Origin: Mesorhizobium sp.
Lineage (GTDB): Bacteria; Pseudomonadota; Alphaproteobacteria; Rhizobiales; Rhizobiaceae
Length of the DNA: 50,741 nucleotides
Assembly (NCBI RefSeq): GCF_017306545.1
Contig: NZ_JAFKID010000031.1
Span: forward strand, 1-50,741
Direction of reading: 5' to 3'
Part shown: piece after piece, positions 1-50,741 of the stretch
Position numbering within the stretch: the first letter of the stretch is position 1
How the letters are laid out: the number at the start of each line of letters is the position of its first letter
Notes under the pieces: model-generated
Databases searched by the model: none
Told to the model about the DNA's origin: nothing
The model's input: the letters and a program-made list of their open reading frames with translations, nothing else
Position numbers and translations under genes: made by a program

Positions 1-444
1 GGGAATACAGGCAGCTTCGACCCGGTGCAACCTCAGCGTCCCGAAGGCGAAACGGGTGAGCACCCCGACCGCGTCCGTCATCAGCCCGCGGCCGGCGTAA
101 CGCTCGCCCATCCAGTAGCCGATATGGCCGCTCTGGGCGACGCCGTGGCGGATGTTGCCGATGGTGATGCCGCCGGCGAGCTTGCCGTGCTCCTTCTCGA
201 TGATGAAGAAGGCGATGGCCGTGCCCTGCGCGTGGTCCTCGCGATAGCGGCCGATGCGATGGCGCCAGGCGGCGCGGTCGAGTTCGTCCGGCGTCCAGCG
301 CGGCTCCCAGCGCTCCAGGAAGGCCCGGCTCTGGCCGCGCAGCGCTGCCCATTCGGCGTAGTCGCCGGTGGCGGGCAGGCGCAGCGCCACCTTTTCGCCT
401 TTCAGCGCCGGCAGGTCACGGCGAAGGAAGGGAAGGGCGAACAC
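1..444 (-). CDS. GNAT family N-acetyltransferase (RimJ-like), truncated by window edge
   Basis: Reading the minus strand from a GTG at 444 gives a protein with a GNAT fold of the RimJ/RimL type: an early 'LKGEKVALRLP' strand, then 'GGITIGNIRHG', 'GHIGYWMGERYAGRGLMTDAV' split around the acetyl-CoA loop (YAGRGLMT), and 'FGTLRLHRVEA'. The 3-prime end lies outside the window, so the last 30 or so residues are missing. Such enzymes transfer acetyl from acetyl-CoA to an amino group, often of ribosomal proteins; the substrate here is not evident. The start codon is 17 bases after the M16 peptidase stop, so the two are probably co-transcribed. The GTG start is inferred; no ATG fits. Confidence 0.8.
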   Translation of the reverse strand, partial: MFALPFLRRDLPALKGEKVALRLPATGDYAEWAALRGQSRAFLERWEPRWTPDELDRAAWRHRIGRYREDHAQGTAIAFFIIEKEHGKLAGGITIGNIRHGVAQSGHIGYWMGERYAGRGLMTDAVGVLTRFAFGTLRLHRVEAACIP

Positions 445-460
445 GAAAACCGCCGCAAGG

Positions 461-1753
461 TTAGACGGCGAGCCTGCGCGCGGCCGGTTCGTGGCCCGGA
501 AGGGCGTCGAGAACCGACTCGTAGGGAACCAGCGTGCCGACCGGTCCCACCGCCGTCAGCGTCGGCTTGGTCGAAAACAGCCGCGAGGACAGGTCGGTCA
601 GCCGATCCACCGTCAGCGCCGAAAGGCGCTCCATCAGCTCTTCCTTCGGGACCGGCCGGCCGAACAGCAGAAGCTGGCGGGCGATCTGCGAGGCGCGGCT
701 GGCGGGGCTTTCTCCCGACATGATGAGGCCGGCGCGGTATTGCGCGCGGGCGCGGTCGAGTTCGTCCTGCTGAATGTCCTGGCCGGCCTTTTCCAGTTCC
801 CGCACGATGACGGGCACCAGTTGGGCGATGTCGGTCTGGCCGGTGGCGGCATGGACGCCGAAGATACCGGTGTCGGAAAAGCCCCAGTGAAAGGCATAGA
901 CCGAATAGCACAGGCCGCGCTTTTCGCGCACTTCCTGGAACAGCCGGGACGACATGCCGCCGCCGAGGATCATCGACAGCACCTGGGAAGCGTAGAAGTC
1001 ACGCACGTGATAGGCCCGGCCTTCGAAGCCGAGCACGACCTGCGCGTCCATCAGGTCCCGATTCTCGCGGAAATCGCCGCCGACATATTGCGCGTATTGC
1101 GGCGGCGCGCTCTCGGCCTTGGTGCGGAAGCCGGCCAGCCGCTTTTCGACCTCGCGCACGAAATCGTCATGGCGGACGTCGCCGGCCGCAACCACCACCA
1201 TGCGCTCGGCCCCGTATTGCCGTTCCATGAAGTCGTGGAGCTGCCTGGAGGTGAAGGATTTCACCGTCTCGGGCGTGCCGAGGATGGAGCGGCCGAGCGT
1301 CTGGTGGCGGAAGGCCGTTTCTGTGAAATGGTCGAAGACGACGTCGTCGGGCGTATCGTGCGCGGCGCCGATCTCTTGCAGGATGACGTTCTGCTCGCGC
1401 TCCAGCTCGTCCGGGTCGAATTCCGATTCTTGCAGGATGTCGGACAGGATATCGACCGCCAGCGGCACGTCGTTGGAGAGCACGCGGGCGTAGAACGAGG
1501 TCGTTTCGACGCTGGTGGCGGCGTTGATCTCGCCGCCGACGTTCTCGATTTCCGAGGCGATCTGGAAAGCGCTACGGCGCTTCGTCCCCTTGAACGCCAT
1601 GTGCTCCAAGAGGTGAGCCATTCCGTGCTCTTCGTCGCGTTCGTTGCGGGCGCCGGACTTGACCCAGGCGCCGAGCGCGACGGATTCGATGCTTGGAAGG
1701 GTTTCGGTGGCGACTGTCAGGCCGTTCGACAGACGGCTTACCTCAACACCCAT
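461..1753 (-). CDS. M16 family zinc metallopeptidase (processing peptidase-like)
   Basis: 430-residue single-module M16B peptidase, the size of the mitochondrial processing peptidase beta subunit and bacterial PqqL/YmxG homologues. The inverted zinc motif HxxEH is intact as H47-L-L-E50-H51, with the distal glutamate ligand at E127 (QNVILQE), 76 residues after H51, as usual for the family. The C-terminal half carries the conserved 'GGGMSSRLFQEVREKRGLCYSV' region split across residues around 265-285. It should cleave peptides in the cytoplasm or periplasm; no signal peptide is visible. It lies 14 bases downstream of threonine synthase on the same strand, a common rhizobial arrangement, which says little about substrate. 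Confidence 0.93.
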   Translation of the reverse strand: MGVEVSRLSNGLTVATETLPSIESVALGAWVKSGARNERDEEHGMAHLLEHMAFKGTKRRSAFQIASEIENVGGEINAATSVETTSFYARVLSNDVPLAVDILSDILQESEFDPDELEREQNVILQEIGAAHDTPDDVVFDHFTETAFRHQTLGRSILGTPETVKSFTSRQLHDFMERQYGAERMVVVAAGDVRHDDFVREVEKRLAGFRTKAESAPPQYAQYVGGDFRENRDLMDAQVVLGFEGRAYHVRDFYASQVLSMILGGGMSSRLFQEVREKRGLCYSVYAFHWGFSDTGIFGVHAATGQTDIAQLVPVIVRELEKAGQDIQQDELDRARAQYRAGLIMSGESPASRASQIARQLLLFGRPVPKEELMERLSALTVDRLTDLSSRLFSTKPTLTAVGPVGTLVPYESVLDALPGHEPAARRLAV

Positions 1754-1767
1754 ATAGCGGAAACTCC

Positions 1768-3162
1768 CTAACGCGCCGCCCTCGTGCGACGGCTTACATA
1801 ATCTTCCACCATTTTTATCTCCGATGGAAGTACCGTGTATTGTTCCTTTCTTTCCATCATGCCGGACAGCCAGGCCGGCAATGCGGGCGTCACCCCGCTC
1901 GCGGCCTCGACCGCCGCCGGGAACTTTGCCGGATGGGCGGTGCCGAGCACGACCATCGGCGCCGTTGTCCGCCTTTCGGCCGCGACGCGCACCCCGGCCG
2001 CGGTATGCGGGTCCAGGAGATAGCCGCTCTGCGCAAGCGTCGCGCCGATGGTGGCCGCCGTTTCGGTGACGCCGGAACGGCCGGCCTCGAATTCGGCGCG
2101 GATGCGCGACAGGTCGCCCTCGTCCAGCGTGAAGGCGCCCGATTGCTTGAGCGAGGCCATGTAGCGCCGCACGGTCGCGGCGTCGCGGCCGCTGGCTTCG
2201 AACAGCAGCCGCTCGAAATTGGAGGAAACCTGGATATCCATCGACGGCGAGGTCGTCGCGACGACGCCCATGGTCTTGTACTCGCCGCTCGCCAGCGTGC
2301 GCGCCAATATGTCGTTGTCGTTGGTGGCGATGACGAGCCGCTCGATCGGCAGCCCCATCTTCTTGGCGGCGTAGCCGGCGAAGATGTCGCCGAAATTGCC
2401 GGTCGGCACGGTAAAGGAAACAGGCCGGTCCGGCGCGCCGAGCGACAGGGCGGAGGAGAAATAATAGACGATCTGCGCCATGATGCGGGCCCAGTTGATC
2501 GAGTTGACGCCCGAAAGCGCCACCCGGTCGCGGAAGGCGTGGTCGTTGAACATGTCCTTCAACATGCCCTGGCAGTCGTCGAAATTGCCCTCGATCGCCA
2601 GCGCGTGCACGTTGGCGGCGGTCGAGGTGGTCATCTGGCGCTGCTGCACCGGCGAGACGCGCCCGTGCGGGAACAGGATGAAGACGTCGGTGCGCTCGCG
2701 CCCGGCGAACGCCTCGATGGCCGCGCCGCCAGTGTCGCCCGAAGTGGCGCCGACGATGGTCGCATGCTGGCCGCGCGCGGCAAGCACATGGTCCATCAGC
2801 CGGGCAAGCAACTGCATGGCTACGTCCTTGAAGGCGAGCGTCGGGCCGTGGAAAAGTTCCAGCACGAACGTGTCGGGGCCGATCTGCACGAGCGGGCAGA
2901 CGGCGTCGTGGCGGAAGGTAGCGTAGGCTTCGCGCACCATCGCTTCGAAGGCGGCGGGCTCGATCTCGTCGCCGATAAACGGGCTAAGCAGCCGCACCGC
3001 GAGGTCCGGATAGGCTAGCCCGCGCATGGCGCGGATCTCGGCCGCCGAGAAATGCGGCCATTCCTGCGGAACGTAGAGGCCGCCGTCGCGCGCCAGGCCG
3101 GCAAGCACGGCATCGGAAAATCCCAGAGCGGGGGCTTCCCCGCGAGTGCTCACATAACGCAT
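1768..3162 (-). CDS. thrC: Threonine synthase
   Basis: 464-residue PLP enzyme converting O-phospho-L-homoserine to threonine, the last step of the threonine branch of the aspartate pathway. The start is taken as the ATG at 3162 (MRYVSTRGEAP), which matches the family N-terminus; the reading frame stays open 48 bases upstream but that extension is low-complexity arginine-rich. The PLP lysine is K112 in 'PTLAFKDVAMQ', and a phosphate-binding 'TVPTGNFGD' loop follows at about 250. Length agrees with the long class of threonine synthase found in proteobacteria and fungi. First gene of a minus-strand set with the M16 peptidase and the acetyltransferase. Confidence 0.96.
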   Translation of the reverse strand: MRYVSTRGEAPALGFSDAVLAGLARDGGLYVPQEWPHFSAAEIRAMRGLAYPDLAVRLLSPFIGDEIEPAAFEAMVREAYATFRHDAVCPLVQIGPDTFVLELFHGPTLAFKDVAMQLLARLMDHVLAARGQHATIVGATSGDTGGAAIEAFAGRERTDVFILFPHGRVSPVQQRQMTTSTAANVHALAIEGNFDDCQGMLKDMFNDHAFRDRVALSGVNSINWARIMAQIVYYFSSALSLGAPDRPVSFTVPTGNFGDIFAGYAAKKMGLPIERLVIATNDNDILARTLASGEYKTMGVVATTSPSMDIQVSSNFERLLFEASGRDAATVRRYMASLKQSGAFTLDEGDLSRIRAEFEAGRSGVTETAATIGATLAQSGYLLDPHTAAGVRVAAERRTTAPMVVLGTAHPAKFPAAVEAASGVTPALPAWLSGMMERKEQYTVLPSEIKMVEDYVSRRTRAAR

Positions 3163-3287
3163 GACCGACACTCCGTCTCCGTCCCGTCCGCGCCGCCGCG
3201 CGGAGCGCATTTTGTTCGCGCTCTCAGTCGCATTTTTGCCGCCGGGTTGCTATAGGACACCGGCTTTGCCAGAGGGAAGTGCAATCA

Positions 3288-3995
3288 ATGGTGTTTCGTT
3301 CGTTCAGCGGCCGCTTTGTCGCGGGTGTCATGCTCGCCGGCTTTATGCTCACCGTCGCCGGTTGCCAATCGAGCGACAGCGGCGGCATCCTGAACCTCGG
3401 AACCCAGAAGCAGGACCCCCAGGCCGCCCAGCCCAAGGTGACGGCCAGTTCCTTGCAGGCCTATTGCCCGAAGGTGACGGTGCGCGACGGAACCGCCTAC
3501 TACGATTCCTATGCCAAGGGCGGGCAGGGCGACCAGAGCAAGATCGTCTACCAGGCGTCGATTGCCGACGTGACCCGCGATTGCAGCCAGGGCAACGGCA
3601 CGCTGACCTTGAACGTCGCCATCGCCGGCAAGGTGGTTCCCGGTCCTCTCGCCTCCACGGGAACCATCACCATGCCGATCCGCATCGTCGTGGCGCATGG
3701 CGCCGACGTCCTCTATTCCCAGTTGCACCAGTACAAGCTGCAACTGTCCGACCTGTCGGCGGCCACGCAGTTCGTCTTCAACGAGCCCAATATCACGGTG
3801 CCCGCGCCGACCGCGAAGGATTACCAGGTCTTCGCCGGCTATGACGAAGGGCCGGCCAAGCCGGCGGCGGCTGCCGCCAAGCCGAGGCCGCACAGGAAGA
3901 AGGCGCCGGTCGTGAAAAAGACCGTGCCGGTGGCCAACGCGCCGGCCCAGCAGGCGCCGTCGTCGCAGACCTCGATCTCCGATATTCCGCGCTGA
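3288..3995 (+). CDS. Hypothetical lipoprotein
   Basis: Predicted 235-residue lipoprotein. The N-terminus has charged residues, a hydrophobic stretch and a lipobox TVAGC with the lipidated cysteine near residue 27. The middle part (about 45-190) is a predicted beta-rich domain; the tail after about 195 is rich in alanine, proline and lysine (linker or wall-contact segment). ATG at 3288 is preferred over an upstream GTG at 3279 because AGAGGGA at 3271-3277 sits 10 bases before it. The protein family is not recognised by function; conserved cysteines beyond the lipobox include one in 'QAYCPKV'. It is divergent from thrC and stands alone. Confidence 0.85.
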   Translation: MVFRSFSGRFVAGVMLAGFMLTVAGCQSSDSGGILNLGTQKQDPQAAQPKVTASSLQAYCPKVTVRDGTAYYDSYAKGGQGDQSKIVYQASIADVTRDCSQGNGTLTLNVAIAGKVVPGPLASTGTITMPIRIVVAHGADVLYSQLHQYKLQLSDLSAATQFVFNEPNITVPAPTAKDYQVFAGYDEGPAKPAAAAAKPRPHRKKAPVVKKTVPVANAPAQQAPSSQTSISDIPR

Positions 3996-4073
3996 CCATC
4001 ATTTCGCTACGCCCCGGAATGACGCGAATGAGGGCAGCCGGTCATCTTTGATGAATCCGACTGTGCACACTTC

Positions 4074-4760
4074 CTAGTCGGCGGACCATTCCGAAAGGGC
4101 GGCGATCACGCCCTTGAGTTCCGGCCAGCGGCGGATGACGGTTTCCGCGCCTGCCTCGGTCAGTGCGTCGGCGTGGCCGGGATAGCTGTGCGCCGCGCCG
4201 GTGAAGCCGATCACCCGCATGCCGGCGCGCCGGGCGCCGGTGACGCCGTGGACGGAATCCTCGATGACGAAGCAGCGCGCCGGGTTCGCGCCGAGTGTCT
4301 CGGCCGCATGCAGGAAAACGTCCGGCGCCGGCTTGGTCTTGCCCGTAGGCGTCTCCAGCGCGGAGAAGATGCGGCCCGAAAACAGCGGCAGCAGCCGCGT
4401 CCGCTCCAGCATGAATTCGATGCGCTCGGTGCGCGAGTTGGAGCAGATGCAGCGCGGCACGGCAATCGATGCGACCGCTTCGTGCACGCCCTCGATGGCC
4501 CGCACGTCGCGCTTCAGCCGCTGGTCGACCAGGTCCTCGGCACGGTCAATGAGGGCGATCTGGAAGGGGATGCCGGCCCGTTCCTCGATGCTCAACAGGA
4601 TGTCCTTGAAGGTGAGCCCGGCATAGCTGCTCGCGATTTCCTCCGCCGAAATCTCGAAGCCGGCCGCCGTGATCAGCTCGGCTTCGACGCGCGCCGCGAT
4701 GATTTCGGAATCGACGAGCACGCCGTCGCAATCGAAAATAACGAGTTCGGGCTGGGGCAT
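4074..4760 (-). CDS. HAD-superfamily hydrolase (Gph / beta-phosphoglucomutase-like)
   Basis: 228-residue haloacid dehalogenase-fold protein, subfamily with an alpha-helical cap inserted after motif I. Motif I is FDCDGV with the nucleophile D10 and D12; motif II is 'ICSNS'; motif III lysine is in 'TKPAPD'; motif IV is 'VIEDSVHG'. These signatures fit phosphoglycolate phosphatase, beta-phosphoglucomutase and sugar-phosphate phosphatases; the sequence does not decide between them. Start taken at the ATG at 4760 (MPQPELVIFDCDG), because the 23 residues encoded upstream lack family similarity. It is divergent from ccrM with about 150 bases between the starts. Confidence 0.9.
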   Translation of the reverse strand: MPQPELVIFDCDGVLVDSEIIAARVEAELITAAGFEISAEEIASSYAGLTFKDILLSIEERAGIPFQIALIDRAEDLVDQRLKRDVRAIEGVHEAVASIAVPRCICSNSRTERIEFMLERTRLLPLFSGRIFSALETPTGKTKPAPDVFLHAAETLGANPARCFVIEDSVHGVTGARRAGMRVIGFTGAAHSYPGHADALTEAGAETVIRRWPELKGVIAALSEWSAD

Positions 4761-6047
<1,287 letters not shown>

Positions 6048-6122
6048 CGAAGCCGGGCGGCGCGGCGGCGGCCATCGCGAAGCTGAATCGGAAACTCAGG
6101 CGTCACCGCCAGATGATCCAAT

Positions 6123-6734
6123 TCATGCGGCAATTCCGAACGTCTTCAGGTCCGACTTCAGCGTCGCCGCGTCGGTAAACAGCACCGCCTGCCAGCCGGC
6201 CGCCCTGGCGCCGTCGACATTGTTGCGGCTGTCGTCGATGAACAGCGTCGCCGCCGGATCGAGGTCGAACGCCTGCGCATGGCGGTCGTAGATCGCGCGG
6301 TCCGGCTTGATCAGGCCGACTTCGCCCGAAACCGTCACGCCGCGCGGCCTGTTCAGGAAGGCGAAGCGCCGGCGGGCTTCGACAAAGGTGTCGGCGGCGA
6401 AATTGGTCAGCATCGTCACGTCGCGGCCGGCGTCGATCAGGCCTTCCATCACGGCGACGCTGTCGTCATAGGCGTGCGGCACCATCTCGTGCCAGTGGCG
6501 GCGGAAATTGCGGATGTTTTCCGTATGGCCGGGATGCGCGGCAATCAGCAGCGCCTCGGCGTCCTCCCACGTGCGGCCGCGATCCTGCTCGATGTTCCAG
6601 GCGCTGGTGCAGACATTGTCGAAGAACCATTTGCGTTTCCCCGCATCCGGGATCAGCCGGCTGAACGGCAGGTCGGGATCGTAGTGGATCAGCACCTTGC
6701 CGATGTCGAACACGATGTGGCGGATTTCGGTCAT
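6123..6734 (-). CDS. HAD-superfamily hydrolase (YihX-like)
   Basis: 203-residue HAD hydrolase. Motif I is FDIGKVL (nucleophile D10) with glycine in the second acid position, as in the YihX / epoxide-hydrolase N-terminal subgroup. Motif II 'LTNFAAD', motif III lysine in 'IKPDRAIYD' and motif IV 'FIDDSRNNVDGA' are all present. YihX dephosphorylates alpha-glucose-1-phosphate; this protein's substrate is unknown. Its ATG at 6734 overlaps the mutY stop codon by four bases (ATGA), so it is translated as the second gene of a mutY operon. The 3-prime end faces ccrM with a 75-base gap. Confidence 0.92.
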   Translation of the reverse strand: MTEIRHIVFDIGKVLIHYDPDLPFSRLIPDAGKRKWFFDNVCTSAWNIEQDRGRTWEDAEALLIAAHPGHTENIRNFRRHWHEMVPHAYDDSVAVMEGLIDAGRDVTMLTNFAADTFVEARRRFAFLNRPRGVTVSGEVGLIKPDRAIYDRHAQAFDLDPAATLFIDDSRNNVDGARAAGWQAVLFTDAATLKSDLKTFGIAA

Positions 6735-7846
6735 GCCTTCTTCACTCGCTTTGCTTTGGTCGCATCCGGGATGGCGGCCTCGATGGCCTTTTTCATGACC
6801 GTCGGCAAGGCTTCGCCCGAAATCCCGGAGGGACCCGACCAGAAATGGCCTGCCGGCGCCGGTCCGTCCGTTTCGGTGCGAAAAACGACGAGTTCCAGCG
6901 CAAAGTGCGTGAAGACGTGGCCGATCGTTCCCGCCTTTCGCCAGTCGGCCGCGAACGGCGCGGCCGAGGCGTCCGTCGCTCCGTCGGCGCGCGCGGTCCA
7001 GCCGGTCGTCGGCACCTCGCTCATGCCGCCAAGCAGGCCCTTGTCTGGCCGCTTGCGCAAGAGCACGGCGCCGTCGCTGCGCACGGCGACGAAGGCGGCG
7101 CCGCGCCTGAGCGGCTTTTCCGGTTTGGCTGGGCGGACGGGATAGAATTCGGGGTCGCCGTTCGCCAGCGCGCTGCACTCCTCGCGGACAGGACACAACA
7201 TGCAGCGCGGCCGGCGCGGCGTGCAGATGGTGGCGCCGAGATCCATCGTCGCCTGGGCGAAATCGCCGGGCCGCTCCTGCGGCACCAGTCGTTCCACAAC
7301 GGCGCGAACTTCCGCCTTCGCCTGCGGCAGCGGCGTGGCGATGGAGAACAGGCGCGTCATCACCCGCTCGACATTGCCGTCCACCACGGCGGCCGGCCGG
7401 TCGAAGGCGATGGCGGCAATCGCAGCGGCCGTATAGGAGCCGATGCCGGGCAGGGCGCGCAGGCTGTCTTCGCTGTCCGGAAAGATGCCGCCCGCCGCCG
7501 TGACCCGGTCGGCGCACGCCTTGAGGTTGCGCGCCCGCGAATAATAGCCGAGCCCGGCCCATGCCTTCATGACGTCGTCATTCGACGCGGCCGCCAGCGC
7601 CGTGACGGTCGGCCATTTTTCCACGAAGGCGCTGAAATAGGCTTTCACCGCCTCGACCGTCGTCTGCTGGAGCATGACTTCCGAAAGCCAGACGCGGTAA
7701 GGGTCCGGCTGCACGCCGCGCGCCAGGTCGCGCGGCGGCACGCGCCAGGGCAGGTCGCGGTGGTGGCCGTCGTACCAGGCGAGCAGCCGCGCGGCGATGC
7801 CGCCGTGCCGCGGCGCGGGGTTGCGAACGGGCTTGGGCGGTGCCAT
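6731..7846 (-). CDS. mutY: A/G-specific adenine DNA glycosylase
   Basis: 371-residue base-excision repair enzyme that removes adenine mispaired with 8-oxoguanine. Visible features: catalytic-region glutamate in 'SEVMLQQT' (E56), helix-hairpin-helix 'LPGIGSYTA' at 132-140, catalytic aspartate D156 in 'VVDGN', and the complete [4Fe-4S] ligand set C208-x6-C215-x2-C218-x5-C224. The C-terminal Nudix-like domain (about 235-360) for 8-oxoG recognition is also present. The start is the ATG at 7846 (MAPPKPVRNP); the frame is open for 89 codons upstream, but that part is the antisense of the neighbouring DUF721 gene. Divergent from the DUF721 gene with 43 bases between. Confidence 0.96.
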   Translation of the reverse strand: MAPPKPVRNPAPRHGGIAARLLAWYDGHHRDLPWRVPPRDLARGVQPDPYRVWLSEVMLQQTTVEAVKAYFSAFVEKWPTVTALAAASNDDVMKAWAGLGYYSRARNLKACADRVTAAGGIFPDSEDSLRALPGIGSYTAAAIAAIAFDRPAAVVDGNVERVMTRLFSIATPLPQAKAEVRAVVERLVPQERPGDFAQATMDLGATICTPRRPRCMLCPVREECSALANGDPEFYPVRPAKPEKPLRRGAAFVAVRSDGAVLLRKRPDKGLLGGMSEVPTTGWTARADGATDASAAPFAADWRKAGTIGHVFTHFALELVVFRTETDGPAPAGHFWSGPSGISGEALPTVMKKAIEAAIPDATKAKRVKKA

Positions 7847-7889
7847 TGATCCTCGATGGGACGGCGTAAGGCCGTCGTCTGGAGCACGC

Positions 7890-8387
7890 ATGGCAGGGAA
7901 AAGGTTTTCGGGCAATCCCGTTCCGGTCAGCGATCTGGCGACCGGCATTCTCGACCCGATGCTGCGCAAGCGCGCCGGCATCTCGGTCGGGCTCGTCCAG
8001 TCGTGGGAAGAGATCGTCGGGCCGCGCCTCGCCCAACTGTCGCGGCCCGAGCGCGTCCAGTGGCCGCGCCGCATGAACGAGCACGACCCGTTCCAGCCGG
8101 CGGCGCTCGTCATCGCCTGCGAAGGCGTGGCGGCGCTGCATATCCAGCATCAGACCGACGAGATCATCGGCCGCGTCAACGCCTTTCTCGGCTTTGCCGC
8201 CATCGGCCGCGTCAGGATCGTGCAGAAGCCCGCGAGTGTCAGGCGCAAGCCGCCGGCGCCCGCGCCGCGGACGCTTTCGAAGGCCGAGCGCAGCCAGGTG
8301 GCCTCGGCGGTCGGCGGCATCGAGGACGAAGCGCTGCGAAAATCGCTGGAACGGCTCGGCAGCGCCGTGCTCGGTTTCCGCAAATAA
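7890..8387 (+). CDS. DUF721 / DciA-like protein
   Basis: 165-residue DUF721 protein. The N-terminal half carries the family core: 'LVQSWEEIVGPRLAQLSRPERVQW', here read in two parts, followed by 'ALVIACEGVAALHIQHQTDEII', the KH-like strand-helix segment. DciA proteins with this domain load the replicative helicase DnaB in bacteria without DnaC; alphaproteobacteria use this system, so the role is probable but not shown here. The C-terminal 60 residues are basic and variable. ATG at 7890 is chosen because the upstream open frame is antisense to mutY. It precedes the DsbA-like gene and smc, a conserved rhizobial gene order. Confidence 0.88.
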   Translation: MAGKRFSGNPVPVSDLATGILDPMLRKRAGISVGLVQSWEEIVGPRLAQLSRPERVQWPRRMNEHDPFQPAALVIACEGVAALHIQHQTDEIIGRVNAFLGFAAIGRVRIVQKPASVRRKPPAPAPRTLSKAERSQVASAVGGIEDEALRKSLERLGSAVLGFRK

Positions 8388-8535
8388 TGGCGGTTCGGGC
8401 CTGTAACTCGCATATTCGTGATCGGTAGGCCGGGGCTTGCCGATTGGCTTGGGGATGCAGATGCCTTAATTCGCGCCAACTCTCGCTTTTTCGTGCCTTT
8501 GCGTCGCAAAATTCAATGTCATTCAGGTGATTCGC

Positions 8536-9255
8536 ATGATCCGTGTCTTGTCCCGTAGAACCGCCCTCGCCACGCTGGCCGCCGTGCCGGCCGCAGTCGT
8601 GCTTGCGGCGTGCAGCGATTCCGGCAAGGCGGAAGCCGAAACCAAGCCGGCCGAACCCGCAAAGCCCGCCGATGCCGCCAAGCCGGCGGTCGAGGCGCCG
8701 CAGCCGCAAGGCACCGTCGACATGGCGCAATTGCTGAAACCCGGCGCGCTGCCGGACAAGTCGCTGGGCAAGGACGACGCGCCCGTCACCATCGTCGAAT
8801 ACGCCTCGATGACCTGCCCGCACTGCGCCCATTTCAACGACACGACCTTCCCCGACCTGAAGACGAAGTACATCGACACCGGCAAGGTCCGTTACATCCT
8901 GCGCGAATTTCCGTTCGATCCGCGCGCCGAAGCCGGCTTCATGCTCGCCCGCTGCGCCGGCGACAACTATTTCCCCATGGTCGACGTGCTGTTCAAGCAG
9001 CAGGAGAACTGGGTGACGGCCCAAAACGCCAAGGATGCGCTGTTCCAGCTTTCCAAGCTGGCCGGTTTTACACAGGAGAGCTTCAACGCCTGCTTGACGG
9101 ACCAGAAGCTTCTCGACCAAGTGAGGGCGGTGCAGAAGCGCGGCGCGGACGAATTCAAGGTGGATTCCACGCCCACCTTCTTCATCAACGGCAAGACCTA
9201 CAAGGGGGCAATGTCGATTGAGGAAATGTCGGCCATCATCGACCCTCTGCTGTGA
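8536..9255 (+). CDS. DsbA-like thiol oxidoreductase, lipoprotein
   Basis: 239-residue DsbA family protein. The N-terminus combines a twin-arginine-like 'SRRTALATLA' with a lipobox LAAC, so Cys26 is likely lipidated after export. An alanine/proline/lysine-rich linker (30-65) leads to a thioredoxin fold with active site C94-P-H-C97 and the cis-proline region 'VDSTPTFFINGK'. It should oxidise or reduce periplasmic thiols and resembles BdbD/DsbA-type proteins with a helical insertion. ATG at 8536 has AGGTG about 7 bases upstream; an in-frame GTG at 8527 is possible. It is 27 bases upstream of smc. Confidence 0.92.
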   Translation: MIRVLSRRTALATLAAVPAAVVLAACSDSGKAEAETKPAEPAKPADAAKPAVEAPQPQGTVDMAQLLKPGALPDKSLGKDDAPVTIVEYASMTCPHCAHFNDTTFPDLKTKYIDTGKVRYILREFPFDPRAEAGFMLARCAGDNYFPMVDVLFKQQENWVTAQNAKDALFQLSKLAGFTQESFNACLTDQKLLDQVRAVQKRGADEFKVDSTPTFFINGKTYKGAMSIEEMSAIIDPLL

Positions 9256-9282
9256 TGGTCCCGTGACGGCGGGGCGGCGCGG

Positions 9283-12200
9283 ATGAAATTTTCGCGCCTG
9301 CGCCTGCTCGGCTTCAAATCCTTCGTCGAACCCGGGGAGTTCGTCATCGAGCGCGGGCTGACCGGCATTGTCGGCCCCAACGGCTGCGGCAAGTCGAATC
9401 TCGTCGAGGCGCTGCGCTGGGTGATGGGCGAAAGCTCCTACAAGAACATGCGCGCGTCCGGTATGGACGACGTCATCTTCTCCGGTTCCAACACCCGCCC
9501 GGCCCGCAACACCGCCGAGGTGACGCTGTTCCTCGACAACGGCGACCGCACCGCGCCGTCCGCCTTCAACGATGCGGACGAGTTGCAGGTTTCGCGCCGC
9601 ATCGAGCGCGAGGCGGGCTCTGTCTACCGCATCAACGGCAAGGAGGCGCGCGCCAAGGACGTGCAGCTTCTGTTCGCCGACCAGTCCACCGGCGCGCGCT
9701 CGCCCTCCATGGTCGGGCAGGGGCGCATCGGCGAACTGATTCAGGCCAAGCCGCAGGCGCGCCGCGCGCTGCTGGAGGAGGCCGCCGGCATTTCCGGCCT
9801 ACACACCCGCCGCCATGAGGCGGAACTGCGCCTCAAGGGCGCCGAGCAGAACCTCGAGCGGCTGGACGACGTCGTCGGCGAGCTGGGAAGCCAGATCGAG
9901 AGCCTGAAACGGCAGTCGCGGCAGGCCTCCCGTTTCAAGAACCTGTCGGCCGATATCCGCAAGGCCGAGGCGATCCTGCTGCACCTGCGCTGGACGCAGG
10001 CCAAGGCGCAGGAAGGCGAGGCCCGCTCGGCGCTGGCGACGGCGACCGCGCTGGTCGGCGACCGGGCGGCAAGCCAGATGGAAGCGGCGAAGGAACAGGC
10101 GGTCGGCGCGCATCGCCTGCCGGACCTGCGCGAAGCGGAAGCCGCCGCCGCCGCCGCCTTCCAGCGGCTGTCCATCGCCAAGGCGCAGATCGAGGAGGAG
10201 GCGGGCCGTGTCCGCGCGCGCCAGGCGGAACTCGACCGCCGGCTGGAACAGCTCGACGCCGACATCGCCCGCGAGGAGCGCATGGTGCGCGACAATGCGG
10301 ACGTGCTGGAACGCCTCGCGGCCGAGGAAACGGCCCTCAATGCCGAGAATGCGGGCGCGACCGACCGCGAAGCATCGACGCGCGCCGCCTTCGAGCAGGC
10401 GACGCTGGTGCTCGCCGCCAGCGAGGAGGCGCTGTCGAAACTGACGGCCGAGCGCGCCGAGGCAGCCGCCTCCCGCCAGCAGATGGAGCGTGCCCTGCGC
10501 GACACGGCCGAGCGCCGCGACCGCGTCGCCCGCCAGCTCGGCGAGATCGACCGCGAATTGGCCGACTTGACGGCGAAGATCTCCGGCCTGCCCGACCCGG
10601 TCGAAAAGAAAGCGCTGGCCGAGCAGGCGGCGGCCGCGCTGGAACAGGCGGAAGCGGCGGCGATAACCGCCGAGCAGGCCGTGTTTGCCGCGCGCGCGGC
10701 GGAAACGGCGGCGCGCACACCGTTGCAGGAAGCCAGGGCAGAACTGGCGCGCATCGAGACGGAAACGCGTACGCTGGCGAAAATGCTCAATGCCGCCTCG
10801 GGCGATCTTTTCCCGGCCGTGCTGGAGCAGGTCAGCGTCGAGCGCGGCTTCGAGACGGCGCTGGGGGCAGCGCTTGGCGAAGACCTCGACGTGCCGCTCG
10901 ACCGTAGCGCGCCGGCGCATTGGGGCGAAAGCAGCATCCAGCCCGGCGATCCAGCGCTGCCGGCAGGCGTCACGGCGCTGGCCAGTGTCGTGCGCGCGCC
11001 GAGCCAGTTGGCCCGCCGGCTGGCGCAGATCGGCATCGTCGAAGCCGCCGACGGCCCGCGCCTGCAAGCGTCTTTGGCGCCCGGCCAGCGGCTGGTCAGC
11101 CGCGAGGGCGCGCTGTGGCGCTGGGACGGCCTGACCGCCAGCGCCGATGCGCCGACGGCCGCCGCCCTGCGGCTGGCGCAGAAGAACCGGTTGTCGGAAC
11201 TTGACGCCGAGGCCGTCGAAGCGACCAAAGCCGTGCGTACTGCGGAAGAGGCACTGGCGGGCGCCGAAGGCGGGTTGCGCGGCGCAGTCGAAGCCGAGAC
11301 GGCGGCGCGGCAGGCGGCGCGCGCCGCGAGACAGGCGCTCGATGCCGCACGCGCCGCATTGGCGGCAGCCGAAAAGGCCGCCGGCGAGCTTTCCAGCCGA
11401 CGCTCGGCGTTGACCGAGACGCGGGGCCGCATCGTCGCCGATCACGAAGAGGTTTCGACGGCTTTCGCGCAAGCCGAGGCGGCCTTGGCCAAGGCGCCCG
11501 ATCTCGGAGACCTTCAGGCGCGGCTGGAACAGGCTTCGACGCGGGTGGCGGGCGACCGCGCGGCACTCGCCGAGGCGCGCGCCGTCCATGACGGGCTGAA
11601 GCGCGAGGCGGAAGCGCGCACCCGGCGGCTCGCGGCCATCGCCGCCGAGCGCGGAAGCTGGGCGATGCGCGCCGAGAACGCGGCGAGCCAGATCGCGGCT
11701 CTCGGCGAGCGCAAGGGCGAGGCTGCGGCCGAACGGGAAAAGCTTGCCGACGCGCCCGATGAACTCGATGCGCGCCGGCGCGCGCTGCTGTCGCAGCTGT
11801 CGCAAGCCGAGGAACTGCGCAAGGCCGCCGGCGACCGCTTGCAGGAGGCGGAAAACCGCCAGGCCGTGCTCGACAAGGCGGCGACAGCCGCCATTCAGGC
11901 GCTGGCCGAATCGCGCGAGCAGCGCGTTCGCGCCGAGGAGCGCCTGACCGCCGCCGACGAGCGCCGCCAGGAGGTCGAGGGGCGCATCCAGGAAGCGCTG
12001 GCCACGCCGCCGCATCTGGTCATCCGCCACACCGGCCTGGAAGCCGACGACCCGATGCCGGATATGGCCGAAGTCGAGCGCCAGTTGGAACGCCTCAAGA
12101 TCGAGCGCGAGCGGCTGGGCGCCGTCAACCTGCGCGCCGAGGAAGAGCAGAAGGAACTGTCTGAACGGCTGGAGACGATCGTTTCCGAGCGCGAGGACAT

Positions 12201-12741
12201 CATCGAGGCCATCCGCAAGCTGCGCCAGGCCATCCAGAGCCTGAACCGCGAGGGTCGCGACCGGTTGCTGGCCGCCTTCGACGTCGTCAACGGCCATTTC
12301 CAGCGCCTGTTCTCGCACCTGTTCGGCGGCGGCACGGCCGAACTGCAACTGATCGAATCGGAAGACCCGCTGGAAGCCGGGCTGGAAATCCTCGCCCGCC
12401 CGCCCGGCAAGAAGCCGCAGACCATGACGCTCCTTTCGGGCGGCGAGCAGGCGCTGACGGCGATGTCGCTGATCTTCGCCGTGTTCCTCACCAATCCGGC
12501 GCCCATCTGTGTGCTGGACGAGGTCGACGCGCCGCTCGACGACCACAATGTCGAGCGCTTCTGCAACCTGATGGACGAGATGTCGAAGTCGACCGAGACG
12601 CGCTTCGTCGTCATCACCCACAACCCCATCACCATGGCGCGCATGGACCGCCTGTTCGGCGTCACCATGGCCGAGCAGGGCGTGAGCCAGCTCGTTTCGG
12701 TGGACTTGCAGGCCGCCGAGGCCATGCGCGAGGCGAGCTGA
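9283..12741 (+). CDS. smc: Chromosome segregation protein SMC
   Basis: 1152-residue SMC ATPase, the usual family length. Walker A GPNGCGKS lies at 31-38. Two long alanine- and glutamate-rich coiled coils (about 165-500 and 640-960) flank a hinge around 510-620. The C-terminal head has the ABC signature LSGGE at 1051-1055 and Walker B 'ICVLDEVD' with D1079 and E1080. SMC dimers form a ring with ScpA and ScpB and compact newly replicated chromosomes; scpAB are not in this window. The large open frames on the opposite strand of this gene are artefacts of its GC-rich periodic codons. Confidence 0.97.
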   Translation: MKFSRLRLLGFKSFVEPGEFVIERGLTGIVGPNGCGKSNLVEALRWVMGESSYKNMRASGMDDVIFSGSNTRPARNTAEVTLFLDNGDRTAPSAFNDADELQVSRRIEREAGSVYRINGKEARAKDVQLLFADQSTGARSPSMVGQGRIGELIQAKPQARRALLEEAAGISGLHTRRHEAELRLKGAEQNLERLDDVVGELGSQIESLKRQSRQASRFKNLSADIRKAEAILLHLRWTQAKAQEGEARSALATATALVGDRAASQMEAAKEQAVGAHRLPDLREAEAAAAAAFQRLSIAKAQIEEEAGRVRARQAELDRRLEQLDADIAREERMVRDNADVLERLAAEETALNAENAGATDREASTRAAFEQATLVLAASEEALSKLTAERAEAAASRQQMERALRDTAERRDRVARQLGEIDRELADLTAKISGLPDPVEKKALAEQAAAALEQAEAAAITAEQAVFAARAAETAARTPLQEARAELARIETETRTLAKMLNAASGDLFPAVLEQVSVERGFETALGAALGEDLDVPLDRSAPAHWGESSIQPGDPALPAGVTALASVVRAPSQLARRLAQIGIVEAADGPRLQASLAPGQRLVSREGALWRWDGLTASADAPTAAALRLAQKNRLSELDAEAVEATKAVRTAEEALAGAEGGLRGAVEAETAARQAARAARQALDAARAALAAAEKAAGELSSRRSALTETRGRIVADHEEVSTAFAQAEAALAKAPDLGDLQARLEQASTRVAGDRAALAEARAVHDGLKREAEARTRRLAAIAAERGSWAMRAENAASQIAALGERKGEAAAEREKLADAPDELDARRRALLSQLSQAEELRKAAGDRLQEAENRQAVLDKAATAAIQALAESREQRVRAEERLTAADERRQEVEGRIQEALATPPHLVIRHTGLEADDPMPDMAEVERQLERLKIERERLGAVNLRAEEEQKELSERLETIVSEREDIIEAIRKLRQAIQSLNREGRDRLLAAFDVVNGHFQRLFSHLFGGGTAELQLIESEDPLEAGLEILARPPGKKPQTMTLLSGGEQALTAMSLIFAVFLTNPAPICVLDEVDAPLDDHNVERFCNLMDEMSKSTETRFVVITHNPITMARMDRLFGVTMAEQGVSQLVSVDLQAAEAMREAS

Positions 12742-13012
12742 CCGCTCGCGATATCGACGTCCGGATCGCGTCGCCGGCCAAGCCCGCATCGGCAGGCAAG
12801 TCTCGCACAAGGGCTGCGAGCGATGATCGCCTGCAAACAGCACGATTGTGCGAACGGCGTCTTCGACATTTCGGCCGTTGGACAGAGCGCGCTGGTGCGA
12901 GCGCGCCATCCGAGCCGACGGGATTGCCGGGGCGGTTGCGGGCAGGATCGCCGTTTTCGGGGCACGGCTCACGTCTCTCCGCCGACGGCAGGACAGGAAA
13001 GAAGCAGTGCAG
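12742..13012. promoter_or_regulatory. Upstream region of the pseudaminic acid operon
   Basis: A 271-base stretch between smc and pseB with no convincing gene. It is the only gap of its size ahead of nine packed genes, so the operon promoter is expected here. No sigma-70 or RpoN consensus is evident by eye. GGAAAGAAG at about 12997-13005 serves as the ribosome site for pseB. No repeat of the tRNA-Gln 3-prime end was found. Confidence 0.4.
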
Positions 13013-14038
13013 ATGACGACGAATCTGGACCTCAAGCGCAAGCGCATCCTCGTCACCGGCGGCACCGGCTCCTTCGGCAAGGCGTTTGTGCGCACCGTGC
13101 TCGCTCGGGCCCCTGATATCGCGCGCCTTGTCATATTCAGCCGCGACGAGCTCAAGCAGTTCGAGATGGCGCAGGAGTTCAGCCAGGCCCGGTATCCCGG
13201 CCTCCGTTATTTTCTCGGTGACGTGCGCGACGAAAAGCGTCTCAACAGGGCGCTGGAGGGGATCGATATCGTCGTTCACGCGGCGGCGCTGAAGCAGGTG
13301 CCGGCGGCCGAATACAATCCCTTCGAATTCGTGCGGACGAATATCCTCGGCGCGCAGAATCTGGTCGAGGCCTGTCTCGACAACGACGTGCGGCAACTCG
13401 TTGCCCTGTCCACGGACAAGGCGGCCGCTCCGATCAATCTCTATGGCGCGACCAAGCTCTGCTCCGACAAGATTTTCATCGCCGCCAACAACATCGTCGG
13501 CAGCCGCGATACGCGGTTTTCCGTGGTCCGCTACGGCAATGTCATGGGCAGCCGCGGCTCCGTCATCCCCTTCTTCATGGAACGGCGCAAGACGGGCGTG
13601 TTGCCGATCACCGATCCGGCCATGACGCGCTTCAACATCAGCTTGAAGGAAGGCGTCGAAATGGTGCTGTGGGCCTTGGAGAACGGGCGCGGCGGCGAGA
13701 TTTTCGTACCGAAGATCCCCAGCTATCGCATCGTCGACGTTGCCGAGGCGATCGGACCCGAGTGCAAGCTGGATATCATCGGAATCCGGCCGGGCGAAAA
13801 GATACACGAGGAGATGATCACGGCCAGCGACAGCGGCAGCACCATCGACCTCGGCCGCTACTACGCGATCCTGCCCTCCGCCGATGGGGCTAGGCACAAG
13901 ATCTATCAGGAGCGGTTCGGAGCCAAGCGGGTTCCGCCGGGTTATGCCTACGACAGCGGCAGCAATCCGCATTTTCTGACCGTCAACGAGTTGCGCGAGT
14001 TGATCGCCGCCCATGTCGCCGGCGGAGTTCCCGCATGA
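13013..14038 (+). CDS. pseB: UDP-GlcNAc 4,6-dehydratase (inverting), pseudaminic acid step 1
   Basis: 341-residue short-chain dehydrogenase of the FlaA1/PseB type. The Rossmann motif GGTGSFG is at 16-22; catalytic S133-T-D135-K136 and Y144-x3-K148 match the D/K/Y set of Helicobacter PseB. It converts UDP-GlcNAc to UDP-2-acetamido-2,6-dideoxy-beta-L-arabino-hexos-4-ulose, inverting C5. It lacks the N-terminal membrane helices of the second dehydratase in this window (31472-33418), which shows the two are different enzymes rather than duplicates. ATG at 13013 follows a GGAAAGAAG site; the stop overlaps the pseC start (ATGA). Confidence 0.95.
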   Translation: MTTNLDLKRKRILVTGGTGSFGKAFVRTVLARAPDIARLVIFSRDELKQFEMAQEFSQARYPGLRYFLGDVRDEKRLNRALEGIDIVVHAAALKQVPAAEYNPFEFVRTNILGAQNLVEACLDNDVRQLVALSTDKAAAPINLYGATKLCSDKIFIAANNIVGSRDTRFSVVRYGNVMGSRGSVIPFFMERRKTGVLPITDPAMTRFNISLKEGVEMVLWALENGRGGEIFVPKIPSYRIVDVAEAIGPECKLDIIGIRPGEKIHEEMITASDSGSTIDLGRYYAILPSADGARHKIYQERFGAKRVPPGYAYDSGSNPHFLTVNELRELIAAHVAGGVPA

Positions 14039-15195
14039 TCCCCTACGGCCGGCAATCCGTCAGCCAGCAGGATATCGACGCGGTCGTGGAAGTCCTGCGC
14101 TCGGATTGGCTGACGCAGGGCGCGGTCGTGCCGCGCTTCGAGACGGCGGTTGCCGATTACTGCGGCGCGGCACACGCGGTCGCCGTCAACAGCGCCACCA
14201 GCGCGCTTCACATTGCCTGCCTGGCGCTCGGCGTCGGTCCCGGCGACCTGGTCTGGACCAGCCCGATCAGCTTCGTCGCCTCGTCCAACTGCGCCCGCTA
14301 TTGCGGCGCCGACGTCGATTTCGTCGATGTCGATGGCGAGACGGCCAATCTCAGCCCCGCCGCCCTGGAACGCAAGCTGGCGGCCGCGAAGCGAAACGGG
14401 CGCTTGCCGAAGGTGGTCATACCGGTGCACCTGACCGGCCAGTCCTGCGACATGGAGGCGATCCATGCGCTCTCCCGGCGCTACGGCTTCAGGATTGTCG
14501 AAGACGCATCCCATGCCATCGGCGGCAGCTATCGCGGCGAGCCGGTCGGCAATTGCCACTACAGCGACATCGCCGTCTTCAGCTTCCACCCGGTCAAGGT
14601 GATCACCTCCGGCGAGGGGGGCATGGCCACCACCAACGACGCCGAACTGGCCGGCCTGATGGCGCTGCTGCGCAGCCACGGCATCACGCGCGAGCCCGAA
14701 CTGCTGACGCGCGAGCCGGACGGCCCCTGGTATTACGAGCAGCTCGAACTGGGCTACAATTATCGCCTGACCGACATTCACGCTGCCCTGGGCCTCAGCC
14801 AGATGGCGCGGCTGGAGGCGTTCGTGCGCCGGCGCAACGAGATCGCCGCGCGCTATGACGAAGCGCTTGGCGGGCTTCCGCTGCGCCCGCTGGGCCGCCA
14901 ACAGGACGCCTATTCGGCCTATCACCTCTATGTCGTCCGGCTCGATCTCGCCCGTCTGTCGCGCTCGCACCGCGACGTGATCGTAGCATTGCGCGATCGC
15001 GGCATCGGCGTGAACGTCCACTATATGCCGATCTACCGGCAGCCCGATTACGCCCGCTTCGGCGTCAATGCGCAGGATTTCCCGGAAGCTGAACGCTATT
15101 ACGGCGAGACGATCAGCCTGCCCCTCTATGTCGATCTGACCGAGGACCTACAGGACGAGGTCGTCGCCGCCATGCGCGAGGTGCTCGCGCCATGA
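14035..15195 (+). CDS. pseC: UDP-4-amino-4,6-dideoxy-N-acetyl-beta-L-altrosamine transaminase
   Basis: 386-residue DegT/DnrJ/EryC1 aminotransferase, the length of PseC (about 375-390). The PLP lysine is K188 in 'FHPVKVITSGEGG', a motif highly typical of PseC, and 'DASHAIGG' at 157-164 holds the ring-stacking histidine. 'LTDIHAALGLSQ' follows towards the C-terminus. It aminates the PseB product at C4 using glutamate. It overlaps pseB and pseF by four bases on either side, so translation of the three is probably coupled. Confidence 0.95.
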   Translation: MIPYGRQSVSQQDIDAVVEVLRSDWLTQGAVVPRFETAVADYCGAAHAVAVNSATSALHIACLALGVGPGDLVWTSPISFVASSNCARYCGADVDFVDVDGETANLSPAALERKLAAAKRNGRLPKVVIPVHLTGQSCDMEAIHALSRRYGFRIVEDASHAIGGSYRGEPVGNCHYSDIAVFSFHPVKVITSGEGGMATTNDAELAGLMALLRSHGITREPELLTREPDGPWYYEQLELGYNYRLTDIHAALGLSQMARLEAFVRRRNEIAARYDEALGGLPLRPLGRQQDAYSAYHLYVVRLDLARLSRSHRDVIVALRDRGIGVNVHYMPIYRQPDYARFGVNAQDFPEAERYYGETISLPLYVDLTEDLQDEVVAAMREVLAP

Positions 15196-15890
15196 GATTG
15201 GCCGTCATCCCCGCACGGGGCGGCAGCAAGCGCATCCCGCGCAAGAACATCCGCCCCTTCGCCGGCCGGCCGATGATCGGCTATGCCATCGGCGCGGCGC
15301 GGAAATCGGGTCTTTTCGATCATGTCGTGGTTTCCACCGACGATGACGAGATTGCCGCGATTGCGCTGGACCTCGGGGCGGAGGTGCCGTTCCGGCGGCC
15401 CGCCGACCTGGCGGACGATCACACGCCGACGGTTCCCGTGGTGGCACATGCCGTGCGTGCTTGCGACGCGCTCGGCTGGACAGCAAGCGAGGTGTGCTGC
15501 ATCTACGCCTGCGTGCCGATGATCGAGGCGGACGATATCGCGCGGGCGCTCGCTCTTCTGGCCGACCGGCCGGGTGCGGCCTACACCTTCCCGGTCGTCG
15601 GCTTTCCTTCGGCGATCCAGCGGGCGCTGCGCCGGAGCCCTGATGGCGCCACAAGTTCCTTCTTCCCCGAATATCAGCAGACCCGCACGCAGGACCTCGA
15701 ACCGGCATTCCATGACGCCGGACAGTTCTACTGGGGGCGGCGCGAGGCATGGCTGGAAGGCTTGAGCGTCCACGGCAACGCAAGCACCATCGTTCTGCCG
15801 GAGTGGCGCGTCGTCGACATCGACACCGAAGACGATTGGAAGCGCGCCGAAGCGTTGCATCGCTCTCTTCGGCCAGAGGCGCGCGCATGA
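15192..15890 (+). CDS. pseF: Pseudaminic acid cytidylyltransferase
   Basis: 232-residue CMP-sugar synthetase of the NeuA/PseF group. The N-terminal nucleotide-binding loop 'IPARGGSKRIPRKN' starts at residue 6, followed by 'GRPMIGYAI'; 'VSTDDDEIA' and 'DIDTEDDW' supply metal-binding aspartates. It activates the finished nonulosonic acid with CTP. PseF rather than NeuA or LegF is preferred because it sits among pseB, pseC and pseG; the family alone would not decide. Starts in the pseC stop (ATGA) and its own stop overlaps the next start in the same way. Confidence 0.93.
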   Translation: MRLAVIPARGGSKRIPRKNIRPFAGRPMIGYAIGAARKSGLFDHVVVSTDDDEIAAIALDLGAEVPFRRPADLADDHTPTVPVVAHAVRACDALGWTASEVCCIYACVPMIEADDIARALALLADRPGAAYTFPVVGFPSAIQRALRRSPDGATSSFFPEYQQTRTQDLEPAFHDAGQFYWGRREAWLEGLSVHGNASTIVLPEWRVVDIDTEDDWKRAEALHRSLRPEARA

Positions 15891-17434
15891 AGGTAGCCTT
15901 CCGCGCGGACGCATCGGTTGTCATCGGCACCGGACATGTCGTGCGCTGCCTGACGCTCGCCGCCGTGCTGAGGGCCAGGGGCTGCGAGGTCCTGTTCCTG
16001 TGCCGCGCGCTGGAGGGACATCTCGCCGGGCGGATCGAAAGCGATGGCTTTGCCGTCGAAATGATCCCGGCCGCCGCACGCGAGATCGACGATGCGCGGG
16101 ATACGCTCGCCGCGCTCGCCCGCGTGCGTTTTTCTCCCGATTGGATGGTTGTGGACCACTACGGGCTGGGCGCGGACTGGGAGCGCGCGGTTCGCGCGGC
16201 GGCCTCTTGCTTGATGGCGATCGACGATCTTGCCGACAGGGTCCACGACTGCGACGTCCTGCTCGACCAGAATCTCGTCGCAGGCTACGAACATCGTTAT
16301 GACGGGCTGACGCCTGGGCATGCGAGGCGCCTGCTTGGTCCGGAATTCGCACTCCTGCAACCGCGCTATCGGGAACTGCACGAAGCGGCAAGGCCGGGCG
16401 CCAAGGCGGTCCGGCGCATCCTGATCTATTTCGGCGGAGCCGACAGGGCGGGCCTGACGGAACTTTCGCTCAAAGCCTTCCTTGCGCTCGATCGCGCCGA
16501 TATCGCGGTGGACGTGGTGGTCGGCTCTTCCGATCCGCGGCGCGAGGCCGTCGAGGATCTGGCGCGGGAGCGCGAAAGCGTCTCGGTGCACGGCATGATT
16601 CCGTCGCTTGCGGATCTGATGGCCAGGGCCGACCTTGCCGTCGGCGCGTCGGGGGCGACAAGCTGGGAGCGGCTGTGTCTCGGCGTGCCGGCGATCGTTG
16701 TGACGCTGGCCGACAACCAGCGTCCGATCGCTGCGGAACTCGACCGTCTCGGCTGCGTGCGCTGGCTGGGCGATGCGGATCGGCTGGACGCCGGCGCGAT
16801 GGCGGCTGCGCTCGCCGAAACTGTCGGGCCATACGGTGTGCGATGGTTCAATTCGAAGGCCGCTTCCCGCGTCGACGGGTTTGGCGCCGACAGGGTGGCC
16901 GATGCGTTGCTTTTGTGGACAGGGCAAGGCTTCTCCCTGCGGAAAGCGGCGGCTGACGACGTAGATCTCTACTTTGCCTGGGCCAGCGATCCGGGCGTGC
17001 GCCGGCAATCCTTCAACCAGGCCGAGATTTCGCGCGAACAGCATATCGGATGGTTCGAGGCAAAGCTCTCCAGCGGCGATTGCCGCATGTATGTGCTGTG
17101 CGAAGGGGCGAAGCCGCTCGGCCAGATCAGGTTCGATATCGCCGAGGGGATCGGCCATATCGGCTACTCGCTCGATCACGCAGCCCGCGGGCGGGGCTTG
17201 GCGAAGGTGCTGGTCGGGTTGGGGTTGGACCGAATGGCCGGGGAGGGAGTGCGCTCCTTTTGCGCCAAGGTCCGGCACGGCAACGAACCATCGGCGGCGG
17301 CCTTCCTTCGCTGCGGCTTCAGCGAGGGAAGCGCGGACGGCTACCGCATCTTCCATCGGGCGCTTCCGGCGGCACGGCGGATCGAACCGCGGGTTGCCGC
17401 CGAGGGCGTTCACGGATTGAGGAGCGCAGGATGA
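15887..17434 (+). CDS. pseG: Fused PseG hydrolase and PseH-type acetyltransferase
   Basis: 515 residues, far longer than PseG alone (about 275-350). Residues 1 to about 345 are PseG: the catalytic-region 'GTGHVVRC' places His17 at the same position as the essential His17 described for Campylobacter PseG, and 'GASGATSWERLCLGVP' at 253-268 is the UDP-binding GT-B-like segment. Residues from about 348 to 490 form a GNAT domain with 'LRKAAADDVDLYFAWASDP' at its start and the acetyl-CoA loop RGRGLAK at 434-440, as in PseH. One polypeptide would thus N-acetylate the 4-amino group and remove UDP. No separate pseH is needed. ATG at 15887 overlaps the pseF stop. Confidence 0.93.
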   Translation: MKVAFRADASVVIGTGHVVRCLTLAAVLRARGCEVLFLCRALEGHLAGRIESDGFAVEMIPAAAREIDDARDTLAALARVRFSPDWMVVDHYGLGADWERAVRAAASCLMAIDDLADRVHDCDVLLDQNLVAGYEHRYDGLTPGHARRLLGPEFALLQPRYRELHEAARPGAKAVRRILIYFGGADRAGLTELSLKAFLALDRADIAVDVVVGSSDPRREAVEDLARERESVSVHGMIPSLADLMARADLAVGASGATSWERLCLGVPAIVVTLADNQRPIAAELDRLGCVRWLGDADRLDAGAMAAALAETVGPYGVRWFNSKAASRVDGFGADRVADALLLWTGQGFSLRKAAADDVDLYFAWASDPGVRRQSFNQAEISREQHIGWFEAKLSSGDCRMYVLCEGAKPLGQIRFDIAEGIGHIGYSLDHAARGRGLAKVLVGLGLDRMAGEGVRSFCAKVRHGNEPSAAAFLRCGFSEGSADGYRIFHRALPAARRIEPRVAAEGVHGLRSAG

Positions 17435-18477
17435 TGAAGATCGGCGGCCACGGCATCGGGCGCGGGCATCGGCCCTTCATCATCGCCGAAATGTCCGGCA
17501 ACCACAACCAGTCGCTCGACCGGGCGATCGAGATCGTCGATCGGGCGGCGGCGACGGGCGCCCAGGCGATCAAGCTGCAAACCTACACCGCCGACACGAT
17601 GACGATCGACCATGACAAGGGCGAGTTCTTCATCGCCGACAAAGCGAGCCTTTGGGCCGGCACGTCGCTCTACAAGCTCTACCAGCAGGCCTACACGCCC
17701 TGGGAATGGCAAAAGACGCTGTTCGAGCGCGCGCGCCAGCACGGAATGGTCTGCCTAAGCACGCCGTTCGACGATACCGCCGTCGATTTCCTCGAAAGCC
17801 TCGACGCGCCCTGCTACAAGATCGCCTCCTTCGAGAATACGGATATTCCGCTCATCCGGCGTGTCGCCGCCACGGGCAAGCCGGTCATCATCTCGACCGG
17901 CATGGCGACCGTCGCCGAGCTTGACGAAACGGTGCGGGCCGCGCGCGAGGCCGGCTGCAAGGACCTGATCCTGCTCAAGTGCACCAGCACCTATCCGGCG
18001 ACGCCGGAGAACACCAATCTCGCCACGATACCGCACCTGCGCGCCCTGTTCGGCTGCGAGGTCGGTCTTTCGGACCATACGATGGGCATCGGCGTGTCGG
18101 TCGCCGGCGTCGCGCTCGGCGCCACGGTGATCGAGAAGCATTTCACCTTGCGCCGGGCCGACGGCGGCGTCGACAGCGCCTTTTCCATGGAGCCAGAGGA
18201 AATGAGCCAGCTCGTCGTCGAGACGGAGCGGGCCTGGCAGGCGCTCGGGCAGATCGAATACGGACCGTTGGAGGCGGAGAAGAAATCGCTCCAGTTCCGC
18301 CGCTCCCTCTACGTCGTCAAGGATATCGCCGCGGGCGGGACGCTGACGCGCGACAATGTCCGCGCCATCCGGCCGGGACTGGGCCTTGCGCCCAAATACA
18401 TCGACCAGATTCTCGGCAGCCGGGTGACGGTCGCGGCCAAGCGCGGCACCCCCGTCAGCTGGGATCTTTTCAGGTAA
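17431..18477 (+). CDS. pseI: Pseudaminic acid synthase
   Basis: 348-residue NeuB-family enzyme condensing 2,4-diacetamido-2,4,6-trideoxy-L-altrose with phosphoenolpyruvate. The TIM-barrel part shows 'FIIAEMSGNHNQSLD', 'CLSTPFD', 'KIASFENTD', 'ISTGMA', 'LLKCTSTYPA', 'GLSDHTMG' and 'EKHFTL', which together with the NHNQ sequence favour PseI over NeuB. The last 60 residues are a SAF (antifreeze-like) domain that caps the active site. ATG at 17431 has GGAG about 8 bases upstream; a second in-frame ATG at 17434 is equally possible. Completes the chain from UDP-GlcNAc to pseudaminic acid. Confidence 0.95.
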   Translation: MMKIGGHGIGRGHRPFIIAEMSGNHNQSLDRAIEIVDRAAATGAQAIKLQTYTADTMTIDHDKGEFFIADKASLWAGTSLYKLYQQAYTPWEWQKTLFERARQHGMVCLSTPFDDTAVDFLESLDAPCYKIASFENTDIPLIRRVAATGKPVIISTGMATVAELDETVRAAREAGCKDLILLKCTSTYPATPENTNLATIPHLRALFGCEVGLSDHTMGIGVSVAGVALGATVIEKHFTLRRADGGVDSAFSMEPEEMSQLVVETERAWQALGQIEYGPLEAEKKSLQFRRSLYVVKDIAAGGTLTRDNVRAIRPGLGLAPKYIDQILGSRVTVAAKRGTPVSWDLFR

Positions 18478-18485
18478 GCCATTCC

Positions 18486-19493
18486 ATGGAGAACCGGCTT
18501 CTCAGCGTGCTCATCGTCGGCTGCGGCAACATTGCCGGCGGCTTCGACGAGACGCGGCCCGCGGATGCCATGCCGCTGACGCATGCCGGCGCCTATGTCC
18601 GCGACGGACGCTTCAGGCTGGCCGCCTGCGTCGAACCGGACTCCGAACGGCGCGGCCGCTTCGCTCGTCGGTGGAATGTGGAGGAGGCTTTCGCCGATCT
18701 GGATCGGTTGTCTGGGCAAACGGGGGCGTTCGACGTCGTCAGCATCTGTTCGCCGACGGACCGGCACGCGGCCGACCTCGATGCCGCGATAGCCCTGAAA
18801 CCGAAACTGATCTTCTGCGAGAAGCCGATGACGAACGTCGGCGACAGGACCCGGCAGGCGGTGGACCGCTGCCGCCGGGAGGGCATTTTGCTTGCGGTGA
18901 ACCACACGCGCAGGTGGGACCCGCAGGTTCGGCGTCTTCGCGAGGACCTGTCTGCGGGGAAATACGGCGAGGTGCGCTCCGTCGCCGCCGTCTACAACAA
19001 GGGCGTGCTCAACAACGGCGCCCATCTCGCCGATCTCCTGCTCAACCTGTTCGGGCCGCTTTCGGTGGTGTGGGCAGGCCCGGCAACGGCGGATTTCTGG
19101 CCCGCCGATCCGACTGTCCCCTTCGTGCTGCGGACCGAAACCGGCCTGCCGGTTCTGGTCGGCGTCGGCCATGCGGCGGATTATTCGATCTTCGAACTCA
19201 CGCTGGTGACGGCGAACGGCATCGTGCGCATGGAGGACGGCGGCCTCAATTGGCAGGCCCGCCAGGCGCACGACAGTTCGACGTTCAGCGGCTACCGGGC
19301 GCTTTCGGCGGCCGTCTCGTCGCCGGGAGGCTACGGCCAGGCGATGCTGAACGCCGTCGGCAACATCCATGCCGCGCTCATGCTCGGCGAGCCGCTGCTC
19401 AGCACCGGCGCCACGGCTCTCGCGGCGCAGCAGCTCTGCGAGGCGATCAGGTCGTGGCCGGCACCGGCACGCAATCAGGACACACTTCAATGA
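18486..19493 (+). CDS. Gfo/Idh/MocA-type oxidoreductase
   Basis: 335-residue NAD(P)-dependent oxidoreductase. The N-terminal Rossmann motif is 'IVGCGNIAGG' and the family's catalytic-region lysine is in 'FCEKPMT' (about residue 117). The C-terminal beta-sheet dimer domain follows from about 125. These enzymes oxidise or reduce hydroxyls of sugars or inositols. It begins 8 bases after pseI and its stop overlaps the start of the aminotransferase, which suggests that it makes the keto substrate for that enzyme. It is not part of the standard pseudaminic acid pathway; the substrate cannot be read from sequence. Confidence 0.88.
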   Translation: MENRLLSVLIVGCGNIAGGFDETRPADAMPLTHAGAYVRDGRFRLAACVEPDSERRGRFARRWNVEEAFADLDRLSGQTGAFDVVSICSPTDRHAADLDAAIALKPKLIFCEKPMTNVGDRTRQAVDRCRREGILLAVNHTRRWDPQVRRLREDLSAGKYGEVRSVAAVYNKGVLNNGAHLADLLLNLFGPLSVVWAGPATADFWPADPTVPFVLRTETGLPVLVGVGHAADYSIFELTLVTANGIVRMEDGGLNWQARQAHDSSTFSGYRALSAAVSSPGGYGQAMLNAVGNIHAALMLGEPLLSTGATALAAQQLCEAIRSWPAPARNQDTLQ

Positions 19494-20773
19494 CGAACCA
19501 GCTTGCACTCCTAGGCGGCCCCAAGAGCATCGCGACGCCGCTGCCGACCTTCAACACGATCGGCGAGGACGAGGTTGCGGCCGCCTCCGCCGTCATCCGG
19601 ACCGGTATCCTTTCGGCCTATATCGGCGCTGCCGGCGCCGGCTTCCTCGGCGGGCCGCAGGTCCGGGCGTTCGAGGAAAAGGCCGCCGCTTATTTCAACG
19701 TGCGCCATGCGGTCGCGGTCAACAGCTGGACCTCCGGATTGATCGCGGCCGTCGGCGCCGTCGGCATCGAGCCCGGCGACGAAATCATCACGACGCCGTG
19801 GACAATGGTGGCGACGGCCACCGCGATCCTTCATTTCAACGGCATTCCCGTCTTCGCGGATATCGAGCCGGCGACGTTCAACATCGATCCCCACAGCGTC
19901 GAGAAGCTCATTTCGCCGCGCACGCGGGCGATCATGGCCGTCGATATCTTCGGCCAGTCGGCTGACATGCGCGCCTTGCGCGAGATCGCAAACCGGCATG
20001 GATTGCGGCTGATAAGCGACACCGCGCAGGCGCCGGGCGCGCTGGCGGACAACCGCTACGCTGGAACACTCGCCGACATCGGCGGCTACAGCCTCAACTA
20101 TCACAAGCACATCCACAGCGGCGAAGGCGGGATCGTCGTGACCGACGACGACCGTCTTGCCGAGCGGGTGCGGCTGATCCGCAACCATGCCGAAGCCGTC
20201 GTCCAGTCCGACGCACCGGCCGACCTGTGCAACATGATCGGCTACAATTTCCGCCTGGGCGAGATCGAGGCGGCGATCGCGTCGGCCCAACTCGGCAAGC
20301 TGGCGGGCCGGGTGGAAAGCAGGCAGCGGGCAGCCGACCAGCTCAACGCCGGTCTGGCTGGCCTTCGCGGATTGACCACGCCGCTGGTCGCAGAAGGAAA
20401 CACGCACGTCTACTACGTCTATGGCATGAAGCTGGACCCGGAGCGCCTTGGCGTGTCGCGCGAGAGGATCGTCGCGGCCCTGCGGGCCGAGGGCGTGCCG
20501 TGGCTGGCGTCGGGATACCAGAACATTCACCTCCTGCCGCTGTTCCAGAAAAAGATCGCCTACGGATCGAAAGGGTTCCCTTGGAACCAGCCGTTCGTCG
20601 ACCGTGACATCGACTACAGCCACGGCATCTGCCCGGTGGCGGAAGACCTGCATGAGCGCACCTTCCTGGGACTGAACCTTTGCATGGGCGAATATGCACA
20701 GGCCGATGTCGAACGCGTGATCGATGCGTTCCGCAAGGTCTGGGACAATCTCGACGCGCTTGCGTCCTCGTAA
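19490..20773 (+). CDS. DegT/DnrJ/EryC1 family aminotransferase
   Basis: 427 residues, longer than PseC and most sugar transaminases. The N-terminal 'LALLGGPKSIATPLP' and the PLP lysine K206 in 'SLNYHKHIHSGEGG' resemble the AHBA-synthase / 2-deoxy-scyllo-inosose aminotransferase branch rather than PseC. 'ISDTAQAPGA' at 175-184 is the ring-stacking region with glutamine. It would transaminate a keto sugar or keto-cyclitol, possibly the product of the preceding oxidoreductase. ATG at 19490 overlaps the previous stop. It is distinct from the PseC, WbpE-like and WecE-like transaminases elsewhere in the window, making four paralogous DegT enzymes in all. Confidence 0.9.
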   Translation: MTNQLALLGGPKSIATPLPTFNTIGEDEVAAASAVIRTGILSAYIGAAGAGFLGGPQVRAFEEKAAAYFNVRHAVAVNSWTSGLIAAVGAVGIEPGDEIITTPWTMVATATAILHFNGIPVFADIEPATFNIDPHSVEKLISPRTRAIMAVDIFGQSADMRALREIANRHGLRLISDTAQAPGALADNRYAGTLADIGGYSLNYHKHIHSGEGGIVVTDDDRLAERVRLIRNHAEAVVQSDAPADLCNMIGYNFRLGEIEAAIASAQLGKLAGRVESRQRAADQLNAGLAGLRGLTTPLVAEGNTHVYYVYGMKLDPERLGVSRERIVAALRAEGVPWLASGYQNIHLLPLFQKKIAYGSKGFPWNQPFVDRDIDYSHGICPVAEDLHERTFLGLNLCMGEYAQADVERVIDAFRKVWDNLDALASS

Positions 20774-20782
20774 GGCCGGCCG

Positions 20783-21301
20783 ATGGAACTGTCAGGAAGG
20801 CTGGTGCTTGTGCGGTCCTTTGGCGAAAAGGACGTCACGGACGAATATATCGGCTGGCTCAACGACCCCGAGGTCTTGCGGTTCAGCAACCAGCGCTTCC
20901 GTTCTCATGACAGGGAGAGCTGCCTCGCGTACCTGAAGAGTTTTCCGGGAACGCCCAACCGCTTCCTTTCCGTCACCGACACCGCCAGCCGCCGGGCCAT
21001 CGGAACCATGACCGTCTACGAAGCGCCGATGCACGGAACCGCGGACGTGGGAATCATGATCGGGGACCGTTCGGTCTGGTCGCGCGGATACGGACAAGAC
21101 GCCTGGGACACCGTGCTTCGCTGGCTGTCGGCGCGCTCTGACATAAGGAAGGTGACGGCCGGCACGGTTGCCCCGAATTTAGGAATGCGACGGCTCATGG
21201 AACGGTCCGGCATGACGTTGGAGGCCAGGAGGGCGGCGCAGGAAATGGTCGAAGGCCGGGCGGAGGATGTTCTTTACTATGGGCTCTTTCCCGCTCGATG
21301 A
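20783..21301 (+). CDS. GNAT family N-acetyltransferase
   Basis: 172-residue GNAT protein of the RimJ/PseH type: 'LVLVRSFGEKDVTDEYIGWLNDPEVLRF' region at the start, acetyl-CoA-binding part 'DRSVWSRGYGQDAWD' at about 91-105, and 'RKVTAGTVAPNLGMRRLMERSGM' near the end, cited here in outline. It lies 9 bases after the aminotransferase. Since the PseG fusion already has an acetyltransferase domain, this one probably acylates another amino group, most simply the one put on by the aminotransferase just upstream. That assignment is inference. Confidence 0.88.
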   Translation: MELSGRLVLVRSFGEKDVTDEYIGWLNDPEVLRFSNQRFRSHDRESCLAYLKSFPGTPNRFLSVTDTASRRAIGTMTVYEAPMHGTADVGIMIGDRSVWSRGYGQDAWDTVLRWLSARSDIRKVTAGTVAPNLGMRRLMERSGMTLEARRAAQEMVEGRAEDVLYYGLFPAR

Positions 21302-22175
21302 TCTGCCGGGTCCCGTCGCCGTCGTCTGTCACGACGCGGGTACGGCCAACATCCTGCTTTGGGGCTTGCGAGAGGCGTCGGTTCCTTTCCGGCTGTATGC
21401 CGCCGGTCCCGCGCGCAGGATCGCCGAGCAACTGGCGCTTCCCGTCTGGGAAGAGGACTTGGATTCGGCTTTGAATGGCGCCGGTTCGCTCGTGAGCGGA
21501 ACAGGGTGGGCAAGCAGCGTCGAGCATGACGCTCGCGCAAAGGCGAGGGCGCTGGGGCTTCCCTCGATCGCCGTGCTCGATCACTGGGCGAACTACCAGG
21601 AGCGCTTTGAGCGGCAGGGCCAGCAGGTTCTTCCCGACCGTTACTGGGTCACGGACGAGATTGCCCTGGAGCGGGCGCGCCGCATTTTCGGTGCGGACGC
21701 CGCGACCGAGTTGGTGCCGAACCTCTACCTGGCGCGGCAGTTGTCCATGATACGCCCGATCGACGCGGCGACGCCGAACGTTCTGCTTTACGTGCTCGAA
21801 CCGGCGCGGTCCGACTGGGGACGAGGAATCGACGGTGAATTTCAGGCCCTCGATTTTTTCCTGGACCGCTTCCCGAAGTTGGCCTTGCCGAATGACCTGG
21901 TTATCCGATTGCGGCCGCATCCATCCGACGCGCCGGGAAAATACGCGGCGTGGATGGACCGGAATAGTGGATTTCTCATCGAGTTGGACACAGCCCCCGA
22001 CATGGCCGCCGCGTTGAGCGACGTCCGCTATGTGGTCGGTTGCGAATCCTACGGGCTGGTCGTCGCGTTGAATGCCGGACGCAAGGTTTACTGCTCCTTG
22101 CCTCCCCATGCCCCGGCCTGTCGCCTTCCGCATGACGGAATAGTCCATCTCGGCTCGATGATGCAGACCCCATGA
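21279..22175 (+). CDS. Possible GT-B-like glycosyltransferase of the pseudaminic acid operon
   Basis: 298 residues, last gene of the operon. It has no recognised family name. Visible: 'VAVVCHDAGTANIL' at the N-terminus (Rossmann-like first strand), 'SGTGWAS', 'AVLDHWANY', a mid-protein 'RGIDGEF', then 'IRLRPHPSD' and 'VVGCESYGLVVALNAGRKV' in the C-terminal half. The HP dipeptide followed by a serine in a GxES loop is how bacterial sialyltransferases and polysialyltransferases contact CMP-sugars, and an acidic-glycine motif precedes it. So it may be the pseudaminyl transferase. ATG at 21279 has GGAGG 12 bases ahead; an ATG at 21267 is possible. Overlaps the acetyltransferase by 23 bases. Confidence 0.6.
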   Translation: MGSFPLDDLPGPVAVVCHDAGTANILLWGLREASVPFRLYAAGPARRIAEQLALPVWEEDLDSALNGAGSLVSGTGWASSVEHDARAKARALGLPSIAVLDHWANYQERFERQGQQVLPDRYWVTDEIALERARRIFGADAATELVPNLYLARQLSMIRPIDAATPNVLLYVLEPARSDWGRGIDGEFQALDFFLDRFPKLALPNDLVIRLRPHPSDAPGKYAAWMDRNSGFLIELDTAPDMAAALSDVRYVVGCESYGLVVALNAGRKVYCSLPPHAPACRLPHDGIVHLGSMMQTP

Positions 22176-22189
22176 AATATCGCAAACGC

Positions 22190-22211
22190 GGCCTGCAACC
22201 GGATGCAGGCC
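22190..22211 (+). terminator. Inverted repeat after the pseudaminic acid operon
   Basis: GGCCTGCA and TGCAGGCC form a perfect 8-base-pair stem with a 6-base loop, 14 bases after the last stop of the operon. No U-rich tail follows (AAATGAAAG), so it may be a weak or Rho-aided terminator or an mRNA-stabilising hairpin. Confidence 0.4.
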
Positions 22212-22357
22212 AAATGAAAGATTTACGGCGAAAGGCATCTGCCCTTAATGCGACTATGCCTTCGGCTGCGGGATTTCGACTGGAACGAGTGATTTGAGCC
22301 CCTTCGGAGGCTCATCGAAGATCGTCCGAGAAAACCTTATGTCCGATTGCATAGCGT

Positions 22358-22432
22358 TGGCTGGGGCGCCAGGATTCGAACCTGGGAATGTCGGTACCAA
22401 AAACCGATGCCTTACCGCTTGGCGACGCCCCA
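22358..22432 (-). tRNA. tRNA-Gln (anticodon TTG)
   Basis: On the minus strand the sequence folds as a full cloverleaf: acceptor TGGGGCG pairing with CGCCCCA, D-arm with GCCAAGCGGTAAGGC, anticodon stem TCGGT/ACCGA around the seven-base loop TTTTGGT with anticodon TTG, and T-arm GGTTCGAATCC. The CCA end is encoded. The discriminator base is G, as expected for tRNA-Gln. It is 87 bases downstream of the VOC gene on the same strand. Its 3-prime end faces the pseudaminic acid operon. A 6-base-pair hairpin (22295-22314) lies about 45 bases downstream of it. Confidence 0.96.
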
Positions 22433-22518
22433 ACGCGCGATCACGTCGGATCGGATGTGAGCGGCCTTATAGGCAGAGCCGGCGAAAAGCACAATCCGCA
22501 TGCCGGCGCTCGAAGCGT

Positions 22519-22863
22519 TTATTCTCCCCATACCGCCAGTTCGTTGCCGGCCGGGTCGAGGAAATGGAACCGCCGGCCGCCGGGGAAGGAAAAGATCGGT
22601 TTGACGATCGTTCCGCCGGCGCCGGTGACGGCCTGCAACGTTTCCTCCAGGGCCTGCGAATAGAGGATCGGCAGCGGCTTTGCCGCCGCCTCCGAAACAT
22701 CGGCCTGGAAGCCGCCGTCGAGGCCTTCGCCGAAGGCCGAATAGGTCGGGCCGTAGTCGGTGAAGGACCAGCCGAAGGCCGCGCTGTAGAAGGCCTTGAC
22801 GCTGTCCAGCTTGCCGTGAACGGCCGGCATCTCCAGGTAGTCGAGCTTGCCAGTCTGTTTCAT
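22519..22863 (-). CDS. VOC superfamily (glyoxalase/dioxygenase-like) protein
   Basis: 114-residue single vicinal-oxygen-chelate domain. It starts 'KLDYLEMPAVH', has 'VKAFYSAAFGWSF' (helix after first strand), 'LYSQALEETLQAV' in the middle and ends 'FHFLDPAGNELAVW', the classic C-terminal signature with the glutamate metal ligand. Such small proteins form dimers with shared active sites; substrates range from methylglyoxal adducts to antibiotics and cannot be told here. Transcribed towards tRNA-Gln and divergent from ppdK. Confidence 0.9.
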   Translation of the reverse strand: MKQTGKLDYLEMPAVHGKLDSVKAFYSAAFGWSFTDYGPTYSAFGEGLDGGFQADVSEAAAKPLPILYSQALEETLQAVTGAGGTIVKPIFSFPGGRRFHFLDPAGNELAVWGE

Positions 22864-23051
22864 GTGCGATCCTCAATGTTCCCTTTATGTTCTAGTCTGC
22901 CGGCTTCGATCCGGCAAGGGCAGGGGCAAGATTTTTTCTTAATCGATTGTACGCCGCGGCCCTTCTTGCCTTTCGCAGCGCAGCAATCTATCGCTCGCGG
23001 CGAACGTCCGCGCGCGGATGTCCGCCAACCTGGAAGAGCTAGGGAGCGAAC

Positions 23052-25718
<2,667 letters not shown>

Positions 25719-25746
25719 CTGATTATGACAGCCTGACGCCGCGCGT

Positions 25747-26172
25747 TCAGGCGATCGGCCGGTCTGTCTCACCTTGCCTGACGGCCTCGATCGCCACCTT
25801 GTCCGGATAGAAGGCGCCGTGGTTCCTGATCGACAGCATCTCCTCGTAGGGATGCTCGTAGGCCCACATCACGTCCGGTTTCGCTTCTCCCGCGGCCGTC
25901 ACGCTCCAGTAGCTTGCGTCGCCCTTGAAGGGGCAATGCGTCGACGTCTGGCTGCGGTGCAGCATGTCGAAATAGACGTCCTCGAAAGGAATGTAGAGGA
26001 CTTCGGGATGGCCGGATTCCTTCAGCACTTTGACGTTCCTGGAGGAGGCAAGCACGGCGCTGGAGAAGCGCACCGTCACCACGCCGTCGAACGGCTCGAC
26101 GGTAATGCGATGCAAAGGGTTTCGTTTCAGTCCGGGGGAAGGTCCGGCGGAAGAACTGGCGATCCTGTCCAT
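25747..26172 (-). CDS. DUF427 domain protein
   Basis: 141-residue DUF427 protein. The family core runs from 'LHRITVEPFDGVVTVRF' through 'YIPFEDVYFDML', 'THCPFKGDASYWSV' and 'WAYEHPYEEM', with the invariant HCPFKG stretch at about 85-90. Function is not known; structures show a small beta-tent fold. The ATG at 26172 (MDRIASSS) is chosen over an upstream ATG at 26256 whose extension has no family similarity. Its 3-prime end faces ppdK with 28 bases between. Confidence 0.88.
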   Translation of the reverse strand: MDRIASSSAGPSPGLKRNPLHRITVEPFDGVVTVRFSSAVLASSRNVKVLKESGHPEVLYIPFEDVYFDMLHRSQTSTHCPFKGDASYWSVTAAGEAKPDVMWAYEHPYEEMLSIRNHGAFYPDKVAIEAVRQGETDRPIA

Positions 26173-26279
26173 GGCGGTATCTCCGTCTCTGCCGCACAAC
26201 GTGCGGGCAGCCGGCATCTTCCCCGATGCGCCGGCATCCGTCCACTCATGGCGCATGCTTTCGGTCCGAGGGCCTTGGA

Positions 26280-26678
26280 TTACGCCGCGGCCTGGAACAC
26301 GTCCATCAGGCCGGCATAGGAAGCGGCAATCTTCGCCACCGGGTTTCCGCTTTTCGAGGCGGCCTCCACCTTCAGCGCTCCGCCGCTGGCGGGCAAGGTC
26401 AAAAGCAGGAATTGCCGGTCGCCGCCGTCCCCGACCGACGCGGCCGCGACATGCTCGCTTTCACCGTCCTTGTCGAGATGCATCTTGAACAGGAGCCGGC
26501 CGCCGACCGCTTCCAGCGCTCCGCCGACGACCTCGGCGAATTCGTCTTCCGAAACGGTCCGGGTTTCCGGCACGAGGTCGGCCAGGCTTTCTGCCAGCTT
26601 TTCCTCCAGGGCCCTGTCCTCGGGTTCGATATTTTCCGGTTTTTTGTCTTCCGGTTCCTTGTCTTCGCGTTGCGCGGC
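26280..26678 (-). CDS. Hypothetical acidic protein
   Basis: 132 residues. The first 45 are highly charged (E, D, K) and likely disordered; the rest predicts alpha/beta with 'EFAEVVGGALEAVGGRLLFKMHL' as one helix-strand unit. No known domain was recognised. ATG at 26678 is chosen over 26696 because GAGG is 6 bases upstream of it. It lies upstream of the DUF427 gene, on the same strand, and is divergent from the acyl-CoA ligase gene. Confidence 0.72.
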   Translation of the reverse strand, partial: AAQREDKEPEDKKPENIEPEDRALEEKLAESLADLVPETRTVSEDEFAEVVGGALEAVGGRLLFKMHLDKDGESEHVAAASVGDGGDRQFLLLTLPASGGALKVEAASKSGNPVAKIAASYAGLMDVFQAAA

Positions 26679-26843
26679 CATGCGAACCTCATCCATTCGC
26701 CGAATGGCACCCCGCCGAAATTAACGATTCACGCCGACCGTGGCCGCATTGTGACGCCTTGAACCTTCGTCCAAGAGCCGAAGCAGGCCGCTGGACATTG
26801 CCGGCATTCGCTTCACAATGCCTGAAAAACGGGAGGGAAGACG

Positions 26844-28472
<1,629 letters not shown>

Positions 28473-28551
28473 TGGGCAGGACGCCTTTCGGCTTCAATCG
28501 CGCCGCAAAAGCCGCTAAGGCTGCGCCGTGGGCGTGTGACACGGCGAACAG

Positions 28552-29343
28552 ATGACCGAATTTCCGGAGCGGCGGACGACGAGGGCGGCCGGTTGGGCGC
28601 GACGGACGGCGACTTTCTCCGCGGTTCTGCTGGTCAGCGTCTGGGTCGGCCATCATTTCGGCCTTGTCGAACATCTCGCTTATTTGTGGGTGCTGGCGAT
28701 CGTGGCGCTGCTGGCCGCCGCGGCGTTGATCTTTGCCGCCTTCGCCTTCTCGAAGCTGTGGCAGTACGGCGATCTCGGCGGCCGCGACCTGACGGTCGGC
28801 GCGCTGGTCGCGCTGGTGGTTCTCGCGCCCTATGGCGCGGTGGCCTATCGCATCGCCGCCTATCCGCCGCTGCACGACATTTCGACCGACCTGGACGATC
28901 CGCCGCCGCTGCCGGTGGTCGAGCAGCCCGCGCCGGGCATGAACGTCCCCGTCGCGCCGACACCGGGCGAACAACGGTTGCAGGGCGAAACCTATCCGCT
29001 GGCGACGGGCCACCGCTACGATGCGCCGTTCGATGCCGTGGTCGATGCGGTGGGGACGGTGTTACGCAAGCATGGCTGGCAATTGACGGCGCCGATCCCG
29101 GCTGCCGATGCGGCCCAGGACCCGCTGGTGATTGCTGCATACGCGCGCAGTTTCGTTCTCGAATTGCCCGTCGATGTCGCCATCCGGATTTCGTCGGACG
29201 ATGACGCCACGCTGGTCGACATGCGTTCGGCGTCCCGCTACGGCCGGTATGATCTGGGCGACAACGCCGCCCGCATCGTCGATTTTCTGGCCGAGCTCGA
29301 CCAGCAGGTCAACGGACAGGCAGCGCCCCCGCCCGCAGAATAA
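28552..29343 (+). CDS. DUF1499 membrane-anchored protein
   Basis: 263 residues with three hydrophobic segments in the first 110 residues (about 20-42, 45-68 and 78-100), a proline-rich linker and a C-terminal DUF1499 domain: 'YPPLHDISTDLDDPPPL', 'HRYDAPFDAVVDAV' and 'DDDATLVDMRSASRYGRYDLGDNAARI' in outline. The family is of unknown function; in alphaproteobacteria the soluble part is expected on the periplasmic side. It begins 79 bases after the acyl-CoA ligase and converges with the metallo-beta-lactamase gene with 5 bases between. Confidence 0.9.
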   Translation: MTEFPERRTTRAAGWARRTATFSAVLLVSVWVGHHFGLVEHLAYLWVLAIVALLAAAALIFAAFAFSKLWQYGDLGGRDLTVGALVALVVLAPYGAVAYRIAAYPPLHDISTDLDDPPPLPVVEQPAPGMNVPVAPTPGEQRLQGETYPLATGHRYDAPFDAVVDAVGTVLRKHGWQLTAPIPAADAAQDPLVIAAYARSFVLELPVDVAIRISSDDDATLVDMRSASRYGRYDLGDNAARIVDFLAELDQQVNGQAAPPPAE

Positions 29344-29348
29344 CGGCC

Positions 29349-30257
29349 TCAGCGCGCCGGCAGGAAAACGGCATCGAGCGCCGGCTCGCCCTCCACCTTG
29401 ACGGCGCCGCGCGCGGCAAGGTCCTCCAGATGGGCGAGAACCGAAAGGCCGGCGGCGCCGTGCAGGCGCGGGTCCGTCTCGCGATAGATGGCCGCCACGA
29501 TATCGCGGATCGTCCGGTCGCCTTTCTCGATTCGTTCGATGATGGCGCGCTCTCGCATCAGCCGGTGCGCCTTGAGACCGCGCATGAACGTGCGCGGTTT
29601 GAGAACGGGGCCGCCGTGACCCGGCAACAGCACTTTGTCGTCGCGCGCGATCAGCCTGTCCAGCGAGCGCATGTAGTCGGCCATCGAACCGTCTGGCGGC
29701 GCCACGATGCTGGTGGACCAGGCCATGACATGATCGGCCGAGAACAGGACGTCGGTGCCTTCCAGCGCGAAGGCGGCGTGATTGGCCGCATGGCCGGGCG
29801 TCAGCACGGTGCGGATCGCCCAGCCGTCGCCCGCCGTCAGCGAACCGTCCGCCAGGGCGATGTCTGGCCGGAAGGCAAGATCGGCGCTGGCGTCGAGGCG
29901 GTTCTCCTCGCCGACGCGCAGCGGCCTTGCCGGCCTGTGCGGCCCTTCCGCCAGCACCGTGGCGCCGGTGCGCTCCTTCAGGCGGGCTGCCAGCGGCGAG
30001 TGGTCCCGGTGGGTGTGGCTGACGAAAATGTGGCTGACGGGCCGCCCGCCGATCGCCGCGAGCAGGGCGGCCAGATGAGCCTCGTCGTCCGGACCGGGAT
30101 CGATGACGGCCAGCGTGTCCTTGCCGAGCAGGTAGGTGTTGGTGCCGTGGAAGGTGAACGGGCTCGGATTGCGGGCGGTCACGCGCATGACGTCTGGCCC
30201 CACTGCAACGGGCGTGCCGTAGGCCGCATCGAAACGGGCGTTGAATTTAAGGCTCAT
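29349..30257 (-). CDS. Metallo-beta-lactamase fold hydrolase (LACTB2-like)
   Basis: 302-residue MBL-fold protein. 'AVIDPGPDDEAHL' is followed by the metal motif HTHRDH (about 81-86), a histidine in 'PGHAANHAAF', an aspartate in 'FSADHVM' and a final histidine in 'LLPGHGGP'. The C-terminal winged-helix-like domain (about 220-300) with 'RAIIERIEKGDRTIRDIVAAIY', quoted in outline, marks the LACTB2 / RNase-like hydrolase group. The substrate is not known; LACTB2 is an endoribonuclease while bacterial relatives are esterases. Divergent from bioY with 114 bases between starts. Confidence 0.9.
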   Translation of the reverse strand: MSLKFNARFDAAYGTPVAVGPDVMRVTARNPSPFTFHGTNTYLLGKDTLAVIDPGPDDEAHLAALLAAIGGRPVSHIFVSHTHRDHSPLAARLKERTGATVLAEGPHRPARPLRVGEENRLDASADLAFRPDIALADGSLTAGDGWAIRTVLTPGHAANHAAFALEGTDVLFSADHVMAWSTSIVAPPDGSMADYMRSLDRLIARDDKVLLPGHGGPVLKPRTFMRGLKAHRLMRERAIIERIEKGDRTIRDIVAAIYRETDPRLHGAAGLSVLAHLEDLAARGAVKVEGEPALDAVFLPAR

Positions 30258-30371
30258 GATCGGCTCGCGACGGGGTGGGGCGGCAAAATCGATTGCCGCA
30301 GGACGCCGGACTCAATATAGGAAAACGCGACGCTATGTCAGGCGCCGGATTCAATCGGGAATGGAAAGACA

Positions 30372-30977
30372 ATGGCAACTGCAACGATAATGCGCCCGCT
30401 CGCTTCCTTGGCCCTGCCGCAGAACCGCGCCGCGCGCCTTGCCATGCAGTTTGGTCTGGCGCTGGGCGGCACCCTTCTTCTGACGCTGTCGGCCAAGACC
30501 AAGGTGGTGCTCGGGCCGGTCGACATGAACTTGCAGACCTTGGCCGTCCTTCTGATCGCTTCCGCCTTCGGTCTGCGCCTGGGGGTGGCAACGCTGCTGC
30601 TCTACCTCGCCGAAGGCGCCATGGGCCTGCCTGTCTTCCAGAGCACGCCGGAAAAGGGCATCGGCATCGCCTATATGCTCGGCACCACCGGCGGCTATCT
30701 CGCCGGCTTCGCGGTCATGGCCGTCATCGCCGGTTGGGCCGCCGATCGCGGCTTCGACCGCAATCCCTTCAAGCTGTTCGGCGCCTTCCTGCTGGCCGAG
30801 GTGATCATGATGGTCATGGGATTCGCCTGGCTGTCCGGCCTTATCGGAGCCGAGAAGGCGTGGCTGTTCGGCGTCGCCCCCTTCATCGTGCCGGATCTGG
30901 TCAAGGTGGCTTTGGCGTCCGCCGTCGTTCCGGCGGTGTGGTCGCTTGTTCCCGGAAAGGGCGTAGCCGGTAAGTGA
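30372..30977 (+). CDS. bioY: Biotin transporter S-component BioY
   Basis: 201-residue membrane protein with about six hydrophobic segments. The BioY signature region 'VDMNLQTLAVLLIASAFG' (the biotin-binding Q/T and loop), 'YLAEGAMGLPVF' and 'GTTGGYLAGF' is intact. BioY binds biotin in the membrane; with BioM and BioN it forms an ECF transporter, yet none of these is adjacent, so it is a solitary BioY as in many rhizobia. No BioR operator (TTATMKATAA) was seen in the 114 bases ahead. Possible weak hairpin plus T-run downstream at about 30993-31019. Confidence 0.94.
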   Translation: MATATIMRPLASLALPQNRAARLAMQFGLALGGTLLLTLSAKTKVVLGPVDMNLQTLAVLLIASAFGLRLGVATLLLYLAEGAMGLPVFQSTPEKGIGIAYMLGTTGGYLAGFAVMAVIAGWAADRGFDRNPFKLFGAFLLAEVIMMVMGFAWLSGLIGAEKAWLFGVAPFIVPDLVKVALASAVVPAVWSLVPGKGVAGK

Positions 30978-31053
30978 AGGCGAGACACTGAATTCCGTAG
31001 CGCTGCGGCGTTTTTTCTTGTGCAGTGGCTCGCCGAACGCTGTAGGAGAACTC

Positions 31054-31239
31054 ATGGCCCGTGGTTTCCTGCACTGTCAGAACGGCTTCATGGATTTCTT
31101 TCGCCTTTATGTGCGGATATTCGTGTTCGTTCTGTCTGCTCTTGGTCTATATGTTCTCATCGGGCTTCAATTCAGCTGGTTTGATGAGGTTTGGCCGTCC
31201 GCTGGACATTTCGTTCGGGAAGTTCTGCCGTTGCTGTAA
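31054..31239 (+). CDS. Predicted small single-pass membrane protein
   Basis: 61 residues. TAGGAGAA with a GGAG core 6 bases before the ATG is one of the clearest ribosome sites in the window. The protein has a short polar N-terminus, one hydrophobic helix (about 19-38, 'YVRIFVFVLSALGLYVLI') and an acidic/aromatic tail 'WFDEVWPSAGHF'. No family is recognised. It follows bioY by 76 bases and precedes the glycan locus. Its codon use is less GC-rich than its neighbours. It could be spurious; support is the ribosome site and the membrane-protein pattern. Confidence 0.5.
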   Translation: MARGFLHCQNGFMDFFRLYVRIFVFVLSALGLYVLIGLQFSWFDEVWPSAGHFVREVLPLL

Positions 31240-31471
31240 CGGGATGAGGCAGACTGTCCAGTGAACCCGCGGATCAGGGCGCAGCAGTGCCGGTTGGTCA
31301 TGACGAGAAGTCGACCGAATCTGAACCGACCTCTTCTGGCCAAAAGAATGGCGGCCGGTTCACAGCCGCGCGCCAAGCCAGAGAAAGAGTTCATAGTGGC
31401 CGGCGTAGTTGAAACCTGCTTTAAGCAAGGTTACAAGCGCGCTAGAACGAGGGCAGGGACGAGGTGAGTTG
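31240..31471. promoter_or_regulatory. Upstream region of the FlaA1/CapD-type gene
   Basis: No gene is seen. A dyad AACCTGCTTTAAGCAAGGTT occupies 31412-31431, with arms AACCT/AGGTT enclosing GCTT-T-AAGC, about 40 bases before the next start. It could be an operator or a leader hairpin. GAGGTGAG at about 31461-31468 is the ribosome site. Confidence 0.35.
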
Positions 31472-33418
31472 ATGAAGGTTCCTGACTTCTTGAAAGTTAT
31501 CCGGTTCTGGCGTCTCGGGGCTTCGATACTTGATCTTTTGACTGCCGCTTCTGCGTTCGTACTGGCCTATTTTACGGTGTTCGGAGACACCGAGATTTGG
31601 GCTGTGCCCGGTATCTTCGAGAAGACATCAGCTTTTGTCGTCGTATTTCTTATTTGTTCGCTGATCTTCTCGATGCAGAAGGGGTCGTGGCGATATGTTT
31701 CGATCCCGAACCTTATAACCATCTTCAAGGTCAGCGTTTCTTCGGTCGTTGTTTATACCGCTGCCGCTTTCCTCGTTTCACGCGGCGTCAATGTTCCACG
31801 GTCGGTACCCGTTCTGACCTTTCTCTATCTGGTCGCCGGCCTGTCTTGCACACGCCTGTCCTATCGGCTGATTATGGAACGCTCGCTCTTGGCGTTGCCG
31901 GGCTCCGATGGCGTGCCTGTGCGAAAGACACGCAATGTCTTGCTCTACGGCCTCTCCGACAATGCGGAAAGCTTCATTCGTACCAACCGCCGGGCGACGA
32001 GCGAAATCAATGTGGTCGGTATCCTCGACGACGCGATTTTGAGTCAGTCGCACATCATCCAGGGGGTCAAGGTACTGGGGGACCTGACGGCGCTGGAGCA
32101 GATCATCGAGCGCTGCGCCAAAAAAGGCATCAAGATAACCGAACTGGTTGTGACCGAGGCCCATCCAAGCCGGCAGCATCTGGCCGAAATCGTGGAGGAG
32201 GCGGCACGACTGGACGTGCGAGCTTCGCGTATCCCCGACTTTTCCGACACGTCGGTGCTCACCAGCAGGTCGGTTTTGGAACCGAAGGCGATCGATCTCA
32301 GCGATCTTCTCGGGCGGCCGGAAATCACCGCGAATCTCGAGGACGTCGCTCGCCTCGTGAACGGCAAGATCATTCTCGTCACCGGCGCCGGCGGTTCGAT
32401 CGGGTCGGAACTTTGCCGCCAGATCGCGCTGTTCGGACCTGGTCGGCTTATCATCACCGACAGTTCCGAGTTTCATCTGTATCTGCTGGATATCGAACTG
32501 CGCGAACGCTATCCGGCGTTGGATATCGTCACGTCGATCATGAACATCCGCGATCAAGCGCGCGTTTTGAGCATATTCAACGAATATGCGCCAAACGTCG
32601 TGTTCCATGCCGCGGCACTCAAGCATGTGCCGCTGGTGGAAGAGAATCCGGTCGAGGGTGTCAAGACGAATTTGCTTGGTACGCGAAACGTGGCCGATGC
32701 CGCGATCAAGCATGGCGTTTCCACATTCGTCATGATTTCGACGGACAAGGCCGTCAATCCGACGAATGTCATGGGCGCGACCAAGCGTTCGGCCGAAGCC
32801 TATTGCCAGTCGCTCGACATCGATTCGTCCGTCACGCGATTCAAGACGGTGCGCTTCGGCAATGTCCTGGGCTCAAACGGATCCGTCGTCCCCCGCTTCC
32901 AGGAACAGATTCGCAAAGGCGGCCCAGTGACGGTCACGCACCCCGATATCGTGCGTTTCTTCATGACCATTCCGGAGGCCGTGCGGCTGGTCCTCAACGC
33001 TTCCGCGCATAACCATGGAAACGAGAGGGAGCGCGGCAAGATATTGGTTCTCGATATGGGCGATCCCGTCCGCATCGTCGATCTTGCCGAACACATGATT
33101 CAACTGGCAGGGCTGAAACCCCATGTCGACATAGATATCGTCTACAGCGGCTTGCGACCGGGCGAAAAACTCTATGAGGAACTGTTCGACCCGTCCGAAG
33201 TCCATCATCGCCACGAGGGCGGCGACTACCTCATCGCTTCGCCTCGCGTGATCGACAAGAGCCTCTTGCACAAGACGTTGACGACGTTGCAGGAGGCGGT
33301 TGCACGTGAGGACAGCAAGCGTGTCGTGGAACTGCTGCATCACTTGGTGCCGGAATATCAGGCAATCGAAAGCGCGCCTCCCCGCAAGGACGAGCAGATG
33401 CGGATCGACGACTATTGA
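31472..33418 (+). CDS. Membrane-bound NDP-sugar 4,6-dehydratase (FlaA1/CapD/WbpM type)
   Basis: 648 residues. Four hydrophobic segments in the first 125 residues anchor it in the inner membrane; a first Rossmann-like domain (about 150-270) has 'VLLYGLSDNAES'; the catalytic SDR domain has 'TGAGGSIGSELCRQ' at about 308-321. In the active site 'ISTDKAVNPTNVMGATK' methionine replaces the usual tyrosine of YxxxK, as in WbpM, PglF and FlaA1 large dehydratases. It should make UDP-2-acetamido-2,6-dideoxy-D-xylo-hexos-4-ulose, precursor of QuiNAc, FucNAc or bacillosamine-type sugars. It converges on the WbpE-like aminotransferase. Start at ATG 31472 after GAGGTGAG. Confidence 0.93.
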   Translation: MKVPDFLKVIRFWRLGASILDLLTAASAFVLAYFTVFGDTEIWAVPGIFEKTSAFVVVFLICSLIFSMQKGSWRYVSIPNLITIFKVSVSSVVVYTAAAFLVSRGVNVPRSVPVLTFLYLVAGLSCTRLSYRLIMERSLLALPGSDGVPVRKTRNVLLYGLSDNAESFIRTNRRATSEINVVGILDDAILSQSHIIQGVKVLGDLTALEQIIERCAKKGIKITELVVTEAHPSRQHLAEIVEEAARLDVRASRIPDFSDTSVLTSRSVLEPKAIDLSDLLGRPEITANLEDVARLVNGKIILVTGAGGSIGSELCRQIALFGPGRLIITDSSEFHLYLLDIELRERYPALDIVTSIMNIRDQARVLSIFNEYAPNVVFHAAALKHVPLVEENPVEGVKTNLLGTRNVADAAIKHGVSTFVMISTDKAVNPTNVMGATKRSAEAYCQSLDIDSSVTRFKTVRFGNVLGSNGSVVPRFQEQIRKGGPVTVTHPDIVRFFMTIPEAVRLVLNASAHNHGNERERGKILVLDMGDPVRIVDLAEHMIQLAGLKPHVDIDIVYSGLRPGEKLYEELFDPSEVHHRHEGGDYLIASPRVIDKSLLHKTLTTLQEAVAREDSKRVVELLHHLVPEYQAIESAPPRKDEQMRIDDY

Positions 33419-33472
33419 GACGCCGGACCGGCCGGCGTCGGCCGCTCGCGAGAAATCGGCAGGCAATCATCG

Positions 33473-33508
33473 AAAAAGGCGCACCGACCGAAGTCGGTGC
33501 GCCTTTTT
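33473..33508. terminator. Bidirectional intrinsic terminator
   Basis: A perfect 16-base-pair stem (33473-33488 with 33493-33508) with loop CGAA; the arms begin with AAAAA and end with TTTTT, so either strand yields a GC-rich hairpin and a U-tract. It separates the convergent dehydratase gene and the WbpE-like gene. Confidence 0.95.
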
Positions 33509-33548
33509 CAAATCGAAGCGGGGCGATGTTCGCGGTCGCCGCTTTCCG

Positions 33549-34667
33549 TCAGCCGATGATGGCTGCCAGGACCTGATCCTGCGCTTCCTGTCCGAGATAG
33601 GGATGCATAGGCAGGCTGAAGACCCGCTGCGAAAGATCCTCGCTGACGGTCAGTCCCTTCGGGTCCGACGGAAACGCCTTGTAGGCGTTCTGGCGGTGCA
33701 GCGGCAGCGGATAGTAGACTTCCGTCGGCACCCCGGCATCCTTGGCTCGCGCCCGTATCGTTTCCCGATCCGCTTCCGACGCGGCTTTCAGCGTATACTG
33801 CGCCCACACGCTCTTCAGGCCGTCCGGGATGTAAGGCGTTTCGATCCGGTTCGACAGGCCGGCGGTATAGCGCGCGGCGACGACCTGCCTGGCCTCGATC
33901 TCCTCTGCGTAGATCGCCAGCTTCTCGATCAGTATGGCCGCTTGAAGCGTGTCCAGCCGGCTGTTCATGCCCACCCGCTCGTTCTGGTACTTGTGCGATC
34001 CCTTGCCGTGAACGCGGAAGGAGTCGATGAGCGCCTTGATCTGGTCGTCGTCGGTGAACAGGGCGCCGCCGTCGCCGTAGCAGCCGAGCGGTTTAGCCGG
34101 GAAGAAGGACGTGGTTGTGATGTCGCAGATCGAGCCGGTGATCTTGCCCTTGTAGTCGGCACCGAAGCCCTGGGCGCTGTCGCCGATCACTTTCAGGCCG
34201 TTTTCGCGGGCGATCGCAATGAGCGCGTCATAGTCCGCCGCGAGGCCGAACAGATCGACCGGGATGACACAGGCCGGATTGAGCCCCAGTGACCTGGCAT
34301 GGACGATGGCGCGCTTGAGGCTTTCCGGGTCCATGTTGAACGTGTCGGGCAGGCAGTCGACGAACACGGGCGTGGCGTTCAGGAACGGCACGACCTCGGC
34401 GGTCGCGGCGAAGGTGAAGGACGGAACGAAAACGGCATCGCCGGCCTTGATGCCGAGCGCCATCAGGGCGAGCTGCAACGCATCCGTGCCGTTGGCGCAG
34501 GAGATGCAGTGCTTTGCGCCGCAGAACGCTGCGAGCTGCTTCTCGAGTTCCGCCACCTGCGGCCCCATGATGTAGCGTCCCTGGTCGAGGACGCCGGCGA
34601 TGGCCCGGTCCAGGGCAGGGCGCAGGCGAGCCTGCTGGGCGGCGAGGTCGATGAAGGCGAGCGACAT
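33549..34667 (-). CDS. DegT family aminotransferase, WbpE-like
   Basis: 372-residue PLP aminotransferase. 'FIDLAAQQARL', 'GRYIMGPQVAELE', 'CISCANGTDALQLALMALG' (in part), and the lysine region 'SFFPAKPLGCYGDGGA' with K192 match the WbpE/WlbC group closely; WbpE aminates UDP-3-oxo-GlcNAcA at C3. The enzymes that make that substrate (WbpA, WbpB) are not in the window. An alternative is C4 amination of the product of the dehydratase next door. ATG at 34667 (MSLAFIDLA) is taken instead of 34727. Last in a minus-strand run but separated from the WbqC gene by 305 bases. Confidence 0.9.
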   Translation of the reverse strand: MSLAFIDLAAQQARLRPALDRAIAGVLDQGRYIMGPQVAELEKQLAAFCGAKHCISCANGTDALQLALMALGIKAGDAVFVPSFTFAATAEVVPFLNATPVFVDCLPDTFNMDPESLKRAIVHARSLGLNPACVIPVDLFGLAADYDALIAIARENGLKVIGDSAQGFGADYKGKITGSICDITTTSFFPAKPLGCYGDGGALFTDDDQIKALIDSFRVHGKGSHKYQNERVGMNSRLDTLQAAILIEKLAIYAEEIEARQVVAARYTAGLSNRIETPYIPDGLKSVWAQYTLKAASEADRETIRARAKDAGVPTEVYYPLPLHRQNAYKAFPSDPKGLTVSEDLSQRVFSLPMHPYLGQEAQDQVLAAIIG

Positions 34668-34972
34668 GGGAGAACTTTCCAGATGGTGAGATGAGGCGTG
34701 ATTACACCACGCCGGAACACGAGGCAATGTGCGCTTCGAGTAGTGATGTCGGCGTCGAGGCTGGTCTGCCGGCCATCCGCAAACATGGGTCGAACAACCG
34801 CCTGTAGCGATCGTGTTTCGTCGCGAGGCGTCCTGCCGTCACGCGATCTCGATGATGTGGCGCCGGTGTCGACATGCGCTGGTCGATGCAGATTATGCCG
34901 GTGCCTGAGCGACGGAGGGTGCGACGGCATTGCACGCCGATCATGACCTGGTTCAGCATCCGTTCTTGGAGC
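34668..34972. other. Gap without a recognised gene
   Basis: 305 bases between the WbpE-like gene and the WbqC-like gene. Open frames exist on both strands, but none has a ribosome site, a family resemblance or a composition like the neighbours, and they read as basic, arginine-rich noise. It probably holds the promoter of the aminotransferase gene and may be decayed coding sequence. No transposase similarity was recognised. Confidence 0.5.
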
Positions 34973-35665
34973 TTATTCACGTGCGGAGGGGATGTATCTT
35001 CTGGATTCGGGACCTGCATTGAACAGCAGGTCGACTATCGAAACCTGATTTTCAAATGCGCCATGGATCTGCGGGTAGGGTTCGAGCCCGTCATATGAGA
35101 ACCATTCCACGGCTATGCCGGCCTCGTCGAACAGGCCGACGTCGAGATAGCTTTTCGCGGCGGGTCCCGACACATAGGTGGCGGCACCGGCGGCGCGGCA
35201 CAAATCCACCAGCCGTTCAGTCTTGCCGGTGGCGGATTGATAGTCCCATGACCACGTTATATTTGTTGTGATGCCTATATAGTCGCAAATCGATTTGATA
35301 AAAGAATGGTTTATCTTAGAAATATATGTTTCGTCTCTTTCATAGAGAGGCTTGAGTAAATCGAATACGGAAGAAAAATATTTCGACTTTCGATAGCTTT
35401 CCGATAATTTATTCAGGTGGTCCATCTGCCAGTTCATATTGGAGCATTCGACATCACATATGTTTTTCTGGATCCGATGCTTCTTCGGCACGGGAATCGT
35501 CAGCCATTTGGGGCCGCTGTTCGTGCGGATGATGTTGCGATTGCGCCAGTCGCCCTGGCTGAACTGCACGTCGTCATAGAATATGAACGTGTCCACGGAC
35601 GCTATGAGATCGAAGTAGCCTCGCCATGGGATATATGCCGATTGAAGTATCGCTACCTTTTTCAT
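34973..35665 (-). CDS. WbqC-like protein
   Basis: 230 residues of the WbqC family: 'AILQSAYIPWRGYFDLIASVD' at the N-terminus (in outline), 'FIFYDDVQFSQGDWRNRN', 'WLTIPV', 'YVSGPAAKSYLD' and 'GIAVEWFSY' are conserved blocks. Such proteins are frequent in O-antigen and flagellar glycan clusters, often next to aminotransferases or formyl/acyl transferases; their biochemical role is not established. ATG at 35665 is one base from the stop of the upstream membrane protein gene. The middle of the gene (35281-35400) drops to roughly one third G+C, unlike its flanks. Confidence 0.88.
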   Translation of the reverse strand: MKKVAILQSAYIPWRGYFDLIASVDTFIFYDDVQFSQGDWRNRNIIRTNSGPKWLTIPVPKKHRIQKNICDVECSNMNWQMDHLNKLSESYRKSKYFSSVFDLLKPLYERDETYISKINHSFIKSICDYIGITTNITWSWDYQSATGKTERLVDLCRAAGAATYVSGPAAKSYLDVGLFDEAGIAVEWFSYDGLEPYPQIHGAFENQVSIVDLLFNAGPESRRYIPSARE

Positions 35666-35666
35666 C

Positions 35667-37526
35667 TTATTTCTTGTCAGGTGTCCCTGTCCGGATCGCG
35701 TTGCCGCCGAAGCCGGCGCTCTGAACGGCCTCTCGGGGAGCAAAAAGGGTTCCGTCGACGCCGAGATACTCGACCGGGACGGTAACGACCGGAACGTAGT
35801 CGGCAGGGAAGTTCAATCCGAATTCGCCCGGCAGGGAGTCTGGAAAATGGGCCGTGTAACCATAGGCCTGGAAAATCCAGGCGCGTGATAGATCGTCCGG
35901 GGCGATCGTCTTCATGGCCAGCCTGAACACCTCGTCGGATCCTTGATACCCGCTCAGCAGCCAAGGTATATGGGGCGGCTTCGCTCCGATCTGATAGGCG
36001 ACCATCGGGACACGCCCGCTCAAATCGATCAGATAGGGCCGCTCCGGAAGCTTCTCCAACAGCGGACGAACGCCGGCCAATGTGTTGTAGAACGACGCCT
36101 GTTTCGCCGAATCCAGGAATTCTTCGTCAAACGGACCGACATGGGCGATCGACTTCAGTTCGCTCAGCGGTGCCGTCAGGCGGTAAGGCGCGTATTCGAT
36201 GCCTCGCGTTGTCCCGACCAGGGCTACGCCCAACAGTGAAAGGCTCGGGATGGCCAGCAGAAGCCGCTTTTCGGCTTGAAGCATCCAAAGTGTCGCCGCG
36301 ATGGCCGAAAACGCAAAACCGCCGGCGGCCGAAAGAGTGAAACCCCAAGGATTGCCTGTACCGTATACGTAGATGAACAGGCTTGCGCACATCGGCAAAA
36401 AGAACAGCCAGGCTGCGCCTTGCTGTCTGCGTGGTATGGCGAAAATTCCGATCAGTGCAAAGACAATTGCCAGGACGATCAATGCGGAGCGGGCGGGGAT
36501 GAATTCCCCGAAGGCGCCGGATTGCCATGCAAGAACCGGGATTGCGCCTGCGGCGGCGATGGACAGACAAACACGGATGAAAAGCGGGATTGCCGTTCCG
36601 ATCGGGTGCGGAATGCCGACGGCGAGCAGGATCGCAACCAACACGGCCAATGTCTGCCATTGCCCCAAAAGCGGGACGGCGGCGGTAGACGTGACGAACT
36701 CGTCGAATTGGGCTCGCGGATTGAACGGCGCGGCTGCGATGGTCATGGCAAAACGGTAGCCCCCTTGCATCGTCGTGACCACGCGCAGCGGCGTTTCGCC
36801 GATGGCCGCTAGCATCAGAAACACGACCGCACAGCCGATAGCTGCCGCCAAGGCCAGCAGCATAAATCTGCGAAGGTTCAGCACCCGCCATGTCGTTGCA
36901 AGGTAAAGCCCCAATACGACGGGACCGAGCACTGCGGCGCTGGTCGCCTTGGAAAGAAAGACTGTCATCATCGCCAGGCCGACGACCGCGGCCCATGCCA
37001 GTTCTGACGTCGAGACGCCCTGTTCGCTCGCCAGCGAGGCGGCTCGAAGTTTGAAGAAACCCGCCCAGACAAGCGCGATGAATCCCAGGTCCACCAAATT
37101 GTAGGAAGGATCGGGAATCCAGTCCCGGTAGTAGACCATGGCTCCGGAAAGCGAGAATGGGACGGCAAGCAGCAGTCCGCCTGGATCGGACAGGATGTGT
37201 TTTTGCCCGGCCAGGATGAGCAGCACGAAGCACGCCAGCAGAAACACGACGCCCAAATAGCGGTTGGCGAGAACGCCGTCGAAGGGTGACAGCGCCGCCC
37301 ATATCCACCCGGCAAGCGTCGACTGCGCCGCGATGTCCTGGTGCATGGAATAGCTGATGATGTGGTATGCGCTGTCGGAAACATCGACACCCACATCCAG
37401 TCGCGACGTGACGTACCAAAGAATCCAGAGGAAGAGCGCCAGCGCGACCGCTGGCACGGCATATGCCAACCCGGCCATGACGGGCCGGGAGCGCCCGTTC
37501 TGCAAAGAAGCGGCCGAAGAACTCAT
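35667..37526 (-). CDS. Large polytopic membrane protein, GT-C-like
   Basis: 619 residues with about 12 hydrophobic segments in the first 470 residues and a soluble C-terminal domain of about 150 residues. The first loop has paired acids in 'VGVDVSDSAYHI' (about 48-60), the place where GT-C glycosyltransferases keep catalytic aspartates. Such enzymes use polyprenyl-phosphate sugars on the periplasmic face. No exact family was recognised. ATG at 37526 overlaps the rfbB stop; it belongs to the rfbA-wecE-rfbB operon, so the dTDP-sugar made there may be its ultimate substrate. Confidence 0.8.
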   Translation of the reverse strand: MSSSAASLQNGRSRPVMAGLAYAVPAVALALFLWILWYVTSRLDVGVDVSDSAYHIISYSMHQDIAAQSTLAGWIWAALSPFDGVLANRYLGVVFLLACFVLLILAGQKHILSDPGGLLLAVPFSLSGAMVYYRDWIPDPSYNLVDLGFIALVWAGFFKLRAASLASEQGVSTSELAWAAVVGLAMMTVFLSKATSAAVLGPVVLGLYLATTWRVLNLRRFMLLALAAAIGCAVVFLMLAAIGETPLRVVTTMQGGYRFAMTIAAAPFNPRAQFDEFVTSTAAVPLLGQWQTLAVLVAILLAVGIPHPIGTAIPLFIRVCLSIAAAGAIPVLAWQSGAFGEFIPARSALIVLAIVFALIGIFAIPRRQQGAAWLFFLPMCASLFIYVYGTGNPWGFTLSAAGGFAFSAIAATLWMLQAEKRLLLAIPSLSLLGVALVGTTRGIEYAPYRLTAPLSELKSIAHVGPFDEEFLDSAKQASFYNTLAGVRPLLEKLPERPYLIDLSGRVPMVAYQIGAKPPHIPWLLSGYQGSDEVFRLAMKTIAPDDLSRAWIFQAYGYTAHFPDSLPGEFGLNFPADYVPVVTVPVEYLGVDGTLFAPREAVQSAGFGGNAIRTGTPDKK

Positions 37527-38533
37527 GTCGGCTCGTTCCACCACCACTCGTTGCCGAGATACCAGTCCACGGTTTCCCGCAATCCGGCATCGAAGCTTCG
37601 CGACGGCGTCCAGTTGAACTCGGACTGGATCTTGGTCGCGTCGATCGCATAGCGCAGGTCGTGCCCCAGCCTGTCCGTCACGAAGCTGATCTGTTCGGCG
37701 TAGCTTGTCCCCTCCGGCCGCGGCCGGCTCTCGTCCAGCAGGCGGCAGATCGAGCGGACCACGTCCAGGTTGCGCCATTCATTGTTGCCGCCGACATTGT
37801 AGCGCTCGCCGGGGCGCCCCCTTGCCAGCAGCAGGGCCAGCGCGTCGACATGGTCCTCGACATGCAGCCAGTCGCGGACATTGCTGCCGGTTCCGTATAC
37901 CGGCAGGGGTTTGCCGGCCAGCGCCTTGACCAGCATATGCGGGATCAGCTTCTCGGGGTTCTGGAACGCACCGTAGTTGTTGGAGCAGTTGGATATGATG
38001 ACGGGAAGCCCGTAGGTCCTGAACCAGCTCGACACCATGAAATCGCTGGCCGCCTTCGAGGCCGAATAGGGCGACGACGGGCGGTAGGCCGTTGCTTCGG
38101 TGAAGTATCCGCCGTCCAGCGGCAGGTCGCCGTAGACCTCGTCCGTCGAGACGTGGTGGAACCGAAACGAAGGGTCGCAATCGATCGCCCGCCAGTAGTC
38201 GAGCGCCACTTCCAGCAGGCCGACCGTGCCAACCACATTCGTCTGGATGAAGGCGGAGGGGTCGGCGATGGATCGATCGACGTGGCTTTCGGCGGCGAGA
38301 TGCAAAATGGCATCAGGCCTGAAGCCGAAAACGACTTCCCGGATTCGCTGCTTGTCGCAGATGTCCGTCTGCTCGAATGCGTAGTTCGGCCGGTCCTTGA
38401 TCGAATCCAGGCTTCTGATGTTTGCGGCGTAGGTAAGCTTGTCGATGTTCAGCACCTCGTGCCCTTCGGCCACGAAGCGGCGGCAGGCGGCGGAACCGAT
38501 GAAACCGGCGCCGCCGGTGATGACAAGCCGCAT
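37523..38533 (-). CDS. rfbB: dTDP-glucose 4,6-dehydratase
   Basis: 336-residue extended SDR. 'VITGGAGFIGSA' at the N-terminus binds NAD; 'LAAESHVDRSI', 'STDEVYGD' (catalytic T/D/E) and 'YSASKAASD' (catalytic YxxxK) are intact, as is 'NCSNNYG' and 'WLHVEDH'. It turns dTDP-glucose into dTDP-4-keto-6-deoxyglucose, the substrate of the WecE-like aminotransferase encoded just upstream. RmlC and RmlD are absent, so the operon is not for rhamnose. Seventeen bases follow the previous gene. Confidence 0.96.
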   Translation of the reverse strand: MRLVITGGAGFIGSAACRRFVAEGHEVLNIDKLTYAANIRSLDSIKDRPNYAFEQTDICDKQRIREVVFGFRPDAILHLAAESHVDRSIADPSAFIQTNVVGTVGLLEVALDYWRAIDCDPSFRFHHVSTDEVYGDLPLDGGYFTEATAYRPSSPYSASKAASDFMVSSWFRTYGLPVIISNCSNNYGAFQNPEKLIPHMLVKALAGKPLPVYGTGSNVRDWLHVEDHVDALALLLARGRPGERYNVGGNNEWRNLDVVRSICRLLDESRPRPEGTSYAEQISFVTDRLGHDLRYAIDATKIQSEFNWTPSRSFDAGLRETVDWYLGNEWWWNEPT

Positions 38534-38550
38534 TTTCCCAGCCACGCGCG

Positions 38551-39699
38551 TCAATCGAAAATCTCCGGCAGGGTGCTCATGACGTCGGCGCAGACACGCG
38601 CCACTGTCGCTTCGCCCATGCCGTAGAACAGCGGAAGCCGCACCAGGCGGGCCGCAGCGTCTTCCGTGACGGGGCAGCCGCCGGGCGCTCTGCCGAAGCG
38701 GCGGCCCGCAGGGGCGGAATGGAGCGGGACATAATGGAATCCGCAATGGCTTCCGCGCGCCTTCATAGCCGCGATGAAAGCCGGGCGCCTTTCGGCATCG
38801 GGGAGCAGGAAATGGAAAATGTGGCCGTTGAGCGGAACGTCCCGATCCATCGGGGCGGGAAGCGTGATTCCGTATCGGTCGACGGCCGGCTCCAGGGCCT
38901 GGCGATAACCGTGCCATGACCGCAGCCTGTCGGCGGTGATCCCGTCGGTCGCCTTCAGTTGCGGAAACAGATAGGCGGCCACGATTTCCGAGGGCAGGTA
39001 GGACGACCCCAGATCGACCCATGTGTATTTGTCGACCTGGCCTTCCAGGAAAGCCTGGCGGTTGGTGCCCTTCTCGCGCAGGATCGCGGCGCGCGCGACG
39101 AATTGCGGATCGTTGATGACGAGGGCGCCGCCTTCGCCGGACACGATGTTCTTCGTCTCGTGGAAGCTGATGGCGGCAAGCGCCGAATGGGTTCCGGCCG
39201 GGCGGCCCTTGTAGCTGGAGCCGAGCGATTGCGCGGCATCCTCGACGACGGCAATCCCGTGCCGCGCAGCGATGGCGTTGACGCGGTCCATGTCCGGAAT
39301 GCGCCCGGCATAGTGAACGACGAAGATCGCCTTTGTCCTGGGCGTCACCAGCCGCTCGATCTCGTCCACGTCGATATTCATGGTGGTCGGGTCGACATCC
39401 GCGAAGACGGGGACCGCGCCCCGCAGCACCACGGCATTCGCCGTCGACGAGAAGGTGAACGACGGCATGATCACCTCGTCGCCGGCGCCGAGGTCCAGCA
39501 GCAGCGCCGCCATTTCCAGCGCCCCGGTGCAGGAATGCGTCAGAAAGGCCCTGGCGCAGCCGAGACGCTGTTCGAGCCATTGCCTGCACAGGTCCGTGTA
39601 GTGGCCGTCGCCGGACAGCCGGCGGCGCGCGATCGCGTCGCCGATGGCGTCGAGTTCCTCGCCGATCACGGGAGGGATGCTGAAGGCGACCTTATCCAT
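38551..39699 (-). CDS. wecE: dTDP-4-amino-4,6-dideoxygalactose transaminase (WecE-like)
   Basis: 382-residue DegT aminotransferase. 'FSIPPVIGEELDAI' at the N-terminus, 'THSCTGALEMAALLLDL', 'VVHYAGRIPDMD', 'VEDAAQSLGSSYKG' and PLP lysine K183 in 'SFHETKNIVSGEGG' follow enterobacterial WecE/RffA almost block by block. It aminates dTDP-4-keto-6-deoxyglucose to dTDP-4-amino-4,6-dideoxygalactose (Fuc4N). The matching acetyltransferase WecD is missing here. ATG at 39699 lies inside the end of rfbA (8-base overlap); the 29 residues encoded further upstream are not family-like. Confidence 0.93.
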   Translation of the reverse strand: MDKVAFSIPPVIGEELDAIGDAIARRRLSGDGHYTDLCRQWLEQRLGCARAFLTHSCTGALEMAALLLDLGAGDEVIMPSFTFSSTANAVVLRGAVPVFADVDPTTMNIDVDEIERLVTPRTKAIFVVHYAGRIPDMDRVNAIAARHGIAVVEDAAQSLGSSYKGRPAGTHSALAAISFHETKNIVSGEGGALVINDPQFVARAAILREKGTNRQAFLEGQVDKYTWVDLGSSYLPSEIVAAYLFPQLKATDGITADRLRSWHGYRQALEPAVDRYGITLPAPMDRDVPLNGHIFHFLLPDAERRPAFIAAMKARGSHCGFHYVPLHSAPAGRRFGRAPGGCPVTEDAAARLVRLPLFYGMGEATVARVCADVMSTLPEIFD

Positions 39700-40594
39700 G
39701 GCCTCTTTCCTGCGCCACGATGTCGGCGAGCGCCTTTCCATAGGAGGATTGACGCTGCCTCTGGGCGAGATCGGAGAGTTGGTCAAGGGTGATCAGCCCA
39801 CGGCGAAACGCCAGCTCTTCCGGTGAGGACACGAGCAGTCCCTGCCGATCCTGCAACGTCTTCACGAATTCGCCGGCCTGATGGAGGCTTTCGTGGGTCC
39901 CCGCATCGAGCCACGCGAAACCGCGGTGCAGCGTTTCCACGCTCAACTTGCCCGCGTCGAGGTAGCGCTGAAGGACGGAAACAATTTCGAGTTCGCCGCG
40001 CGCGGAGGCAACCACGTCGTCCGCATAGTCGCAGGCGTTCTCGTCCAGGAAATAGAGTCCGGTCACGGCCCACGGAGAGCGCGGCTGCTCGGGTTTTTCC
40101 TCGATCGACAAGGCGCGGGCCTCGCCGTCGATCTCGACGACGCCGAATTGGCGCGGGTCGCGTACCAGGCTGGCGAAGATCGTCGCGCCGTCATTGGCCG
40201 CGGCGCGATCGATAAGTGTCTGGAGGCCATGTCCGAAGAAGATGTTGTCGCCCAGGATGAGAACGCTTGGCGCGCCGTCCAGAAAATCCCGGCCTATGCG
40301 ATAAGCATCGGCGAGGCCCCTTGGATGATCCTGGACCGCATAGGAAAAGCGGATGCCCCATTGCGAGCCGTCGCCGAGCAGGCGGCGGAATGCCTCCACA
40401 TCGTGCGCTGTCGTGATGACGAGGATTTCCCGCACGCCCGCCATGATCAGCGTGGAGATCGGGTAATAGATGAGCGGTTTGTCGAAGATGGGCAGCAGTT
40501 GCTTCGAGGCGGCCATTGTCAAAGGAAAGAGCCGGCTGCCAGTACCTCCCGCCAGAACGATGCCTTTTCGTGCGGTTGATTTTTGACCTGTCAT
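39692..40594 (-). CDS. rfbA: Glucose-1-phosphate thymidylyltransferase
   Basis: 300-residue RmlA-type nucleotidyltransferase joining dTTP and glucose-1-phosphate. The signature 'GIVLAGGTGSRLFPLT' is at 11-26, followed by 'SKQLLPIFDKPLIYYPIS', 'LGDNIFFGHGL' and 'EEKPEQPRS'. First gene of the minus-strand dTDP-amino-sugar operon; the ATG at 40594 is preceded by a divergent gap shared with the plus-strand membrane protein series. Confidence 0.96.
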   Translation of the reverse strand: MTGQKSTARKGIVLAGGTGSRLFPLTMAASKQLLPIFDKPLIYYPISTLIMAGVREILVITTAHDVEAFRRLLGDGSQWGIRFSYAVQDHPRGLADAYRIGRDFLDGAPSVLILGDNIFFGHGLQTLIDRAAANDGATIFASLVRDPRQFGVVEIDGEARALSIEEKPEQPRSPWAVTGLYFLDENACDYADDVVASARGELEIVSVLQRYLDAGKLSVETLHRGFAWLDAGTHESLHQAGEFVKTLQDRQGLLVSSPEELAFRRGLITLDQLSDLAQRQRQSSYGKALADIVAQERGHG

Positions 40595-40842
40595 GTCATC
40601 GCCGATCCATCAAGGCCCGCCTCGTTCTGCTTTCCGATGCAGGTAAAGAAGTCTGCTGACGGCTCCCGATAGATGCAGGGCTGACTCAAGCGGAGGCGAA
40701 GAACCCGCTTTCTATTCAATACTTGACCGGCAACGTCAATCACGCGGCCGCTTCTCGAAGCACCTTTTTCATGCCGCAGAATCGAACTATAGAACCAAGC
40801 CGGGGAAGCCAATGTGCGCAGCAGGACTTGGTTGGGGGTATC
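40595..40842. promoter_or_regulatory. Divergent promoter region between the two glycan operons
   Basis: 248 bases between rfbA and the next plus-strand gene. TTGAC and GTCAA form a small dyad at 40723-40739 and TTGACC could act as a -35 element. No conserved JUMPStart sequence was found. The region should contain promoters for both directions. Confidence 0.4.
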
Positions 40843-42033
40843 GTGGCAACACGGAAACTGTCCGTCGGGCTCAGCCTGGCGATTTTCGTCATCTTTGCGC
40901 TCTATTTTCGAGCCATTATTCTCGATCCAAATATCGGCTCGGATCTGAACGCCCACATCGGCTTCGCCAAGAGCGCTTATGACGGGGAGGGCGTGTGGCC
41001 CCGTCACATTCTTTATTTTGCGTTGGTCGCTCTGACTTCGTTCTGGTCGAGTTCCTTGAGCGTCTGGGAAACCAGCGGATGGCTATGGTTGTCGCTGCTG
41101 GTCGTCGCCAAATTCGCGGCAACCCTGTGGTTCGGGCGCCTTTGGCTGGGCGGCTCCGATCAAGCAGTCGCGCAGGCCGAAAGCGGCGGGCGCGACGGAA
41201 ACCTGGCCTTGGTCGCGATCGCGCTTTGCATGACGGTCGTCTTCTGCTTCCCGCCCCCAGTGGCATTCCTGCAAGGCCTTTGGTATTCTTTTTCGTTCCC
41301 GCCGAACGTCTGGCACAATTCCACGCACATCGCGGTGATGCCGTTTGCGATCGTCGTCTTCGGCCTGTCCGTGCGGCAGCTCGAACAGCCCGACAATGTC
41401 GGCCGTGCGATCGCGGTCACTGTCATGGCTATCGTCTCTGCTCTGGCCAAACCGTCGTTCCTCATGGCTTGGCTGCCGGTCTACGGGCTCTGCACCCTCA
41501 TTCTTTGGTGGAAGGATCGCTCGTTCCGGAAATTCCTAATCGCGATCTTGCCGGTGGCCCTCAGTGTCGCCGTTCTCGCTGTTCAGTATTACCTGATATA
41601 CGGCAAGAATATAAACAATGCTTCGGTGAAATTTGGATATATGGACGCGTGGCTCAGTCGGTCTGGCCGTTTTGAAATTGATTTTTACATCTCCATCCTA
41701 ATGTCTTCTCTTTTCCCGATCGTTTTTTATCTTTTTTTCCCGGCAAGGGTGAAGAATCTGTCACATATATTGGCGATCGGCATGGTCGCGATTTCCTATT
41801 TTTACGCTGCGGCTTTCAGCGAGACGGGTGAGACGCAGGCCGGCAATTTCATGTGGCCGATCATCGGCGCTAATTTCATCGCCTACATGCTGTGTATTTT
41901 CGATCTCCATGCAATCTGTCGCAGGCAGAAGGGCGGGCTTCGTGCCGGTGTGCCGGCGGCGGTATTCGCATTGTGCTCCATTTGGGGCGTTGCCTATATG
42001 GTCCGCTACCTTCTGATCGGTGGGTACGGGTGA
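40843..42033 (+). CDS. Polytopic membrane protein, possible GT-C glycosyltransferase
   Basis: 396 residues with about ten hydrophobic segments. The first periplasmic loop has 'DPNIGSDLNAHIGFAKSAY', acidic residues followed by H and a helix, a layout seen in GT-C enzymes. No closer family was recognised. The start is uncertain: GTG at 40843 with a GGGGG tract just upstream is chosen; an in-frame ATG at 40771 would add 24 residues of poor composition. Its 3-prime end lies one base from the next start. Confidence 0.7.
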   Translation: MATRKLSVGLSLAIFVIFALYFRAIILDPNIGSDLNAHIGFAKSAYDGEGVWPRHILYFALVALTSFWSSSLSVWETSGWLWLSLLVVAKFAATLWFGRLWLGGSDQAVAQAESGGRDGNLALVAIALCMTVVFCFPPPVAFLQGLWYSFSFPPNVWHNSTHIAVMPFAIVVFGLSVRQLEQPDNVGRAIAVTVMAIVSALAKPSFLMAWLPVYGLCTLILWWKDRSFRKFLIAILPVALSVAVLAVQYYLIYGKNINNASVKFGYMDAWLSRSGRFEIDFYISILMSSLFPIVFYLFFPARVKNLSHILAIGMVAISYFYAAAFSETGETQAGNFMWPIIGANFIAYMLCIFDLHAICRRQKGGLRAGVPAAVFALCSIWGVAYMVRYLLIGGYG

Positions 42034-42034
42034 A

Positions 42035-43516
42035 ATGGAGTTTCCTGCTTCTCTCATCAGGACGGAGAGGTCGGGCGGGGCGCGCCTGCTTGCCCTGGGG
42101 GCGACGGCGGCGATCCTGCTGATCGTCCATCTCTACAATTGCGTAACCGCAATCCACCAAGGCTATCTTCCCACGAGTTCCGACGAAATAGACTATGTAA
42201 AATCCGTCGAATATTTCGTTCTCAACGGCCATCCTCATGCTTTTTCGACATTCGACGAAATCTATTCGCCGAACGGAAATTTTTCTTTCCATGGTCCTGT
42301 CTATACGGTCGTGTTCGGCCTTCCTGGATTGATGTTCGATTTCGATTTAAAATATATTATTTTATATATTAATATATTAATATCAATTGTATCAATTATA
42401 TTTATATTAAAAATCTTAAAAGACATGGAAATAGGGATAATCGTATCATCGATACTATTGTCATCCCCGATTTTTTATATGTATTCGACATCGTCAATGA
42501 TGGAGATATTGCAGATATTTATTTCAATTTTGATCGCAGGTATATTTTATGTTTTTATAAGATGCCCTGTCGTTGGAATGGTGATGCCTCTCTTTTTTGG
42601 GTTCACGAGGCAATCGAATTTTCTCTATTCGGTCGGCGTATTCGGCAGGAGAATGTCTGCCTCCCGGCTTGTCCTGATGTTCGCGTTGTGGACCTTCTCG
42701 TTTCTTCTATTGCTGGCGGACATAAATTTTCTTCATGCTTCCTTTCCCGGAGGCAAACTGGCGAATGTGGCGCAGATGCTCGCGCAACTGGACCTGTTCG
42801 GGGCGGGGCGCGAATTGGCTGCCAACGCCGTTCGCGGAGCCCAGCGATTTTTCACCTCGCCCGAGGACGGCGGTTTCTACCTGGTTGCGAGATATGTCTT
42901 TGTGGCGGCGACGGTCTATTGTCTGGCGGTTGGTTTTGTTCGCGTTCAGCCTCGCCTCCTAGCGGCGGGGATGGTGGGCTTGGCGTTTTTTGCTGCCCTC
43001 CTTACTCTGTACGATGTGGGCGACTGGCGCGATCTGCGAAGCCTGGCTGGCGTCACGGTGTTCCTGATGGTCGTCTTGGGCCAGCACCGGCGTAAGGCGT
43101 TTCTTTTGCTTGTTCTGCTGGCTCAACTCGCGACCTATCCGGCACTGGTGAGCTACGGCTCCGAATTCAACAATCTACGCGTCATTCCGTTCAGAAATCA
43201 GGTGCAGGCGGCCGATGCCGAAGTGGCGGCCTACAAAGCGCTGAGCGCGCTTCCGGCTACCCGTCCCGGCGAGGATTTTATCCTCCTGTCCGTGGATGCA
43301 GGCCTTTTTCCGACCGATATGGGTGTTGCATATCTGAGCCTGCCGGTCCGCAGCGATAGCGGCCTGGCGATGCGCTATACATTCCAGCGATACGGCTTGG
43401 CTGGAGCCAGCCAGGCAGACTATCGGCTATCCGCGCAACCGTGCCCCGACCGACCTGCGGTTTTGAGCACGTCATTCTTCCAAGTATGTCGTCTTGTCGT
43501 CCAGCGAGATCCGTGA
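42035..43516 (+). CDS. Polytopic membrane protein, GT-C-like, with AT-rich core
   Basis: 493 residues, about ten hydrophobic segments, then a soluble C-terminal part. 'PTSSDEIDYVKSVEYF' at about 46-61 contains the acidic pair and helix typical of the first loop of GT-C glycosyltransferases (ArnT/dolichyl-phosphate-mannose-protein type). The reading frame runs without break through a stretch of extreme base composition: 42361-42420 has only 4 G or C in 60 bases, encoding an isoleucine-rich helix region. ATG at 42035 is preferred over GTG at 42020. It is followed 18 bases later by the acyltransferase gene. Confidence 0.8.
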   Translation: MEFPASLIRTERSGGARLLALGATAAILLIVHLYNCVTAIHQGYLPTSSDEIDYVKSVEYFVLNGHPHAFSTFDEIYSPNGNFSFHGPVYTVVFGLPGLMFDFDLKYIILYINILISIVSIIFILKILKDMEIGIIVSSILLSSPIFYMYSTSSMMEILQIFISILIAGIFYVFIRCPVVGMVMPLFFGFTRQSNFLYSVGVFGRRMSASRLVLMFALWTFSFLLLLADINFLHASFPGGKLANVAQMLAQLDLFGAGRELAANAVRGAQRFFTSPEDGGFYLVARYVFVAATVYCLAVGFVRVQPRLLAAGMVGLAFFAALLTLYDVGDWRDLRSLAGVTVFLMVVLGQHRRKAFLLLVLLAQLATYPALVSYGSEFNNLRVIPFRNQVQAADAEVAAYKALSALPATRPGEDFILLSVDAGLFPTDMGVAYLSLPVRSDSGLAMRYTFQRYGLAGASQADYRLSAQPCPDRPAVLSTSFFQVCRLVVQRDP

Positions 43517-43534
43517 GGTGTGGAGCTGTGGATC

Positions 43535-44647
43535 ATGAAACCTGAGACTGTTCGCCTGGACAGAGAAGGTAGTCTGACCCGCTACTATTTTCTCGACGGT
43601 CTTCGCGGATGGGCTGCGCTGATTGTAATGATCCTTCACGTCTTCTTCGGCAGCCTGCCGTTCGCCGACTTCGGTTTCCTGCGTATGGACATTTGGTGGT
43701 CTTTCAACGGGAACTACATGGTCGGTCTGTTTTTTGTGGTATCCGGATTCGCGCTTTCGATAAGTTACATTAGGAATGGGGATCGTTCTCTTTTGGTGAG
43801 AATGGCCGCGGGTCGGTATTTCCGGCTTTTGATCCCAATCATGGCGACTTGCATTTTGGTGAGCCTATTCCTCAATGCGGGAATGTTCCCGGCGCCGGCC
43901 GATCGCACGCCAACCTATGCCGGACACTACGGATTCGCGCCAACGATCAGCCATCTTGTCTGGTTCTCTTTTATTGGTGTGTTTTTCGACTTCAGTTTCG
44001 CCGAAACCTACGCTGGCCCGTTGTGGACGATGTCCTATGAGCTTTTGGCTTCCTATGCCTTGCTGTTTCTTCTCTTCGTGTCACCCGGCAGGCGGTGGCG
44101 CGTGATCGCCGGCGTTGCGATCTCTGGTTATTTTCTCGTGACCGGTTCGTATTATTCCTTGTTTTTCATTGGCGCTCTTGCAGCGGAAGCTTATGTCGTT
44201 GTCAATGATCGCGGACTGAACAATGGGCGCGTTGTCTGGATGCTCGGGGCTTCGCTTCTCGTCGGCGGGTATGTTTTCACCCGCTTTGCTCCGGCAAGCA
44301 CGATAGTACTCCTCGTCAGTGTGTCGCTCTGGTTCTGCGGAACCATGCTCAATCCTGCCATGCGGGCATTTATGGAGACGCCTTTCAGCCGGTTTCTGGG
44401 TGTCATTTCCTTTCCGCTGTATCTGATACATGAAGCCATGATCGTCGCCGTCGGCATGCCTGTCTATGTCGGTGCGGACAGCGCTTGGGGGCGGGCTCTG
44501 GCCGGCATTCTCGCGGCGGCCGCATCGTTGGCGCTCGCTTATGCAGGCACCCCCGTCAACAAACTGGCTATAGTCGTTTCACGCCGGGTTGGTAATGCCG
44601 CCGCTCTTCTGCTCGGACAGGGGGGGCGTCGCCGCGAACCTGCCTGA
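43535..44647 (+). CDS. Acyltransferase 3 family membrane protein
   Basis: 370-residue integral membrane O-acyltransferase (OafA/YrhL/NodX type) with ten predicted membrane segments. The N-terminal signature 'YYFLDGLRGWAALIVMILH' has the conserved arginine and histidine; 'VGLFFVVSGFALS' and 'ISFPLYLIHEAMI' near the C-terminus are also typical. It moves acetyl or longer acyl groups from the cytoplasm to sugars of surface polysaccharides. The start is the ATG at 43535; an upstream GTG at 43520 is less likely. A GGAG is 10 bases upstream. Confidence 0.92.
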   Translation: MKPETVRLDREGSLTRYYFLDGLRGWAALIVMILHVFFGSLPFADFGFLRMDIWWSFNGNYMVGLFFVVSGFALSISYIRNGDRSLLVRMAAGRYFRLLIPIMATCILVSLFLNAGMFPAPADRTPTYAGHYGFAPTISHLVWFSFIGVFFDFSFAETYAGPLWTMSYELLASYALLFLLFVSPGRRWRVIAGVAISGYFLVTGSYYSLFFIGALAAEAYVVVNDRGLNNGRVVWMLGASLLVGGYVFTRFAPASTIVLLVSVSLWFCGTMLNPAMRAFMETPFSRFLGVISFPLYLIHEAMIVAVGMPVYVGADSAWGRALAGILAAAASLALAYAGTPVNKLAIVVSRRVGNAAALLLGQGGRRREPA

Positions 44648-44834
44648 GCCGGGTACGCCGCGATGCTACTTGCTTTTGCTCGCGGCATCTACGGACACTC
44701 CAGTCGCGCGCGACACGTTGAAGTATTGATATGTGGACGGAACGTGCTAAGGGCAAAAACTGATGGGGGCCGACAGCAAAGCCGGTCAAACCTGATGGCG
44801 TCCAGGTCGATAACCGACGTCCTGTGGGAAGAAC
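44648..44834. promoter_or_regulatory. Region upstream of the GtrB-like operon
   Basis: 187 bases without a credible gene. It separates the acyltransferase from the next operon, so a promoter is likely. GGGAAGAA at about 44826-44833 is close to the GTG start. Nothing else recognised. Confidence 0.35.
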
Positions 44835-45893
44835 GTGTTGGCTGACGGGCAGGTCGGGCGGACGACTGAATCCGGTGAATATGGCGAGACGGGCGTCGTC
44901 GATTCCTTGTTGCGGGAGACGATCGGACCGAAGTACTCGGTCGTCGTTCCGGTTTACAACGACGGTGCCCTCGCGCCGGCTTTCTGCGAAGAGATAGCCA
45001 AGACGTTCCGCGGCTATCTCGGCGTGGAGGACCTGGTTGGCCACGTCGAACTGATCTTCGTCAACGACGGAAGCCGCAACGATTCCCTCGGACACCTGAA
45101 GGCGATGACCGCGCGCTATCCCTTCGTCCGGGTTATCGATCTCTCCCGCAATTTCGGACAGCACATCGCGATCGCCTGTGGCCTGTCCGATGCTCACGGC
45201 GACGTCGTGCTGCGCATGAACATCGACATGCAGGATCACCCCGACCAGATTCCGCTGCTTCTCGATGCGATGCACACGGAGCACCTGGATCTGGTGGTCG
45301 GACAATATGCCGTTCGCGAGAGTCCTTGGGCCAATCGCCTCACAGCCTGGCTTTATTTCTACCTGTTCGAGTTTCTCACCGGGTTTTCGTCGCCCCAGAA
45401 CACGTCTCCGCTGCGGGCCATGAGCCGTCGTTTCGTCGACGCCTACAACCGGCTGACGGAACGCTCGCGCTTCCCGCAGGGGCTCGATCAATGGCTCGGC
45501 TTCGATCATAAATACGTCCCCATCGAACACAGCCCGCGCAGCGTCGGCAAGTCTTCGTACAATTTCTGGTCCCGGTTGCGGTTGGGGATCGAGGGGATAC
45601 TCTATTTCTCCAATCGCCCCCTCACGCTGATCGCGATCGCCGGCTTCGCCCTCAGCCTGATCGGGCTGGCCCTGGGCCTCTACGTCGTCCTGGCTCGACT
45701 CTTCTGGGTTGCGCTGCTTCCCGGTTACGCATCGATCGTGTCGGTCGGCCTGATCGCTTTCGGCATCCAGCTTGGCTGCATGGGGGTGGTCGGCCTTTAT
45801 GTCGCGCGAATTTTCGCGGAAACGCAAAACCGCCCGCTCTACATCGTCAAGGCGTGTTATACGCACGCCGGCAAGGAACAAGGTAAGGAATGA
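44835..45893 (+). CDS. Polyprenyl-phosphate glycosyltransferase (GtrB/ArnC-like)
   Basis: 352-residue GT2 enzyme. 'YSVVVPVYNDG' opens the GT-A fold, VNDGS is at 76-80, the DxD-like 'NIDMQD' at 129-134, and 'LGIEGILYFSNRPL' precedes two membrane helices (about 260-290 and 297-326), the layout of GtrB, ArnC and DPM1. These move a sugar from a nucleotide donor to undecaprenyl phosphate on the cytoplasmic side. The GTG at 44835 is the only useful start. It is 4 bases from the next gene and heads an operon with TylF-like, FAD and small transporter genes, which suggests it loads an unusual sugar. Confidence 0.93.
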   Translation: MLADGQVGRTTESGEYGETGVVDSLLRETIGPKYSVVVPVYNDGALAPAFCEEIAKTFRGYLGVEDLVGHVELIFVNDGSRNDSLGHLKAMTARYPFVRVIDLSRNFGQHIAIACGLSDAHGDVVLRMNIDMQDHPDQIPLLLDAMHTEHLDLVVGQYAVRESPWANRLTAWLYFYLFEFLTGFSSPQNTSPLRAMSRRFVDAYNRLTERSRFPQGLDQWLGFDHKYVPIEHSPRSVGKSSYNFWSRLRLGIEGILYFSNRPLTLIAIAGFALSLIGLALGLYVVLARLFWVALLPGYASIVSVGLIAFGIQLGCMGVVGLYVARIFAETQNRPLYIVKACYTHAGKEQGKE

Positions 45894-45897
45894 AAAG

Positions 45898-46674
45898 TTG
45901 AGCAAGCAGCACGAATCGGCAGTCGTCAGTTATTCTTCATCGGACAGTCTGAACGCGCGGAACGAGATATTCGATCTCCTGCGTTCCTATCCCGCCACCG
46001 AAGAGGAAACCGAGCGGTCTCTCGGACTGTTCTTGCGCGGATCGCTGCTGGCGCGGATCCTCGCGGTGCGCGACTTGTACGCCCGGATCGTCGATCTTCC
46101 CGGCGTCATCATGGACATCGGAACCTGGCGCGGCCAGACCGCTGTGCTTTGCGAAAATTTCCGCGCCATCTACGAGCCGCTTCACCTCAACCGCCGCATC
46201 GTCTGCTTCGATACGTTCGAGGGCTATCAGGGTTTTTCGGACAAGGACAAGGCGACCGAGCTTCACCAGGATGGAACCTACGGCGTCGGCGGCGAGAGCT
46301 ATTCGGCCTATCTGGCGAAACTGCTCGAACTGCATGAGAAGTCGAATGCGATGGGGCACAATTTCGGCAAGCATACGGTCGTCAAGGGCGACTGCCGCGA
46401 GACGATCCCTCAGTATTTCAAGGACAACCGCAACGAGTTCGTCTCGCTCGCTTTCTTCGACGTGAATTCCTATGAGCCTTCGCTGAAGGCATTCGAGGAC
46501 GTTTGGCCCCGCATGGTGCCGGGCGGCATCGCCGCGTTCTGGCAGTTGACGCGCCGTACCATTCCGGCAGAGGCGATGGTGTATTCCGACAACATCCTGT
46601 CGAAAGTGCCGCACACGCTGCGGCGGTGCGAGACGTATCCGGGACTGTGCTATCTGGTGAAGCCCGCCTCGTAG
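45898..46674 (+). CDS. TylF/MycF-like methyltransferase with altered active site
   Basis: 258 residues. 'VIMDIGTWRGQTA' at 70-82 is the S-adenosylmethionine motif and 'VCFDTFEGYQGFS' follows as in macrocin O-methyltransferases. Later blocks diverge: where the family reads 'DxDLYEPT' this has 'DVNSYEPS' (188-195), and the 'GGxxxxDDY' block is 'GGIAAFWQLT' (209-218). The aspartates that bind the metal in MycF therefore appear lost. It may use a different mechanism, or be a non-catalytic partner. The start is a TTG at 45898 with AAGGAATG upstream, four bases after the GtrB-like gene; no ATG fits. Confidence 0.82.
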   Translation: MSKQHESAVVSYSSSDSLNARNEIFDLLRSYPATEEETERSLGLFLRGSLLARILAVRDLYARIVDLPGVIMDIGTWRGQTAVLCENFRAIYEPLHLNRRIVCFDTFEGYQGFSDKDKATELHQDGTYGVGGESYSAYLAKLLELHEKSNAMGHNFGKHTVVKGDCRETIPQYFKDNRNEFVSLAFFDVNSYEPSLKAFEDVWPRMVPGGIAAFWQLTRRTIPAEAMVYSDNILSKVPHTLRRCETYPGLCYLVKPAS

Positions 46675-46707
46675 CCCGCAGCAAAGCATTTTCTGGGATC
46701 AGCTCAC

Positions 46708-48159
46708 ATGGATCGGATCATTCTCGGCAACGGCGTCGTCGGCCTTTCGTCGGCATTCGGCTTGCTTCGCCGCATGCCGGCGAACGACAGGATCGTCGTC
46801 GTGGGGAAGGCGTCGCGCCCCGGTTCGGCGACCCTGGCGGCCGCAGCGATGCTCAATTCGTTCGCGGAAATCGAGGCCGGCGGGCTGGAGCACGAGATCG
46901 ACCTGTTCCGCTTCGAACTGAGCCATCTCGCCACGCGCATGTGGCCGGAATTCGAGCTCTCCCTGATTGCGGCGGCGGGTTCGCGTCTTCCGCATGCATG
47001 TTCGAAGTGCAGCGGCTGCGCCGGCGGCGGCTGCTTCAGCAGCGGCACCTATGTGGTCAACAACACGGCGACCGACGATCTCGACGACTTGAATTTCGAC
47101 GCCATTCTGAAGGCGCTCGACGACTTCAACGAGCAGCACGCGCTGATAGCGCCCGGCGACATACCCGGCTACAAGCCGCAGCAGCGTTATCGCGCGACCC
47201 GCGCGCTGCTGATCCACAACGAAGGCTGGTTCAACCCGCGCATCATGGTCGAAAAGATGGAGGCCGCGCTGGTCAATTCCGGCCGGGTCGACTTCGTCGA
47301 TGCGTCGGTCGACAGGCTGGTGCATGAGAACGGCATGATCCGCGGAGCGCTGCTCGACAACGGCACGCTGTTGGAGGGCGACCAGTTCCTCCTGGCGACG
47401 GGCGCCACGGCGACCGATGTCGTCGAGCGCAGCGAGCTCGACCTCGGTATGCAGCGCGTGTTCTACGGTATCGGCACGTCGCTCGAAATCCGCAGCGCCG
47501 ACGCACCGCTGACCAATGTCATCCGCACGCCGAACCGCGGCCTTGCCTGCGGGCTCTATACGGCTCCCTATTTCCAGACGCCCGAACTGCCCAACGATCA
47601 CGTCCTCGTCGGCGCCAGCAATTTCGTTGCGCCGACGATCCACTTTCATGGCAGGCTCACCAGCGTCGAGACGTTGATGAGCGGGGCGATCCGCCAGATC
47701 AATTCCGACTTCTATCGCGCCGACCTGATCCGCGTGAACGTCGGCGCGCGGCCGACGAGCCAGGACACTTATCCGATGCTCGGGCCGACCCAGGTCGCCA
47801 ACCTCTTCGTCGCGACCGGAACCAAAAGGGACGGCTTTCACATGGCGCCGCTGATCTCCGACGTCATGTCGGCCATGATGTGCGGCGAAGCCGTGGACGA
47901 GCGCTTGGCCTGGTTTCGCCCCGATCGCAAGGTGATCCGCATCATGAGCCGGGAAGAGGCGGTGAAGAAGGCAGTCCGCCATCAGATCAGCGCTGCTTAT
48001 CAGCATGGGTTCGAGCCGGCGACGACGCGCATGCCGGAGCAGCTGGAACAACAACTGCGTTCCGTTGTGGAGAAGCTGCACGATCAGGTGGGCGCCGAGG
48101 ACTGGGGCATTCCGCCGGAAATGCTCGACATGTATCGGTACGGCCATGCCAAAGTCTGA
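46708..48159 (+). CDS. FAD-dependent oxidoreductase (DAO family) with Cys-cluster insertion
   Basis: 483 residues, longer than glycine oxidase (about 370). The dinucleotide motif G7-N-G9-V-V-G12 starts the protein; 'GSATLAAAAMLNSFAE' near 40 is the helix typical of ThiO/DadA. A four-cysteine insertion C98-x2-C101-x2-C104-x4-C109 sits where relatives have none that I know. 'FVATGTKRDGFHMAPLI' is the flavin-contacting C-terminal block. It would oxidise an amine or hydroxyl of an unknown substrate. A final helical tail of about 70 residues follows. It is co-directional with the TylF-like gene (33 bases) and the transporter (56 bases). Confidence 0.87.
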   Translation: MDRIILGNGVVGLSSAFGLLRRMPANDRIVVVGKASRPGSATLAAAAMLNSFAEIEAGGLEHEIDLFRFELSHLATRMWPEFELSLIAAAGSRLPHACSKCSGCAGGGCFSSGTYVVNNTATDDLDDLNFDAILKALDDFNEQHALIAPGDIPGYKPQQRYRATRALLIHNEGWFNPRIMVEKMEAALVNSGRVDFVDASVDRLVHENGMIRGALLDNGTLLEGDQFLLATGATATDVVERSELDLGMQRVFYGIGTSLEIRSADAPLTNVIRTPNRGLACGLYTAPYFQTPELPNDHVLVGASNFVAPTIHFHGRLTSVETLMSGAIRQINSDFYRADLIRVNVGARPTSQDTYPMLGPTQVANLFVATGTKRDGFHMAPLISDVMSAMMCGEAVDERLAWFRPDRKVIRIMSREEAVKKAVRHQISAAYQHGFEPATTRMPEQLEQQLRSVVEKLHDQVGAEDWGIPPEMLDMYRYGHAKV

Positions 48160-48215
48160 GCAGCGTCGAAGCGCATGGGCGCACCCATTAGCCCTGTTCG
48201 CATAAGGGCCGAGCG

Positions 48216-48581
48216 ATGAACGTGTTTTTCAGTCTTCTTCCGACGGTCGTGTTGACGGTCTACGGTCAGGTCGTCACGAAATGGCGGGTCGGCCACATCG
48301 CCGAACGCGCCGCAGGGGCACCGATGCTCGACCGCCTGCTTGTCTACGTTCTCGATCCTTACATCATCTCGGCCTATGTCCTTACCTTCGGCGCCTCACT
48401 GGCCTGGATGATCGTCGTCGAGAAATTTCCGCTGTCGCTGGTCTATCCGCTCTATATCGGCATGACGATCGTGATCGTGACCGCCCTTGGCGTCGTGCTG
48501 TTTCGCGAACCCCTTTCGATGACCAGGCTCATCGCCATTGCGCTGATCCTGTCAGGGATCGTGATAGGCGCCAGGGCGTAG
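48216..48581 (+). CDS. Small DMT/SMR-type membrane protein (possible lipid-linked sugar flippase)
   Basis: 121 residues with four hydrophobic helices, the size and layout of EmrE, ArnE/ArnF and GtrA-like proteins. 'WMIVVEKFPLSLVYPLYIGMTIVIVTALGVVLFREPLS' contains, in outline, the SMR-type glutamate/proline pattern and 'FREPLS' turn. In ArnE/ArnF and GtrA the same architecture moves undecaprenyl-phosphate sugars across the inner membrane. Its place at the end of the GtrB-like operon favours that over drug export. Confidence 0.8.
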   Translation: MNVFFSLLPTVVLTVYGQVVTKWRVGHIAERAAGAPMLDRLLVYVLDPYIISAYVLTFGASLAWMIVVEKFPLSLVYPLYIGMTIVIVTALGVVLFREPLSMTRLIAIALILSGIVIGARA

Positions 48582-48596
48582 GAAGCGAACGCATGA

Positions 48597-48726
48597 AGCT
48601 ACGTCCCTCGCCGGGGCGATGCGAAGGCGGCAGTTCGGGGACGTTTGCGGCGAGTCCGTCATCATGTGTTGCGATTGACCGGACCTGCTTGAGCTTATGC
48701 AATAACCGCTCGACAAGGTTGCACCG
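48597..48726 (-). pseudogene. IS5-family transposase remnant
   Basis: Read on the minus strand, the sequence encodes 'RCNLVERLLHKLKQVRSIATHDD', which in 20-residue-limited view matches the 'xNLVERFFxKLKxFRxIATRYDK' C-terminal region of IS5-type transposases; the next residues 'GLAANVPELPPSHR' follow 'LAxNFLAxVxLAxxR' weakly. There is no start, no DDE motif and no inverted repeats nearby, so only a decayed tail is left. Confidence 0.6.
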
Positions 48727-49052
48727 ATGATGGAGCCTCCCCCCTTGTTTCCATCATCGAATCTCCTTTGACCGTCCGGAATCGCGGTAGGGGCATGGTC
48801 CAAAAATCACGGCCAGGCCAGCACCAAAGCCATCGGCCCGAGTCTTTCGCGGCCTTGATCTCGTCGATCGGGACTTTGACGCTGCGGTACGAACAAAACA
48901 TTTGATGCGATGCCGGGCTTGCCGAAAATTCGACACTGTCTGCGGGTCTGTGTTGCTCCTGCCGGCTGGCATCCGTTGCAAGCATAGTCGTCAAGAATTT
49001 TCACTAAGCCGCTTAAGTCGGCAATTATCTCTGTCGATTTTTTTGGAAAATG

Positions 49053-49070
49053 GTAGTCGAAATCGACTAC
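49053..49070. promoter_or_regulatory. Inverted repeat, possible operator
   Basis: GTAGTCG-AAAT-CGACTAC: perfect 7-base arms with a 4-base spacer, 39 bases before the ATG of the O-antigen ligase-like gene. The size fits a dimeric regulator; the regulator is unknown. A T-run (TTTTTTT) is 12 bases upstream, so a terminator role for the other direction cannot be excluded. Confidence 0.4.
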
Positions 49071-49108
49071 ATGGGTAGACGACATGAAAATCAAACGTCG
49101 ATATCAAT

Positions 49109-50377
49109 ATGCATAAAGAGCTCAGGGCGTTGTTCACAGCGCTTCCCGGCAACAGAATCGGCCGCAACAATGCGATCTCGGTCTTTCTGATGGGCGCGCT
49201 GCCTGCTGTGGGAGGCAGTATTATTTCCGCCATGCTCTATGTGTTCTTCATTTGGGGAGTCATCTCGCTCGTCCTTCGGCGCTTCGAGTTCAGGATGACG
49301 CGCAGCGACCGCATGCTGGCCTGGACTTTCACTTCCTTTGTCGGATTCGAGGTGGTTACTGCCCTGTTTGGCGGAAATTTACCAAACGCACCCACCGCAT
49401 TGGTGTGGCTTTTCGCTTTCCTGGCGCCGTGGATCCTGATTCCCCGCCTGCGGGCAAGTTCGGAATTGGACTATCTGGGCCTCTTTGTTCTCGGCGCTGC
49501 GGTAGGGGCCGTTGCGGCAGGCCTGGTGGCCTTCGTGCAACTGATCGCGACCGATATTCGTCCCAAGGCTGGTGCGGGCAATGCCGCCGTATTCGCGATA
49601 ATGTCGCTTTGCCTGATGGGACTTGGCGGGCTCAACATCACGGCATCGGCCCGATGGCGCAGGCTCCTGGCCATGGCCGCGGTCGTTTTCGGCGGATTGG
49701 CGGTCGTCTTGTCACAGACACGGGGCGTGCTGGCCGTGTGCGTGCCTTTGTTGGGGTTGTTATGGTTGTTTTCGCCAGATGCCTGGCGCAAGGCCCTGGC
49801 CCGCTTCACCACGCTGGTTATACTGGCAGCGGCGGGAATTGCGGCCTATTTTGCCCATCATGCGCTTGATGGGCGATGGGAGTATACGCTCAGTGAGCTT
49901 CGGCACATTTTCAATGGCGGTACGTCGACAAGTATCGGCGAAAGGCTTCGGCTCTGGAACGCAGCCGTCAAGGCGATCCAGGAGTCGCCGATTCTGGGGT
50001 ATGGAATCCAGAATAGAATGGATGCTCTCGTCCCGACGCTGAAATTGGACGGGCTGCCGATCCTCCAATATACCCACGCGCACAACGGATTCCTGTCTTT
50101 TGCGTTAGACGGTGGCGTTTTCGTCCTGGTCGCGGTTATTGCCGTCCTCTGCGTGCCGGTTGTCCTAGCGCGACGCGCGTCTCAGGATGCGCACTACCGC
50201 CTCCGCTTGTTCATGGCGCTGACCGTGACGGGAACGTATGCATTATGCGGTTTGACGCAGATCATGTTCAAACACGACATTATGGACAGTTTCTTCGTCT
50301 TCTTTTCTATACTGGTGGCTGCATCGATACCCGAGCAGGAGTCAACTCCAGCAGTCGTGACATCGAGTTCTTCTTGA
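49109..50377 (+). CDS. O-antigen ligase / polymerase family protein (WaaL/Wzy-like)
   Basis: 422 residues with about 11 hydrophobic segments and one larger periplasmic loop (about 250-320) holding 'GERLRLWNAAVKAI', 'PILGYGIQN' and 'YTHAHNGFLSFALDGG', the Wzy_C signature with its histidine. Such proteins join completed O-antigen chains to lipid A-core or polymerise repeat units; sequence alone does not separate the two. ATG at 49109 lacks a strong ribosome site. It stands after a gene-poor gap, so it has its own promoter. Confidence 0.9.
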   Translation: MHKELRALFTALPGNRIGRNNAISVFLMGALPAVGGSIISAMLYVFFIWGVISLVLRRFEFRMTRSDRMLAWTFTSFVGFEVVTALFGGNLPNAPTALVWLFAFLAPWILIPRLRASSELDYLGLFVLGAAVGAVAAGLVAFVQLIATDIRPKAGAGNAAVFAIMSLCLMGLGGLNITASARWRRLLAMAAVVFGGLAVVLSQTRGVLAVCVPLLGLLWLFSPDAWRKALARFTTLVILAAAGIAAYFAHHALDGRWEYTLSELRHIFNGGTSTSIGERLRLWNAAVKAIQESPILGYGIQNRMDALVPTLKLDGLPILQYTHAHNGFLSFALDGGVFVLVAVIAVLCVPVVLARRASQDAHYRLRLFMALTVTGTYALCGLTQIMFKHDIMDSFFVFFSILVAASIPEQESTPAVVTSSSS

Positions 50378-50543
50378 TAAAACGATGTTGTGAATCGCCT
50401 GAGCCTGGCTCTGGCCACGCCTGTTTGCAGCCACGCAACGACGCCGGACTTTTCAGTCAGTCGACGTGGCGTTGCTCAGATTGGCCGATTGCGGCATTGC
50501 CAATGAAACGCCGGCAGCCACGGTTGCTAACCCTGTCGATCCG
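50378..50543. other. Gene-free stretch before an insertion sequence
   Basis: 166 bases after the O-antigen ligase-like gene without a gene or a clear terminator. Ends where the IS66-type left end begins. Confidence 0.4.
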
Positions 50544-50741
50544 GTAAGCGAATTTGGCAGGATCGGCTGATCGCGGATACCCGCAGACCGAGCGTAAGCG
50601 CTGTTGCGGCGGCACCTTTCGCGCGTGATCGTGAGGAACGATGTTCGGAGCCTTTGAGGGCTTCGACACATGACGATTTCAGAGCTTACGCTTAAATCCA
50701 GCGATCTCGAGCCGGCGCGCCGTTTCGAGGTGTTCACGGGT
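50544..50741 (+). mobile_element. Left end of an IS66-family insertion sequence (partial)
   Basis: GTAAGCG at 50544 matches the GTAAGCG tip usual for IS66-family inverted repeats and lies 126 bases before an IS66-type first open frame. GTAAGCG recurs at 50594-50600. The element runs out of the window; the boundary is inferred, not confirmed by a target duplication. Confidence 0.55.
50670..50741 (+). CDS. tnpA: IS66 family accessory protein TnpA, N-terminus (cut by window edge)
   Basis: Only 24 residues fit: 'MTISELTLKSSDLEPARR' followed by 'FEVFTG'. The 'ARRFEVFTG' block is characteristic of the small first protein of IS66 elements, before 'GRRR' and a helix-turn-helix domain. ATG at 50670 is preceded by GAGGG. 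Confidence 0.7.
   Translation, partial: MTISELTLKSSDLEPARRFEVFTG

Follow-up and report, generated by a model that had tools for sequence, protein, structure and literature searches.

We propose that this Mesorhizobium locus builds and mounts a decorated 4-amino-4,6-dideoxyhexose, a scheme to which we give a probability of about 0.55. In our best reading, it carries a portable cassette for the O-methylation and N-imidoylation of a nucleotide amino sugar. The FAD enzyme is a relative of one that puts amidine groups on aminoglycoside-type antibiotics; its presence, with a methyltransferase, among the genes for a rare amino sugar of surface glycans and flagella suggests a kind of bacterial sugar decoration that is so far undescribed. 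The following genes of the window, that is the whole stretch of 50,741 nucleotides analysed, are concerned:

34973..35665, minus strand: WbqC family protein, candidate amino-acid–amino-sugar ligase (start inferred from homologues)
35667..37478, minus strand: possible glycosyltransferase, a multi-pass membrane protein encoded between wbqC and rmlB (about 9 hydrophobic segments)
37523..38533, minus strand: RmlB, dTDP-glucose 4,6-dehydratase (TIGR01181, 457 bits, cut-off 365; start inferred)
38551..39786, minus strand: WecE-type dTDP-4-amino-4,6-dideoxyhexose transaminase (NF008687, 509 bits, cut-off 375)
39692..40594, minus strand: RmlA, glucose-1-phosphate thymidylyltransferase (TIGR01207, 412 bits, cut-off 360.65)
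40843..42033, plus strand: multi-pass membrane protein, possible GT-C (about 9 hydrophobic segments)
42020..43516, plus strand: multi-pass membrane protein, possible GT-C (about 8 hydrophobic segments)
43520..44647, plus strand: membrane acyltransferase (Acyl_transf_3, Pfam 4.5e-22)
44835..45893, plus strand: GT2, polyprenyl-phosphate sugar synthase, GtrB/ArnC/PgfS-like (Pfam Glycos_transf_2, 7.9e-21)
45898..46674, plus strand: SAM-dependent sugar O-methyltransferase, CalS11-like (start TTG at 45898, from homologues)
46708..48159, plus strand: FAD enzyme of a sister subfamily of Orf1, an N-formimidoyl/iminoacetyl synthase (Pfam DAO, 2.2e-26)
48216..48581, plus strand: SMR protein, ArnE/ArnF-like flippase candidate (Pfam Multi_Drug_Res, 4.9e-7)
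49109..50377, plus strand: Wzy/WaaL-type O-antigen polymerase or ligase (Wzy_C, 2e-21)

The four core ORFs, from the GT2 to the SMR gene, all appear in the ORF list on the plus strand where the preliminary description had placed them. Its picture of a GtrB-like synthase and an SMR flippase-like protein flanking a redox enzyme and a sugar-type methyltransferase is borne out, as is the unusual content of the locus. The genes are separated by 4, 33 and 56 bp, the homologue-based TTG start of the methyltransferase lying 4 bp past the GT2 stop. The nearest NCBIfam models were PgfS (3.9e-49) and ArnC (2.5e-38; 131.9 bits against 529) for the GT2, and ArnF (3e-7; 30.9 against 99) and ArnE (28.7 against 92) for the SMR protein, all far under their equivalog cut-offs. 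A promoter scan returned 3 promoter-like sites against 2.5 expected by chance.

The preliminary description missed the kinship of the FAD enzyme to the N-formimidoyl synthase Orf1. The two proteins are about 30% identical and share a predicted fold over their whole length, including a C-terminal helical bundle: the FAD model aligned up to residue 483 with Orf1 and only to about residues 395-415 with the other oxidases listed. In the part of PMC10156733 drawn on here, this extra bundle of Orf1 is described as having no equivalent in other GR2 enzymes. In the window enzyme the fold is of the GR2 FAD type and the Arg pair that binds glycine, R342/R368, is present, and M57, R342 and R368, which lie around glycine, are conserved in all 45 subfamily members. 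Likewise, Cys281, which carries the N-O-S adduct in Orf1, is present in the window enzyme, in 44 of the 45 members (it is missing in L034) and in all 36 other relatives. Retention of the C-terminal domain and of Cys281 is our ground for not taking the enzyme, in the main reading, as a generic glycine or D-amino-acid oxidase.

Around these fixed points, the subfamily departs from Orf1 at several positions. First, E426 is Gln in all 45 members and remains Glu in all 36 other relatives, while H284 has become Tyr and A278 Gly throughout the subfamily. Second, Y294 is replaced by Leu, Val or Ile in 44 members and retained in one, and F316 is retained in none, with Ser, Ala, Thr or Gly in 37. Third, G55 has changed to Ala in 35 members and S310 to Arg in 41, and E312 is retained in 7 (from Pseudomonas loci) and in 1 of the 36 other relatives. 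As a guess, the S310R change might make up for the loss of E426.

In part of the published work on Orf1, its E426Q mutant loses the product and retains glycine oxidation. The Gln fixed at this position in all 45 members could thus mean that the FAD enzyme merely oxidises, by dehydrogenating an amine or aminoacyl arm of the sugar or by producing glyoxylate and peroxide, its second active site being dead. However, a plain oxidase would need neither the C-terminal acceptor domain nor the NOS cysteine kept in 44 of 45 members, and we consider plain oxidation unlikely. The replacements also bear on the choice of the amino acid. H284, Y294, A278, F279 and F316 line the glycine site, tunnel and second site of Orf1; all have been replaced, in several cases by something smaller, which could leave room for a larger intermediate. 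The donor might then be another amino acid, such as alanine, which would yield an acetimidoyl substituent. Nonulosonic acids and FucN of bacteria are already known to carry acetamidino groups. Yet M57, R342 and R368 around glycine are unchanged in 45 of 45 members, and Ala at position 55 (35 of 45) should tighten the glycine pocket, and we hold an alanine-type donor to be quite unlikely.

In Pfam, the methyltransferase matched Methyltransf_24 (1.1e-7) and TylF (1.7e-5; 24.6 bits, cut-off 23). Its best PDB match was the TDP-rhamnose 3'-O-methyltransferase CalS11 (6.7e-38), over the catalytic domain (residues 15-229). A TylF-type macrolide aglycone was rejected on the same PDB comparison, in which the mycinamicin III methyltransferase reached 3.1e-5 against 6.7e-38 for the TDP-sugar enzyme. 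CalS11 acts in calicheamicin biosynthesis. Fms14 and KasN are described in the literature drawn on here as relatives of Orf1. With Orf1, Fms14, KasN and CalS11 all being antibiotic enzymes, the window might be part of a natural-product cluster and no glycan locus at all. Its neighbouring genes (Wzy_C, GT2, SMR, Acyl_transf_3 and O-antigen sugar genes) and the location of homologues in flagellin islands speak against this, and we give an antibiotic cluster hardly any credence.

We then compared the surroundings of FAD-gene homologues. A methyltransferase, a WecE-type aminotransferase (counted at at least 40% identity) and a WbqC protein each accompany the FAD gene in 31 of 44 related loci, and the same three partners in 0 of 36 loci of other relatives. 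At the cut-offs used each is missing from 13 of the 44 (12 for the methyltransferase with looser coverage), in some of these loci because the contig ends there. In 31 of the 32 loci with both genes, the methyltransferase lies immediately 5' of the FAD gene. RmlA (at least 40%) occurs in 5 of the 44 loci and RmlB in 2, and therefore the dTDP sugar must mostly come from elsewhere. At 1e-25 we recovered the FAD gene only from the window's own genome in draws of 385 genomes from the class and 398 from the phylum, and 36 other genomes of the genus gave only partial matches (E at least 2.5e-7). In a draw of 398 genomes, two besides the window's own encode a methyltransferase 37-40% identical. Against plasmids, the whole operon had no match at the DNA level and the FAD protein matched 13 distant records.

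The preliminary description had taken the four genes as one Gtr-type system acting on a lipid-linked sugar. Besides the short gaps of 4, 33 and 56 bp, the order GT2-methyltransferase-FAD-SMR found in the window recurs exactly in 4 of the 44 loci (L018, L019, L020 and L025), so the arrangement is not due to chance; L031 and L037 also have the SMR gene, on contigs cut upstream. However, across all 44 loci a GT2 homologue is found in 6 at 45% identity or more and in 15 at 25% or more, and SMR in 6. Among the 32 loci with both FAD and methyltransferase genes, some on cut contigs, a close GtrB (at least 45%) occurs in 6, SMR in 6 and both in 4, leaving 26 without the close GtrB and 28 without the close pair; any GtrB-like match at E 1e-5 raises the first figure to 13. 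When only the 25 loci with at least 6 kb on both sides are counted, a close GtrB and SMR are each present in 4. On co-occurrence we reject the Gtr operon as a conserved unit; a FAD and methyltransferase pair that mostly occurs apart from GtrB and SMR is the outcome that the preliminary description had itself named as refuting its model. Moreover, flagellar genes adjoin 16 of the 44 loci, the Pfam check of that neighbourhood covering L028, L055 and L060, and we give a dedicated Gtr-type system little chance. Pseudomonas soli is a carrier of the flagellar form and Rhizobium chutanense of the GtrB/SMR form. Flagellar glycosylation is cytoplasmic; therefore the chemistry most likely takes place while the sugar is still nucleotide-bound, ahead of any transfer to a lipid carrier and of any export.

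Further upstream lie the three proteins called GT-C-like in the preliminary description. They are present, the first two with about 9 hydrophobic segments each and the third with about 8, but their GT-C identity is unproven: those at 35667, 40843 and 42020 had no family match in Pfam or NCBIfam at 0.001. The ORF list starts the third one at 42020 and not at 42035. A GtrA-family match was absent among the 10 window proteins scanned against both databases. The acyltransferase gene next to them has a counterpart in L018, about 1.6 kb 3' of the FAD gene. Also overlooked were the nearby dTDP-amino-sugar genes and wbqC. WecE (scanned over 38551-39726 of the listed ORF) passed a second profile as well, TIGR02379, with 466 bits (cut-off 434.85). 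Because the window has RmlA and RmlB besides the WecE type, the substrate is probably a dTDP-4-amino-4,6-dideoxyhexose, most likely dTDP-Fuc4N judging from profile scores that exceed the curated cut-offs.

Of 200 genomes sampled from the phylum, 55 encode a WbqC protein, and WbqC distances weakly track those of the FAD protein (r 0.24, 66 of 2000). E. coli O121-type loci make N-acetylglycyl Qui4N; at the DNA level, the gene had no match in E. coli genomes. A comparison of WbqC with PDB sequences yielded no more than one unrelated chain (E 0.81), a profile search gave nothing, and Foldseek alone found no significant match to the WbqC model (nothing under E 0.017). In a second look, with the ranking limited to Foldseek's pre-selected structures, the model resembled BshC, the bacillithiol synthase and presumed Cys-GlcN-malate ligase, which makes WbqC a candidate ligase of this kind, although it has less than half the length of BshC and is 11% identical. 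According to the part of a 2015 review drawn on here (PMC4360819), the BshC reaction itself had not been shown in vitro. Judged by titles and abstracts, none of the WbqC papers listed dealt with the function of the family.

From the observed gene identities, conservation, co-occurrence and predicted folds, we infer every step, donor and product of the following pathway. RmlA, RmlB and WecE would make the dTDP-4-amino-4,6-dideoxyhexose, most likely dTDP-Fuc4N, and the CalS11-like enzyme, by homology, would O-methylate it. WbqC probably acts before this, attaching an amino acid at the C4 amine, with glycine as a guess; the aminoacyl arm so formed would resemble the one on which Orf1 acts. The FAD enzyme would oxidise free glycine, keep the oxidised product bound to Cys281 by an N-O-S bridge, like Orf1, and pass it to the sugar amine as an amidine, either N-formimidoyl (+27.011 Da) or N-iminoacetyl (+71.001 Da, as in kasugamycin). 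We think the latter likelier since the residues driving decarboxylation in Orf1 are gone. In the window, the GtrB-like GT2 would then move the finished sugar to undecaprenyl phosphate, the SMR protein would flip it and a membrane glycosyltransferase would add it to a surface glycan; in other bacteria, the cassette would supply flagellin glycosyltransferases directly. Several observations speak against this pathway: the fixed Gln at position 426 and the changes at H284 and Y294, the member without Cys281, the loci that lack one of the partner genes, and the weak correlation between WbqC and FAD distances. More tentatively, and at somewhat less than even odds, a BshC-type WbqC ligase and the NOS-bridge FAD subfamily may, in several phyla, place N-iminoacetyl or N-formimidoyl groups on O-methylated dTDP-4-amino-4,6-dideoxyhexoses, on an aminoacyl arm or the bare amine, and so bring kasugamycin/dactimicin chemistry to amidine-bearing O-antigens and flagella.

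If this is true, bacteria also make surface and flagellar glycans with a glycine-derived amidine chemistry that the surveyed literature reports from antibiotic biosynthesis alone, and this would matter for how phages, plants and immune systems recognise them. By title, none of the 20 listed among 22 matches on formimidoyl and polysaccharide concerned an amidine-type surface glycan, the matches listed for O-antigens were general O-antigen work with no formimidoyl, and the literature on both amidines and flagellin gave nothing useful. The FAD subfamily and WbqC, both without function in the searched literature, would gain testable ones, and a mass shift of 27.011 or 71.001 Da is easy to look for.

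Compared with known systems, the window shares with GtrA/GtrB/GtrC and ArnC/ArnE/ArnF a GT2 synthase that ends in membrane segments, together with a small flippase-like protein of the SMR type with four segments. It differs from GtrABC in that no GtrA was seen and the flippase candidate is an ArnE/F-like SMR protein, from ArnC/E/F in that its proteins score far under the cut-offs, and from both in its probable dTDP-amino-sugar donor and in the pair of modifying enzymes encoded between its synthase and flippase candidate. With Orf1 of the BD-12 cluster, the FAD enzyme has in common the full-length predicted fold, the C-terminal bundle, the NOS cysteine and the glycine-binding Arg pair, whereas in its subfamily E426Q and H284Y are fixed, the changes of Y294 to L/V/I and of F316 to S/A/T are almost fixed, and the genes sit in surface-glycan and flagellin loci instead of an antibiotic cluster. 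Finally, the Pseudomonas syringae viosamine island (vioA, vioM, vioB, vioR, vioS, vioT), as far as described in the part of PMC3927599 drawn on here, likewise uses an aminotransferase-made dTDP-4-amino-4,6-dideoxyhexose, O-methylated and completed as a nucleotide sugar, which a glycosyltransferase of about 1,170-1,200 residues transfers to flagellin. There, the transaminase is VioA and the amine receives 3-hydroxybutyryl via vioS/vioR/acp/vioB, whereas the window has a WecE-type transaminase and, in place of those four genes, WbqC and the FAD enzyme.

The preliminary description had placed a GtrB-type gene, a TylF-like gene, an FAD gene and an SMR gene in one operon, and we indeed found a single + strand run with intergenic gaps of 4, 33 and 56 bp, whose four products, all with Pfam matches, are the following:

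44835..45893, +, GT2 protein (GtrB-like)
45898..46674, +, SAM methyltransferase (CalS11-like)
46708..48159, +, FAD enzyme, of a sister subfamily to Orf1 (the N-formimidoyl/iminoacetyl synthase of the BD-12 cluster)
48216..48581, +, SMR protein

The run lies where G+C is lower, between positions of about 30 and 50 kb in the window (0.52-0.65, versus 0.62-0.74 before it). This stretch also encodes RmlA, RmlB, a WecE-type transaminase, a CapD/PglF-like dehydratase and a second DegT aminotransferase, as well as WbqC, an Acyl_transf_3 protein, a Wzy_C protein and three membrane proteins that are multi-pass and match no family. Since RmlA, RmlB and WecE exceed curated profile cut-offs, the sugar genes very likely make a dTDP-4-amino-4,6-dideoxyhexose, which would probably be dTDP-Fuc4N. 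About 13 kb before this rmlA/wecE island, a second glycan locus (12893-18474) holds a pseudaminic-acid set, perhaps for flagellin, with PseB, PseC, PseF, PseG and PseI over profile cut-offs; the C-terminal part of PseG resembles PseH weakly, short of the cut-off.

One scan of GTDB species genomes with the family alignment matched at least 594 stretches, at least 249 of them relatives, and we analysed the best 80, a set that may lack scarcer or more divergent forms. We split these, on identity and gene neighbourhood, into a glycan group (the best 44, L018-L061, plus the window) and a comparison group (the other 36, L062-L097). A quick tree of 82 rows concurs: a branch with an SH-aLRT of 99 separates the comparison group and Orf1 from the glycan group, of which L052 is the member drawn nearest to them. 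Draws of 385 genomes of the class and 398 of the phylum gave a match to the FAD gene at 1e-25 in the window's genome and in no other, and a search of 36 further genomes of the genus gave no full-length orthologue. The listed glycan-group members are labelled Pseudomonadota, Bacteroidota, Myxococcota and Elusimicrobiota, many being metagenome-assembled genomes whose taxon labels may be wrong. This patchy spread over four phyla suggests horizontal transfer.

By tblastn of the window proteins (half coverage required), we found the methyltransferase (≥40%), WbqC (≥35%) and WecE (≥40%) each in 31 of the 44 listed glycan-group loci and in none of the 36 comparison loci. GtrB (6/44 at 45%, 15/44 at 25%), SMR (6/44 at ≥40%), RmlA (5/44) and RmlB (2/44, both at 40%) and Acyl_transf_3 (1/44 at 25%) were likewise at 0/36 in the comparison loci, and the three multi-pass membrane proteins were at 0/44 and 0/36. 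Fisher values for these co-occurrences are overstated because some loci are near-copies (seven Pseudomonas, L018/L019 and L021/L022). When the count was limited to listed loci flanked by 6 kb or more on each side, the 25 of the glycan group had the methyltransferase in 19, WbqC in 21, WecE in 20, all three in 18, and close GtrB and SMR in 4 each; none of these five was found in the 26 comparison loci.

With looser coverage, the methyltransferase was present in 32 of the 44 listed loci and absent from 12, and in 31 of the 32 (all except L027) it lay directly upstream of the FAD gene on the same strand, with 3-53 bp between match ends. We then correlated protein distances over listed glycan-group loci in which both proteins were near enough to full length, retaining one of the seven Pseudomonas (6 rows dropped). 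FAD-methyltransferase distances gave r = 0.73 (n = 24, 0/2000), FAD-WecE 0.41 (n = 26, 2/2000), FAD-WbqC 0.24 (n = 26, 66/2000) and methyltransferase-WbqC 0.24 (n = 23, 93/2000). Judged by these distances, the FAD gene and the methyltransferase move together, and WbqC is the looser partner. When 398 genomes were drawn from the phylum, two besides the window's had a 37-40% identical methyltransferase (1e-40), whereas the FAD gene occurred in the window's alone in a same-sized draw; thus, such methyltransferases can occur without it.

The listed loci also vary. A second small methyltransferase of about 210 residues (cluster c5) occurs in 15 of the 44, directly before the CalS11-like one in 11 (L021, L022, L041, L044, L045, L048, L055, L058-L061). 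A branch of the FAD subfamily without methyltransferase or WbqC neighbours (L033, L036, L038, L049, L054; H419 is Ser and F279 is Gly) has, within contig reach, an NAD-dependent epimerase/dehydratase, CTP_transf_like, HAD and another methyltransferase, and likely acts on a different nucleotide sugar. Two metagenome-assembled genomes carry two members of the subfamily each (L039/L044, L040/L043), of which one has methyltransferase/WbqC neighbours and the other does not. An asparagine-synthase-like protein (c49) lies near the cassette in L037 and L047 (family match checked in L037).

We compared active-site residues in 45 glycan-group proteins (44 listed plus the window) and 36 comparison proteins, in Orf1 numbering. 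First, M57, R342 and R368 are kept in all proteins of both groups, and C281 in 44/45 and 36/36. Second, position 284 is Tyr in 45/45 versus His in 36/36, 426 is Gln in 45/45 versus Glu in 36/36, 278 is Gly in 45/45 versus 7/36, and 316 is Phe in 0/45 versus 32/36; 310 is Arg in 41/45 glycan-group proteins. Among the Orf1 mutants, E426Q retains glycine oxidation and gives no product, and with F316A and E312A the product changes from formimidoyl towards iminoacetyl. Members of the subfamily are thus more than further copies of Orf1: their second site is changed and fixed. We read this as a changed acceptor, with a product that is probably iminoacetyl. The main rival is that the second site is dead, as the productless E426Q mutant would have it, and what most calls for caution on the inferred function is that Gln is fixed in place of E426. 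Separately, a Cys-rich insert (residues 98-109, 46999-47034), scored as CxxC...C within residues 81-130, occurs in the window protein, in 20 of the 44 listed relatives and in none of the 36 comparison relatives; it is a possible metal site. Plasmid-borne Orf1 relatives (L016, L017, L014) occur on Pseudomonas syringae-group plasmids and on an Agrobacterium plasmid; on the former another Orf1 relative adjoins a 2-oxoglutarate/iron oxygenase, and on the latter the gene set is unlike it.

The loci suggest two ways of delivering the sugar. The window shares the exact order GtrB-methyltransferase-FAD-SMR with L018, L019, L020 and L025 of the 44 listed loci; L031 and L037 have SMR on contigs cut upstream. 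By ORF clusters, flagellin, FliD or FliS adjoins the cassette in 16 of the 44 (L028 and 15 that carry this label in the tree), and a Pfam check confirmed flagellin in L028 and L060 and FliD with FliS in L055. Since flagellin glycosylation draws on cytoplasmic nucleotide sugars, the most likely substrate of the shared enzymes is the nucleotide sugar, ahead of GtrB and the SMR protein. The observation of the four genes holds, and the proposed glycan-modification system stands in half: a sugar probably does undergo redox and methyl modification, but a Gtr system is not what carries it out. The modifier, its function inferred, is probably a nucleotide-sugar cassette with an Orf1-type FAD enzyme as its hallmark. 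In 13 listed glycan-group loci there are also large proteins (cluster c8) with about 1,200 residues, two of these proteins matching glycosyltransferase families; VioT, from the viosamine island of P. syringae, is 1,173 residues long (PMC3927599).
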